From Streptomyces venezuelae (lineage in GTDB: Bacteria; Actinomycetota; Actinomycetes; Streptomycetales; Streptomycetaceae): a DNA stretch of 64,000 nucleotides. The position numbers and the translations under genes were made by a program. The notes under the pieces were generated by a model. It was not told the origin of the DNA. It saw only the letters and a list, made by a program, of their open reading frames with translations, and did no database searches. Of this stretch, positions 1-64,000 are shown piece by piece; positions within the stretch are counted from its first letter, which is position 1; each line of letters begins with the position of its first letter. The stretch spans positions 7,068,001 through 7,132,000 of the forward strand of contig NZ_CP029191.1 in the NCBI RefSeq assembly GCF_008642335.1, given 5' to 3'.

Positions 1-336
1 GGTGGGGTGAGTAGACATACAGGCCTCGCGGTTGCGTGGTGTGGAGCGCGGTCAGGGGCAACGCGTTCGAGACACCGCGGCGAGGGAAGGCCGGAGAACG
101 AGAAAAGGCCTGTGCCGGGGGACGGGACGGCTCGTGATGCCGAGGTCGCACACGGCGTGCACGGCAGCGAAAGCTGCGTGACGCGGTGTCTCATGACCTC
201 AGACGAGCAACGTCCTTCTCCTATCGACGGCAACAGAACCGCTGTACACCGTAGGTCGGGCTCCGGGGTGTGTCAACGTTTTATCGGGGGCCCGCACCCG
301 GCCCCGTGGACGCCGACCCAGGACCTAGGAGGCGCC
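1..336. other. Intergenic region at the window edge
   Basis: I see no convincing gene here. The reading frame of the downstream GPP34 gene stays open back to position 7, but the extra residues look like unselected GC-rich translation and a strong ribosome binding site sits just before 337. The stretch holds an 11-bp inverted repeat (69-79 with 182-192). A promoter for the GPP34 gene probably lies within it, but I cannot point to a convincing -35/-10 pair. Confidence 0.6.
69..192. repeat. Widely spaced 11-bp inverted repeat
   Basis: GAGACACCGCG at 69-79 is matched exactly by its reverse complement CGCGGTGTCTC at 182-192. The 102-base loop makes a simple terminator unlikely. Looping by a dimeric regulator or chance are both possible in DNA this GC-rich. 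Confidence 0.35.
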
Positions 337-1023
337 GTGCACTACGGCACGCTGTCCCTGCCGGCCAGACTCCTGCTCCTGTCGTGGAACGGGGAGAAGG
401 GAAAGTTCACCGGCGGCCCCGACCTGCACCTCGTCATCCGCGCCGGCGCGCTGGCGGAGCTCGCGCAGCGCGGAGTGATCGTCGAGTCGGGCGGCATCGT
501 CACCCCGGTGACCGGCGCGCGCACGGGCGACACGGTGCTCGACGCGCTCGCCGAACTCATCGAGGAGTCCCGGCCGCGCAAGTGGCGCGGGTGGATGACC
601 CACCGCTCCGGTAACACCCTGAACGAGGTCCGCGACCAGCTCACCGCCCACGGCTATCTGCGCCTGGAGCGACGGCGCGTCCTCGGCCTCTTTCCCGTCC
701 GGCACTGGGAGCTGGAGCGCGCCGGCTACGCGGAAGCGCTGCAGGCCGACGCGGGCACGGTGCTGCGCGGCCCCCGGCCGGTCACGGAGGTGTCCGAGAG
801 CGAGGCGGCCCTCGTGATGTGCGCGGCCACCGGCAAGGTACGCCCGTTCGTCACCGGCAGGGACCGCAGGCGCTACAGGGACAGGATCGCCGAGCTCACC
901 GACCGCGGCGGCGGCGCGTCGCTGGAGGTCACCCAGCAGATGCGCGCCCTGCGCAAGGCGCTGGCCTCGGCGATCGCGGCCGCGGAGACGGCGCGCTCGT
1001 CGAGCGGGGGCGACGGCGGCTGA
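337..1023 (+). CDS. GPP34 family phosphoprotein (Golgi phosphoprotein 3-like domain)
   Basis: A 228-residue cytoplasmic protein of the GPP34 family. Its eukaryotic namesake GOLPH3 binds phosphatidylinositol 4-phosphate; the role in actinomycetes is not established. The family look is clear at the N-terminus (LPARLLLLSWNGEKGK, then a long helical stretch with GALAELAQRG) and in the helix-rich middle. The GTG start at 337 is chosen because AGGAGG lies at 327-332 with four bases of spacing. The frame is open further upstream, but that extension looks non-coding. Streptomyces genomes carry many GPP34 paralogues, often beside developmental or membrane genes, and here the neighbour is an SsgA-like gene on the other strand. 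Confidence 0.85.
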   Translation: MHYGTLSLPARLLLLSWNGEKGKFTGGPDLHLVIRAGALAELAQRGVIVESGGIVTPVTGARTGDTVLDALAELIEESRPRKWRGWMTHRSGNTLNEVRDQLTAHGYLRLERRRVLGLFPVRHWELERAGYAEALQADAGTVLRGPRPVTEVSESEAALVMCAATGKVRPFVTGRDRRRYRDRIAELTDRGGGASLEVTQQMRALRKALASAIAAAETARSSSGGDGG

Positions 1024-1056
1024 GCGCGAGAACCTTGCCTGCCCCTCTCATCCCTC

Positions 1057-1473
1057 TCAGCAGGCGTCCCGCATCAGCTCGGCCAGGTCCTGGTCCAGAT
1101 TCACGTGCCGGCTCTCCTGTCCGGCCGGCACCAGCGCCATCGTGCGGTGCAGGAAGCGCCGGAGGTCGCCGGTGCGGATGTGGACGATCGCGGTGCCCTC
1201 GGGGGCGTGGAACTCCACGACCGTGCGGTCGAACCCGTAGGGACGCACGCGCACGTCGCCGTCGCCCACCGCACGCTCCACGCCGTGGACGAGCAGCTCG
1301 CGGGCGAAGGTCCAGTAGACCTCGATGCCCTCCAGGGTCGCGGGAGCGGGGAAGCTCATGCGCACGGCGAACGGATCCCGCCGGTCGTAGTGGAGCGTCG
1401 CGGGAATGGTCGGCATCCGCGGCTCGGCGGCGACCAGGCGGGCCTCTACGGCTTGCTCGATGACGGTGGACAA
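1057..1473 (-). CDS. ssgD: SsgA-like sporulation and cell-wall regulator (SsgD-type SALP)
   Basis: A 138-residue SsgA-like protein (SALP), a family found only in morphologically complex actinomycetes that steers septum formation, peptidoglycan maintenance and spore separation. The pattern LHYDRRDPFAVRMSF, then an FARELL helix, GDVRVRP and a C-terminal LDQDLAELM matches the SALP fold over its whole length. The sequence and a neighbourhood that also holds a SCO6745-type gene and the hopanoid cluster favour SsgD, thought to act in lateral wall integrity. The TTG start at 1473 is preferred because GGGAG lies about seven bases before it; a GTG at 1488 would add five residues. Family call very likely, exact paralogue less so. 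Confidence 0.82.
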   Translation of the reverse strand: MSTVIEQAVEARLVAAEPRMPTIPATLHYDRRDPFAVRMSFPAPATLEGIEVYWTFARELLVHGVERAVGDGDVRVRPYGFDRTVVEFHAPEGTAIVHIRTGDLRRFLHRTMALVPAGQESRHVNLDQDLAELMRDAC

Positions 1474-1672
1474 CGCCTGCTCCCTCACTGACTGCTGGAC
1501 GACTGGGGTCGGCACTTGAATAGACGACGGAAACACCGGATGCGTGCACACGGAGGGCGGTTCGGAGCGAGTGACCTCTGTCACCGCGACACCCTGGCGG
1601 GGCCCGCGGTTCCCGGCGACCACCTCATGGGGGACACCTTCAGGCCATCTGGACGAGGCCCCGCGCGTCGGC

Positions 1673-1678
1673 TAGCTT
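1673..1678 (+). promoter_or_regulatory. -10 box for a leaderless transcript
   Basis: TAGCTT fits TANNNT and ends eight bases before the ATG at 1687, which has no Shine-Dalgarno sequence. This is the usual layout of leaderless genes in Streptomyces. I see no good -35 hexamer. Confidence 0.45.
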
Positions 1679-1686
1679 CGCCCGCC

Positions 1687-2799
1687 ATGAGGGGCATGGG
1701 GAAGACGAAGTCGACGAGGCGGATGGTACTGACGGGACTGTGCGGCGCGATGCTCGCCGGAACCGTCCTCGGCGCGCCGGGGGCCGCGGGGGCGGACGGC
1801 GGCGCGCACCATCCGGACCGGCAACCGCGCTGGCAGCTCAAGGACAGCGGCACCGACGCCCGCTTCCGGGGGCTCGCCGCCGTCAGCCGGGACACGGCGT
1901 GGGTGGCCGGTACGAAGGGGACGGTGCTGCGTACCGCCGACGGCGGCGAGACGTGGCGGGAAGTCTCCCCGCCCGGCGCCGCCGGTCTGGAGTTCCGCGA
2001 CATCGAGGCGTTCGACGGGCGCCGCGCCGTGGTCCTGGCCATCGGCGAGGGTGAGGCGTCGCGAGTGCTGCGCACCGAGGACGGCGGAGCCACCTGGACG
2101 GAGTCGTTCCGCAACACCGACGCCAAGGCGTTCTACGACTGCATGACCTTCTTCGACCGGCGCCATGGCCTGGCGATGAGCGATCCCGTCGACGGCAGGT
2201 TCCGCATCCTGTCCACGGCCGACGGGGGCCGGTCCTGGAAGGTCCTGCCGAACGCGGGCATGCCCGTGGCGCAGGAGGGCGAGGCGGGCTTCGCGGCGAG
2301 CGGCCAGTGCCTGGTGAGCAACGGGCCACGGGACGTGTGGCTGGCCACGGGCGGCGGGGCACGCGCGCGTGTCCTGCACTCCGCGGACCGTGGGCTGACC
2401 TGGAAGGCCACCGACGCGCCGATCCCGGCGGGCGACCCGGCCCGCGGTGTCTTCGGGCTCGCCTTCCGCGACCGTGCGCACGGCATCGCGGTCGGCGGCG
2501 ACTACCGCGCAGACCAGCCGTCGCCGAAGGCGGCGGCCGTCACCCGGGACGGCGGCCGCCGCTGGGACCCGGCGGGCAAGCCCCCGTCCGCCTACCGCTC
2601 GGGCGTCGCGTGGTTCCCGCACAGCCGCTCCGCCGCGCTCGCGGTCGGCCCGACGGGCACGGACGTCACGACGGACGGCGGCCGGAGCTGGCGGACGGTC
2701 GACTCCGGGTCGTACGACACCGTGGACTGCACGCAGGACCGGGGCTGCTGGGCCGCGGGGGAGAAGGGGCGGATCGCCCGCCTCGAAGACAGGCTCTGA
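1687..2799 (+). CDS. Secreted BNR/Asp-box beta-propeller protein
   Basis: A 370-residue exported protein. An Arg/Lys-rich N-terminus and hydrophobic core end in a signal peptidase-like site near AGADGG. The mature part has six Asp-box-like repeats (DGGETW, DGGATW, DGGRSW, DRGLTW, DGGRRW, DGGRSW), the pattern of the BNR/sortilin/Ycf48 beta-propellers. Two Cys pairs late in the protein could form disulphides outside the cell. No enzymatic residues stand out, so binding or assembly is more likely than catalysis. The first ATG (1687) is used with a leaderless promoter; an ATG at 1696 is the alternative. The stop codon lies inside a tandem duplication shared with the convergent gene. Confidence 0.8.
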   Translation: MRGMGKTKSTRRMVLTGLCGAMLAGTVLGAPGAAGADGGAHHPDRQPRWQLKDSGTDARFRGLAAVSRDTAWVAGTKGTVLRTADGGETWREVSPPGAAGLEFRDIEAFDGRRAVVLAIGEGEASRVLRTEDGGATWTESFRNTDAKAFYDCMTFFDRRHGLAMSDPVDGRFRILSTADGGRSWKVLPNAGMPVAQEGEAGFAASGQCLVSNGPRDVWLATGGGARARVLHSADRGLTWKATDAPIPAGDPARGVFGLAFRDRAHGIAVGGDYRADQPSPKAAAVTRDGGRRWDPAGKPPSAYRSGVAWFPHSRSAALAVGPTGTDVTTDGGRSWRTVDSGSYDTVDCTQDRGCWAAGEKGRIARLEDRL

Positions 2800-2837
2800 G
2801 GTCTTACGCGGGGACAGGCTCTGAGGTCTTACGTGGG
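2788..2837. repeat. 25-bp tandem duplication across two convergent gene ends
   Basis: Two copies (2788-2812 and 2813-2837) differ at one base; the first 21 bases are identical. Copy 1 carries the TGA of the BNR-repeat gene. Copy 2 carries the TAA of the YciI gene on the other strand. It looks like a recent slippage or recombination duplication that left both ends intact. Confidence 0.85.
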
Positions 2838-3128
2838 CAACTGCTCGCGGTACGTCGCCAGGGCCGGGGCCGTCTTCGTCGCGTAGAACTCGGTGATCCG
2901 GTACGTGCACACCTCGGCCACGGTGAACGGGTCCTCCGCGACGATCTTCTCGATCTCCGCGCGGTCCTGCGCGACGGCGATGAGCACGCCGCCGTCACGC
3001 GGGTTCTTGCGGCCCGATGCGAGCACGACACCCGCCTCGTACTGCTGGTCGAGCCAGGCGACGTGCGCTTCCAGGTGCGCGTCGACGGCGGAGAGCGGCG
3101 CGGTGTAGGTCAATTCGAGGATGAACAT
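2829..3128 (-). CDS. YciI family protein
   Basis: A 99-residue protein of the YciI-like ferredoxin-fold family (dimeric alpha/beta barrel). It starts MFILELTYTAPL, has the family's conserved HLEAHVAWLDQQYEAG block with a His, then SGRKNPRDGG and a late EDPFTVAEVC segment. YciI proteins resemble dehydrochlorinases and monooxygenase-like barrels, but most have no known substrate. The ATG at 3128 has a TAGCCT box seven bases upstream and no Shine-Dalgarno, so leaderless expression is likely. The frame is open upstream into a GNAT-like segment, so a 217-residue fusion starting at 3482 is also possible. Confidence 0.82.
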   Translation of the reverse strand: MFILELTYTAPLSAVDAHLEAHVAWLDQQYEAGVVLASGRKNPRDGGVLIAVAQDRAEIEKIVAEDPFTVAEVCTYRITEFYATKTAPALATYREQLPT

Positions 3129-3482
3129 GATCGCGAGGCTACCGGGCGCCCCGGACCACGGATCACCGGGCGGCCCTGACCATGAAGACGTCGCGCCGAG
3201 GACCGCCGAGCCGAGGCCGCGCCCCTGGACCCGGGGCGACAGATAGAAGTGCTCCAGCCACTGCCCGTCGGCGGCGGGTCGCAGGGCGACGCACCCCGCG
3301 ACCGCGCCGCCGCTCTCGACCACGGACGTGTGCTCCGCGCGGAACGCGTCCCGGAACCGCTGCCGCACCCGGTGCGGATCGAAGCGGCCGAGCCGTTCGA
3401 GATCAGGGCGCATGACGACGGCCCGGAGATCCACGAGTATCCCGATGTCCGCCGTACTCGCGGAGCGCACCGTCCAGTCCAT
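3129..3482 (-). pseudogene. Truncated GNAT acetyltransferase, in frame with YciI
   Basis: About 95 residues of a GNAT N-acetyltransferase: MDWTVRSAS start, a beta strand with VAGCVALRP, LEHFYLSPRVQGRGLGSAVL containing the acetyl-CoA-binding Q/RxxGxG/A loop. The fold then stops; the last strands and helix (normally 40-50 residues) are missing and a short Gly/Pro/Ser-rich linker runs straight into the YciI start. The ATG at 3482 has a CATACT -10-like box (minus strand, 3489-3494) six bases upstream, inside the end of the flotillin gene. It could be a decayed gene with its tail deleted or a real fusion whose YciI part completes the protein. The absence of stops fits either. Confidence 0.6.
3136..3141 (-). 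promoter_or_regulatory. -10 box of the YciI gene
   Basis: Read on the minus strand this is TAGCCT, with seven bases to the ATG at 3128. It suggests the YciI part is made on its own, as a leaderless message, independent of the upstream GNAT remnant. Confidence 0.45.
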
Positions 3483-3495
3483 GATCGAAGTATGC

Positions 3496-4932
3496 CTAGT
3501 CGGTGACTTCGATCTTTCCGTTGGCCGAAGCAGTCGGGCGCGCGGGACCCGCGGGGCTCGCGGACCTGCCGCCCGTGATGTTCTTGAGGAGCTCGGCGAG
3601 GTCGACCCCCGTGGTCGAGTTGAGGAGCTCGACGCCCTGGGCGACGTTGTCGGCGACCGTACGGGACAGCTGCCCGGCCCCGTCCGTCGAGATCACCGTC
3701 ATCTTGTCCACCGCGGCGAGCGGCTCGGACGCCTTGCCGACCACGCTGGGCAGGACCTCGACGAGCATCTGCAGGACGGCCGCGTCGCCGTACTGCGCGA
3801 ACGCGTCGGCCTTCTTGCGCATCGCCTCCGCCTCCGCGGCACCCCGAGCGCCGATCGACGCGGCCTCGGCCTCACCCTCCAGGCGTACGGCGTCGGCCAG
3901 CGCGGCACGGTGCGCCTTCTCGCCCTCACCGGTCAGGCGGGCCCGCTCCGCGTCGGCCTCGGCCTGCTTGACCAGGCCGATCCTGCGGGCCTCCGCCTCC
4001 TGCTCGGCCTGGTAGCGCGCGGCGTCGGCGGGCTTGCGGACCTGGGTGTCCAACTCGCTGTCGGTGAGCGCCGCCTGGCGCTTGGCGACCTTCTCCTGCT
4101 CCGTGAGCACGTCCTGCTGCCGTGCGGCCTCGGCGAGCGGCCCCGCGGCGCTCGCGCGCGCCGCCGCCTCGTCCGTCTCGGCCTTGATCTCGGCCTGCTT
4201 GAGGTAGAAGGTCCGCTGCGCGACGGCGATCTCCTCCTCCGCCTTCAGCCGTGCCTGCTCGGCGGCGCGGCGCGCCACGGCCTCGGCGATGTCCGCCTCC
4301 TGCTTGGCGCGGGCGGCCTCCGGTCGGCCCAGGTCCTCCAGGTAGGAGCCCTCGGTGGTGATGTCCTGGATCTGGAAGGCGTCCAGGACCAGGCCCTGCC
4401 CGGACAGGCTGGCCTCGGCCTCTTCGGCGACCTGCCCGGCGAACGCGGCACGGTCCCGGATGATGTCCTCGACCGACATGCGTCCCACGATGGAGCGCAG
4501 CGCGCCGGAGAGCACTTCCTGGGTGAAGCCGACGATGCCGTCCTGCTGGACGAGGAAGCGCTGCGCGGCGGCGCGTATCGAGTCCTCGGTGCCGCCGACC
4601 TTCACGATGGCGACCCCTTCGAGGTTCGCCTTGACGCCGCGCAGCGTGACCGCGCCGCGCACGGCGATCGGGATGTGCCGCGAGGACAGGTCGAGCGTGA
4701 ACTTCTGCTGCACGAACGGCACGACGAAGACGCCGCCGCCGACCACGACCTTCTGGCCGCTGTTGTCGGTCATGACCCGGCCGGTGTCCGGATCCGTGGA
4801 CTTCTTGCCGCGCCGGCCCGTCACGATGAAGGCCTCGCTCGGCCCCGCGACCTTGTAGCGCGTGATGACGACGAGCGCCAGCAGGACGAGGAGTACGACG
4901 ACTCCCACGACCGAGATCAGGACTGGACTCAT
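3496..4932 (-). CDS. Flotillin-like SPFH domain membrane protein
   Basis: A 478-residue protein anchored by one N-terminal transmembrane helix (about residues 3-24), followed by an SPFH/Band 7 domain (roughly 30-200) and a long Ala/Glu/Lys-rich coiled coil (about 200-380) with flotillin-type EAxA repeats. The C-terminal part (LPSVVGKASEPLAAVDKMTVI) is typical of flotillins. Such proteins oligomerise at the inner face of the membrane and organise lipid domains. The start at 4932 follows a GGGGGGAA ribosome site. It lies 91 bases downstream of the NfeD-like gene on the same strand, the classical partnership. Hopanoids made at the other end of this window are the kind of lipid such domains may gather, but that link is inference. 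Confidence 0.9.
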   Translation of the reverse strand: MSPVLISVVGVVVLLVLLALVVITRYKVAGPSEAFIVTGRRGKKSTDPDTGRVMTDNSGQKVVVGGGVFVVPFVQQKFTLDLSSRHIPIAVRGAVTLRGVKANLEGVAIVKVGGTEDSIRAAAQRFLVQQDGIVGFTQEVLSGALRSIVGRMSVEDIIRDRAAFAGQVAEEAEASLSGQGLVLDAFQIQDITTEGSYLEDLGRPEAARAKQEADIAEAVARRAAEQARLKAEEEIAVAQRTFYLKQAEIKAETDEAAARASAAGPLAEAARQQDVLTEQEKVAKRQAALTDSELDTQVRKPADAARYQAEQEAEARRIGLVKQAEADAERARLTGEGEKAHRAALADAVRLEGEAEAASIGARGAAEAEAMRKKADAFAQYGDAAVLQMLVEVLPSVVGKASEPLAAVDKMTVISTDGAGQLSRTVADNVAQGVELLNSTTGVDLAELLKNITGGRSASPAGPARPTASANGKIEVTD

Positions 4933-5023
4933 GGTGCATTCCCCCCTTGCCACCCGGGGACGGCAGATCGGTTGCGAAGGTTGGTGAGCGGTGAACGGCG
5001 GGCTGCCGGGAGCAGGGGCCGCG

Positions 5024-5539
5024 TCAGCGTTCGACGGGCCGGACCGCGACCGACGTCGGCGACAGCGCCGCGTCGACCCAGATCTCGGTGCCCCGGGCCA
5101 CCGCGGCGGAGCTGCGGGCCGCGTACTTCACGCGCTGGCCCGCGAGGTGCAGCAGCACCTCGCCGTAGCCGTCGGCCGGAATCGCCGTGACCACGGATCC
5201 CGCGGTGCCCACGAGGTCGTCGCCGCGCGGCGTGGGCGCGGTCTGGTCGCGCATCAGGGCGCGGGTGAGCCTCCACGTCGCCCAGCCCGCCCCGGTACCG
5301 GCGCAGGCTCCCGCGACGGTGGCGGGACCGGCGCCCAGGCCGGTCGTGCCGAGCACGAGCGCTCCGCCGAAGCCGAGCATGGAGACGAATCCCGCGACGA
5401 CCGGCAGGGACAGGAGCCCGTCGAAGAGCCCGTCCAGTGCCCCCGCTCCTCCGAAGAGCCCTTCCAGGACCCCGTCGAGGAGGAGCGAGAGCACCAGCAG
5501 CACGATCCCCGCGATGCCGAGACCAAGAAACACCGTCAT
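5024..5539 (-). CDS. NfeD-like membrane protein
   Basis: A 171-residue protein with three to four hydrophobic segments (from the MTVFLGLGIAGIVLLVLSLLL start to about residue 90), then a C-terminal OB-fold-like domain beginning near DDLVGTAGSVVTAIPADGYGEV, the hallmark of short NfeD proteins. NfeD proteins work with SPFH proteins, here the next gene downstream in the same operon. The ATG at 5539 is taken because a GGGGGAAG site precedes it; the frame is open further upstream without a better start. Confidence 0.82.
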   Translation of the reverse strand: MTVFLGLGIAGIVLLVLSLLLDGVLEGLFGGAGALDGLFDGLLSLPVVAGFVSMLGFGGALVLGTTGLGAGPATVAGACAGTGAGWATWRLTRALMRDQTAPTPRGDDLVGTAGSVVTAIPADGYGEVLLHLAGQRVKYAARSSAAVARGTEIWVDAALSPTSVAVRPVER

Positions 5540-5610
5540 CGGATCACTTCCCCCGTCGCGCCGTTCACCTCGGTACGGGGGAATCCTGACATGGCGGACC
5601 GGCACCGTTC

Positions 5611-5629
5611 ATTGCCTGAATCCGGCAAT
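5611..5629. repeat. Short inverted repeat between nfeD and nfi
   Basis: ATTGCC (5611-5616) and GGCAAT (5624-5629) are separated by seven bases in the AT-richer divergent spacer. It could be an operator for the flotillin/NfeD operon. Short arms keep confidence low. Confidence 0.3.
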
Positions 5630-5689
5630 CTTTACGCGTCTTTAATGCCGGGCGCGTTCGGCCGGGCGGAGGGCCTTTTTCGCGCCAAC

Positions 5690-5695
5690 TAGGCT
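5690..5695 (+). promoter_or_regulatory. -10 box of nfi (leaderless)
   Basis: TAGGCT lies ten bases before the ATG at 5706 and there is no Shine-Dalgarno in between. The spacing fits transcription starting at or next to the start codon. Confidence 0.5.
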
Positions 5696-5705
5696 TCCCG
5701 GCACT

Positions 5706-6395
5706 ATGAGCAGCTACGCGATGCCCTCCGACTGGCCCACCGACGAGCGGACGGCACGCGCCGTCCAGGACGCACTGCGCACCCGCGTCGTCCTCGACGA
5801 GGCGGGCCCGCCGCCTGGCACGGGCCATGTGACCGGCGTGGACGTCGCGTACGACGACGAGCGGGACATCGTGGCCGCGGCCGTGGTCGTCCTCGACGCC
5901 GCGATGCTCGACGTGGTCGAGGAGGCGACGGCCGTCGGCAAGGTCGCGTTTCCGTATGTGCCCGGCCTGCTCGCGTTCCGCGAGATCCCGACGGTCCTGG
6001 CGGCGCTGGACGAGCTGTGGTCGGACCCCGGGCTCGTCGTCTGCGACGGCTACGGAGTGGCCCATCCGCGCCGCTTCGGCCTGGCGAGCCACCTCGGCGT
6101 CCTGACAGGGCTGCCGACCATCGGCGTCGCCAAGAACCCCTTCGCCTTCGCGTACGAGGACCCGGCCGCCGGAAGGGGGAGCGCGTCGCCGCTGCTGGAC
6201 GGCGCGGAAGAGGTCGGCCGTGCGCTGCGCACCCGCGAGGGCGTGAAGCCGGTCTTCGTCTCGGCGGGACACCGGGTCTCCCTGGACCGGGCCTGCGCGC
6301 ACACCCTGCACCTCACGCCCCGCTACCGGCTGCCGGAATCCACCCGCCGCGCGGACGCGCTGTGCCGCTCCGCGCTGCGCGAGGCGGCCGGGTGA
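5706..6395 (+). CDS. nfi: Endonuclease V (deoxyinosine 3' endonuclease)
   Basis: A 229-residue DNA repair enzyme that nicks DNA one nucleotide 3' of deoxyinosine, the product of adenine deamination. All hallmarks are present: GVDVAYDD with catalytic Asp46, YVPGLLAFRE with Glu93, CDGYGVAHPRR with Asp114, then HLGVLTGLPTIGVAKN and the late SAGHRVSLD block. Length is normal for the bacterial family. It is transcribed alone from a leaderless promoter, divergent from the flotillin/NfeD operon, and the next gene (GAPDH) has its own promoter region. Confidence 0.95.
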   Translation: MSSYAMPSDWPTDERTARAVQDALRTRVVLDEAGPPPGTGHVTGVDVAYDDERDIVAAAVVVLDAAMLDVVEEATAVGKVAFPYVPGLLAFREIPTVLAALDELWSDPGLVVCDGYGVAHPRRFGLASHLGVLTGLPTIGVAKNPFAFAYEDPAAGRGSASPLLDGAEEVGRALRTREGVKPVFVSAGHRVSLDRACAHTLHLTPRYRLPESTRRADALCRSALREAAG

Positions 6396-6396
6396 C

Positions 6397-6431
6397 AGCC
6401 GGAAAGACGCCGGTTGAAAGCCGGAAAGACG
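6397..6431 (+). repeat. 13-bp direct repeat over the GAPDH promoter
   Basis: AGCCGGAAAGACG occurs at 6397-6409 and again at 6419-6431, 22 bases apart, which is about two helical turns. The copies bracket the putative -35 element, so they could be a regulator's paired binding sites on one face of the helix. Confidence 0.5.
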
Positions 6432-6444
6432 AGCGGGTTAGCAT
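6414..6444 (+). promoter_or_regulatory. Candidate promoter of the GAPDH gene
   Basis: TTGAAA at 6414-6419 and TAGCAT at 6439-6444 are separated by 19 bases, acceptable for the main vegetative sigma factor in Streptomyces. Transcription would start near 6451, leaving about 25 bases of leader before the GTG at 6476. Confidence 0.5.
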
Positions 6445-6475
6445 ATGAGCGCCGCCTAGCTCGAAAGATACTCCT

Positions 6476-7921
6476 GTGACTGTCAATGACGACTCGTTCA
6501 CCAATTGGAAGCACCGCGAGGAGATCGCGGAGTCGATGATCCCGATCATCGGGAAGCTGCACCGCGAGCGGGACGTGACGGTCCTGCTGCACAGCCGCTC
6601 CTTGGTGAACAAGTCGGTGGTCAGCATCCTGAAGACCCACCGATTCGCCCGGCAGATAGCCGGTGAGGAGCTCTCGGTCACCGAGACGCTGCCGTTCCTG
6701 CAGGCCCTCACCACGCTCGACCTCGGCCCGTCGCAGATCGACCTGGCCCTGCTCGCGGAGGCCTACAAGGCCGACGACCGCGGCCTGACCGTCGAGCAGT
6801 TCACCGCCGAGGCGGTCGCCGGTGCCATCGGCGCCAACAAGGCCGAGCGCAGCGAGGGCCGCGACGTCGTCCTGTACGGCTTCGGCCGCATCGGGCGCCT
6901 CGTCGCCCGCCTCCTCATCGAGAAGGCCGGTTCGGGCAACGGGCTGCGGCTGCGCGCCATCGTCGTGCGCGGCGGCGGCGACCAGGACCTCGTCAAGCGG
7001 GCCTCGCTGCTGCGCCGCGACTCCATCCACGGCCAGTTCCAGGGCACGATCACCGTCGACGAGGCGAACAGCACGATCGTCGCCAACGGCAACGCGATCA
7101 AGGTGATCTACGCCAACGACCCGTCCGAGGTCGACTACACGGCGTACGGCATCAAGGACGCCATCCTCGTCGACAACACCGGCAAGTGGCGCGACCGCGA
7201 GGGCCTCTCCAAGCACCTGCGCCCGGGCATCGACAAGGTCGTCCTGACCGCCCCCGGCAAGGGCGACGTCCCGAACATCGTGCACGGCGTCAACCACGAC
7301 ACGATCAAGCCGGACGAGCAGATCCTGTCCTGCGCCTCCTGCACCACCAACGCGATCGTCCCGCCGCTCAAGGCGATGGCGGACGAGTACGGCGTGCTGC
7401 GCGGCCACGTGGAGACCGTCCACTCGTTCACCAACGACCAGAACCTTCTGGACAACTACCACAAGGCCGACCGCCGGGGCCGCTCCGCGCCGCTCAACAT
7501 GGTCATCACCGAGACCGGCGCCGCCTCCGCCGTCGCGAAGGCGCTGCCCGACCTCAAGGCCCCGATCACCGGCAGCTCGATCCGCGTGCCCGTGCCGGAC
7601 GTCTCGATCGCCATCCTCAGCCTGCGCCTGGGCCGCGAGACCACCCGCGACGAGGTCCTCGACCACCTGCGCGAGGTGTCGCTGCACTCGCCGCTGAAGC
7701 GGCAGATCGACTTCACGACGGCGCCGGACGCCGTGTCGATGGACTTCGTCGGGTCGCGCCACGCGTCGATCGTCGACGCCGGTGCCACCAAGGTCGACGG
7801 CGACAACGCGATCCTCTACCTCTGGTACGACAACGAGTTCGGCTACTCGTGCCAGGTCATCCGGGTCGTCCAGTACGTCTCCGGGGTCGAGTACCCGACC
7901 TACCCGGCCCCGGTGGCCTGA
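6476..7921 (+). CDS. gap: Glyceraldehyde-3-phosphate dehydrogenase, long GapB-like form
   Basis: A 481-residue GAPDH. Classical enzymes have about 335 residues; this one has an extra N-terminal helical domain of some 125 residues, as in the roughly 480-residue corynebacterial GapB. The Rossmann domain starts at VVLYGFGRIGRL and the catalytic Cys is in SCASCTTNAIVPP, followed by the matching His in VETVHSFTNDQ. The C-terminal WYDNEFGYSCQV block is canonical. In Corynebacterium the long form serves mainly gluconeogenesis, which would suit a neighbourhood of fatty-acid oxidation genes; that function is inference. It is monocistronic, with a strong terminator at 7948. Confidence 0.93.
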   Translation: MTVNDDSFTNWKHREEIAESMIPIIGKLHRERDVTVLLHSRSLVNKSVVSILKTHRFARQIAGEELSVTETLPFLQALTTLDLGPSQIDLALLAEAYKADDRGLTVEQFTAEAVAGAIGANKAERSEGRDVVLYGFGRIGRLVARLLIEKAGSGNGLRLRAIVVRGGGDQDLVKRASLLRRDSIHGQFQGTITVDEANSTIVANGNAIKVIYANDPSEVDYTAYGIKDAILVDNTGKWRDREGLSKHLRPGIDKVVLTAPGKGDVPNIVHGVNHDTIKPDEQILSCASCTTNAIVPPLKAMADEYGVLRGHVETVHSFTNDQNLLDNYHKADRRGRSAPLNMVITETGAASAVAKALPDLKAPITGSSIRVPVPDVSIAILSLRLGRETTRDEVLDHLREVSLHSPLKRQIDFTTAPDAVSMDFVGSRHASIVDAGATKVDGDNAILYLWYDNEFGYSCQVIRVVQYVSGVEYPTYPAPVA

Positions 7922-7947
7922 CCACCGGACCGCCGCACCACGTGAAG

Positions 7948-7975
7948 ATGCCCCGCACGCGCGCGTGCGGGGCAT
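7948..7975. terminator. Terminator after the GAPDH gene
   Basis: ATGCCCCGCACGC pairs with GCGTGCGGGGCAT, a near-perfect GC-rich stem followed by TTTT. It lies between convergent genes and may serve both. Confidence 0.85.
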
Positions 7976-7991
7976 TTTGCGGACCGTATCC

Positions 7992-9212
7992 CTAGGAGTG
8001 CTGCACCTCGCGCTCCGCGACGACCCGGAACGTGAGCCCGACCGCTCGCAGCCGCTCGATCAGCGCGTCGCCCATCGCCACGGCCGTCGTGACCTGCCCC
8101 GCCGTCGGCGGCAGGGAGTCGAGGGCCAGGCACAGCGCCGACTCGCCCAGCATCCGCGCCGTCTCGTCGTACCCCGGGTCGCCGCCCGAGACCTCGGTGA
8201 ACACCCGCTTCCCGCCGCCCTCGCCGACGAACCGGACCGAGAACCACGACGACGCACGGCGTGCCTCGTCAGGCCCGTCCCCGGGCTTCAGGCGCGCGGA
8301 CAGCCACCGCCGCGCGGGCGGCAGCTGCGCGACCGCCAGGAGCCCGCCGAGGGCCACGGGGGCGCCCAGCGCGACCGGCAGCGACTTCACGGCCGCGTAG
8401 TGCCGGTAGCGGAAGTCCGGCCCGTACCGGTCCAGGGCGCGCGCCGAGCGCTGCACCACCTGCGGGTCGATCGTCGGCAGCGGCAGCGCCCACGCGCCGA
8501 CCTCGCCCGCGTACCGGGGCGCGCCGGGCGGGGCGTACGCCTTGCGGCCCACCGCACGCGGTTCGTGCCGTCGGCGGTCCTTGGCGGCGGCGACCATCTG
8601 TGGGCCCCGCCCGAACTGGTTGAGCGCGGAGGCGAAGGTGCCGCCGGAGAACCGCGCGCCCACCCGGACGAACCCGTCCACGCGCAACGGCACATCCTCA
8701 GGCAGCTGCCGCACGGTGAAGTACGCGCCCAGGTCGTGCGGGACCGAGTCGAAGCCGCAGGAGTGTACGAGCCGCGCGCCGGTCTCCCGCGCGCGGGCGT
8801 CGTGCTTCACGTACATCAGGTCGACGAACTCCGGCTCACCCGTCAGGTCCACGTAGTCCGTGCCCGCCTCCGCGCACGCCCCGACCAGGTCCTGTCCGTA
8901 CGTCAGGTACGGACCGACGGTGGTGGCGACCACGCGCGCGTGGGAGGCCATGTCCCGCAGCGACGCGGGATCCGACACGTCGGCACGGACCAGCGGGAGT
9001 TCGACGCACTTCGGGTTGATCGCGGAGAGCCGCTTCCGCAGCGCTTCGAGCTTGCCGGTGTCGCGGCCCGCGATGGCCCACCGCACCTCTTCGGGGGCGT
9101 GGGCCGCGAGATGCTCCGCGGTGAGCATCCCCACGAAACCCGTCGCTCCGAAGAGCACGATGTCGTGCGCGCGCTCACTGACGTTGCTGTTGTCGCTCTT
9201 TCGACCGGTCAT
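7992..9212 (-). CDS. Saccharopine dehydrogenase/trans-acting enoyl reductase family protein
   Basis: A 406-residue NAD(P)-binding protein. It opens with a Rossmann fold (DIVLFGATGFVGMLTAEHL), then GRDTGKLEALR and the ATTVGPYLTYG, DYVDLTGE and HSCGFDSVPHDLGAY blocks typical of the family that includes mycobacterial trans-acting enoyl reductases and saccharopine dehydrogenase-like proteins. A hydrophobic stretch lies around LPVALGAPVALGGLLAVAQLP. The mycobacterial relatives reduce polyketide or lipid double bonds; the substrate here is unknown. The ATG at 9212 has GAGAGG upstream. It is divergent from the beta-oxidation operon. Confidence 0.85.
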   Translation of the reverse strand: MTGRKSDNSNVSERAHDIVLFGATGFVGMLTAEHLAAHAPEEVRWAIAGRDTGKLEALRKRLSAINPKCVELPLVRADVSDPASLRDMASHARVVATTVGPYLTYGQDLVGACAEAGTDYVDLTGEPEFVDLMYVKHDARARETGARLVHSCGFDSVPHDLGAYFTVRQLPEDVPLRVDGFVRVGARFSGGTFASALNQFGRGPQMVAAAKDRRRHEPRAVGRKAYAPPGAPRYAGEVGAWALPLPTIDPQVVQRSARALDRYGPDFRYRHYAAVKSLPVALGAPVALGGLLAVAQLPPARRWLSARLKPGDGPDEARRASSWFSVRFVGEGGGKRVFTEVSGGDPGYDETARMLGESALCLALDSLPPTAGQVTTAVAMGDALIERLRAVGLTFRVVAEREVQHS

Positions 9213-9294
9213 GGCACCTCTCCGTCGTGGGCCCCCGCGCAGTTGTCGATGGCCGAGGCTAGCGCGCGTCGCGACGGCGTGGCCAGAATTGTCT

Positions 9295-9302
9295 AAGCGC
9301 TT
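9295..9302. promoter_or_regulatory. Palindrome AAGCGCTT in the divergent spacer
   Basis: AAGCGCTT, within TCTAAGCGCTTGCTC, lies between the enoyl-reductase-like gene and the CoA-transferase gene, about 20 bases upstream of the latter's -35 box. Palindromes of this type are seen near acyl-CoA metabolism genes in actinomycetes as TetR-family sites. I cannot name the regulator. Confidence 0.35.
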
Positions 9303-9315
9303 GCTCGCCAGGGGC

Positions 9316-9344
9316 TTGTGCCCAGTGGAACACGTTCTTAGCAT
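9316..9344 (+). promoter_or_regulatory. Candidate promoter of the beta-oxidation gene run
   Basis: TTGTGC (9316-9321) and TAGCAT (9339-9344) are spaced by 17 bases. Transcription would start near 9351, giving a leader of about 35 bases to the ATG at 9386. Confidence 0.5.
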
Positions 9345-9366
9345 CACTGGTGTTACATCAGTTGTG
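9345..9366. promoter_or_regulatory. Possible MerR-regulator site, copy 1
   Basis: CACTGGTGT (9345-9353) and CAGTTGTG (9359-9366) follow directly after the -10 box. The same nonamer, reversed, and a similar CAGTGTTGTG occur at 17121-17134 in front of the MerR and fadD genes. The repetition suggests a common operator placed where binding would block transcription. Confidence 0.4.
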
Positions 9367-9385
9367 TCACAGTGCTGGGGGCTCA

Positions 9386-10525
9386 ATGACGATGCCGGGC
9401 AAGGGCGTTCACGGACCGCTCGCCGGAGTGCGTGTGGTGGAGCTTGCGGGCATCGGGCCCGGCCCGTTCGCGGCCATGCTGCTCGCCGATCTCGGCGCCG
9501 ACGTCGTGCGCGTCGACCGTCCCGGCGGCGGCGGCCTCGCGATCAACCCCGAGTACGACGTGACCAACCGCAACAAGCGGTCCGTCGTCATCGACCTCAA
9601 GGCCGACGGAGGCCCGGCCCGCGTCCTCGACCTGGTCGAACGCGCCGACGTCCTCATCGAGGGCTACCGGCCGGGCGTCGCCGAGCGCCTCGGCGTGGGA
9701 CCCGACGCCTGTCATGCCCGCAATCCGAAGCTGGTCTACGGCCGCATGACCGGCTGGGGCCAGGAAGGCCCGCTCGCCCAGCGTGCGGGCCACGACATCG
9801 CGTACATCGCCATCACCGGCACCCTCGGCATGATCGGCAACCCCGACGAGCCGCCCGCCGTCCCCGCGAACCTCGTGGGCGACTACGCGGGCGGCTCGCT
9901 CTACCTCGTCGTCGGCATCCTCGCCGCGCTGCACCACGCGCGCGAACACGGCACCGGACAGGTGGTGGACGCCGCCATCGTCGACGGCGCGGCCCACCTC
10001 TCCACGATGATCCACGGCATGCTCGCGGCCGGCGGCTGGCAGGACCGGCGCGGCGCCAACCTCCTCGACGGCGGCTGCCCGTTCTACGGCACGTACGAGA
10101 CCGCGGACGGCGGCCACATGGCCGTGGGCCCCTTGGAGCAGCAGTTCTACGACGAGTTCACCGCTCTGCTCGGCCTCGCCGACACCGCGCCCGCCCGCAA
10201 GGACCTGGCCCGCTGGGACGAGCTGCGCGAAGCCGTCGCCGCCCGCTTCAAGGGCCGTACGCGCGACGAGTGGACGGCCGTCTTCCAGGACTCCGACGCG
10301 TGCGTGGCCCCCGTCCTCTCGCTGCGCGAGGCACCGGCCCACCCGCACCTCGCGGCCCGCGGCACCTTCACCGACCACGGCGGCATCACCCAGCCCGCCC
10401 CCGCCCCCCGCTTCTCCGCGACCCCGACCCGGGTCCGCAGCGGCCCCGCACAGCCCGGCGCCGACACCGCCGACGTGGCCCGCGACTGGGACGTACCGGC
10501 GCTGAACGAGAAGGACGACCACTGA
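9386..10525 (+). CDS. CaiB/BaiF CoA-transferase family, alpha-methylacyl-CoA racemase-like
   Basis: A 379-residue class III CoA-transferase fold protein. Closest in pattern to alpha-methylacyl-CoA racemases, which invert the 2-methyl centre of branched acyl-CoAs so that beta-oxidation can go on. Visible are GPFAAMLLADLGADVVRVDRP, the catalytic His in AGHDIAYIAITG and Asp in VGDYAGGS, then VDAAIVDG with the later acidic partner. It is first in a run with acyl-CoA dehydrogenase, thiolase and the multifunctional enzyme, a sensible place for a racemase acting on iso- or anteiso-derived acids. GGGGG precedes the ATG at 9386 by four bases; the ATG at 9392 is the alternative. Confidence 0.87.
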   Translation: MTMPGKGVHGPLAGVRVVELAGIGPGPFAAMLLADLGADVVRVDRPGGGGLAINPEYDVTNRNKRSVVIDLKADGGPARVLDLVERADVLIEGYRPGVAERLGVGPDACHARNPKLVYGRMTGWGQEGPLAQRAGHDIAYIAITGTLGMIGNPDEPPAVPANLVGDYAGGSLYLVVGILAALHHAREHGTGQVVDAAIVDGAAHLSTMIHGMLAAGGWQDRRGANLLDGGCPFYGTYETADGGHMAVGPLEQQFYDEFTALLGLADTAPARKDLARWDELREAVAARFKGRTRDEWTAVFQDSDACVAPVLSLREAPAHPHLAARGTFTDHGGITQPAPAPRFSATPTRVRSGPAQPGADTADVARDWDVPALNEKDDH

Positions 10526-10631
10526 GGCGAATCCCCGTCGGCCCCGGGCCGGCCCACTCGATCGAATCCGTCAAGGGCCGGCCCTGAAAGGGCCCGCCGG
10601 CTCACCCAGGGCTCCAGGAGGCCACGTACAG

Positions 10632-11774
10632 ATGAAGCGGCAGATCTTCTCCGCCGAGCACGACGCGTTCCGCGAGACCGTCCGTACCTTCCTCGCCAAG
10701 GAGGTGCTGCCCCACTACGAACAGTGGGAGAAGGACGGCATCGTCTCCCGCGAGGCCTGGCTCGCCGCCGGCAAGCAGGGGCTGCTCGGCCTCGCCGTCC
10801 CCGAGGAGTACGGAGGCGGCGGCAACGCCGACTTCCGCTACTCCGCGGTCCTCGCCGAGGAGTTCACCCGCGCGGGCGCCGCGGGGCTCGCCATCGGCCT
10901 GCACAACGACATCATCGGCCCCTACCTGACCTCCCTCGCCACCGACGACCAGAAGCGGCGCTGGCTGCCCGGCTTCTGCAGCGGCGAGACCATCACGGCC
11001 ATCGCGATGACCGAGCCCGGCGCGGGCTCCGACCTCCAGGGCATCCGTACGAGTGCCGAGGACCGCGGCGACCACTGGGTGCTCAACGGCTCCAAGACGT
11101 TCATCTCGAACGGCATCCTCGCCGACCTCGTCATCGTCGTCGCCAAGACGTCCCCCGAAGGGGGCGCCCACGGCCTGTCCCTGCTCGTCGTCGAGCGCGG
11201 CATGGAAGGCTTCGAGCGGGGCCGCAACCTCGACAAGATCGGCCAGAAGTCCCAGGACACCGCCGAGCTGTTCTTCAACGACGTACGCGTCCCCAAGGAG
11301 AACCTGCTCGGCGAGCTGAACGGCGCCTTCATCCACCTGATGACGAACCTCGCGCAGGAGCGCATGGGCATCGCCGTCGCCGGGATCGCCGCCGCCGAGC
11401 ACCTCCTGGACATCACCACGACGTACGTGAAGGAGCGGGAGGCCTTCGGGCGTCCGCTCGCCAAACTGCAGCACATTCGCTTCGAGATCGCGGAGATGGC
11501 CACGGAGTGCGCCGTCACCCGCACGTTCCTCGACCGGTGCATCGTCGATCACTCGAACGGGGAACTCGACGCCGTGCACGCGTCGATGGCGAAGTGGTGG
11601 GCCACCGAACTCCAGAAGCGCGTCGCCGACCGCTGCCTGCAACTGCACGGCGGATACGGCTACATGACGGAGTACCGCGTCGCCAAGGCCTTCACCGACG
11701 GACGCATCCAGACCATCTACGGCGGCACGACCGAGATCATGAAGGAGATCATCGGCCGTTCCCTCCTCGGCTGA
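10632..11774 (+). CDS. fadE: Acyl-CoA dehydrogenase
   Basis: A 380-residue FAD enzyme catalysing the first step of beta-oxidation, trans-2 desaturation of acyl-CoA. It shows the helical N-domain, the FAD/substrate motif [18 protein letters not shown], a second signature near [17 protein letters not shown], and the C-terminal [12 protein letters not shown] and [13 protein letters not shown] with the catalytic base Glu. Length is standard for a short to long-chain dehydrogenase; chain specificity cannot be read. AGGAGG lies ten bases before the ATG. It sits 106 bases after the racemase-like gene and 49 before the thiolase, most likely one operon. Confidence 0.95.
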
Positions 11775-11823
11775 CCCGCAGCGGCCGACCCCTCATCCTG
11801 ACGAACCCTCGAAAGGCACACGC

Positions 11824-13038
11824 GTGACCACCGAAGCGTACGTATACGACGCGATCCGCACCCCGCGCGGACGCGGCAAGGCCAACGGCGCCCTGCACGG
11901 GACCAAGCCCATCGACCTCGTCGTCGGCCTGATCCACGAGATCCAGGCGCGCTTCCCCGACCTGGACCCGGCCGCCATCGACGACATCGTCCTCGGCGTG
12001 GTCGGCCCCGTCGGCGACCAGGGCTCCGACATCGCGCGCATCGCGGCCATCGCCGCGGGGCTGCCCGACACGGTCGCGGGCGTCCAGGAGAACCGCTTCT
12101 GTGCCTCCGGTCTGGAAGCGGTCAACCTCGCCGCGATGAAGGTCCGCTCCGGCTGGGAGGACCTGGTCCTCGCGGGCGGCGTCGAGTCCATGTCGCGCGT
12201 GCCGATGGCCTCGGACGGCGGCGCCTGGTTCGCCGACCCGATGACCAACTTCGAGACCGACTTCGCGCCGCAGGGCATCGGCGCGGACCTCATCGCCACG
12301 GTCGAGGGATTCACGCGGCGCGACGTCGACGAGTACGCGGCGCTCTCCCAGGAGCGGGCCGCCGCGGCCTGGAAGGAAGGCCGCTTCGCCCGGTCCGTCG
12401 TGCCCGTCAAGGACCGCAACGGCCTCGTCGTCCTCGACCACGACGAGCACATGCGTCCCGGTACCACCGCCGACTCCCTCGGCAAGCTGAAGCCGTCCTT
12501 CAAGGACATCGGCGACCTCGGCGGATTCGACGCGGTCGCGCTGCAGAAGTACCACTGGATCGAGCAGATCGACCACGTCCACCACGCGGGCAACTCCTCC
12601 GGCATCGTCGACGGGGCGTCGCTGGTGGCCGTCGGCACGAAGGAGGTCGGCGAACGCTATGGCCTCACCCCGCGCGCGCGGATCGTCTCCGCGGCGGTCT
12701 CCGGCTCCGACCCGCTGATCATGCTCACCGGGCCCGCGCCCGCGACGCGGAAGGCGCTCGCCAAGGCGGGGCTCACGATCGACGACATCGACCTCGTCGA
12801 GATCAACGAGGCGTTCGCGGCGGTCGTGCTGCGCTTCGTCAAGGACATGGGGCTGTCCCTGGACAAGGTGAACGTCAACGGCGGCGCGATCGCCCTCGGT
12901 CACCCGCTCGGGGCGACCGGCGCGATGATCCTCGGGACGCTCGTGGACGAGCTGGAGCGGAGGGACCTCCGGTATGGGCTGGCCACGTTGTGCGTGGGCG
13001 GGGGCATGGGCATCGCGACGATTGTGGAACGGCTGTAG
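11824..13038 (+). CDS. fadA: Acetyl-CoA C-acyltransferase (3-ketoacyl-CoA thiolase)
   Basis: A 404-residue thiolase that cleaves 3-ketoacyl-CoA with CoA to acetyl-CoA and a shortened acyl-CoA. The nucleophilic Cys93 is in [41 protein letters not shown] (His) and LCVGGGMG (second Cys) complete the active site. The GTG start at 11824 follows GAAAGG. It is the beta partner of the multifunctional alpha-type protein encoded next, as in bacterial FadBA complexes, though the gene order is reversed relative to enterobacteria. Confidence 0.95.
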
Positions 13039-13094
13039 GGGTCGCGCCGTACGGGGCGGGGGTGCGCTGCCGACTGCGGGCCGGTGGTCCGTCC

Positions 13095-13205
13095 TCGCGC
13101 AGTTCCCCGCGCCCCTACAGGCCAGCGGCTCCGCCGCGCCTTTCCCCGACGGCCGCTGAGACGGCGCACGGAGTGCGCCTCTCAGGGGCGCGGGGAACTG
13201 CGCGA
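13095..13205. repeat. Long-looped inverted repeat with perfect 22-bp arms
   Basis: The arm at 13095-13116 is the exact reverse complement of 13184-13205; both contain the core GGGGCGCGGGGAACTGCGCG. The 67-base loop holds a second hairpin (GGCGCAC/GTGCGCC around 13173). I recall near-identical sequences scattered between genes in many Streptomyces genomes. It interrupts the thiolase-fadB spacing and could terminate or stabilise RNA. Confidence 0.8.
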
Positions 13206-13292
13206 CAAGCCCCCACCGACGGCCAGTCGGCCATGACACCGCAACCACCCACCCCGGGCCCCGCCCCCCCCAGACTTCACGGAGAGAAGAAC

Positions 13293-15476
13293 ATGACCGC
13301 AAGTACCACCATCCGCTGGGAACAGGACGACACCGGTGTCGTCACCCTCGTCCTCGACGACCCCAACCAGTCCGCGAACACCATGAACCAGGCGTTCAAG
13401 GAGTCCATCGCGGCGATCGCCGACCGCGCGGAGGCCGCCGTCCAGGCCGACAAGGACGCCATCCGCGGGTTCATCTACACCTCCGCCAAGAAGACCTTCT
13501 TCGCGGGCGGCGACCTCAAGGACATGATCAAGGTCGGCCCGGAGAACGCCCAGGAGGCGTTCGACGCCGGCACCGCCATCAAGCGCTCGCTGCGCCGCAT
13601 CGAGACCCTCGGCAAGCCCGTCGTCGCCGCGATCAACGGCGCCGCCCTCGGCGGCGGTTACGAGATCGCCCTCGCCTCGCACCACCGCATCGCCCTCGAC
13701 GCACCCGGCTCGAAGATCGGCCTGCCCGAGGTCACCCTCGGCCTGCTCCCCGCGGGCGGCGGCGTCACGCGTACCGTGCGCCTCATGGGCATCGCCGACG
13801 CCCTCCTGAAGGTGCTGCTCCAGGGCACCCAGTACAACCCGAAGCGCGCCCTGGAGAACGGCCTCGTCCACGAAGTGGCGGCCACGCGCGAGGAGATGCT
13901 GGAGAAGGCGCGCGCTTTCATCGACGCCAACCCCGAGTCGCAGCAGCCCTGGGACAAGCCCGGCTACCGCATCCCCGGCGGCACCCCGGCCAACCCGAAG
14001 TTCGCCGCGAACCTGCCCGCCTTCCCCGCCACCCTGAAGAAGCAGACGGCAGGCGCCAACTACCCGGCGCCGCGCAACATCCTCGCCGCGGCCGTCGAGG
14101 GCTCGCAGGTCGACTTCGAGACCGCGCTGACCATCGAGGCCCGGTACTTCACCGAGCTGGTCACCGGCCAGGTCGCGAAGAACATGATCCAGGCGTTCTT
14201 CTTCGACCTCCAGGCCGTCAACTCCGGCGCCAACCGCCCCAAGGGCATCGAGCCCCGCCAGGTCCGCAAGGTCGCCGTGCTCGGCGCGGGCATGATGGGC
14301 GCCGGCATCGCGTACTCGTGCGCCCGCGCGGGCATCGAGGTCGTCCTCAAGGACGTCTCCGCGGAGGCGGCGCAGAAGGGCAAGGCGTACTCCGAGAAGC
14401 TCTGCGCCAAGGCCGTGGCCAAGGGACGTACGAGCCAGGACAAGGCGGACGCGCTGCTCGCCCGCATCACGCCGACCGCGGACCCGCAGGCCCTCGCGGG
14501 CTGCGACGCCGTGATCGAGGCGGTCTTCGAGGACACCTCGCTCAAGCACAAGGTGTTCCAGGAGATCCAGGACGTCGTCGAGCCGGACGCGCTGCTCTGC
14601 TCCAACACCTCCACCCTGCCGATCACCACGCTCGCCGAGGGCGTCTCGCGTCCCGTCGACTTCATCGGTCTGCACTTCTTCTCACCGGTCGACAAGATGC
14701 CGCTCGTCGAGATCATCAAGGGCGAGCGGACCGGTGACGAGGCGCTGGCCCGTGCCTTCGACCTGGTGCGCCAGATCAACAAGACGCCGATCGTCGTGAA
14801 CGACTCGCGCGGGTTCTTCACCTCGCGCGTCATCGGGCACTTCATCAACGAGGGCGTCGCGATGGTCGGCGAGGGCATCGAGCCCGCGTCCGTCGAGCAG
14901 GCCGCGGCCCAGGCGGGCTATCCGGCGAAGGTCCTCTCCCTCATGGACGAGCTGACCCTCACGCTGCCCCGCAAGATCCGCAACGAGACGAAGCGGGCCG
15001 TCGAGGAGGCCGGCGGCACCTGGGCGGGCCATCCCTCCGACAGTGTCATCGACCGCATGGTGGACGAGTTCGGGCGCCCCGGCAGGAGCGGGGGAGCGGG
15101 CTTCTACGAATACGTGGACGGCAAGCGGGACCGGCTCTGGCCGGGCCTGCGCGAGCACTTCACCAAGCCGGGGCACGAGATCCCGTTCAAGGACATGCAG
15201 GAGCGGATGCTCTTCTCCGAAGCGCTCGACACCGTACGCCTGCTGGAGGAGGGCGTCCTGACCTCCGTCGCCGACGCCAACATCGGCTCCATCCTCGGGA
15301 TCGGCTTCCCGGGCTGGACGGGCGGCGTCCTGCAGTACATCAACGGCTACGAAGGCGGCCTGCCCGGCTTCGTGGCACGCGCGCGTGAACTCGCCGAGAC
15401 CTACGGGGAGCGGTTCGCGCCGCCCGCGCTGCTCGTCGAGAAGGCGGAGAGCGGCGGGAAGTTCAGCGACAGCTGA
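13293..15476 (+). CDS. fadB: Multifunctional enoyl-CoA hydratase/3-hydroxyacyl-CoA dehydrogenase
   Basis: A 727-residue fused enzyme. The N-terminal crotonase domain (about 1-290) has FFAGGDLKDM and the oxyanion-hole segment NGAALGGGYEIALA. The central Rossmann domain starts at VAVLGAGMMGAGIAY near residue 326, and the 3-hydroxyacyl-CoA dehydrogenase part shows GLHFFSPVDKMPLVEII and the NDSRGFFTSR motif. It hydrates trans-2-enoyl-CoA and oxidises the L-3-hydroxyacyl-CoA with NAD. GGAGAG precedes the ATG at 13293. The gene ends 14 bases before a clear terminator hairpin, closing the beta-oxidation run. Confidence 0.95.
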   Translation: MTASTTIRWEQDDTGVVTLVLDDPNQSANTMNQAFKESIAAIADRAEAAVQADKDAIRGFIYTSAKKTFFAGGDLKDMIKVGPENAQEAFDAGTAIKRSLRRIETLGKPVVAAINGAALGGGYEIALASHHRIALDAPGSKIGLPEVTLGLLPAGGGVTRTVRLMGIADALLKVLLQGTQYNPKRALENGLVHEVAATREEMLEKARAFIDANPESQQPWDKPGYRIPGGTPANPKFAANLPAFPATLKKQTAGANYPAPRNILAAAVEGSQVDFETALTIEARYFTELVTGQVAKNMIQAFFFDLQAVNSGANRPKGIEPRQVRKVAVLGAGMMGAGIAYSCARAGIEVVLKDVSAEAAQKGKAYSEKLCAKAVAKGRTSQDKADALLARITPTADPQALAGCDAVIEAVFEDTSLKHKVFQEIQDVVEPDALLCSNTSTLPITTLAEGVSRPVDFIGLHFFSPVDKMPLVEIIKGERTGDEALARAFDLVRQINKTPIVVNDSRGFFTSRVIGHFINEGVAMVGEGIEPASVEQAAAQAGYPAKVLSLMDELTLTLPRKIRNETKRAVEEAGGTWAGHPSDSVIDRMVDEFGRPGRSGGAGFYEYVDGKRDRLWPGLREHFTKPGHEIPFKDMQERMLFSEALDTVRLLEEGVLTSVADANIGSILGIGFPGWTGGVLQYINGYEGGLPGFVARARELAETYGERFAPPALLVEKAESGGKFSDS

Positions 15477-15489
15477 GGGTCCCTTCGGA

Positions 15490-15528
15490 GGCTCCGGTTC
15501 CGCCTGGCCAGGGGCGGGAACCGGAGCC
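15490..15528 (+). terminator. Terminator hairpin after fadB
   Basis: GGCTCCGGTTCC (15490-15501) and GGAACCGGAGCC (15517-15528) form a perfect 12-bp stem. No T-run follows, which is usual in Streptomyces. Confidence 0.75.
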
Positions 15529-15588
15529 GTCGCCCCCGCGTCGTATCCTGCCGAAGAGCATGATCACGACAACTGAAGGGTGACCGCT

Positions 15589-16320
15589 GTGCGGTTCACG
15601 ACCGGGGGAACGACGCGAGCGGTCGGCGTCGGAGTGCTGGTCCTCTCGCTGGCCCTGACCGGCTGCGGAGGCAAGAAGGACAAGAAGAAGCACAAGCGGG
15701 GCTCCTCGACCTCGCACGGCCGCACGGTGGGCGGTCACACGGGCGGCAAGGGCACCGGCGGCAGCGCGGGCACCGGATCGCTGAGCGCCGCGCGCCGGGC
15801 CCAGGCGATCCTGCCGCCCCTCGACACGATGCCCACCGCCCTGCGCCACGTCGGCACGGAACTGCACAGCCGCGCGAAGGCCCCCTCCGTGTGCGAGGAC
15901 CCGGGCGGCAAGTGCAAGGGAGCCGTCGCCAACGGGCGGGTGGGGTACCTCACCGGCGACAAGACCGAGGGCGCGAGCTACGAGCTGATCGCGTACAAGA
16001 ACACGCGTGCCGCCGAGCGCGCCTTCGCCGCCTGGGAGAGCTACGCGCACAACGCCAAGCGCGAGATCACGGTCCTCGACGGCGCCCCGCAGGGCAGCGA
16101 GAGCACCATCTACGCGTACAAGACGCCGGCGAAGAAGAACACCGTGACGATGGTGATCCGCCAGGACGAGTACATCGGCACGCTCGACCTGCGGGACACC
16201 TCCGGCCGCGCGGCCGGACGGAAGGATCTGGCGGCCCTGTCCGAGGTCTACGCCGAGCGCCTCGCGCAGGCCACACGGAACGAGACGCCGAGCGCGACGG
16301 CGGCCCACGTCAAGGTCTGA
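15589..16320 (+). CDS. Putative lipoprotein of unknown function
   Basis: A 243-residue exported lipoprotein. The signal sequence ends in the lipobox LTGC (Cys about residue 24), followed by a Lys-rich stretch and a Gly/Ser/Thr-rich linker of about 40 residues, then a globular domain of about 170 residues with one Cys pair (VCEDPGGKCKG). I recognise no family. The start at GTG 15589 is chosen because GAAGGG lies eight bases upstream; GTG 15580 would give three more residues. It is a single gene between the fadB terminator and the convergent MerR gene. Confidence 0.75.
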   Translation: MRFTTGGTTRAVGVGVLVLSLALTGCGGKKDKKKHKRGSSTSHGRTVGGHTGGKGTGGSAGTGSLSAARRAQAILPPLDTMPTALRHVGTELHSRAKAPSVCEDPGGKCKGAVANGRVGYLTGDKTEGASYELIAYKNTRAAERAFAAWESYAHNAKREITVLDGAPQGSESTIYAYKTPAKKNTVTMVIRQDEYIGTLDLRDTSGRAAGRKDLAALSEVYAERLAQATRNETPSATAAHVKV

Positions 16321-16341
16321 CGACCAGCGGCGAGGACTGGC

Positions 16342-17100
16342 TCAGCTCTCCTTGAGCCACTCCCTCAGCTCCTCCTTGAGCGAGCGCTGGAACGCCGTCA
16401 CCAGCGCCTGCACCACCATCGGCTGCATGTGCGCCGACAGCGACCGCACCGCGGCCACCTGCTCGGCGTCCTCGGCGCCCGGTTCCCGCTCGCGGTAGGG
16501 GCCCCAGACCTCGTCGCGGAAGAGCCGGGACAGCTCGCCGGCCGCCGAGCGCGTGTGTTCGAGGAGGACCGTGCGCGCCGCGAGGATCGTCTCGTGCGCG
16601 ATGGGCACGTCCAGGAGCTGCACGCCCAGGCGCAGCAGGCCCAGGTCCACGCGGTACGTCCCCGGGGCCCGGGTCCCGGAGATTACGCCCATCGCCGCGA
16701 GCCGCTCCAGGTCCTCGTCGTCGAGCGTGCGGCCCGCCCTGCGCTCCAGCTCGGCGCGCGGGACGTCCTCCGCCGAGTCGGGTGCCCAAGAGGCCACCAG
16801 GGCGCGGTGGATGGCCAGGTCGTGCGCGCTCAGGTCGGCGGGCAGCTGCTCCAGATACCGCTCGATCGCGGCGAGCGTCATGCCCTGGTGCTGCAGCTCC
16901 TCGATGAGCGCGAGCCGCGACAGGTGCTCCTGGCCGTAGTGACCGACGCGGCGCGGGCCGATCACCGGCGGCGGCAGCAGGCCCTTGGTGCCGTAGAAGC
17001 GGATCGTGCGGACCGTGACCCCCGCGCGCGCGGCGAGTTCGTCGACCGTGAGCGACGGCCCGCCGGTCTCGGTCGCCACGCCCTCGGTATCGGTCGTCAT
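16342..17100 (-). CDS. MerR family transcriptional regulator
   Basis: A 252-residue regulator. The N-terminal winged HTH (residues 17-85: LTVDELAARAGVTVRTIRFYGTKGLLPPP, then VGHYGQEHLSRLALIEELQ) is clearly MerR-type. The long helical C-terminal part (about 90-252) has no Cys cluster, so metal sensing is unlikely; an acyl-CoA or other organic ligand is more plausible. It is divergent from an acyl-CoA synthetase gene and next to beta-oxidation genes, which suggests it controls fatty-acid use. The ATG at 17100 has no ribosome site but a TACTGT -10 box six bases upstream. Confidence 0.88.
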   Translation of the reverse strand: MTTDTEGVATETGGPSLTVDELAARAGVTVRTIRFYGTKGLLPPPVIGPRRVGHYGQEHLSRLALIEELQHQGMTLAAIERYLEQLPADLSAHDLAIHRALVASWAPDSAEDVPRAELERRAGRTLDDEDLERLAAMGVISGTRAPGTYRVDLGLLRLGVQLLDVPIAHETILAARTVLLEHTRSAAGELSRLFRDEVWGPYREREPGAEDAEQVAAVRSLSAHMQPMVVQALVTAFQRSLKEELREWLKES

Positions 17101-17106
17101 GGTGCA

Positions 17107-17112
17107 ACAGTA
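17107..17112 (-). promoter_or_regulatory. -10 box of the MerR gene (leaderless)
   Basis: Read on the minus strand this is TACTGT with six bases to the ATG at 17100. The possible operator at 17121-17134 lies directly upstream, in the -35/-10 spacer, as expected for MerR autoregulation. Confidence 0.45.
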
Positions 17113-17120
17113 TTGCTGGC

Positions 17121-17134
17121 ACACCAGTGTTGTG
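17121..17134. promoter_or_regulatory. Possible MerR-regulator site, copy 2
   Basis: ACACCAGTG (17121-17129) is the exact reverse complement of the nonamer at 9345-9353; it continues into GTTGTG, as the first site does nearby. The surrounding CTGG-CACA-CCAG (17116-17127) is itself a small inverted repeat. It sits between the divergent merR and fadD genes. Confidence 0.4.
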
Positions 17135-17150
17135 AAACCCTCCGGCCCCA

Positions 17151-17184
17151 TCGATGGGCTACATCGACGGGCCAATTCGATGGC
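17151..17184 (+). repeat. Three 13-bp-spaced CGAYGG repeats before fadD
   Basis: CGATGG at 17152, CGACGG at 17165 and CGATGG at 17178 are exactly 13 bases apart, within similar surrounding bases, and end next to the AGGAGG of fadD. The first overlaps the 12-bp palindrome CCCATCGATGGG (17147-17158). Confidence 0.45.
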
Positions 17185-17198
17185 ACCAGGAGGCGGTC

Positions 17199-19010
17199 AT
17201 GACCACGATCCTGCGACTCCCCGGAGATCCTGCCGACATCACGCTCCCCGCCCTGCTGCTCCGCAATGCCGAGGACCACGGAGATCTTCCCGCGCTCTCC
17301 TGGCGCGCGGGGGAGGCGTGGTCGACGCTCACCTGGCGCGAGGCGCGGCGCAAGGTCGCCGTCCTGGCCGCCGGTTACGCCGCACTCGGCGTCGAGCGCG
17401 GCGAACACGTCCTGATGATGATGGGCAACCGTCCCGAGCACTGGCTGACCGACCTCGCCCTGGTGCACCTCGGTGCCGTCCCCGTCACCGTGTACGGCAC
17501 CTCGGCCCCCGAACAGGTCGCCCACATCGTCCGGCACAGCCGGGCCCGCTTCGCGATCGTCGAGGGCGCCCGCGAACTGCCGCGCTGGGAGCCGCTCCTG
17601 GCGGACGACACCGCACCACTGGAGCGCCTCGTCGTCGTGGAGGCCGCCGAGGCGGGCGAGCACCGCACGTACGGCTCCCTGCACGCCACCGGCAGCCGTC
17701 TGTTCAACCCCGACGCCTTCGAGAAGGGGTGGCGCGAGAACCGCCCCACCGACGCCCTCACCGTTGTCTACACCTCCGGCACCACCGGCGACCCCAAGGG
17801 CGTTCGTCTCACCCACCGCAACGTCCTCGTGGGCGGCATCGCCCTGGACGGCGTCGTCGAGTTCCCCGACCACGTGGGCCACATCTGCTACCTGCCGTTC
17901 GCGCACATCGCGGAGCGCCTGCTCGGCATCTACCTGCCGGTGCTGCGCGCGGCCCACGTCTACCTGTGCGCCGACCCCGCCCACGTAGCGGCCACCGCGC
18001 GCGAACTGCACCCCCTCCAGTTCTTCGGCGTCCCGCGCGTGTGGGAGAAGCTCGCCGCCTCCGTACGGGCGGCGCTCGCCGGGCTGCCCGAGGAGCAGCG
18101 CCGCGCCATCGAGGCAGCCAACGAGACGGCACGCGCGCACGTGGCCTGCCGGGAGCGGGGCGAGGAGCCCTCCGCCGCGCTGCGGTCCGCGTACGAGCAG
18201 GCCAGGCGGGACGTCCTCGACCCGCTCCTCGCGCTGGCCGGGTTCGACCGGCTCGTATGGACGGCGAGCGCCTCGGCGCCGATGCCGCTGGACGTCTCCC
18301 GCTTCTGGGCCGGGTTCGGTCTCGTGATCATGGACGCGTGGGGGCTCACCGAGACCTCCGGCGTGGTCACCACGAACAGTCCCGACGGGTTCCGGCTCGG
18401 CTCGGTGGGCCGTCCCCTGGAGGGGCTCGACATACGCATCGCGGAGGACGGCGAGATCCTCGTGCGCGGCGCCACCGTCTTCGACGGGTATCTGCGGCCC
18501 GACGGGGGCCTCGACGACGCCCGTGACGCGGACGGCTGGTTCGCCACCGGTGACATCGGCCGCCTCGACGAGGACGGCTATCTCTGGCTCACCGACCGCA
18601 AGAAGGAAATGATCGTGACGTCGACGGGCAAGAACGTCTCGCCCGCCCTCGTCGAGAACACGCTCAAAGAGCACCCTCTTATAGGGCAGGCCCTCGTCCA
18701 CGGGGACGGCCGCTCGTATCTCGTGGCGCTGCTCGTCCTTGACCGCGAGATGACGCCCGCCTGGGCCGCCGCGCGCGGGATCGATGTAACGGGCGATCCG
18801 GCCACGAACGAAGCCGTGCGGGCGGAGGTGGCGCGCGCGGTCGAGGCCGCCAACGCGCGCCTGAACCGCACCGAGCAGATCAAGCGCTACCGGCTCCTCA
18901 CCGAGGAATGGGGACCCGAGACGGGCGAGCTGACACCCTCCCTCAAGCTGCGCCGACGGGTGATCCGTGACAAGTACATGCAGGTCATCGACGGTATGTA
19001 CACCCCCTGA
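17199..19010 (+). CDS. fadD: AMP-dependent long-chain acyl-CoA synthetase
   Basis: A 603-residue adenylate-forming enzyme that activates fatty acids with ATP and CoA. The P-loop-like motif VYTSGTTGDPKG lies near residue 190, the A5 motif DAWGLTETSG near 385, and GDIGRLDEDGYLWLTDRKKEMIV with the catalytic hinge follows, ending in a C-terminal Lys-containing block. AGGAGG at 17188-17193 sets the ATG at 17199. It is divergent from the MerR regulator and on the same strand as the beta-oxidation genes that it would feed. Confidence 0.94.
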   Translation: MTTILRLPGDPADITLPALLLRNAEDHGDLPALSWRAGEAWSTLTWREARRKVAVLAAGYAALGVERGEHVLMMMGNRPEHWLTDLALVHLGAVPVTVYGTSAPEQVAHIVRHSRARFAIVEGARELPRWEPLLADDTAPLERLVVVEAAEAGEHRTYGSLHATGSRLFNPDAFEKGWRENRPTDALTVVYTSGTTGDPKGVRLTHRNVLVGGIALDGVVEFPDHVGHICYLPFAHIAERLLGIYLPVLRAAHVYLCADPAHVAATARELHPLQFFGVPRVWEKLAASVRAALAGLPEEQRRAIEAANETARAHVACRERGEEPSAALRSAYEQARRDVLDPLLALAGFDRLVWTASASAPMPLDVSRFWAGFGLVIMDAWGLTETSGVVTTNSPDGFRLGSVGRPLEGLDIRIAEDGEILVRGATVFDGYLRPDGGLDDARDADGWFATGDIGRLDEDGYLWLTDRKKEMIVTSTGKNVSPALVENTLKEHPLIGQALVHGDGRSYLVALLVLDREMTPAWAAARGIDVTGDPATNEAVRAEVARAVEAANARLNRTEQIKRYRLLTEEWGPETGELTPSLKLRRRVIRDKYMQVIDGMYTP

Positions 19011-19169
19011 CCAGCATGTGAGAAGTCCCGCTATGTGACGTGCGCCACCGCGTGGGGGGCGATCTCTGGGGGAAGGTGTCCCGTCGGTTCGCGCGCGTCA
19101 GGGGTGCGCGGACCGGGGCACATCCGGACCCCGGGAGTTCTTCCGGGCACCAGAGAGTAGATCCACCAC

Positions 19170-20639
19170 GTGAGCAAGGAAGCCGTAGATTCGGCCATCC
19201 TGGACGCACCCCGCACGGATGCGACCCAGGCCCCCGCGGACGCGGGCGACGCCGGATACAGCAAGGACCTCAAGGCCCGTCACGTCAACATGATCGCGAT
19301 CGGTGGCGCGATCGGCACCGGCCTCTTCCTGGGGGCGGGCGGCCGTCTCCACTCGGCGGGCCCCGCGCTCGCCCTTGCCTACCTCGTGTGCGGCGTCTTC
19401 GCGTTCTTCGTCGTCAGGGCGCTCGGCGAGATGGTCCTCTACCGGCCGTCGTCGGGTTCGTTCGTCTCGTACGCGCGTGAGTTCCTCGGCGAGAAGGGCG
19501 CGTTCTTCGCCGGTTGGATGTACTTCCTCAACTGGTCGACCACCTGTATCGCCGACATCACGGCGATCGCGCTCTACACGCACTACTGGAGCTTCTTCAC
19601 CGACATACCCCAGTGGGTGCTCGCGCTGATCGCCCTCGCGGTCGTGCTCTCGGTGAACCTCGTCTCGGTGAAGTACTTCGGCGAGATGGAGTTCTGGTTC
19701 TCGATCATCAAGGTGGCCGCGCTGAGCGCCTTCATGATCATCGGTATCTGGCTGCTCGCCAGCCAGCACAAGCTGAACGGCGAGAAGCCGGGCCTCAACA
19801 TGATCACCGACCACGGCGGTCTCATGCCGAACGGTCTGATGCCGGTCGTGATCGTCATGCAGGGCGTCGTCTTCGCGTACGCCTCGCTGGAGCTGGTCGG
19901 CGTCGCGGCGGGCGAGACCAAGGACCCGCACAAGATCGTCCCGCGCGCGGTGAACTCGATCATGTGGCGCGTCGGCCTCTTCTACGTCGGCTCCGTGGTG
20001 CTGCTCGCGCTGCTGCTTCCCGGTGTCGCGTACTCGGCCGACCAGAGCCCGTTCGTGACGGTCCTCTCCAAGATCGGCGTGCCGGCCGCGGGCGACGTCA
20101 TGAACTTCGTGGTCCTCACCGCGGCCATGTCCTCGCTCAACTCCGGCCTGTACTCCACCGGCCGCATCCTGCGCTCCATGGCGATGTCGGGCTCCGCCCC
20201 GAAGTTCACCGCCAAGATGAACCGCAACCAGGTCCCCTACGGCGGCATCCTGCTGACCGCGTCCCTGGGCGTCGTCGGCGTCGGCCTCAACAAGGTGGTC
20301 CCGGGCAAGGCCTTCGAGATCGTCCTGAACGTGGCCTCGCTCGGCATCATCGGCACCTGGATCACGATCATGGTCTGCCACCTGGCCTTCGTGCGCAGCG
20401 CGAAGCGCGGCGAGATCACCCGGCCGAAGTTCCAGCTCCCGTTCAGCGGTGTCACCGAGTACGTCACCATCGCGTTCCTGCTCGCCGTCCTCTGCCTGAT
20501 GTGGAAGGACGCGGAGGTCGGCCGCAAGACGCTCTTCCTCATCCCGGTCGTGGGCCTCGCCCTCGTCGCGGGCTGGTTCGGCGTCAGGCGCCGGGTGGGC
20601 CGTCAGCCGGAGGGCGTCACCGGGCCGCAGGACCAGTAG
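19170..20639 (+). CDS. ansP: APC-family amino-acid permease, L-asparagine permease-like
   Basis: A 489-residue integral membrane protein with about 12 helices. It has the amino-acid/polyamine/organocation family opening ([24 protein letters not shown]) and [28 protein letters not shown], the arrangement seen in AnsP and related GABA/proline permeases (AAT family). Proton-coupled uptake of an amino acid is expected; asparagine is the best guess from sequence pattern, not proof. Start is GTG 19170 with a weak GAGAG upstream. It stands alone between fadD and two downstream hairpins. Confidence 0.85.
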
Positions 20640-20646
20640 CCCGTCC

Positions 20647-20661
20647 GCCACTGTCAGTGGC
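20647..20661 (+). terminator. Small palindromic hairpin after ansP
   Basis: GCCACTGTCAGTGGC is a perfect 7-bp stem around one central base, eight bases after the permease stop codon. Confidence 0.55.
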
Positions 20662-20670
20662 AGCCCGCAC

Positions 20671-20715
20671 GGTGGCGTCATGTCGGAGATCACGTATGTC
20701 CGAGGTGACGCCACC
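20671..20715. terminator. Larger hairpin after ansP
   Basis: GGTGGCGTCA (20671-20680) pairs with TGACGCCACC (20706-20715); inside, after a two-base mismatch, TCGGA pairs with TCCGA. With the smaller hairpin just before, it probably ends the ansP message, though its imperfect inner stem could also be a protein or RNA site. Confidence 0.5.
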
Positions 20716-20840
20716 GCGCCGTTCGGCAGGGGCCCCAGGTCGTTTCCCCGGATGCGCGGGACGGCGCACATGCCGACAACTGCCTTAACTGCCCTGCATG
20801 TGTGCGTTGTTGTGCACGGATGAGCGGGTAGAGCCCCGTC

Positions 20841-21236
20841 ATGCAGTCCATCCGTGTCCTCGCCGCACGCCTCCTGCTCCGTATGGAGCGCGCCCTCATG
20901 CCCGTCCCCGCCTTCGTGCCCGTCGCCGTCCCCGGCTTCGCGGAACCGGCCCCGCCCGGCGGCCGGCGGCGAACGGCGTCGACGCTGTTCGCCGAGGCGC
21001 ACACGGACGGGCCGTGGGAGGCCGAGGGAGCGCCGGCCACCGGGCAGGCCAGGGGAGAGGCGGAGCGCGCCGAGGCCGAGGCCGAGCTGCGCCGCCAGAT
21101 CTCCGAGTGGGCCTCCGAGGTGGCGGGCCGCGCCGCGGCCGACCCGCTCGCCGGACCCGTGGCGGGACCGGGCGCGCCCCCCGGAACCGACTCGTCCGCC
21201 GACCCCGGCACCGATCCATCGGGTTTTGGCCGCTAG
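20841..21236 (+). CDS. Hypothetical protein, Arg/Ala/Pro-rich
   Basis: A predicted 131-residue protein I do not recognise. It has a short amphipathic start (MQSIRVLAARLLLRMERAL), a Pro-rich segment, a charged helical middle (GEAERAEAEAELRRQISEWASEVAG) and a Gly/Pro/Asp tail of low complexity. TTGTTG (20807) and TAGAGC (20829) spaced by 16 bases would allow a leaderless transcript from the ATG at 20841. Third-position GC bias supports coding, but the compositional bias means a spurious frame cannot be excluded. Confidence 0.5.
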   Translation: MQSIRVLAARLLLRMERALMPVPAFVPVAVPGFAEPAPPGGRRRTASTLFAEAHTDGPWEAEGAPATGQARGEAERAEAEAELRRQISEWASEVAGRAAADPLAGPVAGPGAPPGTDSSADPGTDPSGFGR

Positions 21237-21307
21237 GCGTACGCATTCACGCCCTCGTCCCCCGCCACCACTGGCGGCCCCGCCGTCGCGCCCCGAGACT
21301 CGCAGGC

Positions 21308-22102
21308 ATGGACGTCATGGTCTCGGTCAAGGACGGCGAACTGTGGTCGCACGACTCGGGTGAACCGAGCGGCACGGGCGGCGGAAGCCTCCCCCTGGTC
21401 CTCCTGCACCCCGGCGTGGGCGACTCCCGCGTCTGGGACGGCATCCTGCCGCGCCTCACGGAGCGGCACCGGGTGATCCGCTACGACGCGCGCGGGTACG
21501 GCAGGTCGCCCGCGCCGACCGCCCCGTTCTCGCTGGTCGAGGACCTGATCGCGGTCCTGGACCACTACGGCGTGGGCCGGGCCGTCCTGGCGGCATCCAG
21601 CATGGGCGGCGCGACAGCGATCAGCCTCGCGCTCCGCGACCCCGCGCGGGTGGCGAGCCTCGCCCTGATCGTCCCCGGCATCACCGGCGCCGACGACATC
21701 CTGCCGCCCGAGTTCATGGCCGAGGTCGGCCGGCGCGCCCAGGCGGGCGACATCGACGGCATCGTGACGATGATGCGGCGCGTCTCCGGCGCGGCGGGCA
21801 CCGGCGCCGACCCAGAAGTGACGGCGCTGCTCAAGGCCGTCGTCCCGGCCTGGTTCGCCGTGCATCCGTACCACGTGCCGGACCCGCCCGCCATCGACCG
21901 GCTCGGCGAGCTCGACGTCCCCTGCACCCTGGTCATCGGCGAGCGCGACCAGCCCGAGGTGGTCCAGCTGAACGAGACCATGGCGCAGCGCATTCCGGGC
22001 TGCCGCGTGGTGCGGCTCGCGCACAGCGACCACTTCCCGACCCTGCGGGAACCGGACGCGGTCCTCGACGTCATCCTGGAGGCGTACGCCGAGGCCCGCT
22101 GA
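21308..22102 (+). CDS. Alpha/beta-hydrolase
   Basis: A 264-residue hydrolase. The oxyanion segment VLLHPGVGDSRVWD, the strand-loop RYDARGYGRSP, the nucleophile elbow ASSMGG (Ser), the acid in IGERDQPE and the His in LAHSDHFPT make a complete triad. Family members include esterases, enol-lactonases and epoxide hydrolases; the substrate cannot be told. Start at 21308 (alternative ATG 21317) is chosen by homology length, as no strong ribosome site is visible. Confidence 0.85.
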   Translation: MDVMVSVKDGELWSHDSGEPSGTGGGSLPLVLLHPGVGDSRVWDGILPRLTERHRVIRYDARGYGRSPAPTAPFSLVEDLIAVLDHYGVGRAVLAASSMGGATAISLALRDPARVASLALIVPGITGADDILPPEFMAEVGRRAQAGDIDGIVTMMRRVSGAAGTGADPEVTALLKAVVPAWFAVHPYHVPDPPAIDRLGELDVPCTLVIGERDQPEVVQLNETMAQRIPGCRVVRLAHSDHFPTLREPDAVLDVILEAYAEAR

Positions 22103-22169
22103 AAGGCGGTCCTGATCCGGTCGCATACTTGGACGTGCACCAACCGGGCACGTCCGAGGAGCACGGCGC

Positions 22170-23114
22170 ATGAACCACCCGGCCGACGCACGCGAGAAGC
22201 GCGCGGCCCGCGACACGAACGAATCCGCCGACACGTCCCCGCCCCCGCCCGGCGGCATCCTCTGGAACATCGCCGGTGACATCCGCATGCTCCTGATGCT
22301 GCCGCCCGCGCTCACCATGCAGGTGGCGCACCCGGCGGTCGGCGCGGGCGTCGACGAGCACTCCGTGTTCCGCACCGACCCGTGGGGGAGGGGCGAGCGC
22401 TCGATCCGCTCGGTCCTGCTGTGGGTGTACGGCGGGGAAGAGGCGGCCGCCGAGGGCCGCAGGCTGCGCGTGCTGCACCGCACCATCCAGGGCACGGACA
22501 CCCGAGGCCGCCGCTACCACGCGCTGACGCCCGCGAACTACGCCTGGGTGCACGCCACCGGCTTCCCCGTCTACCGGCACGCGCAGCAGTACCTGGGCCG
22601 CCCCTTCACCGAGGCGCAGGAGCGGCAGCTGTACGCCGAGTGGCTCCAGGTCGGCCGGATCCTCGGCATCCACGACCGGGACATGCCGCAGACCCCGGAG
22701 GAGTTCTGGCCGCACTACCGCAAGATCCTCGCCGAGGAGATCGAACTCACCGCCGTCGCCGCCGAGCTGACCGCCGTCGACAAGACCGTCCCGCCGCCGG
22801 ACCGCGGCCCGGCTCCCCTACGGCTGCTGCTGCGCGTCCTGTGGCCCGTGCTCCTGCCTCCGCTGGCCCGCTTCCGCCGCTTCGTCACGATCGGCCTGAT
22901 GCCCCCGGACGCCCGCGAGGCCATCGGCCTCCCCTGGACCGACGCACAGGAGCGCGGCCTGCGCCGCCTCAGCCGCGTCGTCCGCACGGTCGTACCGCTG
23001 CTGCCCGAGCGCCTGCGCTACCTCCCGGCGGCCCGCAAGGCCCGCGCACGCCACCGCGCCGCCGGGAACCGGGTCCCGACGGCGCGTCGCGCACCGGATG
23101 CTCAGCGAACGTGA
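22170..23114 (+). CDS. MpaB-like oxygenase (DUF2236, latex-clearing-protein superfamily)
   Basis: A 314-residue protein of the ER-bound oxygenase MpaB/DUF2236 family, related to haem-containing rubber oxygenase Lcp and fungal MpaB that cleave isoprenoid chains. The typical blocks are present: MQVAHPAVGAGVDEHS, then LHRTIQGTDTRGRRYHAL and YAWVHATGF, whose His is the likely haem ligand by analogy. GAGGAG lies eight bases before the ATG. The 3' end overlaps the convergent peptidase gene by 13 bases. Substrate unknown; a link to isoprenoids is only suggested by the family. Confidence 0.82.
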   Translation: MNHPADAREKRAARDTNESADTSPPPPGGILWNIAGDIRMLLMLPPALTMQVAHPAVGAGVDEHSVFRTDPWGRGERSIRSVLLWVYGGEEAAAEGRRLRVLHRTIQGTDTRGRRYHALTPANYAWVHATGFPVYRHAQQYLGRPFTEAQERQLYAEWLQVGRILGIHDRDMPQTPEEFWPHYRKILAEEIELTAVAAELTAVDKTVPPPDRGPAPLRLLLRVLWPVLLPPLARFRRFVTIGLMPPDAREAIGLPWTDAQERGLRRLSRVVRTVVPLLPERLRYLPAARKARARHRAAGNRVPTARRAPDAQRT

Positions 23115-24616
23115 TCGTGGTCGTGCCCGTGGTCGTGCACGCCGTTCGTCGCCGCGATCTGCTTCCATGACTTCGGCTTGGCCGGGGCGGCCGCCGAGCG
23201 GGCGATGCCGGCCTCGCGCACCGCGGGCGCCTCGGGCCGCGACGGCTGGTACAGCCACGTGTCGAACAGCTCCGCGAGCGGCTTGCCCGAGACCTTCTCC
23301 GCGTACTTCACGAAGTCGTTCACCTTGGCGTTGCCGTACGCGTGCTTCTGCGGCCAGCCCTTCAGGATCTCGAAGAACGTGTCGTCGCCGACCTCGTTGC
23401 GCAGGGCCTGCAGGGCGACCGCGCCCCGGTCGTAGACCGCGCCGTGGAACTGGTTGTCCGGGCCCGGGTCGCCGGGCTTGACCTTCCAGAACGGGTCGTC
23501 GGCGGGGTGCTGGGCGTACACGTAGTCGGCGAGCTCCTGCGCCGTGCCCTCGCCCTCCTTCTCCGACCACAGCCACTGGCTGTAGCGCGCGAAGCCCTCG
23601 TTGACCCAGATGTCCTTCCAGCCGTCCACGGAGACGCTGTCGCCGTACCACTGGTGGGCCAGCTCGTGGACGACGATCGAGGCGTTGGAGCCGTTCGCGA
23701 ACGCGGCGGGGCTGTAGAAGGGCCGCGTCTGGGTCTCCAGGGCGTAGCTGCTCTTCACGTTCGGGACGTAGCCGCCGAGCGCGTTGAACGGGTACTTGCC
23801 GTAGAGCGTCTCCAGCCACTCGGCGACCTCGGTGGTCCGCTCGATGCTGGCCCGCGCCGCGCCCGCGTTGTCGCCCAGGTCCTTGCTGTACGCGTTGAGG
23901 ACGGGCAGACCGCCCTCCGTCTTGTCGGTCGTGATGTCGAACTTGCCGACCGCGAGCGTCGCGAGGTAGCTGGCCTGCGGCTTGTTCGACCGCCAGCTGT
24001 AGCGGGTCCAGCCGAGCTTGGAACTCTGCGCCTGCAGGACGCCGTTGGAGATCGCCTGGGTGCCGTCGGGCACCGACACGGACACGTCGTAGGTCGCCTT
24101 GTCGAGCGGGTGGTCGTTGGAGGGGAACCACCACACGGCGGCCTCCGGCTCCTGCGCCGCGACACCGCCGTCCGGCGTCCGGTGCCACGCCGTGTACCCG
24201 TTGATCTTCAGCTCGGACGGCTTGCCCGCGTACCGCACGACGACCGTGACCGCCGTGCCCTTGGGCAGCCCGGCCGACGGCGTGATCTCCAGCTCCTGGT
24301 CGCCGGTCTTCTTGAACTTCGCCTTCTTGCCGTTGACCCGCACCTCGGAGACCTGCAGACCGAAGTCGAGGTTGAAGCGCGAGAGGTCCTGCGTGGTGCG
24401 GGCGTTGAGCGTCGCCGTGCCCTCGAGCAGGTCGGTCTTGGGCTGGTACTTCAGTCGCAGGTCGTAGTGCGAGACGTCGTATCCGCCGTTGCCGCTCGCC
24501 GGGTAATAGGGGTCGCCGATGCCCGGGGCCCCGGGGGAGAAGTCGGCGGCCGATGCCGGGATCGCCAGCAGGAGAGAGGCCGCCAGAGCGCCCGGGGCGA
24601 TGAGTCTGCGGTGCAC
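23102..24616 (-). CDS. Secreted M1-family zinc aminopeptidase
   Basis: A 504-residue exported metallopeptidase. After a signal peptide (cleavage near ASA-AD, about residue 27) comes the M1 beta-sandwich domain and a thermolysin-like domain with HELAHQWYG (His317, Glu318, His321) and the third ligand Glu340 in NEGFARY. The C-terminus is His/Asp-rich (HDHGHDHDHVR), which could bind extra metal. It is shorter than full aminopeptidase N because it lacks the large C-terminal helical domain. Start GTG 24616 has GGAG five bases upstream; a GTG at 24640 lacks one. Confidence 0.9.
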   Translation of the reverse strand: MHRRLIAPGALAASLLLAIPASAADFSPGAPGIGDPYYPASGNGGYDVSHYDLRLKYQPKTDLLEGTATLNARTTQDLSRFNLDFGLQVSEVRVNGKKAKFKKTGDQELEITPSAGLPKGTAVTVVVRYAGKPSELKINGYTAWHRTPDGGVAAQEPEAAVWWFPSNDHPLDKATYDVSVSVPDGTQAISNGVLQAQSSKLGWTRYSWRSNKPQASYLATLAVGKFDITTDKTEGGLPVLNAYSKDLGDNAGAARASIERTTEVAEWLETLYGKYPFNALGGYVPNVKSSYALETQTRPFYSPAAFANGSNASIVVHELAHQWYGDSVSVDGWKDIWVNEGFARYSQWLWSEKEGEGTAQELADYVYAQHPADDPFWKVKPGDPGPDNQFHGAVYDRGAVALQALRNEVGDDTFFEILKGWPQKHAYGNAKVNDFVKYAEKVSGKPLAELFDTWLYQPSRPEAPAVREAGIARSAAAPAKPKSWKQIAATNGVHDHGHDHDHVR

Positions 24617-24664
24617 AAGAGCTCCAAGTCGTAGGTTCACAACAAGTGTTCGTCTTGGTCGTCG

Positions 24665-24670
24665 AGCCTA
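24665..24670 (-). promoter_or_regulatory. -10 box for the M1 peptidase gene
   Basis: TAGGCT on the minus strand; transcription would start near 24657 and give a leader of about 40 bases carrying the GGAG before GTG 24616. Confidence 0.4.
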
Positions 24671-24805
24671 TTCAGCCCCTTCCGCACACGTCATGTCCAT
24701 GGCCCCACCCGTCACATGATTGCCATTCGGCCGACATGTGCCTCAATGTCCCACGCACCTGTCGCCGCTGCGTGCGGCCCTCTGTCGCACGCGAGTTCAC
24801 CGGTG

Positions 24806-24811
24806 TACCTT
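24806..24811 (+). promoter_or_regulatory. -10 box for the S15 peptidase gene (leaderless)
   Basis: TACCTT ends seven bases before the ATG at 24819, with no ribosome binding site between them. Confidence 0.5.
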
Positions 24812-24818
24812 CCGCGCC

Positions 24819-26789
24819 ATGCCGATACGTGCGCGACGCACCCGCATCCTGTGGAGAACGCTCCTGACGGCGGCCCTTGCCGCCCTGATCGCCGGCCTCA
24901 TGTCCCCGGGCGCGGCGCAGGGCGCCGCCGAGTCCTCGCGCACGCCGCGCGAGAGCAGACCCGTGTACTCGTACGAGGACGCGATACGCGAATCCGTATG
25001 GGTCGACACCAGGATCGACGGCGACGCGGACGGGAGGACCGACCGCGTCGCCGTCGACATCGTCCGGCCCCGTGAACTCGACCGCCGGGGCCGCCGGATA
25101 CCCGTGATCATGGACGCGAGCCCGTACTACTCGTGCTGCGGACGCGGCAACGAGAGCCAGAAGAAGACGTACGACGCGAACGGCAACCCCGTCCAGCTCC
25201 CGCTGTACTACGACAACTACTTCGTGCCCCGCGGCTACGGCTATGTCGCCGTGGACCTCGCCGGCGCCAACCGCTCCGACGGCTGCGTCGACGTCGGCGG
25301 CCGCTCCGACGTCCAGTCCGCGAGGGCCGTCGTCGACTGGCTGAACGGCCGCGCCCGCGGCTACACCAGCCGCACCGGCACCGAGCGGACGCGGGCGACC
25401 TGGAGCAACGGCGCCACCGGAATGATCGGCAAGAGCTACGACGGGACCGTGGCGCAAGGCGTCGCCGCGACCGGAGTCCCGGGCCTGAAGACCATCGTGC
25501 CGATCGGCGCGATCTCCTCCTGGTACGACTACTACTTCGCCAAGGGCGCCCCGCTCTACGGCAGCGGCCCAGACCGCCTCGCGAGCGGCATCGAGAGCGC
25601 CGAGGCCCGCGCCCGCTGCGGCGCGGTGAAGCAGCGCCTCATCGAGGGGGCGCCCCGCACCGGCGACTGGACCCCGCTGTGGAGCGAGCGCGACCACGTC
25701 CCGGACGCCGACCGGGTGCGCGCCAGCGTCTTCGTCGTCCACGGCATGCAGGACCTCAACGTCCGCACCAAGCACTTCGGCCAGTGGTGGGACGCGCTCG
25801 CCGAGAACGGGGTCGAGCGCAAGATCTGGCTCAGCCAGGCAGGCCACGTCGACCCGTTCGACCTCCGCCGCGCCGACTGGGTCCGCACCCTGCACCGCTG
25901 GTTCGACCACGAACTCCTCGGCTACGACAACGGAGTCGACCGCGAGCCGATGGCCGACATCGAACGCGCACCGGACCGCTGGAGCACCGACCGCGTCTGG
26001 CCCCCGCGCGGCACCCGCGCCGTCGAACTCCGCCCCGCCAAGGGCACGGAGCCCGGCGTCGGCACCCTCGGCACCCGGCGTGGCAAGGGCACCGAGACGT
26101 TCACGGACGACCCGCGCCTGAGCGAGAAGGCATGGGCCGAGAACATCGACATGTCGACACCGGCCAAGGCGGGCTTCACCAGCAAGCCGCTCGCCCGTGA
26201 CCTGCGGCTCTCCGGCTCCTCCAAGGTCACCGTCACCGCGACCCCGACGACCCGCACCGCCCACCTCTCCGCCGTCCTCGTCGACCTCGGCCCCGACACG
26301 ATCCGCGACTACGCGGCGGCGGGCGAGGGCATCACCACGCTCCCCGAACGCACGTGCTGGGGAGCGAGCACCACGGGCGACAGCTCCTGCTTCAAGGAGA
26401 CGCGCGCGAACACCGCCGACGTCGACTACACGATCTTCAGCCGGGGCTGGGCCGACCTCGGCAACTGGGCCGACGCCGGCCACGGCCGCCCCCTCACCCC
26501 GGGCGAGCCGCACACCATCACCCTCGACCTCGCCGCCACCGACCACGTCGTGCCCAAGGGCCACCGGCTCGCCCTGATCGTCGCGGGCACCGACCGCAAT
26601 CTGATCGAGCCTCCCGCCGACACCCCGACGCTCACCCTCGACCTGGCCCGCACCTCGGCGAAACTGCCGCTGGTGGGCGGGGCCGACGCGTTCACCACCA
26701 CCGCGCCCGTCACTCCCCGCGAAGCCCGTCTCGACGGCGTGGCCCCGCCGCGCCGCATCAACCCCGTCCCGGGAGGCAGCACTTCATGA
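24819..26789 (+). CDS. Secreted Xaa-Pro dipeptidyl-peptidase-like serine hydrolase (S15/CocE-NonD)
   Basis: A 656-residue exported enzyme. A basic, hydrophobic signal peptide precedes the S15-type alpha/beta-hydrolase domain: [24 protein letters not shown], then the nucleophile Ser206 in GKSYDGT, the acid in HGMQDLNV and His in QAGHVDPF. The C-terminal jelly-roll (about 430-640) is the CocE/NonD domain. It would release X-Pro dipeptides from peptides outside the cell. Its stop overlaps the start of the next peptidase gene by four bases, so the two are coupled. Confidence 0.9.
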
Positions 26790-28066
26790 CACCGCGCATC
26801 CGCTCCCTCGCGCTCGTCTGCGCCACCGCCGCGCTCGCCGCGCCGCTCCTGACGGCGCCCGCGCAGGCGACGCCGACCCCGCCCCGTACCGGATTCGAGG
26901 AGACGAACGGAGCGCGCTGGACCACTCAGCCCGAGGAACAGGATCTCCTCGCCACCGTGGACCGGGCCACCAACAGGGTCGCGGTCGACCGCATCGGCAC
27001 CACCAAGAAGGACCGGCCCGTCCAGCTGGTCCGCATCGGCGAACGCCCGGCGAGGAACACCGTGCTGCTGATCTGCAGCCAGCACGGCGACGAACCCTCG
27101 GGCCGCGAGGCCTGTCTGTCCACGATCCGCGACCTGGCGTACGCGAAGGACAAGAAGACCGAGCGCTTCTTGCGCCGCACCACGCTCCTCGTCGTGCCGA
27201 CCGCCAACCCCGACGGGCGCGCCGCCGACACCCGAGGCAACTCCGACGGCGTCGACATCAACCGCGACCACCTCTCCCTCAAGACCGCCGAGGCGCGTGC
27301 GATGGCCGCCGTGATCCGGGACCGCAAACCTGACGTCATCTACGACCTGCACGAGTACGGCGCCACGCCCAAGTACTACGACAAGGACCTGTTCGACCTC
27401 TGGCCGCGCAACCTCAACACCGACGACGCCGTGCACGCGGAGGCACAGACGCTGTCCAAGGCGTACGTGCGGCCGGCCGCCGGGCACGACGGGTACACGA
27501 CGGGCACGTACGGCATCTGGACCGACCCGGTCACCGGCGACCCCATCAAACAGACCGCGGGCGACGGACAGGAGCGCATCCTGCGCAACATGTCCGGCAT
27601 CAAGCACGCGGCGGGGCTGCTGATCGAGAGCCGCGTCGACCCCCTCACCGACGCCGAGAAGAAGGATGAGGCGCTCAACAACCGGCGCCGCGTCGCCTCC
27701 CAGCGCTCCGCGCTCGGCGGCCTGTTCGACTACACCGACGAACGCCGCGGAAAGCTGGAGGCCGCCACCGGCGCGGCCCGGGTGGCGGGCTTCCTCGACC
27801 GCGGTCCTGTCTACCTCGGAGGCGCCGACAACGACCCCGCCGAGCCGTCCGAGATCATCCAGGACCCGCCCTGCGGATACCGCCTGGACGCCGCGCAGTA
27901 CGGCGACATCAAGGACGAACTGGCCCTGCACGGCGTCACCGTGAAGCGCACGAAAACTGGCGCATATGTTCCCCTGCGACAGTCGGCCCGGGCGCTCGTG
28001 CCCCTGCTGCTCGACGAGCGCGCGCCGTATCACATGGTCACAGGTCGGCCCGACATGGCCTGTTGA
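26786..28066 (+). CDS. Secreted M14-family zinc carboxypeptidase
   Basis: A 426-residue exported metallopeptidase. The signal peptide ([20 protein letters not shown]) is followed by an M14 domain with zinc ligands His100 and Glu103 in QHGDEPSG and His189 in YDLHEYG, plus NPDGR and DINRDHL for substrate carboxylate binding. The catalytic Glu is probably the one in LIESRVD. GGAGG lies nine bases before the ATG, which overlaps the preceding stop (ATGA). Together with the S15 and M1 genes it makes a small set for extracellular peptide degradation. Confidence 0.88.
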
Positions 28067-28151
28067 GAAGGTGAGAGGTACGTCACATGTGGTAGGGGGT
28101 AACGAAGAACAAACTCTCGACTCAATACCGACCCCCTGAAAGGTGTCACTT

Positions 28152-29882
28152 GTGACGCAGGATCAGCATAAAGCGGACGACGGGGGAGGGACGTCAGAGA
28201 TCATGACGCCCGCCCCCGGCGGCCGATCCCCGCAGACGGACCGGGTGGTGTTCGGCGTCACCGCCGTGCTCACCCTCGCGTTCGTGGTCTGGGGCGCGGT
28301 GTCGACGGACTCGCTTGAGAATGTCTCCACGGACATGCTCAACGGTCTGATGCACAACGGCGGTTGGTTCTTCATGCTGACCGCCACGGGGTTCGTCGTC
28401 TTCGCGCTGTGGCTGGCCGTCAGCCGGTACGGAAAGATCACCCTCGGCAAGGAGGGCGAGGACCCGGAGTTCCGCACCGTCTCCTGGGTCGCCATGATGT
28501 TCAGCGCCGGCATGGGCATCGGCCTCATGTTCTACGGAGTGAGCGAGCCCCTCGCGCACTTCAAGGACCATCCGCCGGGAACCGACCCGGCGGACGCGCC
28601 CGCGGCCATGGAGACCGCGATGGCCACCACCCTCTTCCACTGGACGCTCCACCCGTGGGCGATCTACGCGGTCGTGGGCCTCGCCATCGCGTACAGCACC
28701 TTCCGCCGCAACCGCCGGCAGACCATCAGCGCCGTCTTCGAGCCGCTCATCGGCGAGAAGCACGCCCGCGGCGCATGGGGCCGCGTCATCGACATCCTCG
28801 CCATCTTCGCCACCCTCTTCGGCTCGGCCGCCTCGCTGGGCCTCGGCGCCCTGCAGATCGGCAGCGGCATGGAAGAGGTCGACTGGATGGACAAGGCGGG
28901 CACCGGCCTGCTCGTCGTGATCATCGCCGTGCTGACCCTGGCCTTCGTGGCGTCCGCCATCTCCGGTGTGGAGAAGGGCGTGCAGTGGCTCTCCAACATC
29001 AACATGGTGCTCGCCGGGCTCCTGGTCGTCTTCGTCTTCATCGCGGGCCCGACCGTCATCATCCTCGACATGGTGCCCACCTCCATCGGCGCCTACCTGA
29101 ACGACCTGCCGCAGCTCATCGGCCGCACCGAGGCGTCCAGCGGTGAAGGCGTCGCCGAGTGGCTGAGCAGCTGGACGGTCTTCTACTGGGCCTGGTGGAT
29201 CTCCTGGACGCCCTTCGTCGGCATGTTCATCGCGCGCATCAGCCGCGGCCGTACGATCCGACAGTTCGTCGGCGGCGTCATCCTGGTGCCGAGCACCGTC
29301 AGCCTCATCTGGTTCGCGGTCTTCGGCGGCAGCGCCATGACGGTCGCCGACCGCGGCGGGCTCAAGGGCGACACGACCCAGGAGGCCCAGCTCTTCGGCC
29401 TCCTGAACGAGTACCCGATCGCGACCGTGACCAGCCTGCTCGTCATGATCCTCGTCGGCATCTTCTTCGTCTCGGGAGCCGACGCCGCGTCCATCGTCAT
29501 GGGCACGCTCTCCCAGAAGGGCGCCCTCGAACCCGGCCGGTTCGTCGTGATCTTCTGGGGCATCGTGACCGGCGCCGTCGGCGCGGTCATGCTGCTCATC
29601 GGTGACGGCAACGACGACGCGCTCACCGGTCTGCGCAACCTCACGATCCTGGTCGCAGCGCCCTTCACCCTCGTGATGATCGGCATGTGCGTGTCCCTCA
29701 TGCGGGACCTGCGCCACGACCCGCTCATCGTGCGCGGCGAGCACGGCACGGAGGTCCTGGAGAAGGCCGTCATCGCCGGCCACGAGCACCACGACGGTGA
29801 CTTCGAGCTCCGGATCGGCCCCGCGACCGACGACAACGGCGACGGCCCGGAACGGGACAACGACCCGGTAGCTCCCCGCTGA
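28152..29882 (+). CDS. BCCT family betaine/choline/carnitine transporter
   Basis: A 576-residue secondary transporter with 12 predicted helices. Typical blocks are the [15 protein letters not shown] segment of the first repeat and [27 protein letters not shown]-like signature, whose Trp residues form the betaine-binding box. An acidic C-terminal tail rich in Asp and His follows. Uptake of glycine betaine or a related trimethylammonium compound, for osmoprotection, is expected. The start at GTG 28152 is favoured because GAAAGG sits about nine bases upstream; GTG 28143 is possible. Confidence 0.92.
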   Translation: [576 protein letters not shown]

Positions 29883-29890
29883 CCGGCGGC

Positions 29891-29928
29891 CCCGGGGGCG
29901 GCGCCCACCATGCGTGCCGCCCCCCGGG
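29891..29928 (+). terminator. Terminator after the BCCT gene
   Basis: CCCGGGGGCGGC (29891-29902) pairs, with one extra base, with GCCGCCCCCCGGG (29916-29928). Confidence 0.7.
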
Positions 29929-29981
29929 ACGACGACCACACGGTGCACCTGCGTATCGGAATGTGCAATGCCGTGCTCACA

Positions 29982-29998
29982 TCCCACCTCAGGTGGGA
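29982..29998. promoter_or_regulatory. Perfect palindrome just upstream of the 30010 gene
   Basis: TCCCACCT and AGGTGGGA flank one central C. The palindrome ends 11 bases before the ATG, where a -10 box or initiation site would be, so it is a good operator candidate for a dimeric repressor. Confidence 0.5.
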
Positions 29999-30009
29999 AT
30001 ACTTACGGC

Positions 30010-31044
30010 ATGTCTGCCGAGTACGCGACCTTCGGTCTGGCACCGGCCATCCGCGCCGGTGGGGTTCTCGCCAACGGTGACTACCAAGTGCACCGCGACT
30101 TCGTCGACTTCATCGTCGACGGCCGCCCCCTCCTCTTCCAGCTCTGCGACCTCGACGCGGTGTCGCCGCTGGCCTCCGACATTCCGCCGGCCATCTTCAC
30201 CACACACGTACGCCGACTGCTCCTGGAGGCGCAGGCGCCGCTGGAGGAGGGGCGTTACGTCATCTACGGCTGCCCCGAGTGTGAAGGCCTGGAGTGCGGA
30301 GCCGTCACCGCGGTGATCGAAAAGGCGGGTGACGACAGCGACGACTTCGTCTGGCGCGACTTCGCCTGGCAGACGACGGAACGGGCCGACCTGGAGCTCA
30401 ACGGATACCACGGCATAGGACCGTTCCGCTTCCGCGGCGACGAATACCGCGCGGCACTCGGGCAGTTGCTCGCCGAGGGCGACGCGGGGAACCGCCGCCG
30501 GGTCCTCCTCATCGGCGCGCGCGTGGCGACCCTCGCGAAGCTCGCCGCCGCGCTGCGGACGATCGGCGTCGGCGCGGAGATCGCGGCGGACGCGACGGGC
30601 GTGCCGGCCGACGAACTCCGCACGTACGGTGCCGTCGCCTTCGGGCCCACGGTGCCCGACGCCACCCGGCAGTCCGTGCGCGCCGCCTTCGACGCGGCGG
30701 ACGTCCCGGTCGCCTACGTGGACGGCCTCGCCCCGATCGTCCCGCTCCTGGTCGCGCAGATCGAGGACGCGCTGGACCGCAGTCCCCAGGAACAGCGCCG
30801 CCTGACCCACCTCGCCGCTGGGCCCCGCGCGGCCGAGCTCGAAGTCACCTCGACGTGCCGGGTCCAGCTCACGGCGTACCGGATGGACCGGCTCTCCCGC
30901 ACCCACGTCCACGAAGTCTTCGACGAGGTCCTGGAGCCGGGGCACCACAGGGTTCCCCTGGCGTCCAGAACGACCAAGGGCACGTCGTACGTGGTGGCCC
31001 GAACCTCAACACACGTCCTGGTCACCCCTACAATTGCCCCCTGA
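30010..31044 (+). CDS. Uncharacterised two-part protein with a CPECEGLECG motif
   Basis: A 344-residue cytoplasmic protein I do not recognise. The first part (about 1-150) contains GCPECEGLECGAVTAVIEK with three Cys (CxxCxxxxC) that could bind a metal, and a FVWRDFAWQTT block. The middle (about 155-260) starts RRVLLIGARVATLAKLAAALRTIG and reads like a Rossmann or receiver-like alpha/beta fold. The tail is beta-rich. No ribosome site precedes the ATG; a perfect palindrome lies just upstream. The last base of its stop codon is the first base of the ABC-F start, though the ABC-F gene seems to have its own promoter. Confidence 0.7.
   Translation: MSAEYATFGLAPAIRAGGVLANGDYQVHRDFVDFIVDGRPLLFQLCDLDAVSPLASDIPPAIFTTHVRRLLLEAQAPLEEGRYVIYGCPECEGLECGAVTAVIEKAGDDSDDFVWRDFAWQTTERADLELNGYHGIGPFRFRGDEYRAALGQLLAEGDAGNRRRVLLIGARVATLAKLAAALRTIGVGAEIAADATGVPADELRTYGAVAFGPTVPDATRQSVRAAFDAADVPVAYVDGLAPIVPLLVAQIEDALDRSPQEQRRLTHLAAGPRAAELEVTSTCRVQLTAYRMDRLSRTHVHEVFDEVLEPGHHRVPLASRTTKGTSYVVARTSTHVLVTPTIAP
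31029..31034 (+). promoter_or_regulatory. -10 box of the ABC-F gene
   Basis: TACAAT, a near-consensus -10, lies inside the end of the preceding gene and nine bases before the ATG at 31044. It allows a leaderless ABC-F message besides read-through. Confidence 0.5.
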
Positions 31045-32699
31045 TGACCGCAACCCTCGTCGCCAAAGATCTCGCCGCCGGCCACGGCGACCGCACCCTG
31101 TTCGCCGGGCTCGACCTCGTCGTCGCCCCCGGGGACGTCATCGGGCTCGTTGGGGCCAACGGAGCGGGGAAGTCCACCCTGCTGCGGCTGCTCGCGGGGC
31201 TCGACGTCCCCGAAGGCGGTGAGCTGAGGCTCTCGCCGGCCACCGCCTCCGTGGGACACCTCCCGCAGGAGCCGGACCGCCGCCCGGGCGAGACCATCCG
31301 CGCGTTCCTGGCCCGCCGCACCGGCGTGGCCGAGGCGCAGCGGACCATGGACCGGGACACCCAGGCACTCGTGGACGGCGCCCCGGGCGCGGACGACGCG
31401 TACGCGGCCAGCCTGGAACGCTGGCTGGCGCTCGGCGGCGCGGACCTCGACGAGCGCGCGGAGGAAATCGCCGACTCGCTCGGGCTCGCCGTGAGCCTGG
31501 ACCAGCCGATGACCTCCCTCTCGGGAGGCCAGGCGGCCCGCGCCGGACTCGCCTCCCTGCTCCTCTCCCGCTACGACGTGTTCCTCCTGGACGAGCCGAC
31601 CAACGACCTCGACCTCGCGGGTCTGGAGCGGCTCGAAAGCTTCGTGCGCGGCCTGCGCGCCGGAACGGTCGTCGTCAGCCACGACCGCGAGTTCCTCACC
31701 CGCACCGTCACCAAGGTCCTGGAACTCGACCTGGCCCAGCAGCAGATCAACCTCTACGGCGGCGGCTACGACGCGTACCTGGAGGAGCGCGACACCTCCC
31801 GGCGGCACGCCCGCGAGGAGTACGAGGAGTACGCCGACAAGAAGGCCGCGCTCCAGAGCCGCGCCCTGATGCAGCGTTCCTGGGCCGACAAGGGCGTCAA
31901 GAACGCCCGCCGCAAGGCCAAGTCGGGCGGCGGCGACAACGACAAGATCGGCCGGAACTTCCGCGCCGACGCCAGCGAGAAGCAGGCGGCGAAGGCCCGC
32001 CAGACGCAGCGCATGATCGAGCGCCTGGACGTCGTCGATGAGCCCCGCAAGGAGTGGGAGCTGCGGATGGAGATCGCCGCCGCACCCCGCTCGGGCGCGG
32101 TCGTCGCGAGCCTGCGCGACGCGGAGGTCCACCGGGGCGCGTTCACGCTCGGCCCGGTCACCCTGCAGATCGACTGGGCGGACCGGGTGGCGATCACCGG
32201 CGCGAACGGCTCGGGCAAGTCGACGCTGCTGGGGGCGCTCCTCGGCCGCGTCCCCCTGGACGAGGGCCACGCCGCGCTCGGCTCGGGTGTCCTGGTCGGC
32301 GAGGTCGACCAGGCACGCGCCCTGTTCCACGGCGAGGAGTCCCTGCTCGACGCGTTCTGCGCGGCGGTGCCCGACACCGAACCCGCCGAAGTCCGCACGC
32401 TGCTCGCCAAGTTCGGCCTGAAGGCGGACCACGTCCTGCGCTCGGCGGCGACGCTGTCGCCCGGCGAGCGGACCCGCGCGGGCCTCGCGCTGCTCCAGGG
32501 CAGGGGCGTCAACCTGCTCGTCCTCGACGAGCCGACGAACCACCTGGACCTGCCCGCGATCGAGCAGCTGGAGACGGCCCTGGACGCCTACAAGGGCACT
32601 TTGCTGCTCGTCACGCACGACCGCAGAATGCTGGACGCGGTCCACGTGACGCGTCGCCTGGAGGTGGCGGAGGGCAAAGTGACGGAACTGCCACTCTGA
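31044..32699 (+). CDS. ABC-F family ATPase (ribosome-associated)
   Basis: A 551-residue soluble protein with two ABC domains and no membrane segment. Domain 1 has GANGAGKSTLLR, the signature LSGGQAARAGLA and FLLDEPTNDLD; domain 2 has GANGSGKSTLLG, the signature LSPGERTRAGLA and LVLDEPTNHLD. Between them is a charged linker with repeated Lys/Arg. ABC-F proteins act at the ribosomal E site, in translation control or protection against antibiotics; which applies here cannot be read. Start overlaps the previous stop (TGATG). The gene converges on tex with only 31 bases between. Confidence 0.92.
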   Translation: MTATLVAKDLAAGHGDRTLFAGLDLVVAPGDVIGLVGANGAGKSTLLRLLAGLDVPEGGELRLSPATASVGHLPQEPDRRPGETIRAFLARRTGVAEAQRTMDRDTQALVDGAPGADDAYAASLERWLALGGADLDERAEEIADSLGLAVSLDQPMTSLSGGQAARAGLASLLLSRYDVFLLDEPTNDLDLAGLERLESFVRGLRAGTVVVSHDREFLTRTVTKVLELDLAQQQINLYGGGYDAYLEERDTSRRHAREEYEEYADKKAALQSRALMQRSWADKGVKNARRKAKSGGGDNDKIGRNFRADASEKQAAKARQTQRMIERLDVVDEPRKEWELRMEIAAAPRSGAVVASLRDAEVHRGAFTLGPVTLQIDWADRVAITGANGSGKSTLLGALLGRVPLDEGHAALGSGVLVGEVDQARALFHGEESLLDAFCAAVPDTEPAEVRTLLAKFGLKADHVLRSAATLSPGERTRAGLALLQGRGVNLLVLDEPTNHLDLPAIEQLETALDAYKGTLLLVTHDRRMLDAVHVTRRLEVAEGKVTELPL

Positions 32700-32730
32700 C
32701 CTCCACCCCCTCAGTCGGGCCTACGACCCG

Positions 32731-35163
32731 TCAGCGCCGCTTCGGGTCGACGAGACCGGCCCGCCGCAGCGCCTCGGCCATCGCGTCGTTGGCGGGCGGC
32801 GGGCCCTGCCGCTGCGACTTCTGCCCGCGGCCACCGTCCCGCTGGCCCTGACCCTGACCCTGCTGGCGTCGGCCCTGACCGCTGCCGCCCTGGCCGCGCT
32901 GCCGCTGCTGAGGCGGTCGGCCCCCGCCCCGCCTCGGCTGCTCCCCGTCCCCGCCGGAGGCATTCGCCTCGTCGTCGAGACGCAGCGTCAGCGAGATCCG
33001 CTTGCGCGGGATGTCGACGTCCATGACCTTCACCTTGACGATGTCGCCGGGCTTCACGACGTCCCGCGGGTCCTTGACGAACGTCTTGGACATGGCGGAC
33101 ACGTGCACCAGGCCGTCCTGGTGGACGCCCACGTCCACGAACGCGCCGAACGCGGCCACGTTCGTCACGACACCTTCGAGGACCATCCCGGCGGCGAGGT
33201 CGGAGATCTTCTCGACGCCGTCCTTGAAGGTCGCCGTCTTGAAGGCGGGCCGCGGGTCGCGCCCGGGCTTCTCCAGCTCCTTCAGGATGTCCGTGACCGT
33301 GGGCAGGCCGAAGACGTCGTCCACGAACGCGTCCGGCTTCAGCGAGCGCAGCGCCGCCGTGTTGCCGATCAGCGAACCGACCTCGCCGCCCGTCGACTTC
33401 ACCATCTTGCGCACCACGGGGTACGCCTCCGGGTGCACGCTGGAGGCGTCCAGCGGGTCGTCGCCGCCGCGGATGCGGAGGAAGCCCGCGCACTGCTCGT
33501 ACGCCTTCGGGCCGAGGCGAGCGACGTCCTTGAGGCCCTTGCGGCTCTTGAACGGGCCGTTCGCGTCGCGGTGCGCCACGATGTTCTCCGCGAGGCCCGC
33601 GCCGATGCCGGAGACCCGGGCGAGGAGCGGGGCGGAGGCCGTGTTGACGTCCACGCCGACGCCGTTCACACAGTCCTCGACGACCGCGTCGAGGGAGCGC
33701 GACAGCTTCACCTCGGACAGGTCGTGCTGGTACTGGCCGACACCGATCGACTTGGGGTCGATCTTCACGAGCTCGGCGAGCGGGTCCTGGAGGCGGCGGG
33801 CGATGGACACCGCGCCGCGGATCGAGACGTCGAGGTCGGGCAGCTCCTGCGAGGCGAACGCCGACGCCGAGTACACCGAGGCGCCCGCCTCGGAGACCAT
33901 CACCTTCGTCAGGTTCAACTCGGGGTGCTTGGTGATGAGTTCACCGGCGAGCTTGTCGGTCTCGCGCGACGCCGTGCCGTTCCCGATGGCGATCAGGTCG
34001 ACGTCGTGCTCCTTCGCGAGCCGCGCCAGCGTCGCCAGGGACTGGTCCCACTTGTTGGCCGGGACATGGGGGTGGATCGTGTCGGTCGCGACGACCTTGC
34101 CGGTCGCGTCGACGACGGCGACCTTCACGCCCGTACGGAACCCGGGGTCCAGGCCGAGCGTCGCGCGCGTGCCCGCGGGCGCCGCCAGCAGCAGGTCGCG
34201 CAGGTTCGACGCGAAGACCCGCACCGCCTCGTCCTCGGCGGCGGTCCGAAGCCGCAGCCGCAGGTCGATGCCGAGATGCACGAGGATCCGCGTCCGCCAG
34301 GACCAGCGGACCGTGTCCTGCAGCCACTTGTCGCCGGGCCTGCCGCGGTCGGCGACGCCGAAGCGCTGGGCGACGATGCCCTCGTACGAGGACGGGGTGC
34401 CCGGCGTCCCGGCGGGCTCCTCGGGTTCGAGGACGAGGTCGAGGACCTCCTCCTTCTCGCCGCGCAGCATCGCCAGGATGCGGTGCGAGGGCAGGTCGGT
34501 GAAGGGCTCGGCGAAGTCGAAGTAGTCGGCGAACTTGGCGCCCGCCTCCTCCTTGCCCTCCCGGACCTTCGCGGCGAGCCTGCCGCGCACCCACATGCGC
34601 TCGCGCAGCTCGCCGATCAGGTCGGCGTCCTCGGAGAACCGCTCGGCGAGGATCGCCCGCGCGCCGTCCAGGGCGGCCTGCGGGTCCGCGACGCCCTTGT
34701 CGGCGTCCACGAACGCGGCGGCCGCGGCCTGCGGTTCGACGCCCGGATCGGCGAGCAGCCCGTCCGCGAGGGGTTCGAGCCCGGCCTCGCGCGCGATCTG
34801 CGCCTTGGTGCGCCGCTTCGGCTTGAAGGGCAGGTAGATGTCCTCCAGGCGGGCCTTCGTGTCCGCCTCGCGGATCCGCGCTTCCAGCTCCTCGGTGAGC
34901 TTGCCCTGCTCACGGACCGAGTCGAGGATCGCGGCGCGCCGGTCCTCCAGCTCGCGCAGGTAGCGCAGGCGCTCTTCCAGCGTGCGCAGCTGCGCGTCGT
35001 CGAGCATCTCGGTCGCTTCCTTGCGGTAGCGCGCGATGAAGGGCACCGTGGAGCCGCCGTCGAGCAGGTCGACGGCGGCCTTCACCTGCCGCTCCCGTAC
35101 GCCGAGCTCCTCGGCGATCCTGCCTTCGATGGATGCTGGGGTGGACGTCTTCAAAGCTGCCAC
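32731..35163 (-). CDS. tex: Tex family RNA-binding transcription accessory protein
   Basis: An 810-residue nucleic-acid-binding protein. Order of parts: N-terminal helical region with the HTH-like segment, a YqgF/RNase H-like domain ([17 protein letters not shown]), a helix-hairpin-helix pair ([10 protein letters not shown], then [15 protein letters not shown]) and an S1 RNA-binding domain ([29 protein letters not shown]). A Gly/Gln/Arg-rich tail of about 75 residues, ending [18 protein letters not shown], is an actinobacterial extra. The start is GTG 35163; the upstream ribosome site is weak. Confidence 0.93.
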
Positions 35164-35229
35164 GTTCCGGTACCGCCTTCTCGCTGAGGTTGCCGGGCAA
35201 TTGTGGCAGGTGACGCCGACAGAGGGTGC

Positions 35230-35328
35230 TCAGACCCGGCCTGCCCGAGCCGTGTGTCCCGACCGCCGCCCGCCCCGGCCCGCGGAACGCGACGCTCCGC
35301 CGAACAGCCGGGCCACGGCACGGAACAT
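35230..35328 (-). CDS. Small Arg-rich protein, 32 residues
   Basis: A short open frame beginning MFRAVARLFGG and rich in Arg, Gly and Ala. The support is the ribosome site: AGGGGAG lies about six bases before the ATG at 35328, among the best in this region, and the first eleven residues form an amphipathic helix. It lies alone between tex and the SCO6745-family gene, on the same strand as both. It might be a small membrane-associated peptide. I cannot show conservation from the sequence alone. Confidence 0.5.
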   Translation of the reverse strand: MFRAVARLFGGASRSAGRGGRRSGHTARAGRV

Positions 35329-35459
35329 GAGAACTCCCCTTTCGTCCCCGGCCCGCCGGGGGGCGGCGGAGCCGGCGAACGAACGGGTACCTCGGACGCG
35401 CGAACCCATGCCCCGCGCGAGGCCATGCCCTGCGGCCGGTCCGGCCACCTCGGCGGAGA

Positions 35460-36353
35460 TCAGCGCTTGCCGAGCAGGTCCGCGGGGAACGCCCCGGCCT
35501 GCAGCGCCGCCCCGGCGATGAGGGTGCCGATTTCGGTGAGCCGCTCGACGCCCGCCGCGCCCAGGTGTGCGTAGGGAGCCCGGTCCAGGCGGTCCGTCTC
35601 CGCCTCGATGTCCTTGCGCAGCGCCACTCCGCTCTCCGTCAACTCGCCCTCGCCGTCCAGGATTCCGCGGTCCCGCAGCCGGTCCTCGGCCGCGTCCCAC
35701 TCCTCCTGGTTCCAGCCGCGCGTGGAGAACACCCACTTCGGCCGGGTGCCCTTGCCGGTCGCGGTGTGGCTCACCAGGGCTTCGAGGCCGTCGAGTCCGG
35801 CGCGGAGCAGTGCGGTCAGGTGGCCGTCGCCGCGGTGCTCGCGCAGCAGTGTCGCCGCGTGCCAGTAGGCGAGGTGCGGCTGCTCGGGGACGGGCAGGTC
35901 GGCGTGGGCGGCGTACAAGGGGCGGGCGCCGCGCGTGCAGGCCTCGGTGGCGCGCAGCGCGAGTTCCGCGGCCTCGACCATCTCGGGCGAGGCGACGAGC
36001 TCCTCGCCGAGCAGCCGTCGCAGCGTCGTGTCGACGCCGCGCAGACGTGCCGCGAGGACGTCCTCCGGGGAGGCCGTCCGCCACACCTGGGGGACGTGGG
36101 CGGCGACGAGCTCGTACTTGTAGTTGTAGAAGGTCGCGGCGACCGTCCCGGGGCCGACGGCGCCCAGCGCCGCCGCGCGCACGGCGAAGTTCACGGCCGT
36201 GGGATGGGTGATGCCGAGGCCCTTCAGCTCCCGGTTCACGTCCGGCGAGAAGTAGTGCGTCGAGTGCAGGGCGTTCAGGACGGAGTGGCAACGGCGTCCG
36301 GCCCGGGACTCCAGTGCGGCGGACGAGGAGGACGAGGTCGTCGAAGAGGTCAT
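35460..36353 (-). CDS. SCO6745 family protein
   Basis: A 297-residue, mostly helical cytoplasmic protein that fits the family named after SCO6745 of S. coelicolor (related to SalK-type proteins, with a predicted helix-turn-helix). It has a low-complexity Ser-rich N-terminus, RAGRRCHSVLNALHSTHYFSPDVNREL, the TFYNYKYELV block and a C-terminal EDRLRDRGILDGEGELTESG segment that looks like a winged-helix dimer part. Function is not known. The ATG at 36353 has no clear ribosome site; a TetR-type inverted repeat lies just upstream. Confidence 0.8.
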   Translation of the reverse strand: MTSSTTSSSSSAALESRAGRRCHSVLNALHSTHYFSPDVNRELKGLGITHPTAVNFAVRAAALGAVGPGTVAATFYNYKYELVAAHVPQVWRTASPEDVLAARLRGVDTTLRRLLGEELVASPEMVEAAELALRATEACTRGARPLYAAHADLPVPEQPHLAYWHAATLLREHRGDGHLTALLRAGLDGLEALVSHTATGKGTRPKWVFSTRGWNQEEWDAAEDRLRDRGILDGEGELTESGVALRKDIEAETDRLDRAPYAHLGAAGVERLTEIGTLIAGAALQAGAFPADLLGKR

Positions 36354-36363
36354 GGGTGCACGT

Positions 36364-36379
36364 TACCTACTGGTCGGTA
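36364..36379. promoter_or_regulatory. TetR-like operator upstream of the SCO6745-family gene
   Basis: TACCTACTGGTCGGTA matches its own reverse complement at 12 of 16 positions, with outer TACC/GGTA arms. It is ten bases upstream of the ATG at 36353, over the expected promoter. No TetR gene lies in the window. Confidence 0.45.
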
Positions 36380-36429
36380 TGTAGTCCGTGGGGTGGTCAC
36401 TCATGGCAGGAAAGGTGGGATCCTCGTCA

Positions 36430-36458
36430 TTGCGGCCATCGGAGTCCGGGCGAAGAAT
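36430..36458 (+). promoter_or_regulatory. Candidate promoter of the GlxA-type regulator
   Basis: TTGCGG (36430-36435) and AAGAAT (36453-36458) are 17 bases apart; the ATG follows seven bases later, so the message would be leaderless. Confidence 0.4.
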
Positions 36459-36465
36459 CGACGGC

Positions 36466-37473
36466 ATGACGCAGCGAATCGTCCTGGTCGTCCTCTTCGA
36501 CGGCGTCCAGAGCCTGGATGTCACGGGGCCCGTGGAGGTGTTCACGGGCGCCGGTCTCTGCACGGGCGACACCCAGGACGGCTACCTCATCCGTACGGCC
36601 TCCCTCGACGGCGAGCCCGTACGCACCTCCAGCGGCCTCACCCTCGTCCCGGACTCCGCGCTCACCGACGCCCCCGTGCCGCACACCCTGCTGGTCCCGG
36701 GCGGCCAGGGCACACGCGGGCAGGACCCGGAACTGACCGCCTGGCTGCGTGAGCACGGCCCGCGCGCCGAGCGGCTCGTCTCGGTCTGCACCGGCGCGAT
36801 CCGCCTCGCGGAGGCGGGCCTCCTGGAGGGGCGCAGGGCGACGACGCACTGGGCGTACTGCGAGAAGCTCGCCAGGGACCACCCGGGCATCGACGTCGAC
36901 CCAGACCCCATCTACGTACGGGACGGCCATGTCGCCACGTCCGCAGGCGTCACCGCGGGCATCGACCTCGCCCTGGCGCTCGTCGAGGAGGACCTGGGCC
37001 GCGAAGTGGCGCTCACGGTCGCCCGCCACCTGGTGGTCTTCCTGCGCCGCCCGGGCAACCAGGCGCAGTTCAGCGTCCAGCTCGCCGCGCAGACCGCACG
37101 GCGCGAGCCGCTGCGCGAGGTCCAGCAGTGGATCACCGAGCACCCGGCCGACGATCTCTCGGTCGAGGCGCTCGCCGCGCGCGCCCGCCTCTCGCCCCGC
37201 CACTTCGCCCGCGCCTTCCAGGCGGACACCGGCCTGACCCCGGGCAAGTACGTCGAACGCGTCCGCGTCGAACACGCCCGACGCCTCCTGGAGGACACCT
37301 CCGACGGCGTCGAGGAGATCTCACGCGCCTGCGGCTACGGCACTCCGGAGGCCATGCGGCGCGCCTTCGTGAAGCTGCTCGGCGCGGCCCCGGCCGAGTA
37401 CCGCCGCCGCTTCCACCCCGTACCGGCCGAACCGTCCGGTACCTCTTCCCGGCCCATCCACCCACACCGATAG
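36466..37473 (+). CDS. GlxA family transcriptional regulator (DJ-1/PfpI plus AraC HTH)
   Basis: A 335-residue regulator. The N-terminal DJ-1/PfpI domain (1-190) has LFDGVQSLDVTGPVEVF, the nucleophile-elbow Cys in VSVCTGAIRLAEAGLL and ATTHWAY. The C-terminal AraC-type double HTH (about 220-320) shows LSPRHFARAFQADTGLTPGKYVERVRVE and the second helix-turn-helix ISRACGYGTPEAMRRAF. Such regulators probably sense a small ligand in the DJ-1 pocket. Seven bases separate it from a stand-alone DJ-1/PfpI gene, its likely target. Confidence 0.92.
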   Translation: MTQRIVLVVLFDGVQSLDVTGPVEVFTGAGLCTGDTQDGYLIRTASLDGEPVRTSSGLTLVPDSALTDAPVPHTLLVPGGQGTRGQDPELTAWLREHGPRAERLVSVCTGAIRLAEAGLLEGRRATTHWAYCEKLARDHPGIDVDPDPIYVRDGHVATSAGVTAGIDLALALVEEDLGREVALTVARHLVVFLRRPGNQAQFSVQLAAQTARREPLREVQQWITEHPADDLSVEALAARARLSPRHFARAFQADTGLTPGKYVERVRVEHARRLLEDTSDGVEEISRACGYGTPEAMRRAFVKLLGAAPAEYRRRFHPVPAEPSGTSSRPIHPHR

Positions 37474-37480
37474 GGACACC

Positions 37481-38113
37481 ATGCAGATCGCCATCGCCCT
37501 GTACGAGCGCTTCACCGTCCTCGACGCCATCGGCCCCTACCAGACACTGGCCAACCTGCCCGGCGCCGAGACCGTCCTCGTGGCCGAGCAGGCGGGCCCG
37601 GTGCGCGACGACAACGGCTCCCTCGCCCTCGTCGCCGACAAGTCCTTCGCGGAGGTCCAGCGGCCCGACATCGTGGTCGTCCCCGGCGGTCCCGGCCAGA
37701 GCGACCAGATGGAGAACGAGGCGCTCCTCGGCTGGCTCCGCACGGTCGACGCCACGACCACCTGGACGACGTCCGTGTGCACCGGCTCGCTCGCGCTGGC
37801 CGCCGCGGGCCTCCTCAAGGGCCGCCGCGCCACCTCGCACTGGCTCGCGCTGGCCGAGCTGGACCGGCTCGGCGTCGAGTCGACGGGGGAGCGGGTCGTC
37901 TTCGACGGCAAGTACGTCACGGCGGCCGGTGTCTCCGCGGGCATCGACATGGGCCTCACCCTGGCCGGCCGGATCGCGGGCGACGAGCACGCGCAGACCG
38001 TGCAGCTCCTCGCCGAGTACGACCCGCAGCCGCCCTACGACGCCGGGTCCCCGGAGAAGGCGCCCGCGCACATCGTCGCGAAGTTCCGCGCCGGGAGCCG
38101 CTTCGGCCAATAG
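37481..38113 (+). CDS. DJ-1/PfpI family protein, isonitrile hydratase-like
   Basis: A 210-residue cytoplasmic protein of the DJ-1/PfpI superfamily. It has MQIAIALYERFTVLDAIGPYQ with the conserved acidic residue region, VVPGGPGQ and the nucleophile Cys in TSVCTGSLALAAAGLLKGRRATSHW. This arrangement is that of isonitrile hydratases and related enzymes. It resembles the N-terminal domain of the regulator next to it, so the pair may have arisen by duplication, one copy sensing and one catalysing. AGGGA precedes the ATG. Confidence 0.88.
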   Translation: MQIAIALYERFTVLDAIGPYQTLANLPGAETVLVAEQAGPVRDDNGSLALVADKSFAEVQRPDIVVVPGGPGQSDQMENEALLGWLRTVDATTTWTTSVCTGSLALAAAGLLKGRRATSHWLALAELDRLGVESTGERVVFDGKYVTAAGVSAGIDMGLTLAGRIAGDEHAQTVQLLAEYDPQPPYDAGSPEKAPAHIVAKFRAGSRFGQ

Positions 38114-38134
38114 GTTCCGGCCGGCAGGTTCCGG

Positions 38135-38872
38135 TCAGTACGTGAAGCGCGGCTGCCTGCGCTCCAGGAAGGCGGCGACACCCTCCGCGGTGTCGCCGCT
38201 GCCGCGCGCCTGCTCCGTCCAGTACGCGTCCCTGTCCGTGCGGCCCGCGGCGAACTCCTTGGCCGCCGCCTGCGTCAGCAGGGAGCGCGACACGAGGATC
38301 CGGGTGAACTCGGCGACCCGCTTGTCCAGCTCGCCCGACGGCAGCACCTCGTCCACCAGACCGGTGCGCAGCGCCCGTTCCGTACCGATCAACTCCCCGG
38401 AGAAGAGCAGGAACTTGGCGGTGGCGGGCCCCACCAGCGACACCAGGCGGCGCGTGGACGACGCCGGATAGACGATCCCGAGCTTGGCCGGCGTGACACC
38501 GAACGAGGCACCCTCGTCCGCGAACCGCAGGTCGCACGCGCCCGCCAGCTGCGCGCCGCCGCCCACGCAGTACCCCCGCACCGCCGCGAGCGTCGGCTTC
38601 GGGAAGGCCGCGAGGGCCTCCTCGGCCCGCACCGCGAGGTCCTGCGCGGTGCCGGGCGACTCCCGCAGCGTGGAGATGTCGGCGCCCGCGCAGAAGGTGT
38701 CGCCCGCACCGGTCAGGACCACGGCGCGCACGGCCGGGTCGGCGCCCAGGGCCGCGAGGAGCGGCGGCACCTGTCGCCACATGTCGGCGGTCATGGCGTT
38801 GCGCTTGGCCGGATGGTCGATGAGGACGGTCGCGACGCCGTCCGTGACGGTGTGGCTCAGCTGCGGCTCCAT
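38135..38872 (-). CDS. Enoyl-CoA hydratase/isomerase family protein
   Basis: A 245-residue crotonase-fold enzyme. The first oxyanion segment FCAGADISTL and the second AVRGYCVGGGAQLAGACDLRFA are intact; PAKLGIVYPASSTRRL follows. Members hydrate enoyl-CoA or act as isomerases, so the exact reaction is open. The ATG at 38872 is chosen because TAGCAT lies seven bases upstream on the minus strand and no ribosome site exists. It converges on the DJ-1 gene with 21 bases between. Confidence 0.88.
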   Translation of the reverse strand: MEPQLSHTVTDGVATVLIDHPAKRNAMTADMWRQVPPLLAALGADPAVRAVVLTGAGDTFCAGADISTLRESPGTAQDLAVRAEEALAAFPKPTLAAVRGYCVGGGAQLAGACDLRFADEGASFGVTPAKLGIVYPASSTRRLVSLVGPATAKFLLFSGELIGTERALRTGLVDEVLPSGELDKRVAEFTRILVSRSLLTQAAAKEFAAGRTDRDAYWTEQARGSGDTAEGVAAFLERRQPRFTY

Positions 38873-38879
38873 GCGCCGG

Positions 38880-38885
38880 ATGCTA
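38880..38885 (-). promoter_or_regulatory. -10 box of the enoyl-CoA hydratase gene (leaderless)
   Basis: TAGCAT on the minus strand, seven bases before ATG 38872. Confidence 0.5.
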
Positions 38886-38940
38886 TCCGCACCCCTCGAA
38901 CGTACGATCAAGAAGGGGGCCGAGCGAGAGGGAGACGCTG

Positions 38941-39573
38941 ATGGCCGGACCCAGGGACGACAGGGCCACCTCGGAGGCCAGGACGGTCAGCCGCGGCTTC
39001 GGCTGGCTCGCCCTGCTGGGCGTGATCCTCGCCGTGGCCGGGCTCGTCGGCCTCGTCTACACCGGCGTCGCCACACTGACCTCGATGCTCCTGTTCGGCT
39101 GGCTGCTGCTCGTCGGCGGCGCCGTCGGTCTGCTGCACGCCGTCCAGTCGCGGGGCACCAGCTTCTTCTGGCTGGGCGTCGTGGTCGCCGCGCTGAACCT
39201 CGCGGCGGGCGTCGTCGTCATCCGCAGGCCCGATGTGGCCGCGGAGGCGCTGACCATGTTCGCGGCGCTGCTCTTCCTGACGGGCGGCGTGTTCCGTCTC
39301 GTCGGCAGTCTGGTGGTGCGGGGTCCGCAGTTCGCCCTGACGCTCCTGCAAGGAGCCTTCGGCCTGCTGATCGGCATCCTGGTCCTCGCGGGGTGGCCCA
39401 GCAGCAGCCAGTACGTGATCGGATGCTTCTTCTCCCTGGCGCTGCTCGTCGACGGCCTGGGCCTGATCGCCACCGGTATCGGCGGACGCCGCATCGTCAG
39501 TCTCGTACAACCTGAAGAACACTTGAAGGCGAACCCTTCAGGGCAGGGCGGGCAGGAGCAGTCGGACAACTGA
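38941..39573 (+). CDS. HdeD/DUF308 family membrane protein
   Basis: A 210-residue membrane protein with six predicted helices arranged as three hairpins (for example FGWLALLGVILAVAGLVGLVY, then SMLLFGWLLLVGGAVGLLHA), the repeating pattern of HdeD/DUF308. In E. coli HdeD belongs to acid resistance; in actinomycetes the role is unknown. GAGAGGGAG before the ATG at 38941 gives a clear start. It ends with a short polar tail. Confidence 0.82.
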   Translation: MAGPRDDRATSEARTVSRGFGWLALLGVILAVAGLVGLVYTGVATLTSMLLFGWLLLVGGAVGLLHAVQSRGTSFFWLGVVVAALNLAAGVVVIRRPDVAAEALTMFAALLFLTGGVFRLVGSLVVRGPQFALTLLQGAFGLLIGILVLAGWPSSSQYVIGCFFSLALLVDGLGLIATGIGGRRIVSLVQPEEHLKANPSGQGGQEQSDN

Positions 39574-39666
39574 CGGTGTCCGACCCAGGCGGTCAAATCG
39601 CGTCGATAGTCGCTGACTTCTGGTCAGTGGAGCGGTCCCGACCAGAGCATTACCAACACTCTTGGT

Positions 39667-40179
39667 GTGGCGACAATCGAGCGCGAGGGCGGCGACCGGA
39701 CGATGGGGAACGACGGGAGAGGGCCGTGCCCACTCCCAAGGAGTGGCGGATCGGTGCCGTACGAAGGAGTGTGGCGCTTCACCGCCCCTGCCGTGGACGC
39801 CTCCGTGCCCCAGGCCCGGCACGCGGTGCGCGACCTGCTGGCCCGGCAGGGCGTACCGGCGCCGGACGACCTCGTACAGGGGCTGCTGCTCATCGTCTCG
39901 GAGCTGGTGACCAACGCGGTGCGCCATGCGGCCCTGCTGTCGCCGATGCTCGCGGTGGAGGTCGCGGTCGGCGCCGAGTGGGTGCGCGTCTCCGTCGAGG
40001 ACAACCACCCCTACCGCCCGACCGCCCTGGTGGCGGACCACGCGCAGACGGGCGGGCGTGGGCTCCTCCTCGTGCGCGAGATCACCGCGGAGGCGGGCGG
40101 TGCCTGCGACGTCGAGCACACCGCGAGCGGGGGCAAGGTCATCTGGGCGGCCCTGCCCCTGAAGCCCAACGGCGGCTGA
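39667..40179 (+). CDS. ATP-binding anti-sigma factor-like protein (HATPase, RsbW type)
   Basis: A 170-residue protein with a single GHKL ATPase domain. It shows the N box in LIVSELVTNAVRHA, the G1 box in VSVEDNHPYRP (DxxP) and the G2 box in GGRGLLLV. Streptomyces has dozens of such proteins; some are anti-sigma kinases of the RsbW/SpoIIAB type, most are orphans. No anti-anti-sigma or sigma gene lies nearby. The GTG at 39667 is used; an ATG at 39703 would drop 12 residues outside the domain. Confidence 0.82.
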   Translation: MATIEREGGDRTMGNDGRGPCPLPRSGGSVPYEGVWRFTAPAVDASVPQARHAVRDLLARQGVPAPDDLVQGLLLIVSELVTNAVRHAALLSPMLAVEVAVGAEWVRVSVEDNHPYRPTALVADHAQTGGRGLLLVREITAEAGGACDVEHTASGGKVIWAALPLKPNGG

Positions 40180-40209
40180 CCGCCCGGCGGGTGCGCGGCC
40201 GCCGCCCGG

Positions 40210-40803
40210 CTACCAGCCCGCGGAGGGGCCCGTCAGCTCCTTGACCGCGGGTCGCGCCGCGTCGAGCACGGTCATGAACCAGGCGGAGAACGGGTCCCGT
40301 TCGTGCCGCTCGGCCAGCTCCGCCGCCGTCACGAACGCGGTGCCGCCGATTTCCTCCGGGTCGGGCCGCAGCGGGGACTGCACCATGCCGACGAACAGGT
40401 GGTTGTACTCCTGCTCGACGAGCCCCGACTCCGGGTCCGGGTGGTTGTAGCGCACGGTGCCCGCCTCGGCGAGCAGCGACGGCGAGACGCCGAGCTCCTC
40501 GTACGTGCGCCGGGCCGCCGCCGCGAACGGGGCCTCGCCCGGGTAGGGGTGCCCGCAGCACGTGTTCGACCAGACCCCGGGGGAGTGGTACTTGCCGAGG
40601 GCGCGCTGCTGGAGCAGCAGACGGCCCTGCTCGTCGAAGAGGAAGACGGAGAACGCCCGGTGCAGCTGCCCGGGCGCCTGATGCGCGGAGAGTTTCTCCG
40701 CTGTGCCGATCGTCCTGCCGTCCTCGTCGACGAGTTCGAGCAAGATCGCTTCTCCGGTGCCGTTCGACGGGCTGTTCGCCGCGGTGGCAGGTGTGATCGG
40801 CAT
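40210..40803 (-). CDS. idi: Isopentenyl-diphosphate delta-isomerase, type I
   Basis: A 197-residue Nudix-fold enzyme that interconverts IPP and DMAPP, balancing MEP-pathway output for prenyl synthesis. The catalytic Cys is in SNTCCGHPYPGE; RRTYEELG carries the metal-binding Glu residues, and EQEYNHLFVG completes the site. The ATG at 40803 has GAGAAGG six bases upstream; an ATG at 40809 overlaps that site. The frame is open far upstream, but this is only the shadow of the methyltransferase gene. It could serve the hopanoid genes 12 kb away. Confidence 0.93.
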   Translation of the reverse strand: MPITPATAANSPSNGTGEAILLELVDEDGRTIGTAEKLSAHQAPGQLHRAFSVFLFDEQGRLLLQQRALGKYHSPGVWSNTCCGHPYPGEAPFAAAARRTYEELGVSPSLLAEAGTVRYNHPDPESGLVEQEYNHLFVGMVQSPLRPDPEEIGGTAFVTAAELAERHERDPFSAWFMTVLDAARPAVKELTGPSAGW

Positions 40804-40880
40804 ACGCATCCTTCTCTTCGGTCTTCGAACCCCAAGTCTGCCGTACGTTCCGGACACCTCGGGCACTTCGAGGACCCGCA

Positions 40881-40910
40881 TGTCCCGCCGCGCGGGGACG
40901 CGGCGGGACA
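40881..40910 (-). terminator. Terminator after the methyltransferase-GNAT gene
   Basis: TGTCCCGCCGCG pairs perfectly over 12 bases with CGCGGCGGGACA around a six-base loop, 12 bases past the stop codon on the minus strand. Confidence 0.75.
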
Positions 40911-40922
40911 CGCGGAGAGGGC

Positions 40923-42179
40923 TCAGACCCCGAAGGCGGCCGGATAGGTGATCATGCCCCGCGGCAGTTGTGCGGAATCGTCGGATCCGTGCAGGACCAG
41001 AGCCATCATCGCCTCGTCGGGGACCTCGAAGCCCGGCCGGATTCCGTACCCGGAAGCGGGCTTGAAACCGAACCTCGGATAGTACGAGGGATGCCCGAGC
41101 ACGAGGACGATCCGCTCCCCACGCGCGCGTGCCGCGTCGAGCACGGCACGTACGACCGCCGATCCCGCACCCGCCCCCTGGTGCTCGGGCAGAGTGGCGA
41201 CGGGCGCGAGGGCCAGCGCGGGTGCCCCGCCCACCCGGCACCGGGTGAGCAGCGCGTGAGCGGCGACCGAGCCGTCGGGCGCCTCGGCGACGTACGACAG
41301 ACCGGGAAGCCACGCCTCCGCGTCCGTGCGCAGCGCGTCGACCAGGTCGGCCTCCGCCTCCGTCGCGAAGGCGGCGGCGTTGACGGCGTGCACGGCGGCG
41401 ACGTCGGCCGCGGTCTCCGGGCGGGTGCGCCAGGAGTCCGCGGGCCGCAGCACGTACCCGGTGTAGCCGTACTCGGCGCTGTGCTCGCGCCGCATCGCGA
41501 GCTCCTCGCGGGTGGCGGCGAGCGCCTGCGCCATACCGGGCGCGCCCGGGTCCGCCGCGTCCGCGCGGGCGGCCAGCGGGCCGTAGTACTCGTCCCAGTC
41601 GGACTCGGGCTGCGGGTGCACGCCGAGCACGGAGTACCCGGCGCCGGTCGCCGCCCGGACGTTCTCCTCGCCGGTGCGCAGCGTGTAGTGCCGCTCCCAG
41701 AAGGTACGGGCGGCGGCGGACGGCTCGGCGGCCGTCCACTCGCACTCGGTGAGGACGAGCGTCCCGCCGGGGGCGAGCAGGCGCCGCCAGGAGCGCAGCG
41801 CGGTGTCGAAGCCGATGCTGTACGCCGAGCTCTCCGCCCAGACGACGTCGAAGGAGCCGTCCTGATAGGGGAGTTCGCCCATGTCGGCGTTGACGGCGGT
41901 GATCGATCCGGCGAGCCCGCGGGCGTCGGCCGCCGCGCGGAGCTCGTCGAGGAACGGCTCGTGGAGGTCGACGGCGGTCACCTCGGCGCCGGCCTCGGCG
42001 GCGAGCAGGAGCGCGGAGCGGCCGGGGCCGCAGCCCAGGTCGAGGACGCGCGGCCGCTCGGGCAGCGCACCCACGGAGGCGAGCAGCCGCCGGGTGGTGT
42101 CGTCGGAGCCGGGACCCTGCCGGGGAAGCCCGTGGTGCAGGGCGAAGAAGGCGCGGGAAAGGGAAGCGTTGTCAGTCAA
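40923..42179 (-). CDS. Fusion of SAM methyltransferase and GNAT acetyltransferase
   Basis: A 418-residue two-domain protein. The N-terminal class I methyltransferase (about 1-245) has the SAM motif RVLDLGCGPGRSALLLA, VTAVDLHEPFLDEL and the post-motif DGSFDVVWAESSAYSIG. The C-terminal GNAT domain (about 255-418) has the acetyl-CoA loop LPEHQGAGAGSAVVRAVLD and HPSYYPRFGFKPAS, as in YhbS-like N-acetyltransferases. The substrate is not known, but one target modified twice is a fair guess. The start is TTG 42179 with AAGGA seven bases before it. A short open frame with a good ribosome site lies upstream. Confidence 0.85.
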   Translation of the reverse strand: MTDNASLSRAFFALHHGLPRQGPGSDDTTRRLLASVGALPERPRVLDLGCGPGRSALLLAAEAGAEVTAVDLHEPFLDELRAAADARGLAGSITAVNADMGELPYQDGSFDVVWAESSAYSIGFDTALRSWRRLLAPGGTLVLTECEWTAAEPSAAARTFWERHYTLRTGEENVRAATGAGYSVLGVHPQPESDWDEYYGPLAARADAADPGAPGMAQALAATREELAMRREHSAEYGYTGYVLRPADSWRTRPETAADVAAVHAVNAAAFATEAEADLVDALRTDAEAWLPGLSYVAEAPDGSVAAHALLTRCRVGGAPALALAPVATLPEHQGAGAGSAVVRAVLDAARARGERIVLVLGHPSYYPRFGFKPASGYGIRPGFEVPDEAMMALVLHGSDDSAQLPRGMITYPAAFGV

Positions 42180-42257
42180 CGTGGAAATCCTTGAGTGAAG
42201 GACCCGCGGACCGCGCGCACGGGAGACGTACGAAGAGTACGAGTGCCGTACGGAAGG

Positions 42258-42326
42258 TCAGACGCGTGCCCGGAGAGTGGGGATGCACGTGTCGCCGCGC
42301 GGAGCAGCGCAGACCGCGACAGTCAT
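42258..42326 (-). CDS. Possible 22-residue leader peptide
   Basis: A short frame, MTVAVCAAPRGDTCIPTLRARV by reading in two parts, with GGGAGG about seven bases before its ATG at 42326 and a TATCGT -10-like box (minus strand, 42360-42365) 33 bases upstream. It ends 78 bases before the TTG start of the methyltransferase-GNAT gene. The intervening RNA has several short self-complementary stretches (CCGTACGG, GTAC repeats). Two Cys codons may be meaningful for attenuation but this is speculative. Confidence 0.35.
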   Translation of the reverse strand: MTVAVCAAPRGDTCIPTLRARV

Positions 42327-42398
42327 CAACCCACCTCCCAGGACTCAAGAACTCTGGCCACGATAACACCGTGCGTGACGGGCGGCGAGCCCGGCGCG

Positions 42399-43337
42399 TC
42401 AGTGGCAGAGCTTCGCCTCGTGCTCCGCGTGGCCGCTCGGCTCCAGCTGGAACGTGCAGTGCTCGACGTCGAAGTGGTCGCCCAGGCAGCCCTGGAGCTC
42501 GTGCAGCATCTTCTCGTGCCCCGTCGCGTCGAGGGCCCATGAGCTCACCACGACGTGGGCGGAGAGGACCGGCATGCCCGATGTGATCGTCCAGGCGTGC
42601 AGGTCGTGGACCTCCTCGACGCCGGGCAGGTCGAGCATGTGCGCCCGCACCTCCGCCATGTCGACGCCCTTGGGCGCCGACTCCAGGAGCACGTTCAGGG
42701 TCTCCTTGAGGAGCTTGACCGTACGCGGGACGATCATGACGCCGATGACGAGCGAGGCGATCGGGTCGGCGGCCTGCCAGCCGGTGAGCATGATCAGGAC
42801 CGAGGCGACGATGACCGTGAGCGAGCCGAGCGTGTCGGCCACGACCTCGAGGAAGGCGCCGCGGACGTTGAGGCTCTCCTTCTGGCCGCGCATGAGCAGC
42901 GAGAGCGAGATCATGTTCGCGACGAGCCCGAAGACGCCGAACCAGAGGGCGAGTCCGCCCTCGGTCTCCGCCGGGGTGACGAACCGCTGGACCGCCTCGT
43001 ACAGGACGTATCCGCCGACGCCGAGCAGCAGCAGACAGTTGGCGAGCGCCGCGAGTATCTCGGCGCGGGCGTAGCCGAAGGTGCGGTTCTCGGTCGGCGG
43101 TCTGTTCGCGAAGTGGATCGCGAGCAGGGCCATGCCGAGACCCAGCGAATCCGTCGCCATGTGCGTCGCGTCCGCGATGAGCGCGAGCGAGTCCGCCATG
43201 AGCCCGCCCACGATCTGGGCCAGCATGACCGTGATCGTGATGGTCAGAGCAATGCGGAGCCGCCCCTTGTGGGCGTTGGCCGCCGTCCCCGTCGCCGGGG
43301 CCCCGTGCAGGTGTCCGTGATCGTGCCCAGCCCCCAT
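42399..43337 (-). CDS. Cation diffusion facilitator (CDF) metal exporter
   Basis: A 312-residue CzcD/ZnT-type transporter with six helices and a cytoplasmic C-terminal domain. The N-terminus is His-rich (GHDHGHLHG). Helix 2 carries HMATD (HxxxD), as in zinc transporters. Helix 5 reads EVVAD where most zinc CDFs have HxxxD, so the transport site is His-Asp/Glu-Asp. The C-terminal part has DLHAWTITSGMPVLSAHV. Zinc, cobalt or another divalent ion might be carried. The ATG at 43337 is preferred as GGGAGGG lies about seven bases upstream; ATG 43355 lacks one. Confidence 0.9.
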   Translation of the reverse strand: MGAGHDHGHLHGAPATGTAANAHKGRLRIALTITITVMLAQIVGGLMADSLALIADATHMATDSLGLGMALLAIHFANRPPTENRTFGYARAEILAALANCLLLLGVGGYVLYEAVQRFVTPAETEGGLALWFGVFGLVANMISLSLLMRGQKESLNVRGAFLEVVADTLGSLTVIVASVLIMLTGWQAADPIASLVIGVMIVPRTVKLLKETLNVLLESAPKGVDMAEVRAHMLDLPGVEEVHDLHAWTITSGMPVLSAHVVVSSWALDATGHEKMLHELQGCLGDHFDVEHCTFQLEPSGHAEHEAKLCH

Positions 43338-43465
43338 GGAGCGGCCCTCCCGCATGCGTCGTCGGTGTGCTGTCCGCTGGTAGCGCGACCACAGTGAACT
43401 ACGGGTGGGGGGTATCTGGCAACGCGGTACTGAACACCGTTATCACTGCGCTGACCTGCGAAAAT

Positions 43466-43478
43466 GGCAATGGTTGCC
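43466..43478. promoter_or_regulatory. Inverted repeat upstream of the CDF gene
   Basis: GGCAA-TGG-TTGCC, preceded by GAAAAT, lies in the 179-base gap between galE and the CDF gene. It is a possible metal-regulator site, but it does not match a known Zur or CzrA box well. Confidence 0.3.
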
Positions 43479-43516
43479 GACTGGGGGAGTGGGTGCAGGT
43501 CAGAGCGTGGGAACGA

Positions 43517-44500
43517 TCATCCGCGGCGCGCGTCCGGGTGGTGCAGACACCAACCCGCCCACGCCGACTCGACCATCTCGCGCACCCCGCGCCGGGCCGT
43601 CCAGCCGAGCTCCGCCGCCGCGAGACGCGCGTCGGCCACGGCACGCGGCGAGTCGCCCGCGCGCGCCGGCTCGACGAGCGCGGGACGCGTGTCGCCGCTC
43701 ACCTCACCGATGACGGTGATCAGTTCGCGTACGGAAACGCCCTGCCCCCGGCCGATGTTCACCGTCAGATCGCCCTCAACGCCCTCCGCGAGCTTGCGGG
43801 CCGCCGCCAGATGGGCCTCGGCGAGGTCGGAGACGTGGACGTAGTCACGGACGCAGGTGCCGTCCGGCGTCGGGTGGGTGTTGCCGAAGATCCGCGGCGA
43901 CTCGTCGCGGCGCAGCCGGTCGAAGACCATCGGGATCACGTTGAAGACCCCGGTGTCCGCGAGCTCGGGGGCAGCGGCGCCCGCCACGTTGAAGTAGCGC
44001 AGGCACACCGTCCCGATGCCGTGCGCCCGCCCGGCCGCCCGCACCAGCCACTCACCGGCGAGCTTCGTCTCGCCGTAGGGGCTGACCGGAACGCACGGCG
44101 CGTCCTCGCCCACGAGCTCCGCGTCCGGCGGGTTGCCGTACACCGCGGCCGACGAGGAGAAGACGAAGCGCTTGATGCCGGCCTCGGCCACCGCGTCGAG
44201 CAGCGTCGTGAGGCCGCCCACGTTCTCCCGGTAGTAGCGCAGCGGCTGCTCGACCGACTCCCCGACCTGCTTGCGGGCCGCGAGATGCACCACACCGGTG
44301 ACGCCGTACTCGGCGAAGACCCGGCGCAACAGGTCCCCGTCCAGCGAGGACCCCTTCACCAGGGGCATGTCCGCGGGCAGCCGCTGCGGGACCCCGGACG
44401 AGACGTCGTCCAGGACGACGACGTCCTCACCGGCACCGGCCATGACCCGCGCCACATGTGCCCCGATGTAACCCGCTCCGCCTGTGATCAGCCATGTCAT
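43517..44500 (-). CDS. galE: UDP-glucose 4-epimerase
   Basis: A 327-residue short-chain dehydrogenase-type epimerase. It has GGAGYIGAHV at the N-terminus for NAD, the Ser of FVFSSSAAVYG and the catalytic Tyr/Lys in SPYGETK, and the C-terminal VRDYVHVSDLAEAHL block typical of GalE. It interconverts UDP-glucose and UDP-galactose (or GlcNAc/GalNAc forms). It is divergent from the CDP-alcohol phosphotransferase/exporter operon and may supply its sugar. GAT-like neighbours of a galactose operon (galK, galT) are absent, which supports a biosynthetic role. Confidence 0.93.
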   Translation of the reverse strand: MTWLITGGAGYIGAHVARVMAGAGEDVVVLDDVSSGVPQRLPADMPLVKGSSLDGDLLRRVFAEYGVTGVVHLAARKQVGESVEQPLRYYRENVGGLTTLLDAVAEAGIKRFVFSSSAAVYGNPPDAELVGEDAPCVPVSPYGETKLAGEWLVRAAGRAHGIGTVCLRYFNVAGAAAPELADTGVFNVIPMVFDRLRRDESPRIFGNTHPTPDGTCVRDYVHVSDLAEAHLAAARKLAEGVEGDLTVNIGRGQGVSVRELITVIGEVSGDTRPALVEPARAGDSPRAVADARLAAAELGWTARRGVREMVESAWAGWCLHHPDARRG

Positions 44501-44801
44501 GGGCGCCCACCCTAAGCGACCCCCCGGGCGCGGCCCCGCACGGGCATGTGACCGTCAATCGGGCAAGCCGGGCACCGACCGGGGCGCGGTTTGTGGGCGC
44601 GGCCCCCCATCCACCATGATGATCGCGAAGCCGAGGCCCTCGCAGGCCGCCCTTATGGGGGCGTGAACGGGTGATGAACGCCCGCTTCCCATCATCCGAT
44701 AGCCTCAGCCGACGTGCCGCCCGGCCGCCATGGGCCCGGGGGCGCTCCCCTTACGCATGTGCCCGGCGCGAGCCGCGCCGGTACTCAAGGAGTGAGTTCG
44801 T
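44501..44801. promoter_or_regulatory. Divergent control region: galE and the CDP-alcohol operon
   Basis: This 301-base stretch holds no gene I can support. A -10-like TAGCCT lies at 44700-44705 with an expected start near 44713, giving a leader of roughly 90 bases. The leader has a perfect 8-bp hairpin, CCGGCGCG/CGCGCCGG with a three-base loop, at 44763-44781. It ends five bases before the ribosome site AAGGAG (44787-44792), so it could influence translation of the CTG-started gene. Confidence 0.45.
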
Positions 44802-46607
44802 CTGTCGACCGCCATCCTCACCGGACAGCCGGTCCCCGGGTCGCCGCTCGAAGGCGATCTGCGGTCCCTCGGCTTCGACGTGCGGGTCGCCTCCGACGCG
44901 GCGGACGCCGAGTCGCTGCTCGCGGCCGTGCCCGGCGACCAGCGGGTCGCGGTCGTCGACGCACGCTTCGTCGGACACGTCCACGCGCTGCGCCTCGCCC
45001 TCACCGACCCCCGCTTCGCCGCCTCCGCGGTGACCGGCGCCGTCGCGGCCAAGCCGGAGGCCCGCACGGAGCTGACGCGCGCGCTGCGGGCGACCGCCAC
45101 CACCACCGGCGGCGTCGTCACCCACGACGCGCTCCCCGACGACATCGCCGCGGCCATGGAGTCCGGCGCGACGGACGTGCACCGCCCCGACCTCGGCACC
45201 CTCGTCGCCACCGTGCCCGACGACCCCCAGGCGCGGAACGAGGCACGCCAGGCCGTCGCCGCCGTCGACGACGAGGCCGTACGCCTGCGCACCGCGGTGA
45301 AGTCGCGGGACGGGTTCTTCACGACGTACTGCATCTCCCCGTACTCGCGCTACATCGCCCGCTGGTGCGCCCGCCGTGGCCTCACCCCGAACCAGGTCAC
45401 CACCGCGTCGCTGCTCACCGCCCTGATCGCGGCGGGCTGCGCGGCGACCGGGACGCGCGGCGGCTTCGTCGCGGCGGGCGTGCTGCTGCTCCTCTCCTTC
45501 GTCCTCGACTGCACGGACGGGCAGCTCGCCCGCTACTCCCTGCAGTACTCGACGCTCGGCGCCTGGCTGGACGCGACGTTCGACCGCGCCAAGGAGTACG
45601 CGTACTACGCGGGCCTCGCGCTCGGCGCGGCCAACGCGAACGGAGACGACGTCTGGGCGCTGGCCCTCGGCGCCATGGTCCTCCAGACCTGTCGTCACGT
45701 CGTCGACTTCTCGTTCAACGAGGCGAATCACGACGCGACCGCCAACACCAGCCCCACCGCGGCCCTTTCGGACAAGCTCGACAGCGTCGGGTGGACGGTC
45801 TGGGTGCGCCGGATGATAGTGCTGCCCATCGGCGAGCGCTGGGCGATGATCGCCGTGCTCACCGCGGTCACCACCCCGCGCGTCACCCTCGTCGTCCTGC
45901 TCATCGGCTGCGCCCTCGCCGCCTGTTACACGACCGCCGGACGCGTCCTGCGCTCGCTGACCCGCAAGGCGACCCGCACCGACCGCGCCGCCCAGGCACT
46001 CGGCGACCTCGCCGACAACGGCACGCTCGCCTCGTCCTTCGCCGCCCTCGGCCGCCGCGCGCGCTTTCTGCCCGCGCCCGTGTTCGCCTTCGTCGGCGGC
46101 GCCGCGGTCGTCGCGGTCGCCGCGTTCACCTCCTACGGCAGCCCGTGGGTCGTCGTCGCCGCGGTCGTGTACGTCGCCCTCTCCGGCCTCGCCCTCGCGC
46201 GGCCCCTCAAGGCCCCCCTGGACTGGCTGGTGCCGCCGTTCTTCCGCGCTGCCGAGTACGGCACGGTCCTGGTCCTCGCGGCGAAAGCCGATGTGAACGG
46301 GGCGCTGCCCGCGGCTTTCGGGCTGGTGTCGGCGGTCGCCTACCATCACTACGACACGGTGTACCGCATCAAGGGCGGCGCCGGTGCGCCCCCGCGCCGG
46401 CTGGTGCGGGCGATCGGCGGCCAAGAAGGCAGGACCCTCGTGGTCGCGCTGGCCGCCACCGTGCTGTCCACCAACGATTTCACCGTCGCGCTCACGGCAC
46501 TCGCCGTGGCCGTGGCACTCGTGGTGCTCGTCGAGAGCATCTGCTTCTGGGTCGCCGCCGAGAAAAAGGGCGCACCCGCCGTACACGATGAAGGAGAACC
46601 CGCATGA
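44802..46607 (+). CDS. Large CDP-alcohol phosphotransferase membrane protein (DUF5941-like)
   Basis: A predicted 601-residue protein. The N-terminal ~165 residues are soluble and nucleotidyltransferase-like in look (AILTGQPVPGSPLEG). The middle is a CDP-alcohol phosphotransferase with the full motif D236, D239-G, AR, G, D257 and D261 in the segment from DCTDGQLAR. The last 250 residues are multi-helical and match the part called DUF5941. It would join an alcohol phosphate from a CDP donor to an acceptor. The start is unusual: AAGGAG (44787-44792) points to a CTG at 44802, as no ATG, GTG or TTG follows in this frame until GTG 44880, which would cut the domain. First gene of the operon. Confidence 0.8.
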   Translation: MSTAILTGQPVPGSPLEGDLRSLGFDVRVASDAADAESLLAAVPGDQRVAVVDARFVGHVHALRLALTDPRFAASAVTGAVAAKPEARTELTRALRATATTTGGVVTHDALPDDIAAAMESGATDVHRPDLGTLVATVPDDPQARNEARQAVAAVDDEAVRLRTAVKSRDGFFTTYCISPYSRYIARWCARRGLTPNQVTTASLLTALIAAGCAATGTRGGFVAAGVLLLLSFVLDCTDGQLARYSLQYSTLGAWLDATFDRAKEYAYYAGLALGAANANGDDVWALALGAMVLQTCRHVVDFSFNEANHDATANTSPTAALSDKLDSVGWTVWVRRMIVLPIGERWAMIAVLTAVTTPRVTLVVLLIGCALAACYTTAGRVLRSLTRKATRTDRAAQALGDLADNGTLASSFAALGRRARFLPAPVFAFVGGAAVVAVAAFTSYGSPWVVVAAVVYVALSGLALARPLKAPLDWLVPPFFRAAEYGTVLVLAAKADVNGALPAAFGLVSAVAYHHYDTVYRIKGGAGAPPRRLVRAIGGQEGRTLVVALAATVLSTNDFTVALTALAVAVALVVLVESICFWVAAEKKGAPAVHDEGEPA

Positions 46608-47341
46608 TCGGCCTCGTCCTTGCGGCAGGCGCCGGACGGCGTCTGCGTCCCTACACGGACACCCTGCCCAAGGCCCTGGTGCCCGTCGATGGTGAGACCA
46701 CCATCCTCGACCTGACGCTCGGCAACTTCGCCGAGATCGGTCTCACCGAGGTCGCGATCATCGTCGGCTACAAGAAGGAAGCCGTCTACGACCGCAAGGC
46801 GGACCTGGAGGCGAAGTACGGCCTCAAGCTGACGCTCATCGACAACGACAAGGCCGAGGAGTGGAACAACGCCTACTCCCTGTGGTGCGGGCGTGACGCC
46901 ATCAAGCACGACGTGATCCTCGCCAACGGCGACACCGTGCACCCGGTCTCCGTCGAGAAGACGCTGCTCGCCGCCCGCGGCAACGGCCAGAAGATCATCC
47001 TCGCCCTCGACACGGTGAAGCAGCTCGCCGACGAGGAGATGAAGGTCATCGTGGACGACGCCAAGGGTGTCCAGAAGATCACCAAGCTGATGGACCCGGC
47101 GACGGCCACCGGTGAGTACATCGGCGTCACCCTCATCGAGGGCTCCGCCGCCGACGAGCTCGCCGACGCCCTGAAGACCACCTTCGAGCGCGACCCCGAC
47201 CTCTACTACGAGGACGGCTACCAGGAGCTCGTCAACCGCGGCTTCAAGGTCGACGTGGCCCCGATCGGCGACGTCAAGTGGGTCGAGATCGACAACCACG
47301 ACGACCTCGCCAAGGGCCGGGAGATCGCGTGCCAGTACTGA
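46604..47341 (+). CDS. Sugar- or alcohol-phosphate nucleotidyltransferase
   Basis: A 245-residue cytoplasmic nucleotidyltransferase of the GT-A-like NTP transferase fold. The signature LAAGAGRRLRPYTDTLPKALVPV binds the nucleotide and the metal-binding Asp is in ILANGDTVH. WNNAYSLWCGRD resembles CTP:phosphocholine cytidylyltransferases of the LicC type, and the VKWVEIDNHDDLAKG tail is the matching metal site. In this operon it probably makes a CDP-alcohol for the two CDP-alcohol phosphotransferases. Its start overlaps the preceding stop by four bases (ATGA). Confidence 0.88.
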   Translation: MIGLVLAAGAGRRLRPYTDTLPKALVPVDGETTILDLTLGNFAEIGLTEVAIIVGYKKEAVYDRKADLEAKYGLKLTLIDNDKAEEWNNAYSLWCGRDAIKHDVILANGDTVHPVSVEKTLLAARGNGQKIILALDTVKQLADEEMKVIVDDAKGVQKITKLMDPATATGEYIGVTLIEGSAADELADALKTTFERDPDLYYEDGYQELVNRGFKVDVAPIGDVKWVEIDNHDDLAKGREIACQY

Positions 47342-48396
47342 CGAGGCTCATCCCCTCGCCGGTCGTCGTCGACATCCGGCCGGGGGCGCTCGACGACCTG
47401 GCCGGTGTCCTCGCCGACCAGCGGATCTGCTCGTCGACCGGCAAGCTCGCCATCGCCATCAGCGGCGGCTCGGGCGCGGTGCTCCGCGAGCGGCTGATGC
47501 CCTCGCTGGGCGGCGCGGAGTGGTTCGAGGTCGGTGGCGGCACGCTCGACGACGCCATCAAGCTCGGCGAGGACATCCGCAAGTCCGGCCGGTACGACGC
47601 GGTCGTCGGCCTCGGCGGCGGCAAGATCATCGACTGCGCCAAGTTCGCCGCGGCGCGCGTGGGTCTGCCGCTGGTCGCCGTCGCGACGAACCTGTCGCAC
47701 GACGGTCTCTGCTCGCCGGTCGCGACGCTCGACAACGACGCGGGCCGCGGCTCGTACGGCGTGCCGAACCCCATCGCGGTCGTCATCGACCTCGACGTGA
47801 TCCGTGAGGCACCCGTCCGCTTCGTCCGCTCCGGCATCGGCGACGCGCTGTCCAACATCTCCGCCATCCGGGACTGGGAGCTCGCCGCCCGCGAGCGCGG
47901 CGAGGACATCGACGGCCTCGCGGCCGCCATGGCCCGCCAGGCCGGCGAGGCCGTGCTCCGCCACCCCGGCGGCGTCGGCGACGACGGCTTCCTCCAGGTC
48001 CTGGCCGAGGGACTGGTCCTCACCGGCATCGCCATGTCGATCTCGGGCGACTCCCGCCCGGCGTCCGGCGCCTGCCACGAGATCAACCACGCCTTCGACC
48101 TGCTCTTCCCCAAGCGCGCCGCCAGCCACGGCGAGCAGTGCGGCCTGGGCGCGGCCTTCGCGATGCACCTGCGCGGTGCCCACGAGGAGTCGGCGTTCAT
48201 GGCCCAGGTGCTGCGCCGCCACGGCCTGCCCGTGCTGCCGGAGGAGATCGGTTTCTCCGTGGACGAGTTCGTGAAGGTCGTGGAGTTCGCTCCGCAGACC
48301 CGCCCGGGCCGCTACACGATCCTCGAACACCTCGACCTGTCCACCGACCAGATCAGGGACGCATACGCCGACTATGCAAAAGCCATCGGTAGCTGA
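47329..48396 (+). CDS. sn-Glycerol-1-phosphate dehydrogenase-like enzyme
   Basis: A 355-residue metal-dependent dehydrogenase of the glycerol-1-phosphate dehydrogenase branch (archaeal EgsA, Bacillus AraM) of the dehydroquinate synthase/iron-ADH fold. Support: GGGKIIDCAKFAAARVGLP, VATNLSHDGLCSP, and metal ligands Asp172 in GIGDALSN, His250 in SGACHEIN and His267 in ASHGEQCG. The enzyme would reduce dihydroxyacetone phosphate to sn-glycerol-1-phosphate, the archaeal stereoisomer, rare in bacteria. The GTG at 47329 is 13 bases inside the previous gene, with GGGAG upstream. A related alcohol dehydrogenase activity cannot be excluded. Confidence 0.85.
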   Translation: MPVLTRLIPSPVVVDIRPGALDDLAGVLADQRICSSTGKLAIAISGGSGAVLRERLMPSLGGAEWFEVGGGTLDDAIKLGEDIRKSGRYDAVVGLGGGKIIDCAKFAAARVGLPLVAVATNLSHDGLCSPVATLDNDAGRGSYGVPNPIAVVIDLDVIREAPVRFVRSGIGDALSNISAIRDWELAARERGEDIDGLAAAMARQAGEAVLRHPGGVGDDGFLQVLAEGLVLTGIAMSISGDSRPASGACHEINHAFDLLFPKRAASHGEQCGLGAAFAMHLRGAHEESAFMAQVLRRHGLPVLPEEIGFSVDEFVKVVEFAPQTRPGRYTILEHLDLSTDQIRDAYADYAKAIGS

Positions 48397-49153
48397 GCTC
48401 CGCCCGGTTGTTCACCCCCCGGGGGTGAAGGACCGGCGCAGCGGCGAACACTGGGCCGGCCGGCTCTACATGCGCGAGGTCTCCCTGCGCATCGACCGGC
48501 ACCTGGTGAACACGCGGGTCACGCCCAACCAGCTGACCTACGTGATGACCGTCGCCGGCGCCCTCGCCGCCCCGGCCCTGCTGGTGCCCGGCATCACGGG
48601 CGCCGTCCTCGGCGTGGTCGCGGTCCAGCTCTACCTGCTGCTCGACTGCGTGGACGGCGAGATCGCCCGCTGGAAGAAGCAGTACTCGATGGCCGGGGTC
48701 TACCTGGACCGGGTCGCCGCCTACCTGTGCGACGCCGCGGTCCTGGTCGGCTTCGGTCTGCGCGCCGCCGACATATGGGGCTCGGGACGCATCGACTGGC
48801 TGTGGGCCTTCCTCGGCACCCTGGCCGCGCTCGGCGCGATCCTGATCAAGGCCGAGACCGACCTCGTCGGCGTGGCCCGTCACCAGACGGGCAAGGAGCC
48901 GGTCAAGGAGTCGGCGGCCGAGCCGCGCTCCTCCGGCATGGCGCTGGCCCGCAGGGCCGCCGCCGCGCTGAAGTTCCACCGGCTCATCCTCGGGGTCGAG
49001 GCGTCCCTGCTGATCCTCGTCATCGCGTTCGTCGACCAGGCGCGCGGCGACCTGTTCTTCTCGCGCCTCGGCGTGGCGGTGCTCGCGGGCATCGCGATGC
49101 TGCAGACCCTGCTCCACCTCGTGTCCATCCTCGTATCGAGCAGGTTGAAGTGA
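48374..49153 (+). CDS. CDP-alcohol phosphotransferase-like membrane protein, fourth motif Asp missing
   Basis: A 259-residue protein with about six helices. The CDP-alcohol phosphotransferase motif is present in part: D91, D94-G95, A98-R99, G108 and D112, but the fourth Asp, normally four residues after D112, is Ala116 (GVYLDRVAAYL). That Asp is taken as the catalytic base in this family. The protein may be inactive, use another base, or serve as a partner of the complete enzyme at 44802. It overlaps the dehydrogenase gene by 23 bases, so the coupling is tight. Confidence 0.82.
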   Translation: MQKPSVAELRPVVHPPGVKDRRSGEHWAGRLYMREVSLRIDRHLVNTRVTPNQLTYVMTVAGALAAPALLVPGITGAVLGVVAVQLYLLLDCVDGEIARWKKQYSMAGVYLDRVAAYLCDAAVLVGFGLRAADIWGSGRIDWLWAFLGTLAALGAILIKAETDLVGVARHQTGKEPVKESAAEPRSSGMALARRAAAALKFHRLILGVEASLLILVIAFVDQARGDLFFSRLGVAVLAGIAMLQTLLHLVSILVSSRLK

Positions 49154-50061
49154 GCACCCCCAGCACCCCGAGCCCCGCGGCGGAGAAGCTGAAGGTCGGC
49201 GCCGTCATCATCACGATGGGCAACCGGCCGCAGGAGCTGCGCGCCCTCCTCGACTCGGTCGCCAAGCAGGAGGGCGACCCGGTCGAGGTGGTCGTGGTCG
49301 GCAACGGCGCCCCCGTGCCCGAGGTCCCCGCGGGCGTGCGCACCGTCGAACTGCCTGAGAACCTCGGCATCCCCGGTGGCCGCAACGTCGGCATCGAGGC
49401 CTTCGGGCCCGGCGGCACCGACGTCGACATCCTGCTCTTCCTGGACGACGACGGCCTGCTCGCCACCCTGGACACGGCGCGGCTCTGCCGCGAGGCGTTC
49501 GCCGCCGACCCGGAGCTCGGCATCATCAGCTTCCGCATCGCGGACCCGGACACGGGGGAGACCCAGCGGCGCCACGTGCCGCGGCTGCGGGCCTCCGACC
49601 CGATGCGCTCCTCGCGCGTGACGACCTTCCTCGGCGGCGCCAACGCCGTCCGCACGAAGGTCCTCGCCGAGGTCGGCGGGCTGCCCGGCGAGTTCTTCTA
49701 CGCCCACGAGGAGACCGACCTCGCCTGGCGCGCGCTCGACGCGGGCTGGATGATCGACTACCGCTCCGACATGGTCCTGTTCCACCCCACGACGGCCCCC
49801 TCGCGGCACGCGGTCTACCACCGGATGGTGGCCCGCAACCGCGTCTGGCTGGCCCGTCGCAACCTCCCCGCGCCGCTGGTCCCGGTCTACCTCGGTGTCT
49901 GGATGCTCCTCACCCTCGCCCGACGCCCCTCGGGCCCGGCCCTGAAGGCCTGGTTCGGCGGCTTCAAGGAGGGCTGGACCACGCCCTGCGGGCCTCGCAG
50001 GCCCATGAAGTGGCGTACGGTGTGGCGGCTGACCCGACTGGGCCGACCTCCCGTCATCTGA
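49150..50061 (+). CDS. Family 2 glycosyltransferase
   Basis: A 303-residue GT-A glycosyltransferase. VGAVIITMGNRPQELRALLDSV opens the fold, FLDDDG is the DxD metal motif, LGGANAVRTKVLAEVGG and the acid pair in HEETDLAWRALDAG are the usual acceptor-side motifs. It ends in an amphipathic or single membrane helix near VPVYLGVWMLLTLA. It probably adds a sugar (perhaps from UDP-galactose, given galE) to the exported molecule. GTG 49150 overlaps the preceding stop (GTGA). Confidence 0.9.
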   Translation: MSTPSTPSPAAEKLKVGAVIITMGNRPQELRALLDSVAKQEGDPVEVVVVGNGAPVPEVPAGVRTVELPENLGIPGGRNVGIEAFGPGGTDVDILLFLDDDGLLATLDTARLCREAFAADPELGIISFRIADPDTGETQRRHVPRLRASDPMRSSRVTTFLGGANAVRTKVLAEVGGLPGEFFYAHEETDLAWRALDAGWMIDYRSDMVLFHPTTAPSRHAVYHRMVARNRVWLARRNLPAPLVPVYLGVWMLLTLARRPSGPALKAWFGGFKEGWTTPCGPRRPMKWRTVWRLTRLGRPPVI

Positions 50062-50157
50062 CAAGCTCGGGTCTGAGAGCATTCGGGCCATACCCCGGTC
50101 CCTGGCCCACGCCTACGCCCGACCGGCTGCGCTTTTCGAAGACGAAAGTTTCCACTC

Positions 50158-51105
50158 GTGAGTGAGACAACGCATGACGGCGGAGTCGCGGTGACAGCAT
50201 CACCGTCGACTCCGTCGCCCGATGACGGGCTCTCCCGGGCCGAACTCGCCGCCAAGTACGGTCTGACCGTCAGCGGCGCCCGCCCCGGACTTTTCGAGTA
50301 CGTCCGCCAGCTCTGGGGACGGCGCCACTTCATCCTTGCCTTCTCCCAGGCGAAGCTGACCGCCCAGTACAGCCAGGCCAAGCTCGGCCAGCTGTGGCAG
50401 GTGGCGACGCCGCTGCTGAACGCGGCGGTCTACTTCTTCATCTTCGGGCTGCTGCTCGGCGCCCGTGAGGGCATCCCGCACGAGATCTACGTGCCGTTCC
50501 TGGTGACGGGTGTCTTCGTCTTCACGTTCACGCAGAGCTCGGTCATGGCGGGCGTGCGGGCGATCTCCGGCAACCTCGGCCTGGTCAGGGCCCTGCACTT
50601 CCCGCGGGCCTCGCTGCCGATCTCCTTCGCGCTGCAGCAGCTCCAGCAGCTGCTCTTCTCGATGATCGTGCTCGTCGTGATCATGTGCGCGTTCGGGATC
50701 TTCCCCGCCCTGTCCTGGCTGCTCGTCCTGCCCGCGCTGGTCCTGCAGTTCGTCTTCAACATGGGCCTGGCGCTGATCTTCGCCCGGATGGGCAGCAAGA
50801 CGCCCGACCTGGCGCAGCTCATGCCGTTCGTGATGCGGACCTGGATGTACGCCTCGGGCGTCATGTTCAGCATCCCCGCGATGCTCGCGACCAAGAAGGA
50901 CGTGCCCGCCTGGGTCGGGGACGTGCTCCAGTGGAATCCGGCCTCCATCTACATGGACCTGATCCGCTTCGCCATGATCGACAAGTACGACTCCTCGTAC
51001 CTGCCCCCGCACGTGTGGGCCTTCGCGGTCGGCTGGGCCGTGGTGATCGGCGCGGTCGGGTTCGTGTACTTCTGGAAGGCTGAGGAGCGGTACGGCCGTG
51101 GCTGA
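50158..51105 (+). CDS. ABC-2 type permease, Wzm/TagG-like polysaccharide exporter
   Basis: A 315-residue membrane protein with six helices and a soluble N-terminal 60 residues. The AKLTAQYSQAKLGQLWQVATPLLNAAVYFFIF opening, the periplasmic-side LGLVRALHFPRASLPIS and the late WNPASIYMDLIRF are those of teichoic-acid and O-antigen ABC exporters (TagG, Wzm, RfbD-like). It begins 96 bases after the glycosyltransferase gene and overlaps the ATPase gene by eight bases. Confidence 0.9.
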   Translation: MSETTHDGGVAVTASPSTPSPDDGLSRAELAAKYGLTVSGARPGLFEYVRQLWGRRHFILAFSQAKLTAQYSQAKLGQLWQVATPLLNAAVYFFIFGLLLGAREGIPHEIYVPFLVTGVFVFTFTQSSVMAGVRAISGNLGLVRALHFPRASLPISFALQQLQQLLFSMIVLVVIMCAFGIFPALSWLLVLPALVLQFVFNMGLALIFARMGSKTPDLAQLMPFVMRTWMYASGVMFSIPAMLATKKDVPAWVGDVLQWNPASIYMDLIRFAMIDKYDSSYLPPHVWAFAVGWAVVIGAVGFVYFWKAEERYGRG

Positions 51106-51904
51106 CGACAAGACCCCCGAGAAGGGCGACGCGAACGCCGGCAAGGGGCACATCCCCACCGTCATCGCCGACGAGCTGCACATCGTCTACCGCGTCAACG
51201 GCGCGAAGACGGGCAAGGGCAGCGCCACCTCCGCCCTGAGCCGCATCCTCAGGCGCGGCGAGGAGCGCGGGGTGCGCAAGGTGCACGCCGTGCGCGGCGT
51301 CAGCTTCACCGCCTACCGCGGCGAGGCCATCGGCCTCATCGGCTCCAACGGCTCCGGCAAGTCGACCCTGCTCCGCGCCATCGCGGGCCTGCTCCCCGCT
51401 GAGCGGGGCAAGGTCTACACCGACGGCCAGCCCTCGCTGCTCGGCGTCAACGCGGCCCTGATGAACGACCTGACGGGTGAGCGCAACGTCATACTCGGCG
51501 GGCTCGCGATGGGCATGTCCCGCGAGCAGATCCGGGAGCGCTACCAGGAGATCGTCGACTTCTCGGGCATCAACGAGAAGGGCGACTTCATCACCCTTCC
51601 GATGCGCACCTACTCCTCCGGCATGGCGGCCCGTCTCCGCTTCTCCATCGCGGCGGCCAAGGACCACGACGTCCTGATGATCGACGAGGCCCTGGCCACC
51701 GGTGACCGCAAGTTCCAGAAGCGCTCCGAGGCCCGCATCCGCGAGCTCCGCAAGGAGGCCGGCACGGTCTTCCTGGTCAGCCACAACAACAAGTCGATCC
51801 GCGACACGTGCGACCGCGTGCTGTGGCTGGAACGCGGCGAGCTGCGCATGGACGGGCCGACCGACGAGGTCATAAAGGAGTACGAGAAGTTCACGGGCAA
51901 GTAG
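51098..51904 (+). CDS. ABC transporter ATPase, Wzt/TagH-like
   Basis: A 268-residue ATPase partner of the permease. Walker A is GSNGSGKST (about 82-90), the signature is YSSGMAARL (172-180) and Walker B is VLMIDEA (192-198), followed by the switch His in LVSHNNKS. The ADELHIVYRV start is typical of polysaccharide exporters. It lacks the extra C-terminal sugar-binding domain of the long Wzt proteins, so recognition is likely of a lipid-linked head rather than of a capped chain end. GAGGAG precedes the GTG. Confidence 0.92.
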   Translation: MADDKTPEKGDANAGKGHIPTVIADELHIVYRVNGAKTGKGSATSALSRILRRGEERGVRKVHAVRGVSFTAYRGEAIGLIGSNGSGKSTLLRAIAGLLPAERGKVYTDGQPSLLGVNAALMNDLTGERNVILGGLAMGMSREQIRERYQEIVDFSGINEKGDFITLPMRTYSSGMAARLRFSIAAAKDHDVLMIDEALATGDRKFQKRSEARIRELRKEAGTVFLVSHNNKSIRDTCDRVLWLERGELRMDGPTDEVIKEYEKFTGK

Positions 51905-51940
51905 CCCGATCGAGCCACGGGGGAACACCCGTTCGGCAGT

Positions 51941-51973
51941 AGTGCCCCGCCGGGAGGAGCCCGGCGGGGCACT
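51941..51973 (+). terminator. Terminator closing the exporter operon
   Basis: AGTGCCCCGCCGGG and CCCGGCGGGGCACT form a perfect 14-bp stem with a five-base loop, 36 bases after the stop codon of the ATPase gene. Confidence 0.85.
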
Positions 51974-52093
51974 GTCGTGACATGGTGTCCCCGGGGCCAC
52001 TCGGCCCCCTCAACTAGCCGTCGGCAAAGGAAGATTGACGCCGATCGGTGTGTTGTTGTGATGCGCCGAACACCCCGACGATGCGTGTTGGGT

Positions 52094-52113
52094 TGTACAA
52101 CGTAAGCTGTACA
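52094..52113. promoter_or_regulatory. Two TGTACA palindromes 14 bases apart
   Basis: TGTACA at 52094-52099 (inside the larger palindrome GTTGTACAAC, 52092-52101) and TGTACA at 52108-52113, with eight bases between. Paired palindromes of this kind are typical operators of small regulators such as antitoxin-like or MarR-type dimers. It is about 140 bases before hpnC. Confidence 0.45.
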
Positions 52114-52205
52114 GGTGCTGATTCGCGGCAAGTGGGGCGATATCGCGCGGTGCCCCGCTTCGGAGCACGGCCCACCTCGGAGAGAGCCGGGCGGCGTGTC
52201 CGAAA

Positions 52206-52211
52206 TAGGAT
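52206..52211 (+). promoter_or_regulatory. -10-like box before hpnC
   Basis: TAGGAT, 39 bases before the ATG at 52251. No convincing -35 element lies at the expected distance, so an alternative sigma factor or activator may be involved. Confidence 0.35.
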
Positions 52212-52250
52212 GTATTGGGTCGGCAGTGTAGAACGGGAGATGTGACGGCA

Positions 52251-53147
52251 ATGGCTACGGATGATCTCCAGCTCCGCGATGCTTCCGCCGTCCTCGCCAA
52301 GGCCGCGGACGAGAACTTTCCGGTCGCGCCCTTCTTCCTCCCCCGGGCCTGGCGCGACGACCTCATGGCCGTCTACGGCGTCGTCCGCCTCATCGACGAC
52401 ATCGGCGACGGCGACCTGGCCCCCGGCGCCGGCCACGCCCGCCACCTCGGGCTCGACGCCGACACGGACGAACCCCTGCCGCTCCTGGACGCCGTCGAGG
52501 CCGACCTGGACAAGGTCTTCGCCGGCGCCGAGCCCGGCCACCCGCTGGTGCGGGCGCTGCGCCCGGCCGCCGAACGCGGAACCCTGACGGCCGCCCCCTT
52601 CCTGGCCCTGATCGAGGCCAACCGCCAGGACCAGGTGATCACGCGCTACGAGACGTACGACGACCTCGTCGCGTACTGCGCGCTCTCCGCCAACCCCATC
52701 GGCCGCCTCGTCCTGGCCATCACGGGGACGGAGACCCCGGAGCGCGTCCGCCGCTCGGACGCTGTCTGCACCGGCCTGCAGATCGTCGAGCACATCCAGG
52801 ACGTCGCCGAAGACCTGCGGCGCGGCCGCATCTACCTGCCTGTCGAGGACATGAAGCGGTTCCACGTGAGTGAGTCAGATCTGGCCCTGCCGACGGCGGG
52901 CGCATCGGTGCGCGCCCTGGTCGCATTCGAAGTGGAACGCGCCCGCGGCCTGCTGAATGAAGGCACCCCCCTGGTGGGTAGCGTCCACGGCAGGCTGAAG
53001 CTGCTGCTGGCCGGTTTCGTGGCAGGGGGGAGGGCGGCCACCCGGGCGATCGTCACCGCCGGGTACGACGTCCTGCCCGGGCCGCCCAAGCCGACCAAGC
53101 CGCGTCTGCTGCGCGAGACGGGTGCAGTACTGCGAGGAGAGGGGTGA
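52251..53147 (+). CDS. hpnC: Squalene synthase HpnC (hydroxysqualene-forming)
   Basis: A 298-residue trans-prenyltransferase of the squalene/phytoene synthase family. The first Asp-rich motif is LIDDIGDGD (Asp49, Asp50, Asp53) and the second is in EHIQDVAEDLRRGRIYLP. In the bacterial three-step route HpnD makes presqualene diphosphate from two FPP, HpnC turns this to hydroxysqualene and HpnE reduces it to squalene. The ATG at 52251 is used, with GGGAGA 10 bases upstream; GTG 52242 is an alternative. First gene of the hopanoid operon; its end overlaps hpnD (GTGA). Confidence 0.93.
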   Translation: MATDDLQLRDASAVLAKAADENFPVAPFFLPRAWRDDLMAVYGVVRLIDDIGDGDLAPGAGHARHLGLDADTDEPLPLLDAVEADLDKVFAGAEPGHPLVRALRPAAERGTLTAAPFLALIEANRQDQVITRYETYDDLVAYCALSANPIGRLVLAITGTETPERVRRSDAVCTGLQIVEHIQDVAEDLRRGRIYLPVEDMKRFHVSESDLALPTAGASVRALVAFEVERARGLLNEGTPLVGSVHGRLKLLLAGFVAGGRAATRAIVTAGYDVLPGPPKPTKPRLLRETGAVLRGEG

Positions 53148-54094
53148 GCCGGGCCGTGGAGTCGGATCAGCACGTATCCGCGTCGGTGCTCGCCGCCTAC
53201 AGCTACTGCGAGGCCGTGACCGGCAGCCAGGCGCGCAACTTCGCGTACGGCATCAGACTGCTGCCGACGCCCAAGCGCCGGGCGATGTCCGCGCTCTACG
53301 CCCTCTCCCGGCGGGTCGACGACATCGGCGACGGCGAGCTCGCCCTGGACGTCAAGGCGCAGCGGCTCGATGACACCCGCGCGCTGGTCGCCCGGATCCG
53401 CGCGGGCGAGGTGCACGAGGACGACACCGACCCCGTGGCGGTCGCCCTCGCCCACGCCGCCGCGCACTTCCCCATCCCGCTGGAAGGCCTCGACGAACTC
53501 ATCGACGGCGTCCTGAAGGACGTACGTGGTGAGACGTACGAGACGTGGGAGGACCTCAAGGTCTACTGCCGCTGCGTCGCCGGGGCCATCGGGCGGCTCT
53601 CGCTCGGCGTGTTCGGCACGGAGCGGGGGGCGCTCCACGCCGAACGTGCGCCCGAGTACGCGGACACGCTCGGTCTCGCGCTCCAACTGACCAACATTCT
53701 CCGGGACGTTCGCGAGGACGCCCTGGACGGGCGGACCTATCTGCCCGCCGACGACCTCGCCAAGTTCGGCTGCTCCGCCGGGTTCGCGGGCTCCGAACCG
53801 CCCGCCGGAGCCGACTTCGCCGGCCTCGTCCACTTCGAGGTGCGCCGCGCGCGTGCCCTGTTCGCCGAGGGCTACCGCCTGCTGCCCATGCTGGACCGGC
53901 GCAGCGGCGCCTGCGTGGCCGCCATGGCCGGCATCTACCGACGTCTCCTCGACCGCATCGAGCGCGAGCCGGAGGCGGTCCTGCGCGGCCGCGTCTCGCT
54001 CCCCGGGCGCGAGAAGGCGTACGTCGCCGTGCGCGGACTGTCCGGTCTCGACGCGCGGAACGTGTCACGACAGACCGTCCGGAGGCGTGTGTGA
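53144..54094 (+). CDS. hpnD: Presqualene diphosphate synthase HpnD
   Basis: A 316-residue squalene/phytoene synthase-family protein with RRVDDIGDGE (Asp59, Asp60, Asp63) and QLTNILRDVREDALDGRTYLP, both Asp-rich motifs that bind the diphosphates through magnesium, and the YCEAVTGSQARNFAYGIRLLP start typical for HpnD. It condenses two farnesyl diphosphates head to head into presqualene diphosphate. GAGGAGAGGG precedes the GTG at 53144. Its stop codon overlaps the start of a small frame by one base (TGATG). Confidence 0.94.
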   Translation: MSRAVESDQHVSASVLAAYSYCEAVTGSQARNFAYGIRLLPTPKRRAMSALYALSRRVDDIGDGELALDVKAQRLDDTRALVARIRAGEVHEDDTDPVAVALAHAAAHFPIPLEGLDELIDGVLKDVRGETYETWEDLKVYCRCVAGAIGRLSLGVFGTERGALHAERAPEYADTLGLALQLTNILRDVREDALDGRTYLPADDLAKFGCSAGFAGSEPPAGADFAGLVHFEVRRARALFAEGYRLLPMLDRRSGACVAAMAGIYRRLLDRIEREPEAVLRGRVSLPGREKAYVAVRGLSGLDARNVSRQTVRRRV

Positions 54095-54207
54095 TGCGCA
54101 TCCGGAGCGATCGTGGGGCAGTTGGGGCAACGTTCGCAAAGCGGCGGGCAACCCTCCGCTCCAAGGTCGCGTCCCAGACTGCAACGGCCGAAGGGGTGGG
54201 TGCATGA
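54094..54207 (+). CDS. 37-residue small protein in the hopanoid operon
   Basis: A small frame wedged exactly between hpnD and hpnE. Its ATG shares a base with the hpnD stop (TGATG), its own stop overlaps the hpnE start by four bases (ATGA), and GGAGG lies eight bases before the ATG. This double coupling is strong evidence that ribosomes pass through it. The product is basic, with the core KRRATLRSKVASQTATA, and resembles short Streptomyces proteins grouped as DUF6380, though I say this from memory of their pattern. It may be a real peptide or only a coupling device for HpnE. Confidence 0.65.
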   Translation: MRIRSDRGAVGATFAKRRATLRSKVASQTATAEGVGA

Positions 54208-55628
54208 CGAGGGAAGACATGCAGCCCGAGGGGCTGACCGAGGACGCCGAAGGCCGCTCCGCAGGGGCGGCCGCCGTAGTGGTCGGCGGCGGCCTCGCGG
54301 GCGTCACCGCCGCACTCGCGCTCGCCGACGCGGGCCTGCGCGTGACGCTGCTCGAAGGACGGCCGCGGCTCGGCGGCCTCGCGTTCTCCTTCCGGCGCGG
54401 CGCCCTGACCGTCGACAACGGCCAGCACGTCTATCTGCGCTGCTGCACCGCCTACCGCTGGTTCCTCGACCGCATCGACGGCACACACCTCGCACCCGTG
54501 CAGGAACGTCTCGACGTGCCCGTCCTCGACGCCGACCGCAACCGGCTCGGGCGCCTCAGGCGCACCGCGCTCCCCGTGCCGCTGCACCTCGCGGCGAGCC
54601 TCGCCACCTACCCGCACCTGTCGGCCGTCGAGCGCGCCAAGGTGGGCCGCGCGGCGCTCGCCCTCAAGGGACTCGACCCGGCCGACCCCGTGCTCGACGG
54701 TCAGAACTTCGGCAGCTGGCTCGCCAGGAACGGTCAGTCCGCGCGCGCCATCGAGGCCCTCTGGGATCTCGTGGGCGTCGCGACGCTCAACGCCACCGCG
54801 GGCGACGCCTCGCTCGGGCTCGCCGCGATGGTGTTCAAGACCGGGCTGCTCTCCGAACCGGGCGCCGCCGACATCGGCTGGTCCCGGGTGCCCCTCGGTG
54901 ATCTCCACGACACGCTGGCCCGCAAGGCGCTCGACGCCGCGGGAGTACGTACGGAACTAAAGGCACGCGTCACCTCCATCTCCCGTACGGACAACGGCGG
55001 TTGGCGCGTGGAGGTTCCCGGCGGGACCATCGAGGCGGAAACCGTCGTGCTCGCCGTGCCGCAGCACGAGACGCACGACCTCCTTCCCGACGGCGCCCTC
55101 GACCAGCCCGACCGGCTGCTCGACATCGACACCGCGCCGATCCTGAACATCCACGTCGTGTACGACAGGAAGGTCCTGAAGCGGCCCTTCTTCGCCGCCA
55201 TCGGCACGCCGGTGCAGTGGGTCTTCGACCGGACCGAGGCCTCCGGACTGACCGAGGGGCAGTACCTGGCGCTCTCGCAGTCGAACGCGCGGGACGAGAT
55301 CGACGCGCCCGTCGCCGCCCTGCGAGAGCGCTATCTGCCCGAGCTGGAGCGGCTGCTGCCAGCGGCCCACGGCGCCGAGGTACGGGACTTCTTCGTCACC
55401 CGCGAGCGCACGGCGACCTTCGCGCCCACCCCCGGTGTCGGCAGGCTCCGCCCCGGTGCCCGCACGAAGGCCCGCGGCCTGTACCTCGCGGGCGCGTGGA
55501 CCGCCACCGGGTGGCCCGCGACCATGGAGGGCGCCGTACGCAGCGGCATCAGCGCGGCCGAAGCCGCCCTCTCCACCCTCGACCGCCCCCGTGATCACCT
55601 CTTCGCATTCGAGGAGGCGGCGGCGTGA
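54204..55628 (+). CDS. hpnE: Hydroxysqualene dehydroxylase HpnE
   Basis: A 474-residue FAD amine-oxidase-fold enzyme. The dinucleotide-binding motif is VVVGGGLAGVTAALALADAG near residue 28, followed by EGRPRLGGLAFSF; the C-terminal FAD segment is LYLAGAWTATGWPATMEGAVRSG. It reduces hydroxysqualene to squalene, the last step of the HpnCDE route. A 25-residue polar N-terminus precedes the fold. The start is coupled to the small frame before it, and the stop overlaps a GTG (55625) in frame with the next gene. Confidence 0.93.
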   Translation: MTREDMQPEGLTEDAEGRSAGAAAVVVGGGLAGVTAALALADAGLRVTLLEGRPRLGGLAFSFRRGALTVDNGQHVYLRCCTAYRWFLDRIDGTHLAPVQERLDVPVLDADRNRLGRLRRTALPVPLHLAASLATYPHLSAVERAKVGRAALALKGLDPADPVLDGQNFGSWLARNGQSARAIEALWDLVGVATLNATAGDASLGLAAMVFKTGLLSEPGAADIGWSRVPLGDLHDTLARKALDAAGVRTELKARVTSISRTDNGGWRVEVPGGTIEAETVVLAVPQHETHDLLPDGALDQPDRLLDIDTAPILNIHVVYDRKVLKRPFFAAIGTPVQWVFDRTEASGLTEGQYLALSQSNARDEIDAPVAALRERYLPELERLLPAAHGAEVRDFFVTRERTATFAPTPGVGRLRPGARTKARGLYLAGAWTATGWPATMEGAVRSGISAAEAALSTLDRPRDHLFAFEEAAA

Positions 55629-55687
55629 AGCTCGACCTTCTGGGGTCAGGTCCCCAGCGAAACAGCACCGGAACAAGAGGAGAAACT

Positions 55688-56758
55688 GTGCCGACTGTGC
55701 CCTCGGCCGAGAAAACGGCTGCCGACACGGTGGACGTGACCTCACTGCTCGAGCAAGGAAGGACGCTGGCCACCCCGGTGCTGCGGGCCGCGGTGGACCG
55801 TCTCGCGCCGCCCATGGACACCGTGGCCGCCTACCACTTCGGCTGGATCGACGCGGAGGGCAACCCCTCCGACGGCGACGGCGGCAAGGCCGTGCGGCCC
55901 GCGCTCGCCCTGCTCTCCGCCGAGGCCGCGGGCGCGCCCCCCGAGGTCGGCGTCCCCGGCGCGGTCGCCGTCGAGCTCGTGCACAACTTCTCGCTGCTGC
56001 ACGACGACCTGATGGACGGCGACGAGCAGCGCCGCCACCGCGACACCGTGTGGAAGGTGCACGGCCCCGCGCAGGCCATCCTCGTCGGCGACGCACTCTT
56101 CGCGCTCGGCAACGAGATCCTCCTCGAACTCGGCACCGTCGAGGCGGGCCGCGCCACCCGCCGCCTCATCACCGCCACCCGCGCCCTGATCGACGGCCAG
56201 GCCCAGGACATCAGCTACGAACACCGCGACCGGGTCACCGTCGAGGAGTGCCTGGAGATGGAGGGCAAGAAGACCGGCGCCCTCCTCGCCTGCGCGGTCT
56301 CCATCGGTGCCGTACTGGGCGGCGCGGACGACCACACCGCCGACACCCTGGAGAAGTACGGGTACCACCTCGGCCTCGCCTTCCAGGCCGTGGACGATCT
56401 GCTCGGCATCTGGGGCGACCCCGAGGCCACCGGCAAGCAGACGTGGAGCGATCTGCGCCAGCGCAAGAAGTCGCTGCCCGTGGTGGCCGCCCTGGCCGCG
56501 GGCGGTCCCGCGTCCGAGCGGCTCGGCGAGCTGCTCACCGCCGACTCCAAGAGCAGCGACTTCGAGAACTTCTCCGAGGACGAGTTCGCCGCGCGCGCCG
56601 CCCTCATCGAGGAGGCCGGCGGCCGCGAGTGGACCGCCAAGGAGGCAAGGCGCCAGCACGCCATCGCCATCGAGGCCCTGGACCACGTCCAGATGCCGGA
56701 CCGTATCCGGGCGCAGCTCGTCGCGCTCGCCGACTTCGTCGTCGTACGAGAGAGATGA
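55688..56758 (+). CDS. Polyprenyl (farnesyl) diphosphate synthase
   Basis: A 356-residue all-helical prenyltransferase. The first Asp-rich motif DDLMD lies at residues 106-110, with DEQRR after it, and the second, DDLLGIWGD, starts at 236. GGKAVRPAL is the usual basic diphosphate-binding segment. It elongates DMAPP/GPP with IPP, most probably to FPP for HpnD. The GTG at 55688 is chosen as GAGGAG lies five bases upstream; a GTG at 55625 overlapping the hpnE stop would add 21 poorly conserved-looking residues. Confidence 0.92.
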   Translation: MPTVPSAEKTAADTVDVTSLLEQGRTLATPVLRAAVDRLAPPMDTVAAYHFGWIDAEGNPSDGDGGKAVRPALALLSAEAAGAPPEVGVPGAVAVELVHNFSLLHDDLMDGDEQRRHRDTVWKVHGPAQAILVGDALFALGNEILLELGTVEAGRATRRLITATRALIDGQAQDISYEHRDRVTVEECLEMEGKKTGALLACAVSIGAVLGGADDHTADTLEKYGYHLGLAFQAVDDLLGIWGDPEATGKQTWSDLRQRKKSLPVVAALAAGGPASERLGELLTADSKSSDFENFSEDEFAARAALIEEAGGREWTAKEARRQHAIAIEALDHVQMPDRIRAQLVALADFVVVRER

Positions 56759-56785
56759 GCACTATCGCGCGGATATCCGGGTGAC

Positions 56786-56857
56786 CCGGGGGGAGGCCCC
56801 CGGACCCACAGGCAGTCGCCGGCCGGCGTGACGCGTCGGCCGACGGCGGACCCACAG
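56786..56857 (+). repeat. Hairpin and 11-bp direct repeat before shc
   Basis: CCGGGGG (56786-56792) and CCCCCGG (56797-56803) form a tight hairpin with a four-base loop. The 11-mer CGGACCCACAG begins at 56801 and again at 56847. These lie in the only large gap (134 bases) of the operon's front half and could modulate shc expression by attenuation. Confidence 0.5.
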
Positions 56858-56892
56858 CAGACGTAGCCACCGCACTGCACGAAGGGGAAGCC

Positions 56893-58911
56893 ATGACAGC
56901 GACGACCGACGGAAGCACCGGAGCGGCCACGCCCCGCGCAGCCTCGGCCAGCCAGTCCACCGAACCCGTAGACCTGACCGATACGACCGCGACAGACCCC
57001 CGCGAGGCCGCCGCGCGCGCCATGCGGCGCTCCACGGACTTCCTGCTCGCCCGGCAGGACGCCGAAGGCTGGTGGAAGGGCGACCTCGAGACCAACGTGA
57101 CCATGGATGCCGAGGACCTCCTCCTGCGGCAGTTCCTCGGGATCAGGGACGAGGACACCACGCGCGCCGCCGCGCTCTTCATCCGCGGCGAGCAGCGCGA
57201 CGACGGCACCTGGGCCACGTTCTACGGCGGCCCCGGCGAACTCTCCACCACCATCGAGGCGTACGTCGCACTGCGGCTGGCCGGCGACCGGCCCGACGAG
57301 CCCCACATGGCGAGGGCCTCCGCGTGGATCCGCGACCGGGGCGGCATCGCCGAGGCCCGGGTCTTCACCCGGATCTGGCTCGCCCTCTTCGGCTGGTGGA
57401 AGTGGGACGACCTGCCCGAACTCCCGCCGGAGCTCATCTACTTCCCCAAGTGGGTCCCGCTCAACATCTACGACTTCGGCTGCTGGGCGCGGCAGACGAT
57501 AGTGCCGCTCACCATCGTGTCCGCCAAGCGGCCCGTGCGCCCCGCCCCGTTCGCACTGGACGAGCTGCACACCGACGCGCGCGTACCGAACCCCACCAAA
57601 CCCCTCGCACCCGTGGCGAGTTGGGACGGTGTCTTCCAGCGGCTCGACAAGGCGCTGCACGTCTACCACAAGGTCGCGCCGCGCCCGCTGCGCAGGGCCG
57701 CGATGAACAGCGCAGCCCGCTGGATCATCGAGCGGCAGGAGAACGACGGCTGCTGGGGCGGGATCCAGCCGCCCGCCGTCTACTCCGTCATCGCGCTGCA
57801 CCTGCTCGGCTACGACCTGGACCACCCCGTCCTGAAGGCCGGACTCGCCTCGCTCGACCGGTTCGCCGTGTGGCGCGAGGACGGCTCGCGGATGATCGAG
57901 GCCTGCCAGTCGCCCGTGTGGGACACCTGCCTGGCGACGATCGCCCTCGCCGACGCCGGAGTGCCCGCCGACCACCCGCAGTTGGTCAAGGCCGCCGACT
58001 GGATGCTCGGCGAGCAGATCGTGCGGCCGGGCGACTGGTCCGTGCGCAGACCCCGACTGACGCCCGGCGGCTGGGCGTTCGAGTTCCACAACGACAACTA
58101 CCCCGACATCGACGACACCGCGGAGGTCGCCCTCGCGCTGCGCAGGGTCGCGCACCCCGACAAGGCGCGCCTGGAGAACGCCATCGACCGCGGGGTCCGC
58201 TGGAACCTCGGCATGCAGTCGAAGAACGGCGCCTGGGGCGCCTTCGACGTCGACAACACCAGCCCCTTCCCCAACCGGCTGCCGTTCTGCGACTTCGGCG
58301 AGGTCATCGACCCGCCGTCCGCCGACGTCACAGGACACGTCGTGGAGATGCTCGCCGTCGAGGGCAGGTCCCATGACCCGCGCACCCGGCGCGGCATCGA
58401 GTGGCTCCTCGCCGAACAGGAGGAGAACGGCGCCTGGTTCGGACGCTGGGGCGTCAACTACATCTACGGCACCGGGTCGGTGGTGCCCGCCCTGATCACC
58501 GCGGGACTGCCCGCCTCGCACCCGGCGATCCGGCGCGCGGTGCGGTGGGTCGAGTCGGTGCAGAACGACGACGGCGGCTGGGGCGAGGACCTGCGCTCCT
58601 ACCGCGACCGGGGCTGGGTCGGTCACGGCACGTCGTCCGCGTCGCAGACCGCGTGGGCGCTGCTGGCCCTCCTGTCGGCGGGGGAGCGGGAGGCCAAGTC
58701 GACGGAGCGGGGCATCGCCTGGCTCGTCGAGGCGCAGCGCGCGGACGGCTCGTGGGACGAGCCGTACTTCACCGGCACCGGCTTCCCCTGGGACTTCTCC
58801 ATCAACTACCACCTGTACCGGCAGGTGTTCCCGCTCACCGCCCTCGGCAGGTACATCAACGGGGAGCCCTTCGCGGGCGGCTCCGGCGCCCGCCCCGCCA
58901 AGGGCAGCTGA
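56893..58911 (+). CDS. shc: Squalene-hopene cyclase
   Basis: A 672-residue monotopic membrane enzyme that cyclises squalene to hopene and hopanol in one step. The catalytic acid motif DIDDTA is at residues 405-410, and several QW repeats are visible (for example QENDGCWGG, QNDDGGWGED, RADGSWDE). The FHNDNYPDIDDTAEVALAL block and the C-terminal GTGFPWDFSINYHLY are standard. The first 40 residues are polar and low in complexity. GAAGGGGAAG before the ATG is the ribosome site. Its stop overlaps hpnG by one base. Confidence 0.97.
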   Translation: MTATTDGSTGAATPRAASASQSTEPVDLTDTTATDPREAAARAMRRSTDFLLARQDAEGWWKGDLETNVTMDAEDLLLRQFLGIRDEDTTRAAALFIRGEQRDDGTWATFYGGPGELSTTIEAYVALRLAGDRPDEPHMARASAWIRDRGGIAEARVFTRIWLALFGWWKWDDLPELPPELIYFPKWVPLNIYDFGCWARQTIVPLTIVSAKRPVRPAPFALDELHTDARVPNPTKPLAPVASWDGVFQRLDKALHVYHKVAPRPLRRAAMNSAARWIIERQENDGCWGGIQPPAVYSVIALHLLGYDLDHPVLKAGLASLDRFAVWREDGSRMIEACQSPVWDTCLATIALADAGVPADHPQLVKAADWMLGEQIVRPGDWSVRRPRLTPGGWAFEFHNDNYPDIDDTAEVALALRRVAHPDKARLENAIDRGVRWNLGMQSKNGAWGAFDVDNTSPFPNRLPFCDFGEVIDPPSADVTGHVVEMLAVEGRSHDPRTRRGIEWLLAEQEENGAWFGRWGVNYIYGTGSVVPALITAGLPASHPAIRRAVRWVESVQNDDGGWGEDLRSYRDRGWVGHGTSSASQTAWALLALLSAGEREAKSTERGIAWLVEAQRADGSWDEPYFTGTGFPWDFSINYHLYRQVFPLTALGRYINGEPFAGGSGARPAKGS

Positions 58912-59564
58912 TGGACAGGACCCCGGCCCCCCGGCCGGGCCCCGCGCCGCTGCTGATCGCCTGCGCGCTCGGCATCGAGCGCTTCGCCCTGCGCACCGGC
59001 GACCGCAAGGGCGCGCCGGGAGACATGACCGTGCTGCGCACCGGCATGGGCCCCAAGAACGCCGAGCGCGCCGTCACCGGCGCGCTCGGACAGCACACCC
59101 TGCGCGACGCGGCCGTACTGGCCACCGGCTTCTGTGCCGGACTTGCCCCCGGCATGCACCCCGGCGACCTCGTCGTCGCCGAGGAGACCAGGGACGCGCG
59201 CGGCAGCACACCCTGCACGGGAACCGGGCTGCTGGTCGAGGAGCTGGTGCGGGCCGTGCCCGGCCGCACCGTGCACACCGGACCGCTCACCGGCTCCGAC
59301 CACGTCGTCCGCGGCGCCGAGCGCGGCGCCCTCCTGGCCACGGGCGCGATCGCCGTGGACATGGAGTCCGCCGCGACGCTGCACAGCGCCGTACGCACCG
59401 GTCAGCGGCCCGTTGCCGCCGTCCGGGTGGTCGTGGATGCCCCACAGCACGAACTCGTCCGCATCGGCACGGTGCGCGGTGGAATATCAGCTTTCCGTGT
59501 TCTCCGTGCCGTGCTCCCCGCTTTCTTTGAATGGCACCGTTCTTCGCTGCTCCCCCGGAGGTGA
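58911..59564 (+). CDS. hpnG: Adenosylhopane nucleosidase/phosphorylase HpnG
   Basis: A 217-residue nucleoside phosphorylase-fold enzyme (MTA/SAH nucleosidase type). LIACALGIERFAL, TGMGPKNAERAV, ATGFCAGLAPGMHPGDLVV and the substrate Glu/Asp in VDMESAA are the family marks. HpnG removes adenine from adenosylhopane to give (phospho)ribosylhopane. TGATG joins it to shc. Five bases separate its end from the hpnH start, with GGAGG of hpnH inside the hpnG 3' end. Confidence 0.92.
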   Translation: MDRTPAPRPGPAPLLIACALGIERFALRTGDRKGAPGDMTVLRTGMGPKNAERAVTGALGQHTLRDAAVLATGFCAGLAPGMHPGDLVVAEETRDARGSTPCTGTGLLVEELVRAVPGRTVHTGPLTGSDHVVRGAERGALLATGAIAVDMESAATLHSAVRTGQRPVAAVRVVVDAPQHELVRIGTVRGGISAFRVLRAVLPAFFEWHRSSLLPRR

Positions 59565-59569
59565 GCCAG

Positions 59570-60592
59570 ATGGCCATGCCGCTTCGTCAGTCCATCAAGG
59601 TCGCTACGTATCTCTTTGAACAGAAGCTGCGCAAGCGCGACAAGTTCCCGCTGATCGTCGAATTGGAACCGCTCTTCGCCTGCAACCTGAAGTGCGAGGG
59701 CTGCGGCAAGATCCAGCATCCGGCCGGGGTGCTCAAGCAGCGCATGCCGGTGGCCCAAGCCGTGGGCGCCGTCTTGGAGTCCGGCGCCCCGATGGTGTCC
59801 ATCGCCGGCGGCGAACCGCTGATGCACCCTCAGATCGATGAGATCGTGCGGCAGTTGGTGGCGAGGAAGAAGTACGTCTTCCTCTGCACCAACGCCATGC
59901 TGCTGCGCAAGAAGATCGAGAAGTTCGAGCCCTCGCCGTACTTCGCGTTCGCCGTGCACATCGACGGGATGCGGGAGCGGCACGACGAGTCCGTCGCGAA
60001 GGAAGGCGTCTTCGACGAGGCCGTGGCCGCCATCAAGGAGGCCAAGAAGCGCGGCTTCCGGGTCACCACCAATTCGACGTTCTTCAACACCGACACCCCG
60101 CAGACCATCATCGAGGTCCTGAACTTCCTCAACGACGACCTGAAGGTCGACGAGATGATGTTGTCGCCCGCCTACGCCTACGAGAAGGCGCCCGACCAGG
60201 AGCACTTCCTCGGTGTCGAGCAGACCCGCGAGCTGTTCAAGAAGGCCTTCGCGGGCGGCAACCGGCGGCGCTGGCGGCTCAACCACTCGCCGCTCTTCCT
60301 GGACTTCCTCGAGGGCAAGGCGGACTTCCCGTGCACCGCGTGGGCCATCCCGAACTACTCGCTCTTCGGCTGGCAGCGCCCCTGCTACCTGATGAGCGAC
60401 GGGTACGTCCCCACGTACCGCCAGCTCATCGAGGAGACCGACTGGAGCAAGTACGGCCGCGGCAAGGACCCGCGCTGCGCCAACTGCATGGCGCACTGCG
60501 GCTACGAACCGACCGCCGTTCTGGCCACGATGGGCTCCCTCAAGGAGTCCATCCGCGCGGCCCGCGAGACGGTCTCCGGAAACCGCGGGTGA
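59570..60592 (+). CDS. hpnH: Radical SAM adenosylhopane synthase HpnH
   Basis: A 340-residue radical SAM enzyme. The cluster-binding CxxxCxxC is Cys38, Cys42 and Cys45 (FACNLKCEGCGK). ISIAGGEPLM-like VSIAGGEPLMHPQID follows, and the C-terminal half has extra Cys (DPRCANCMAHCGYEP), as in HpnH. It attaches a 5'-deoxyadenosyl group to the hopene side chain, starting the C35 extended hopanoids. GGAGG lies eight bases before the ATG at 59570. A strong hairpin follows the gene. Confidence 0.95.
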   Translation: MAMPLRQSIKVATYLFEQKLRKRDKFPLIVELEPLFACNLKCEGCGKIQHPAGVLKQRMPVAQAVGAVLESGAPMVSIAGGEPLMHPQIDEIVRQLVARKKYVFLCTNAMLLRKKIEKFEPSPYFAFAVHIDGMRERHDESVAKEGVFDEAVAAIKEAKKRGFRVTTNSTFFNTDTPQTIIEVLNFLNDDLKVDEMMLSPAYAYEKAPDQEHFLGVEQTRELFKKAFAGGNRRRWRLNHSPLFLDFLEGKADFPCTAWAIPNYSLFGWQRPCYLMSDGYVPTYRQLIEETDWSKYGRGKDPRCANCMAHCGYEPTAVLATMGSLKESIRAARETVSGNRG

Positions 60593-60600
60593 CGTCGTGA

Positions 60601-60633
60601 CCCCCGGAGGCCCGTTTCCCGGGCCTCCGGGGG
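60601..60633 (+). terminator. Strong hairpin between hpnH and dxs
   Basis: CCCCCGGAGGCCCG (60601-60614) and CGGGCCTCCGGGGG (60620-60633) form a perfect 14-bp stem with a five-base loop, without a T-run. It should stop or reduce transcription before dxs. Confidence 0.75.
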
Positions 60634-60657
60634 AACAACCAGAGAGGGGGCTCGAGC

Positions 60658-62574
60658 ATGACCATTCTCGACACCATCAGGGGGCCACGGGATCTGAAGG
60701 GGCTCTCCGGGGCCGAGCTCGACGAACTGGCAGGGGAGATCAGGGAGTTCCTGGTGCACGCGGTCGCCAGGACGGGCGGCCATCTCGGCCCCAATCTGGG
60801 GGTGGTGGAGCTCTCCATCGCCCTGCACCGCGTCTTCGAGTCGCCGGTCGACCGGCTCGTGTGGGACACCGGCCACCAGAGCTACGTCCACAAACTGCTC
60901 ACCGGACGCCAGGACTTCTCCAAGCTCCGCGGCAAGGGCGGCCTCTCCGGCTACCCCTCGCGCGAGGAGTCCGAGCACGACATCGTCGAGAACAGCCACG
61001 CCTCGACGGCGCTGGGCTGGGCGGACGGCCTCGCCAAGGCGCGGCAGGTCCTCGGCGAGCGCGGCCACGTCGTCGCCGTCATCGGGGACGGCGCGCTGAC
61101 CGGCGGCATGGCCTGGGAGGCCCTGAACAACATCGCGGCCGCGAAGGACCGGCCGCTGATCATCGTCGTCAACGACAACGAACGCTCGTACGCACCCACC
61201 ATCGGCGGCCTCGCCAACCACCTCGCGACCCTGCGCACGACCGACGGCTACGAGCGCGTCCTTGCCTGGGGCAAGGACATCCTGCAGCGCACGCCCGTCG
61301 TCGGGCAGACGCTGTACGAGTCGCTGCACGGCGCCAAGAAGGGGTTCAAGGACGCGTTCGCGCCACAGGGCATGTTCGAGGATCTGGGGCTCAAGTACGT
61401 CGGGCCGATCGACGGGCACGACATCGGAGCCGTCGAGTCGGCCCTGCGCCGTGCCAAGCGCTTCCACGGCCCCGTACTCGTCCACTGCCTCACCGAGAAG
61501 GGCCGCGGCTACGAACCCGCGCTCGCCGACGAGGCGGACCGCTTCCACACCGTCGGCGTCATGGACCCGCTCACCTGCGAGCCGCTCGCGCCGTCCAACG
61601 GCCCGTCCTGGACCTCCGTGTTCGGGGACGAGATCGTCCGCATCGGCGCCGAGCGCGACGACGTCGTCGCCATCACCGCGGCCATGCTGGGCCCCGTCGG
61701 CCTGACGAAGTTCGCGGAGGCCTACCCCGACCGGGTCTGGGACGTCGGCATCGCCGAGCAGCACGCCGCCGTGTCCGCCGCCGGGCTCGCCACGGGCGGC
61801 CTGCACCCGGTCGTCGCCGTGTACGCCACGTTCCTCAACCGCGCCTTCGACCAGCTCCTGATGGATGTCGCGCTGCACCGGTGCGGGGTGACGTTCGTGC
61901 TCGACCGGGCCGGGGTCACCGGCGTCGACGGCGCCTCGCACAACGGCATGTGGGACATGTCGATCCTCCAGGTCGTGCCGGGGCTGCGGATCGCCGCGCC
62001 GCGCGACGCCGACCAACTGCGGGCCCAGCTGCGCGAAGCGGTCGCCGTCGACGACGCGCCGACGCTCCTGCGCTTCCCCAAGGAGTCGGTGGGGCCCGCG
62101 ATCCCGGCCGTGGACCGGATCGGCGGCATGGACGTGCTGTTCGGCGACGCGTCGGCGGACGCGGAGGTGCTGCTCGTCGCCGTCGGGGTGATGGCGCCGG
62201 TCTGTCTCCAGGCCGCCGAGCTGCTCCGGGAGCGCGGTCTGCGCTGCACCGTCGTCGACCCGCGCTGGGTCAAGCCCGTCGACCCCGAGCTGCCCGGCCT
62301 CGCCGCACGCCACCGCCTCGTCGCGGTCGTCGAGGACAACAGCCGTGCCTCCGGGGTCGGCGCGGCGGTCGCGCTCGCGCTCGGCGAGGCCGAAGTCGAC
62401 GTACCGGTGCGGCGGTTCGGCATCCCCGAGCAGTTCCTGGCGCACGCCAAGCGGGGCGAGGTCCTCGCCGACCTCGGGCTCACCCCCGTCGAGATCGCAG
62501 GACGCATCAGCGCCACGCTGACCGCCAAGGACGGCGCGCACCAGCAGGGCCCAGGCAAGGAGTACGACGTATGA
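60658..62574 (+). CDS. dxs: 1-Deoxy-D-xylulose-5-phosphate synthase
   Basis: A 638-residue thiamine-diphosphate enzyme that makes DXP from pyruvate and glyceraldehyde 3-phosphate, the entry to the MEP pathway. [18 protein letters not shown], the ThDP motif [16 protein letters not shown], the transketolase-type [19 protein letters not shown] and the C-terminal [14 protein letters not shown] are all present. GAGGGGG lies eight bases before the ATG. Being in the hopanoid cluster it is likely a second, pathway-linked Dxs that lifts IPP supply for hopanoids. It is coupled to the next gene by a four-base overlap. Confidence 0.95.
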
Positions 62575-63956
62575 CCAAGGAGTTCGACCTCGGCCGGCTT
62601 CTCGCCGAGCGGGGCGCCGAACGGTACGAACTGCACACCCGGCACCTCAACCACCAGCTGCCGCGCATGCTGCACACCATCGGCTTCGACAAGGTCTACG
62701 AACGGGCCGAGGGCGCGTACTTCTGGGACACGGACGGCAACGACTACCTCGACATGCTCGCGGGCTTCGGCGTCATGGGGCTCGGCCGGCACCACCCCGT
62801 CGTACGCAAGGCGCTCCACGACGTCCTCGACGCCTCGCTCGCCGACCTCACCCGCTTCGACTGCCAGCCCCTGCCCGGGCTGCTCGCCGAGCAACTGCTG
62901 AGGCACAGCCCGCACCTGGACCGCGTCTTCTTCGGCAACAGCGGCACCGAGGCGGTCGAGACGGCGCTGAAGTTCGCCCGCTACGCGACCGGGAAGCCAC
63001 GGGTGCTCTACTGCGCGCACGCCTTCCACGGGCTCACCACGGGCTCCCTCTCCGTCAACGGCGAGGACGGCTTCCGGGACGGCTTCGCGCCGCTGCTGCC
63101 CGACACCGCGGTCCCGCTCGGCGACCTGGACGCGCTCGCCCGGGAGCTGCAGAAGGGCGACGTCGCCGGGCTGATCGTCGAGCCCATCCAGGGCAAGGGC
63201 GTGCACGAGACCCCGCCCGGCTATCTGCGCGCCGCCCAGGAGCTGCTGCACCGACACAAGGCGCTGCTCATCGCCGACGAGGTGCAGACCGGCCTCGGCA
63301 GGACCGGTGACTTCTACGCCTACCAGCACGAGGAGGGCATCGAGCCCGACCTGGTCTGCGTCGCCAAGGCGCTGTCGGGCGGCTATGTGCCGGTCGGCGC
63401 GACGCTGGGCAAGGACTGGATCTTCAAGAAGGTCTACTCGTCGATGGACCGGGTGCTCGTGCACTCGGCGAGCTTCGGCTCCAACGCGCAGGCCATGGCG
63501 GCCGGGCTCGCCGTCCTGTCGGTCATCGAGGACGAGAAGGTCGTCGAGAACGCCCGGGTCACGGGCGAGCTCCTGAAGTCCCGGCTCGCCGCCCTCGTCG
63601 ACCGCTACGAGCTGCTGAGCGAGGTGCGCGGCCGCGGGCTGATGATCGGCATCGAGTTCGGACGCCCCAGGTCCCTCAAGCTGCGCGGCCGGTGGACGAT
63701 GCTGCAGGCGGCCCGCAAGGGGCTCTTCGCGCAGATGGTCGTCGTACCGCTGCTGCAGAAGCACCGCATCCTCACGCAGGTCTCCGGGGACCACCTGGAG
63801 GTCATCAAGCTGATCCCGCCGCTGACCGTGGGGGAGCGGGAGGTGGACCGCTTCGTGGACGCCTTCACCGCGGTGATGGAGGACGCGCACGGAGGCGGCG
63901 GACTGATGTGGGACTTCGGCAGGACGCTGGTGAAGCAGGCGGTCGCGAACAGGTAG
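62571..63956 (+). CDS. hpnO: HpnO-like aminotransferase (aminobacteriohopanetriol synthesis)
   Basis: A 461-residue class III PLP aminotransferase. It has [18 protein letters not shown] for the cofactor phosphate, [19 protein letters not shown] with the pyridine-binding Asp, and the PLP Lys266 in [11 protein letters not shown]. The family includes ornithine and acetylornithine aminotransferases. Its place behind hpnH and dxs argues for HpnO, which converts ribosylhopane to aminobacteriohopanetriol. AAGGAG precedes the ATG, which overlaps the dxs stop. The gene is complete; the window ends 44 bases later. Confidence 0.88.
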
Positions 63957-63957
63957 A

Positions 63958-63987
63958 CGAGAGGCGGTCCGTCGTTTTTGCCTCTCG
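63958..63987 (+). terminator. Hairpin after the HpnO-like gene
   Basis: CGAGAGGC (63958-63965) pairs with GCCTCTCG (63980-63987). Unusually the T-run (TTTTT) lies in the loop, not after the stem. Confidence 0.5.
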
Positions 63988-64000
63988 GGCAAGAAAGTTG

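Follow-up and report, generated by a model that had tools for sequence, protein, structure and literature searches.

Within the 64,000-nucleotide stretch of Streptomyces venezuelae DNA analysed here (the window), galE, encoding UDP-glucose 4-epimerase (43517..44500, minus strand; TIGR01179, 308.9 bits against a cut-off of 262.3), diverges from seven genes that all lie on the plus strand, an arrangement already described in the initial annotation and borne out by the coordinates. The seven begin with capA (44802..46607; PF01066 plus PF19365, DUF5941), ntp for a LicC/IPCT-type cytidylyltransferase (46604..47341; PF00483, NTP_transferase), egsA for an EgsA/AraM-type sn-glycerol-1-phosphate (G1P) dehydrogenase (47335..48396; Fe-ADH_2, with PRK00843 as the best NCBIfam model), capB for a second CDP-alcohol phosphotransferase-like membrane protein (48374..49153; PF01066) and gt2 for a GT2 glycosyltransferase (49150..50061; PF00535, Glycos_transf_2). 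After a gap of 96 bases follow tagG for a TagG/Wzm-like ABC-2 permease (50158..51105; PF01061, ABC2_membrane) and tagH for a TagH/Wzt-like ATPase (51098..51904; ABC ATPase domain, PRK13546 TagH), which overlap by 8 bases. The names capA, capB and ntp are coined in this study. The overlaps among the first five genes, previously given as 4-23 bases, are exactly 4 (capA/ntp), 7 (ntp/egsA), 23 (egsA/capB) and 4 (capB/gt2), and the Pfam and NCBIfam profile calls agree with the domains assigned earlier. A promoter and terminator scan of the locus found no sigma-70-type promoter; its five terminator-like matches, against 1.8 expected, were not used as evidence. Since galE is not a constant neighbour (it was not found next to the operon in, for example, L029, L082, L089 and L097), it is regarded as an optional part.

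The co-occurrence of these genes, which the initial annotation had proposed to check, was examined in 92 loci, one of them entered twice (L022 and L034 are one contig). ntp is present in 91 of the 92, with egsA at most 200 bases downstream on the same strand in 89 of the 91, and the egsA-capB spacing is at most 200 bases in 59 of 60 loci. The genes thus stay together in related genomes, and their association is not due to chance. CapA, GT2, TagGH and galE vary between lineages; the core is kept in distant Actinomycetota with no hopanoid genes in reach, and some relatives' loci adjoin LCP ligases, TagF-type polymerases, priming transferases and TagGH. In the genome sample, ntp occurs in all 28 Streptomyces. 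DUF5941 occurs in only 13 of the 296 genomes of the phylum sample, and therefore the fused form of CapA is not widespread. Synteny of the gene set in Streptomyces is already in print (PMC13118837, 2026), the only description of the set that our literature search found; no stated function for it was found, nor any paper mentioning DUF5941 or one joining lipoteichoic acid, CDP-alcohol phosphatidyltransferase and Actinobacteria. The accessible parts of PMC9385802, PMC7300013, PMC11481543 and PMC8262930 contain nothing decisive on the operon.

Against NCBIfam, EgsA matches PRK00843 (G1P dehydrogenase) with 229.9 bits, the next model, a glycerol dehydrogenase, scoring 89.4; as 229.9 bits is below the curated equivalog cut-off of 413 bits, the protein is labelled EgsA-type rather than an equivalog. 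Solved G1P dehydrogenases and 3ce9 are its best matches in the PDB, with 144.7 bits for the Methanocaldococcus jannaschii enzyme (4rgq). D170 is kept in 89 of 90 sequences and H248 and H265 in 90 of 90; the three residues, aligned with 4rgq, are of the Asp/His/His metal-ligand type. The earlier assignment as an EgsA/AraM-like dehydrogenase is thereby upheld. The best PDB match of NTP is LicC (1jyk, 4.8e-14), and the nucleotidyltransferase signature is present in 91 of 91 NTP sequences. NTP is proposed to be a CTP:sn-glycerol-1-phosphate cytidylyltransferase. It counts against this role that glycerol-1-phosphate was not a substrate of CpgD, another LicC-like cytidylyltransferase, as far as the accessible part of PMC12275187 goes. 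Other authors have assigned actinobacterial G1P dehydrogenases to the EgsA/AraM tree (PMC5059525, in the part available).

CapA had been called a CDP-alcohol phosphotransferase fusion; it is one, and the fused partners can now be named as a degenerate IspD/IPCT-like cytidylyltransferase domain (approximately residues 1-155) and DUF5941 (about 392-591), on either side of the CDP-alcohol phosphotransferase domain (about 166-391). Its probable start is the CTG at 44802, a CTG or TTG start behind a GGAG site being conserved. The nucleotidyltransferase signature was found in the N-terminal domain in none of 54 CapA loci (a few cut by contig ends), and the DUF5941 profile gave no PDB match up to E 10. 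The phosphotransferase motif D1xxD2G1xxAR...G2xxxD3xxxD4 is intact in the window and in 49 of 52 entries; in L024 the Ala of the motif is replaced by Ser, the L037 protein is degenerate, and L083 did not parse. In Foldseek, the structure model of CapA (pLDDT 90.0) matches best Archaeoglobus IPCT-DIPPS and AF2299, in which a cytidylyltransferase-like domain is likewise fused to a CDP-alcohol phosphotransferase; unlike these, CapA lacks the nucleotidyltransferase signature at its N-terminus, is accompanied by a separate NTP gene and carries the extra DUF5941. The fold also resembles choline/ethanolamine phosphotransferases, a likeness that may be confined to the 6-TM core; identity to eukaryotic CHPT1/CEPT1 of the Kennedy pathway is 10-13%, and fold alone shows no function.

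In CapB, whose closest named homologues are from Streptomyces (up to 97%), the putative catalytic base D4 is Ala in the window protein and is replaced in all 60 homologues, by His in 39 and by Ala in 21, the Ala occurring only in loci with CapA (21/21). In MtPIPS, a D4N change nearly abolished activity and spared binding, according to the accessible part of PMC4634129. Both of the CDP-alcohol phosphotransferases originally reported are present, but it had been missed that CapB is without the putative catalytic Asp of the family; the two are therefore not equivalent, and a pair of equivalent enzymes is rejected. The idea that CapB is simply dead is not accepted either, as ntp-egsA-capB-gt2-tagGH, with His at D4 of CapB, occur without CapA in eight genomes of Kitasatospora, Streptacidiphilus and Streptomyces. 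A genome-wide search of these eight gave only generic CDP-alcohol phosphotransferase matches of up to 41 bits, so that CapA is dispensable in them. Ten CapB loci were tallied as CapA-less, the two besides these eight being L105 and L107; the latter is cut by the contig edge, where the end of its CapA is still present.

The DDD motif of GT2 is well kept (in an alignment of 61 sequences, D99, D100 and D101 are each found in 97% or more). The best NCBIfam models for TagG (galactan Wzm, 62.6 bits) and TagH (PRK13546 TagH, 182.8 bits) score below their cut-offs of 380 and 320, respectively. The operon's TagH and its counterpart in the canonical teichoic (Glyphos_transf) cluster of the same genome share 82% identity, which supports the TagGH-type exporter suggested earlier and points to a teichoic-type one.

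How far the operon is tied to teichoic acid synthesis was assessed in a sample of 296 class genomes, 72 with NTP (one match, G074 at 75.9 bits, was dropped from 73) and 224 without. Strong TagF/TagB-domain (Glyphos_transf) matches occur in 69 of the 72 against 47 of the 224, uncorrected for phylogeny and at E<1e-15, a cut set after seeing the scores that dropped 24 weaker genomes from 140 and left 116; with all 140 counted, the fractions are 69/72 and 71/224, again uncorrected. TagD (TIGR01518) was found in none of the 72 NTP genomes at a cut of 100 bits, also set after seeing the scores and uncorrected for phylogeny; by genus this exclusion is not significant (p 0.19), and a lower cut would break it. 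Some TIGR01518 match is present in 15 of 28 Streptomyces, ten of these at 58-68 bits and not counted as TagD, and weak matches occur in 12 of 14 control genomes. Of the 116 genomes with strong Glyphos_transf matches, 33 lack both NTP and TagD, so other supplies exist. The window's genome has seven TagF-type (PF04464) domains, none of them among the operon's eight proteins; TIGR01518 gave no match in it at E<=1, and no LtaS-like protein was found there, the single PF00884 match being, as judged by eye, an exported arylsulfatase-like protein. As NTP tracks TagF-type polymerases and, at the 100-bit cut, is not found together with TagD in the sample, NTP and EgsA are the probable CDP-glycerol supply for teichoic acid generally, a wider role missed by the initial annotation, which had tied CDP-1-glycerol to the operon's own product. 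Feeding TagF is not the sole use of the operon, since all genes from capA to tagH are present in Streptomyces G526, which gave no Glyphos_transf match, and TagF feeding as the explanation of everything is rejected on that ground. NTP is also present with no Glyphos_transf match in G389 and G443.

We propose, with about even confidence, that the operon both provides CDP-(sn-1)-glycerol and consumes it in making a teichoic-type envelope polymer. EgsA would reduce DHAP to sn-glycerol-1-phosphate, as its family and conserved residues suggest, and NTP would join this to CTP, so that the two would substitute for G3P dehydrogenase and TagD. CapA, with its intact motif and a fold like that of enzymes putting a soluble CDP-alcohol on a lipid, would then use soluble CDP-glycerol to load phosphoglycerol onto a membrane acceptor, with release of CMP; the likeliest acceptor is a glycolipid or a polyprenyl-linked primer. 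CapB may assist, extend or modify, and its base could be His or another acidic residue; GT2 would glycosylate the product, and TagGH, whose TagH is a close paralogue of that in the canonical teichoic cluster, would export it. The TagF-type polymerases of the genome probably draw on this CDP-glycerol pool as well, in which case lipoteichoic and wall teichoic acids would have one structure and one stereochemistry, sn-Gro-1-P as in firmicute lipoteichoic acid (PMC7086022). Several findings given above weigh against this proposal: the operon or NTP without Glyphos_transf in G526, G389 and G443, the genomes that do without CapA, the degenerate CapA of L037, the missing catalytic Asp in 60 of 60 CapB proteins, the 33 Glyphos_transf genomes with neither supply gene, and the weaker TIGR01518 matches in Streptomyces. 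Of the initial annotation, the gene set, its conservation, the EgsA type, the CDP-alcohol route and the exporter are supported, whereas the stereochemistry and product stay inference.

Like the Bacillus TagD-TagB-TagF-TagGH pathway, the proposed route has a CDP-polyol donor, phosphodiester chemistry, a glycosyltransferase, a TagGH-type exporter and, near some relatives, LCP ligases. It differs in having a G1P dehydrogenase and LicC-type cytidylyltransferase in a genome with no TagD match, CDP-alcohol phosphotransferases in place of Glyphos_transf within the operon, and a predicted opposite glycerol stereochemistry. With LtaS-type lipoteichoic acid of Firmicutes it would share the sn-Gro-1-P backbone, but LtaS acts by extracellular transfer from phosphatidylglycerol, whereas a cytoplasmic CDP route with ABC export is proposed here. 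The AraM/PcrB heptaprenylglyceryl phosphate route of B. subtilis likewise uses a bacterial EgsA/AraM-family G1P dehydrogenase; unlike it, the operon has no PcrB gene, and G1P would be activated by CTP.

Actinobacterial lipoteichoic acid exists though LtaS is missing, its route being unknown according to the accessible parts of PMC3196553 and PMC3089915. The operon is a concrete candidate for such a route, a link that had been missed, and could explain Streptomyces teichoic acids made without the usual enzymes. More tentatively, and somewhat less likely than not, a major branch of Actinobacteria may make its teichoic acids from CDP-sn-1-glycerol, with TagD replaced by a G1P dehydrogenase of archaeal type and a cytidylyltransferase of the LicC type. 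Both the wall and the lipoteichoic acids of this branch would then be mirror images of classical Bacillus wall teichoic acid, and a CapA/CapB-type pair, one member lacking the usual catalytic Asp, would prime lipoteichoic acid or polymerise it in the absence of LtaS. If this stereochemistry is true, the "archaeal" form of glycerol phosphate would be common in a plentiful bacterial wall polymer instead of being rare, and the absence of G1P from the bacterial cytosol, an assumption in the discussion of PMC5974469, would need revision. The operon also provides genes with which the cell wall of antibiotic producers could be studied.

Could a different CDP-polyol, CDP-ribitol or CDP-arabinitol for instance, be what the dehydrogenase and NTP produce, the two acting as a non-homologous TarJ/TarI, so that the polymer is not of glycerol? 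The TagF-type family also includes ribitol polymerases, EgsA scores under the G1P dehydrogenase cut-off, and NTP and TagD are both missing from 33 strong Glyphos_transf genomes. This reading is nevertheless unlikely, since EgsA scores far higher with the G1P dehydrogenase model than with any other NCBIfam model of the superfamily, solved G1P dehydrogenases and 3ce9 match it best, actinobacterial G1P dehydrogenases sit in the EgsA/AraM tree, and one Streptomyces lipoteichoic acid structure is polyglycerolphosphate (PMC3196553, in the part available). A phosphoglycerol lipid or glycophospholipid instead of a polymer, for example phosphatidylglycerol from CDP-glycerol and diacylglycerol or a glycerophospho-glycolipid, would suit the resemblance of CapA to choline/ethanolamine phosphotransferases, enzymes that act on diacylglycerol with a soluble CDP donor, and the retention of the operon in G526; it is rather unlikely in view of the TagH paralogy, the LCP, TagF-type and priming transferase genes beside relatives, and the NTP-Glyphos_transf association.

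Wall teichoic acid might also be the only product, EgsA and NTP feeding TagF while CapA and CapB make the linkage unit, a TagB-like priming on undecaprenyl-PP-disaccharide. CapA adjoins a TagF-type gene in four loci, and in L159 ntp-egsA, a GlfT2-like gene and TagGH form one line of genes with no CDP-alcohol phosphotransferase between; the complete operon of G526 and the presence of its own exporter, though the canonical cluster has one, make this quite improbable. A hopanoid-linked product is suggested by the hopanoid genes that the operon abuts in Streptomyces, where hpnC follows tagH in 8 of 8 loci looked at (about 3.6 kb away in L028). This is highly improbable and is rejected: outside Streptomyces, hopene cyclase shows no association (7/44 genomes with NTP against 36/224 without; odds ratio 0.99), tagG and hpn genes are both missing from the surroundings of 31 of the 60 CapB loci, as far as these could be read, and Streptomyces G568 has capA to tagH complete with no hpnC/D/E in the stretch and no cyclase match. 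As a separate observation, G517 and G560 gave no cyclase match, yet hpnC/D/E are kept in both.

The operon in the window is a candidate for teichoic-acid-type biosynthesis. Among 296 genomes sampled from the class, strong matches to Glyphos_transf (PF04464), the TagF/TagB-type polymerase domain, occur in 116, and orthologues of NTP, the LicC/IPCT-type cytidylyltransferase of the operon, in 72 (at least 325 bits). In counts uncorrected for phylogeny, strong Glyphos_transf is found in 69 of the 72 NTP genomes as against 47 of the 224 others, and outside Streptomyces, likewise uncorrected, in 42/44 with NTP and 47/224 without it; by genus, the association is 28/29 versus 23/85. TagD, the glycerol-3-phosphate cytidylyltransferase scored by TIGR01518, reaches 100 bits in 22 genomes, none of which has NTP, an exclusion that is not significant when taken alone by genus (p 0.19). 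A lower TagD cut would add ten Streptomyces genomes with matches of 58–68 bits; such weaker matches are read as a different protein family, because four TagD-bearing genomes (G394, G402, G529 and G562) have an additional match of 62–68 bits.

The genome of the window itself (G000) has seven Glyphos_transf domains; no match to TagD at E ≤ 1 and no LtaS-like protein were found in it. Its two TagH paralogues, 82% identical, are encoded in the operon (51098–51904) and in a canonical teichoic cluster (G000:C1:3072994–3073761), and no cytidylyltransferase was seen when ten proteins from the latter and from the regions flanking it were examined.

In Bacillus, according to the pertinent part of PMC7086022, wall teichoic acid consists of sn-Gro-3-P supplied by the CDP-glycerol of TagD, and lipoteichoic acid of sn-Gro-1-P supplied by phosphatidylglycerol. 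Passages of two further papers (PMC3196553, PMC3089915) state that actinobacterial lipoteichoic acid exists, that clear LtaS orthologues are missing and that in S. hygroscopicus it is very close to wall teichoic acid; a shared pathway using tagB/tagF genes was proposed. To this proposal we add a CDP-sn-1-glycerol pool that would serve both teichoic acids. Such a putative pool would fit the actinobacterial lipoteichoic acid data, and TagF-type polymerases are reported to accept the sn-1 enantiomer in vitro (PMC5974469, in part). CapB, the second CDP-alcohol phosphotransferase-like protein of the operon, is present in Thermobifida fusca, a lipoteichoic producer per passages of the cited literature, in a search for CapB alone. 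Against this interpretation count a genome with capA to tagH complete and without Glyphos_transf (G526), and the rejection of glycerol-1-phosphate by CpgD, also a LicC-like cytidylyltransferase (PMC12275187, in the passage concerned). The Streptomyces synteny of araM, tagG, tagH and crtB with GT2 and CDP-alcohol genes was printed in 2026 under the label of teichoic acid biosynthesis, with no mechanism in the relevant passage (PMC13118837), and no functional account of the gene set was found in the literature searched, the results of which were covered in part.

On this 8.05-Mb Streptomyces chromosome, galE, the seven genes of the operon and their overlaps are as the initial annotation described them. 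CapA, a degenerate cytidylyltransferase fused to a CDP-alcohol phosphotransferase and DUF5941, most likely starts from the CTG at 44802. Among 15 homologous loci of Streptomyces, 11 have CTG and 4 have TTG as the equivalent codon, with a GGAG site upstream, and 13 have an in-frame stop just 5′ of it. A protein encoded nearby on the minus strand (40923–42179) fuses a methyltransferase domain with a GNAT acetyltransferase domain.

The 92 loci compared, one contig being counted twice, comprise 12 that were fetched and 80 from GTDB contigs, the best among the matches listed when ranked by similarity to NTP. In this set, so selected, ntp is present in 91 loci, with egsA, for the EgsA/AraM-type dehydrogenase, next in 89, capB in 60 and gt2 in the same direction as capB in 59. 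In Streptosporangiales and Nitriliruptorales the core is present with no hopanoid genes within reach; CapA and DUF5941 matches lie in separate stretches in most of these loci, and were read as separate frames in L022–L024 and L044. Micromonosporaceae loci retain ntp-egsA; the gene after this pair in L035 and L038 encodes another kind of CDP-alcohol phosphotransferase, whose motif is canonical.

Downstream of the operon are hopanoid-type genes (52215–56758; two of the squalene/phytoene synthase family, one of the amine oxidase family and a polyprenyl synthetase) and then a hopene cyclase gene (about 57007–58860). Such genes stay near the operon in Streptomyces and show no association outside the genus, where hopene cyclase, used as a control, is found in 7/44 genomes with NTP versus 36/224 without it (odds ratio 0.99, phylogeny uncorrected). 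In one Streptomyces locus (L158, in G568), capA to tagH are complete, but the stretch showed no hpnC/D/E and the genome gave no match to hopene cyclase.

The fourth Asp of the CDP-alcohol phosphotransferase motif (D4) is a putative catalytic base; the D93N variant of MtPIPS lost almost all activity but could still bind (PMC4634129, in part). In CapB it is replaced by His in 39 and by Ala in 21 of 60 entries (59 distinct loci), and all 60 carry an acidic residue, Asp or Glu, four places after it. The CapA motif is complete in 49 of 52 entries, the exceptions being L024 (Ser replacing the motif Ala), L037 (degenerate) and L083 (unparsed). CapA is absent from eight Kitasatospora, Streptacidiphilus and Streptomyces genomes, which gave generic phosphotransferase matches only (best, 41 bits) and retain ntp-egsA-capB-gt2-tagGH. 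CapB is not obviously inactive, because these eight genomes keep it, with His at the D4 position; Ala occurs only in loci where CapA is present too.

In relatives, CapA-DUF5941 adjoins a GT2-Glyphos_transf (TagF-type) protein in three Micromonosporaceae genomes, where it lies away from ntp-egsA (L146, L147 and L148), and likewise in L025; exporter genes were recognised nearby in L025 and L146, the permease alone in L147 and neither in L148. Other neighbours were uninformative, as in L022 (sulfotransferases and GT4) and in L081 and L160 (signalling proteins). LCP ligases occur near L023 and L044, TagGH and a priming sugar transferase near L024, which also matches Glyphos_transf weakly, at 24.5 bits (cut-off, 22.1). 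In L159, ntp-egsA is arranged in a row with TagGH and a GlfT2-like protein. A second CapA and DUF5941 pair in Nonomuraea (L149, G308:C188) has a GH16-CBM6 protein and an undecaprenyl diphosphate synthase in its vicinity, and in Allonocardiopsis (L151, G307:C9) two further CDP-alcohol phosphotransferases are adjacent, with a GalE-like protein nearby.
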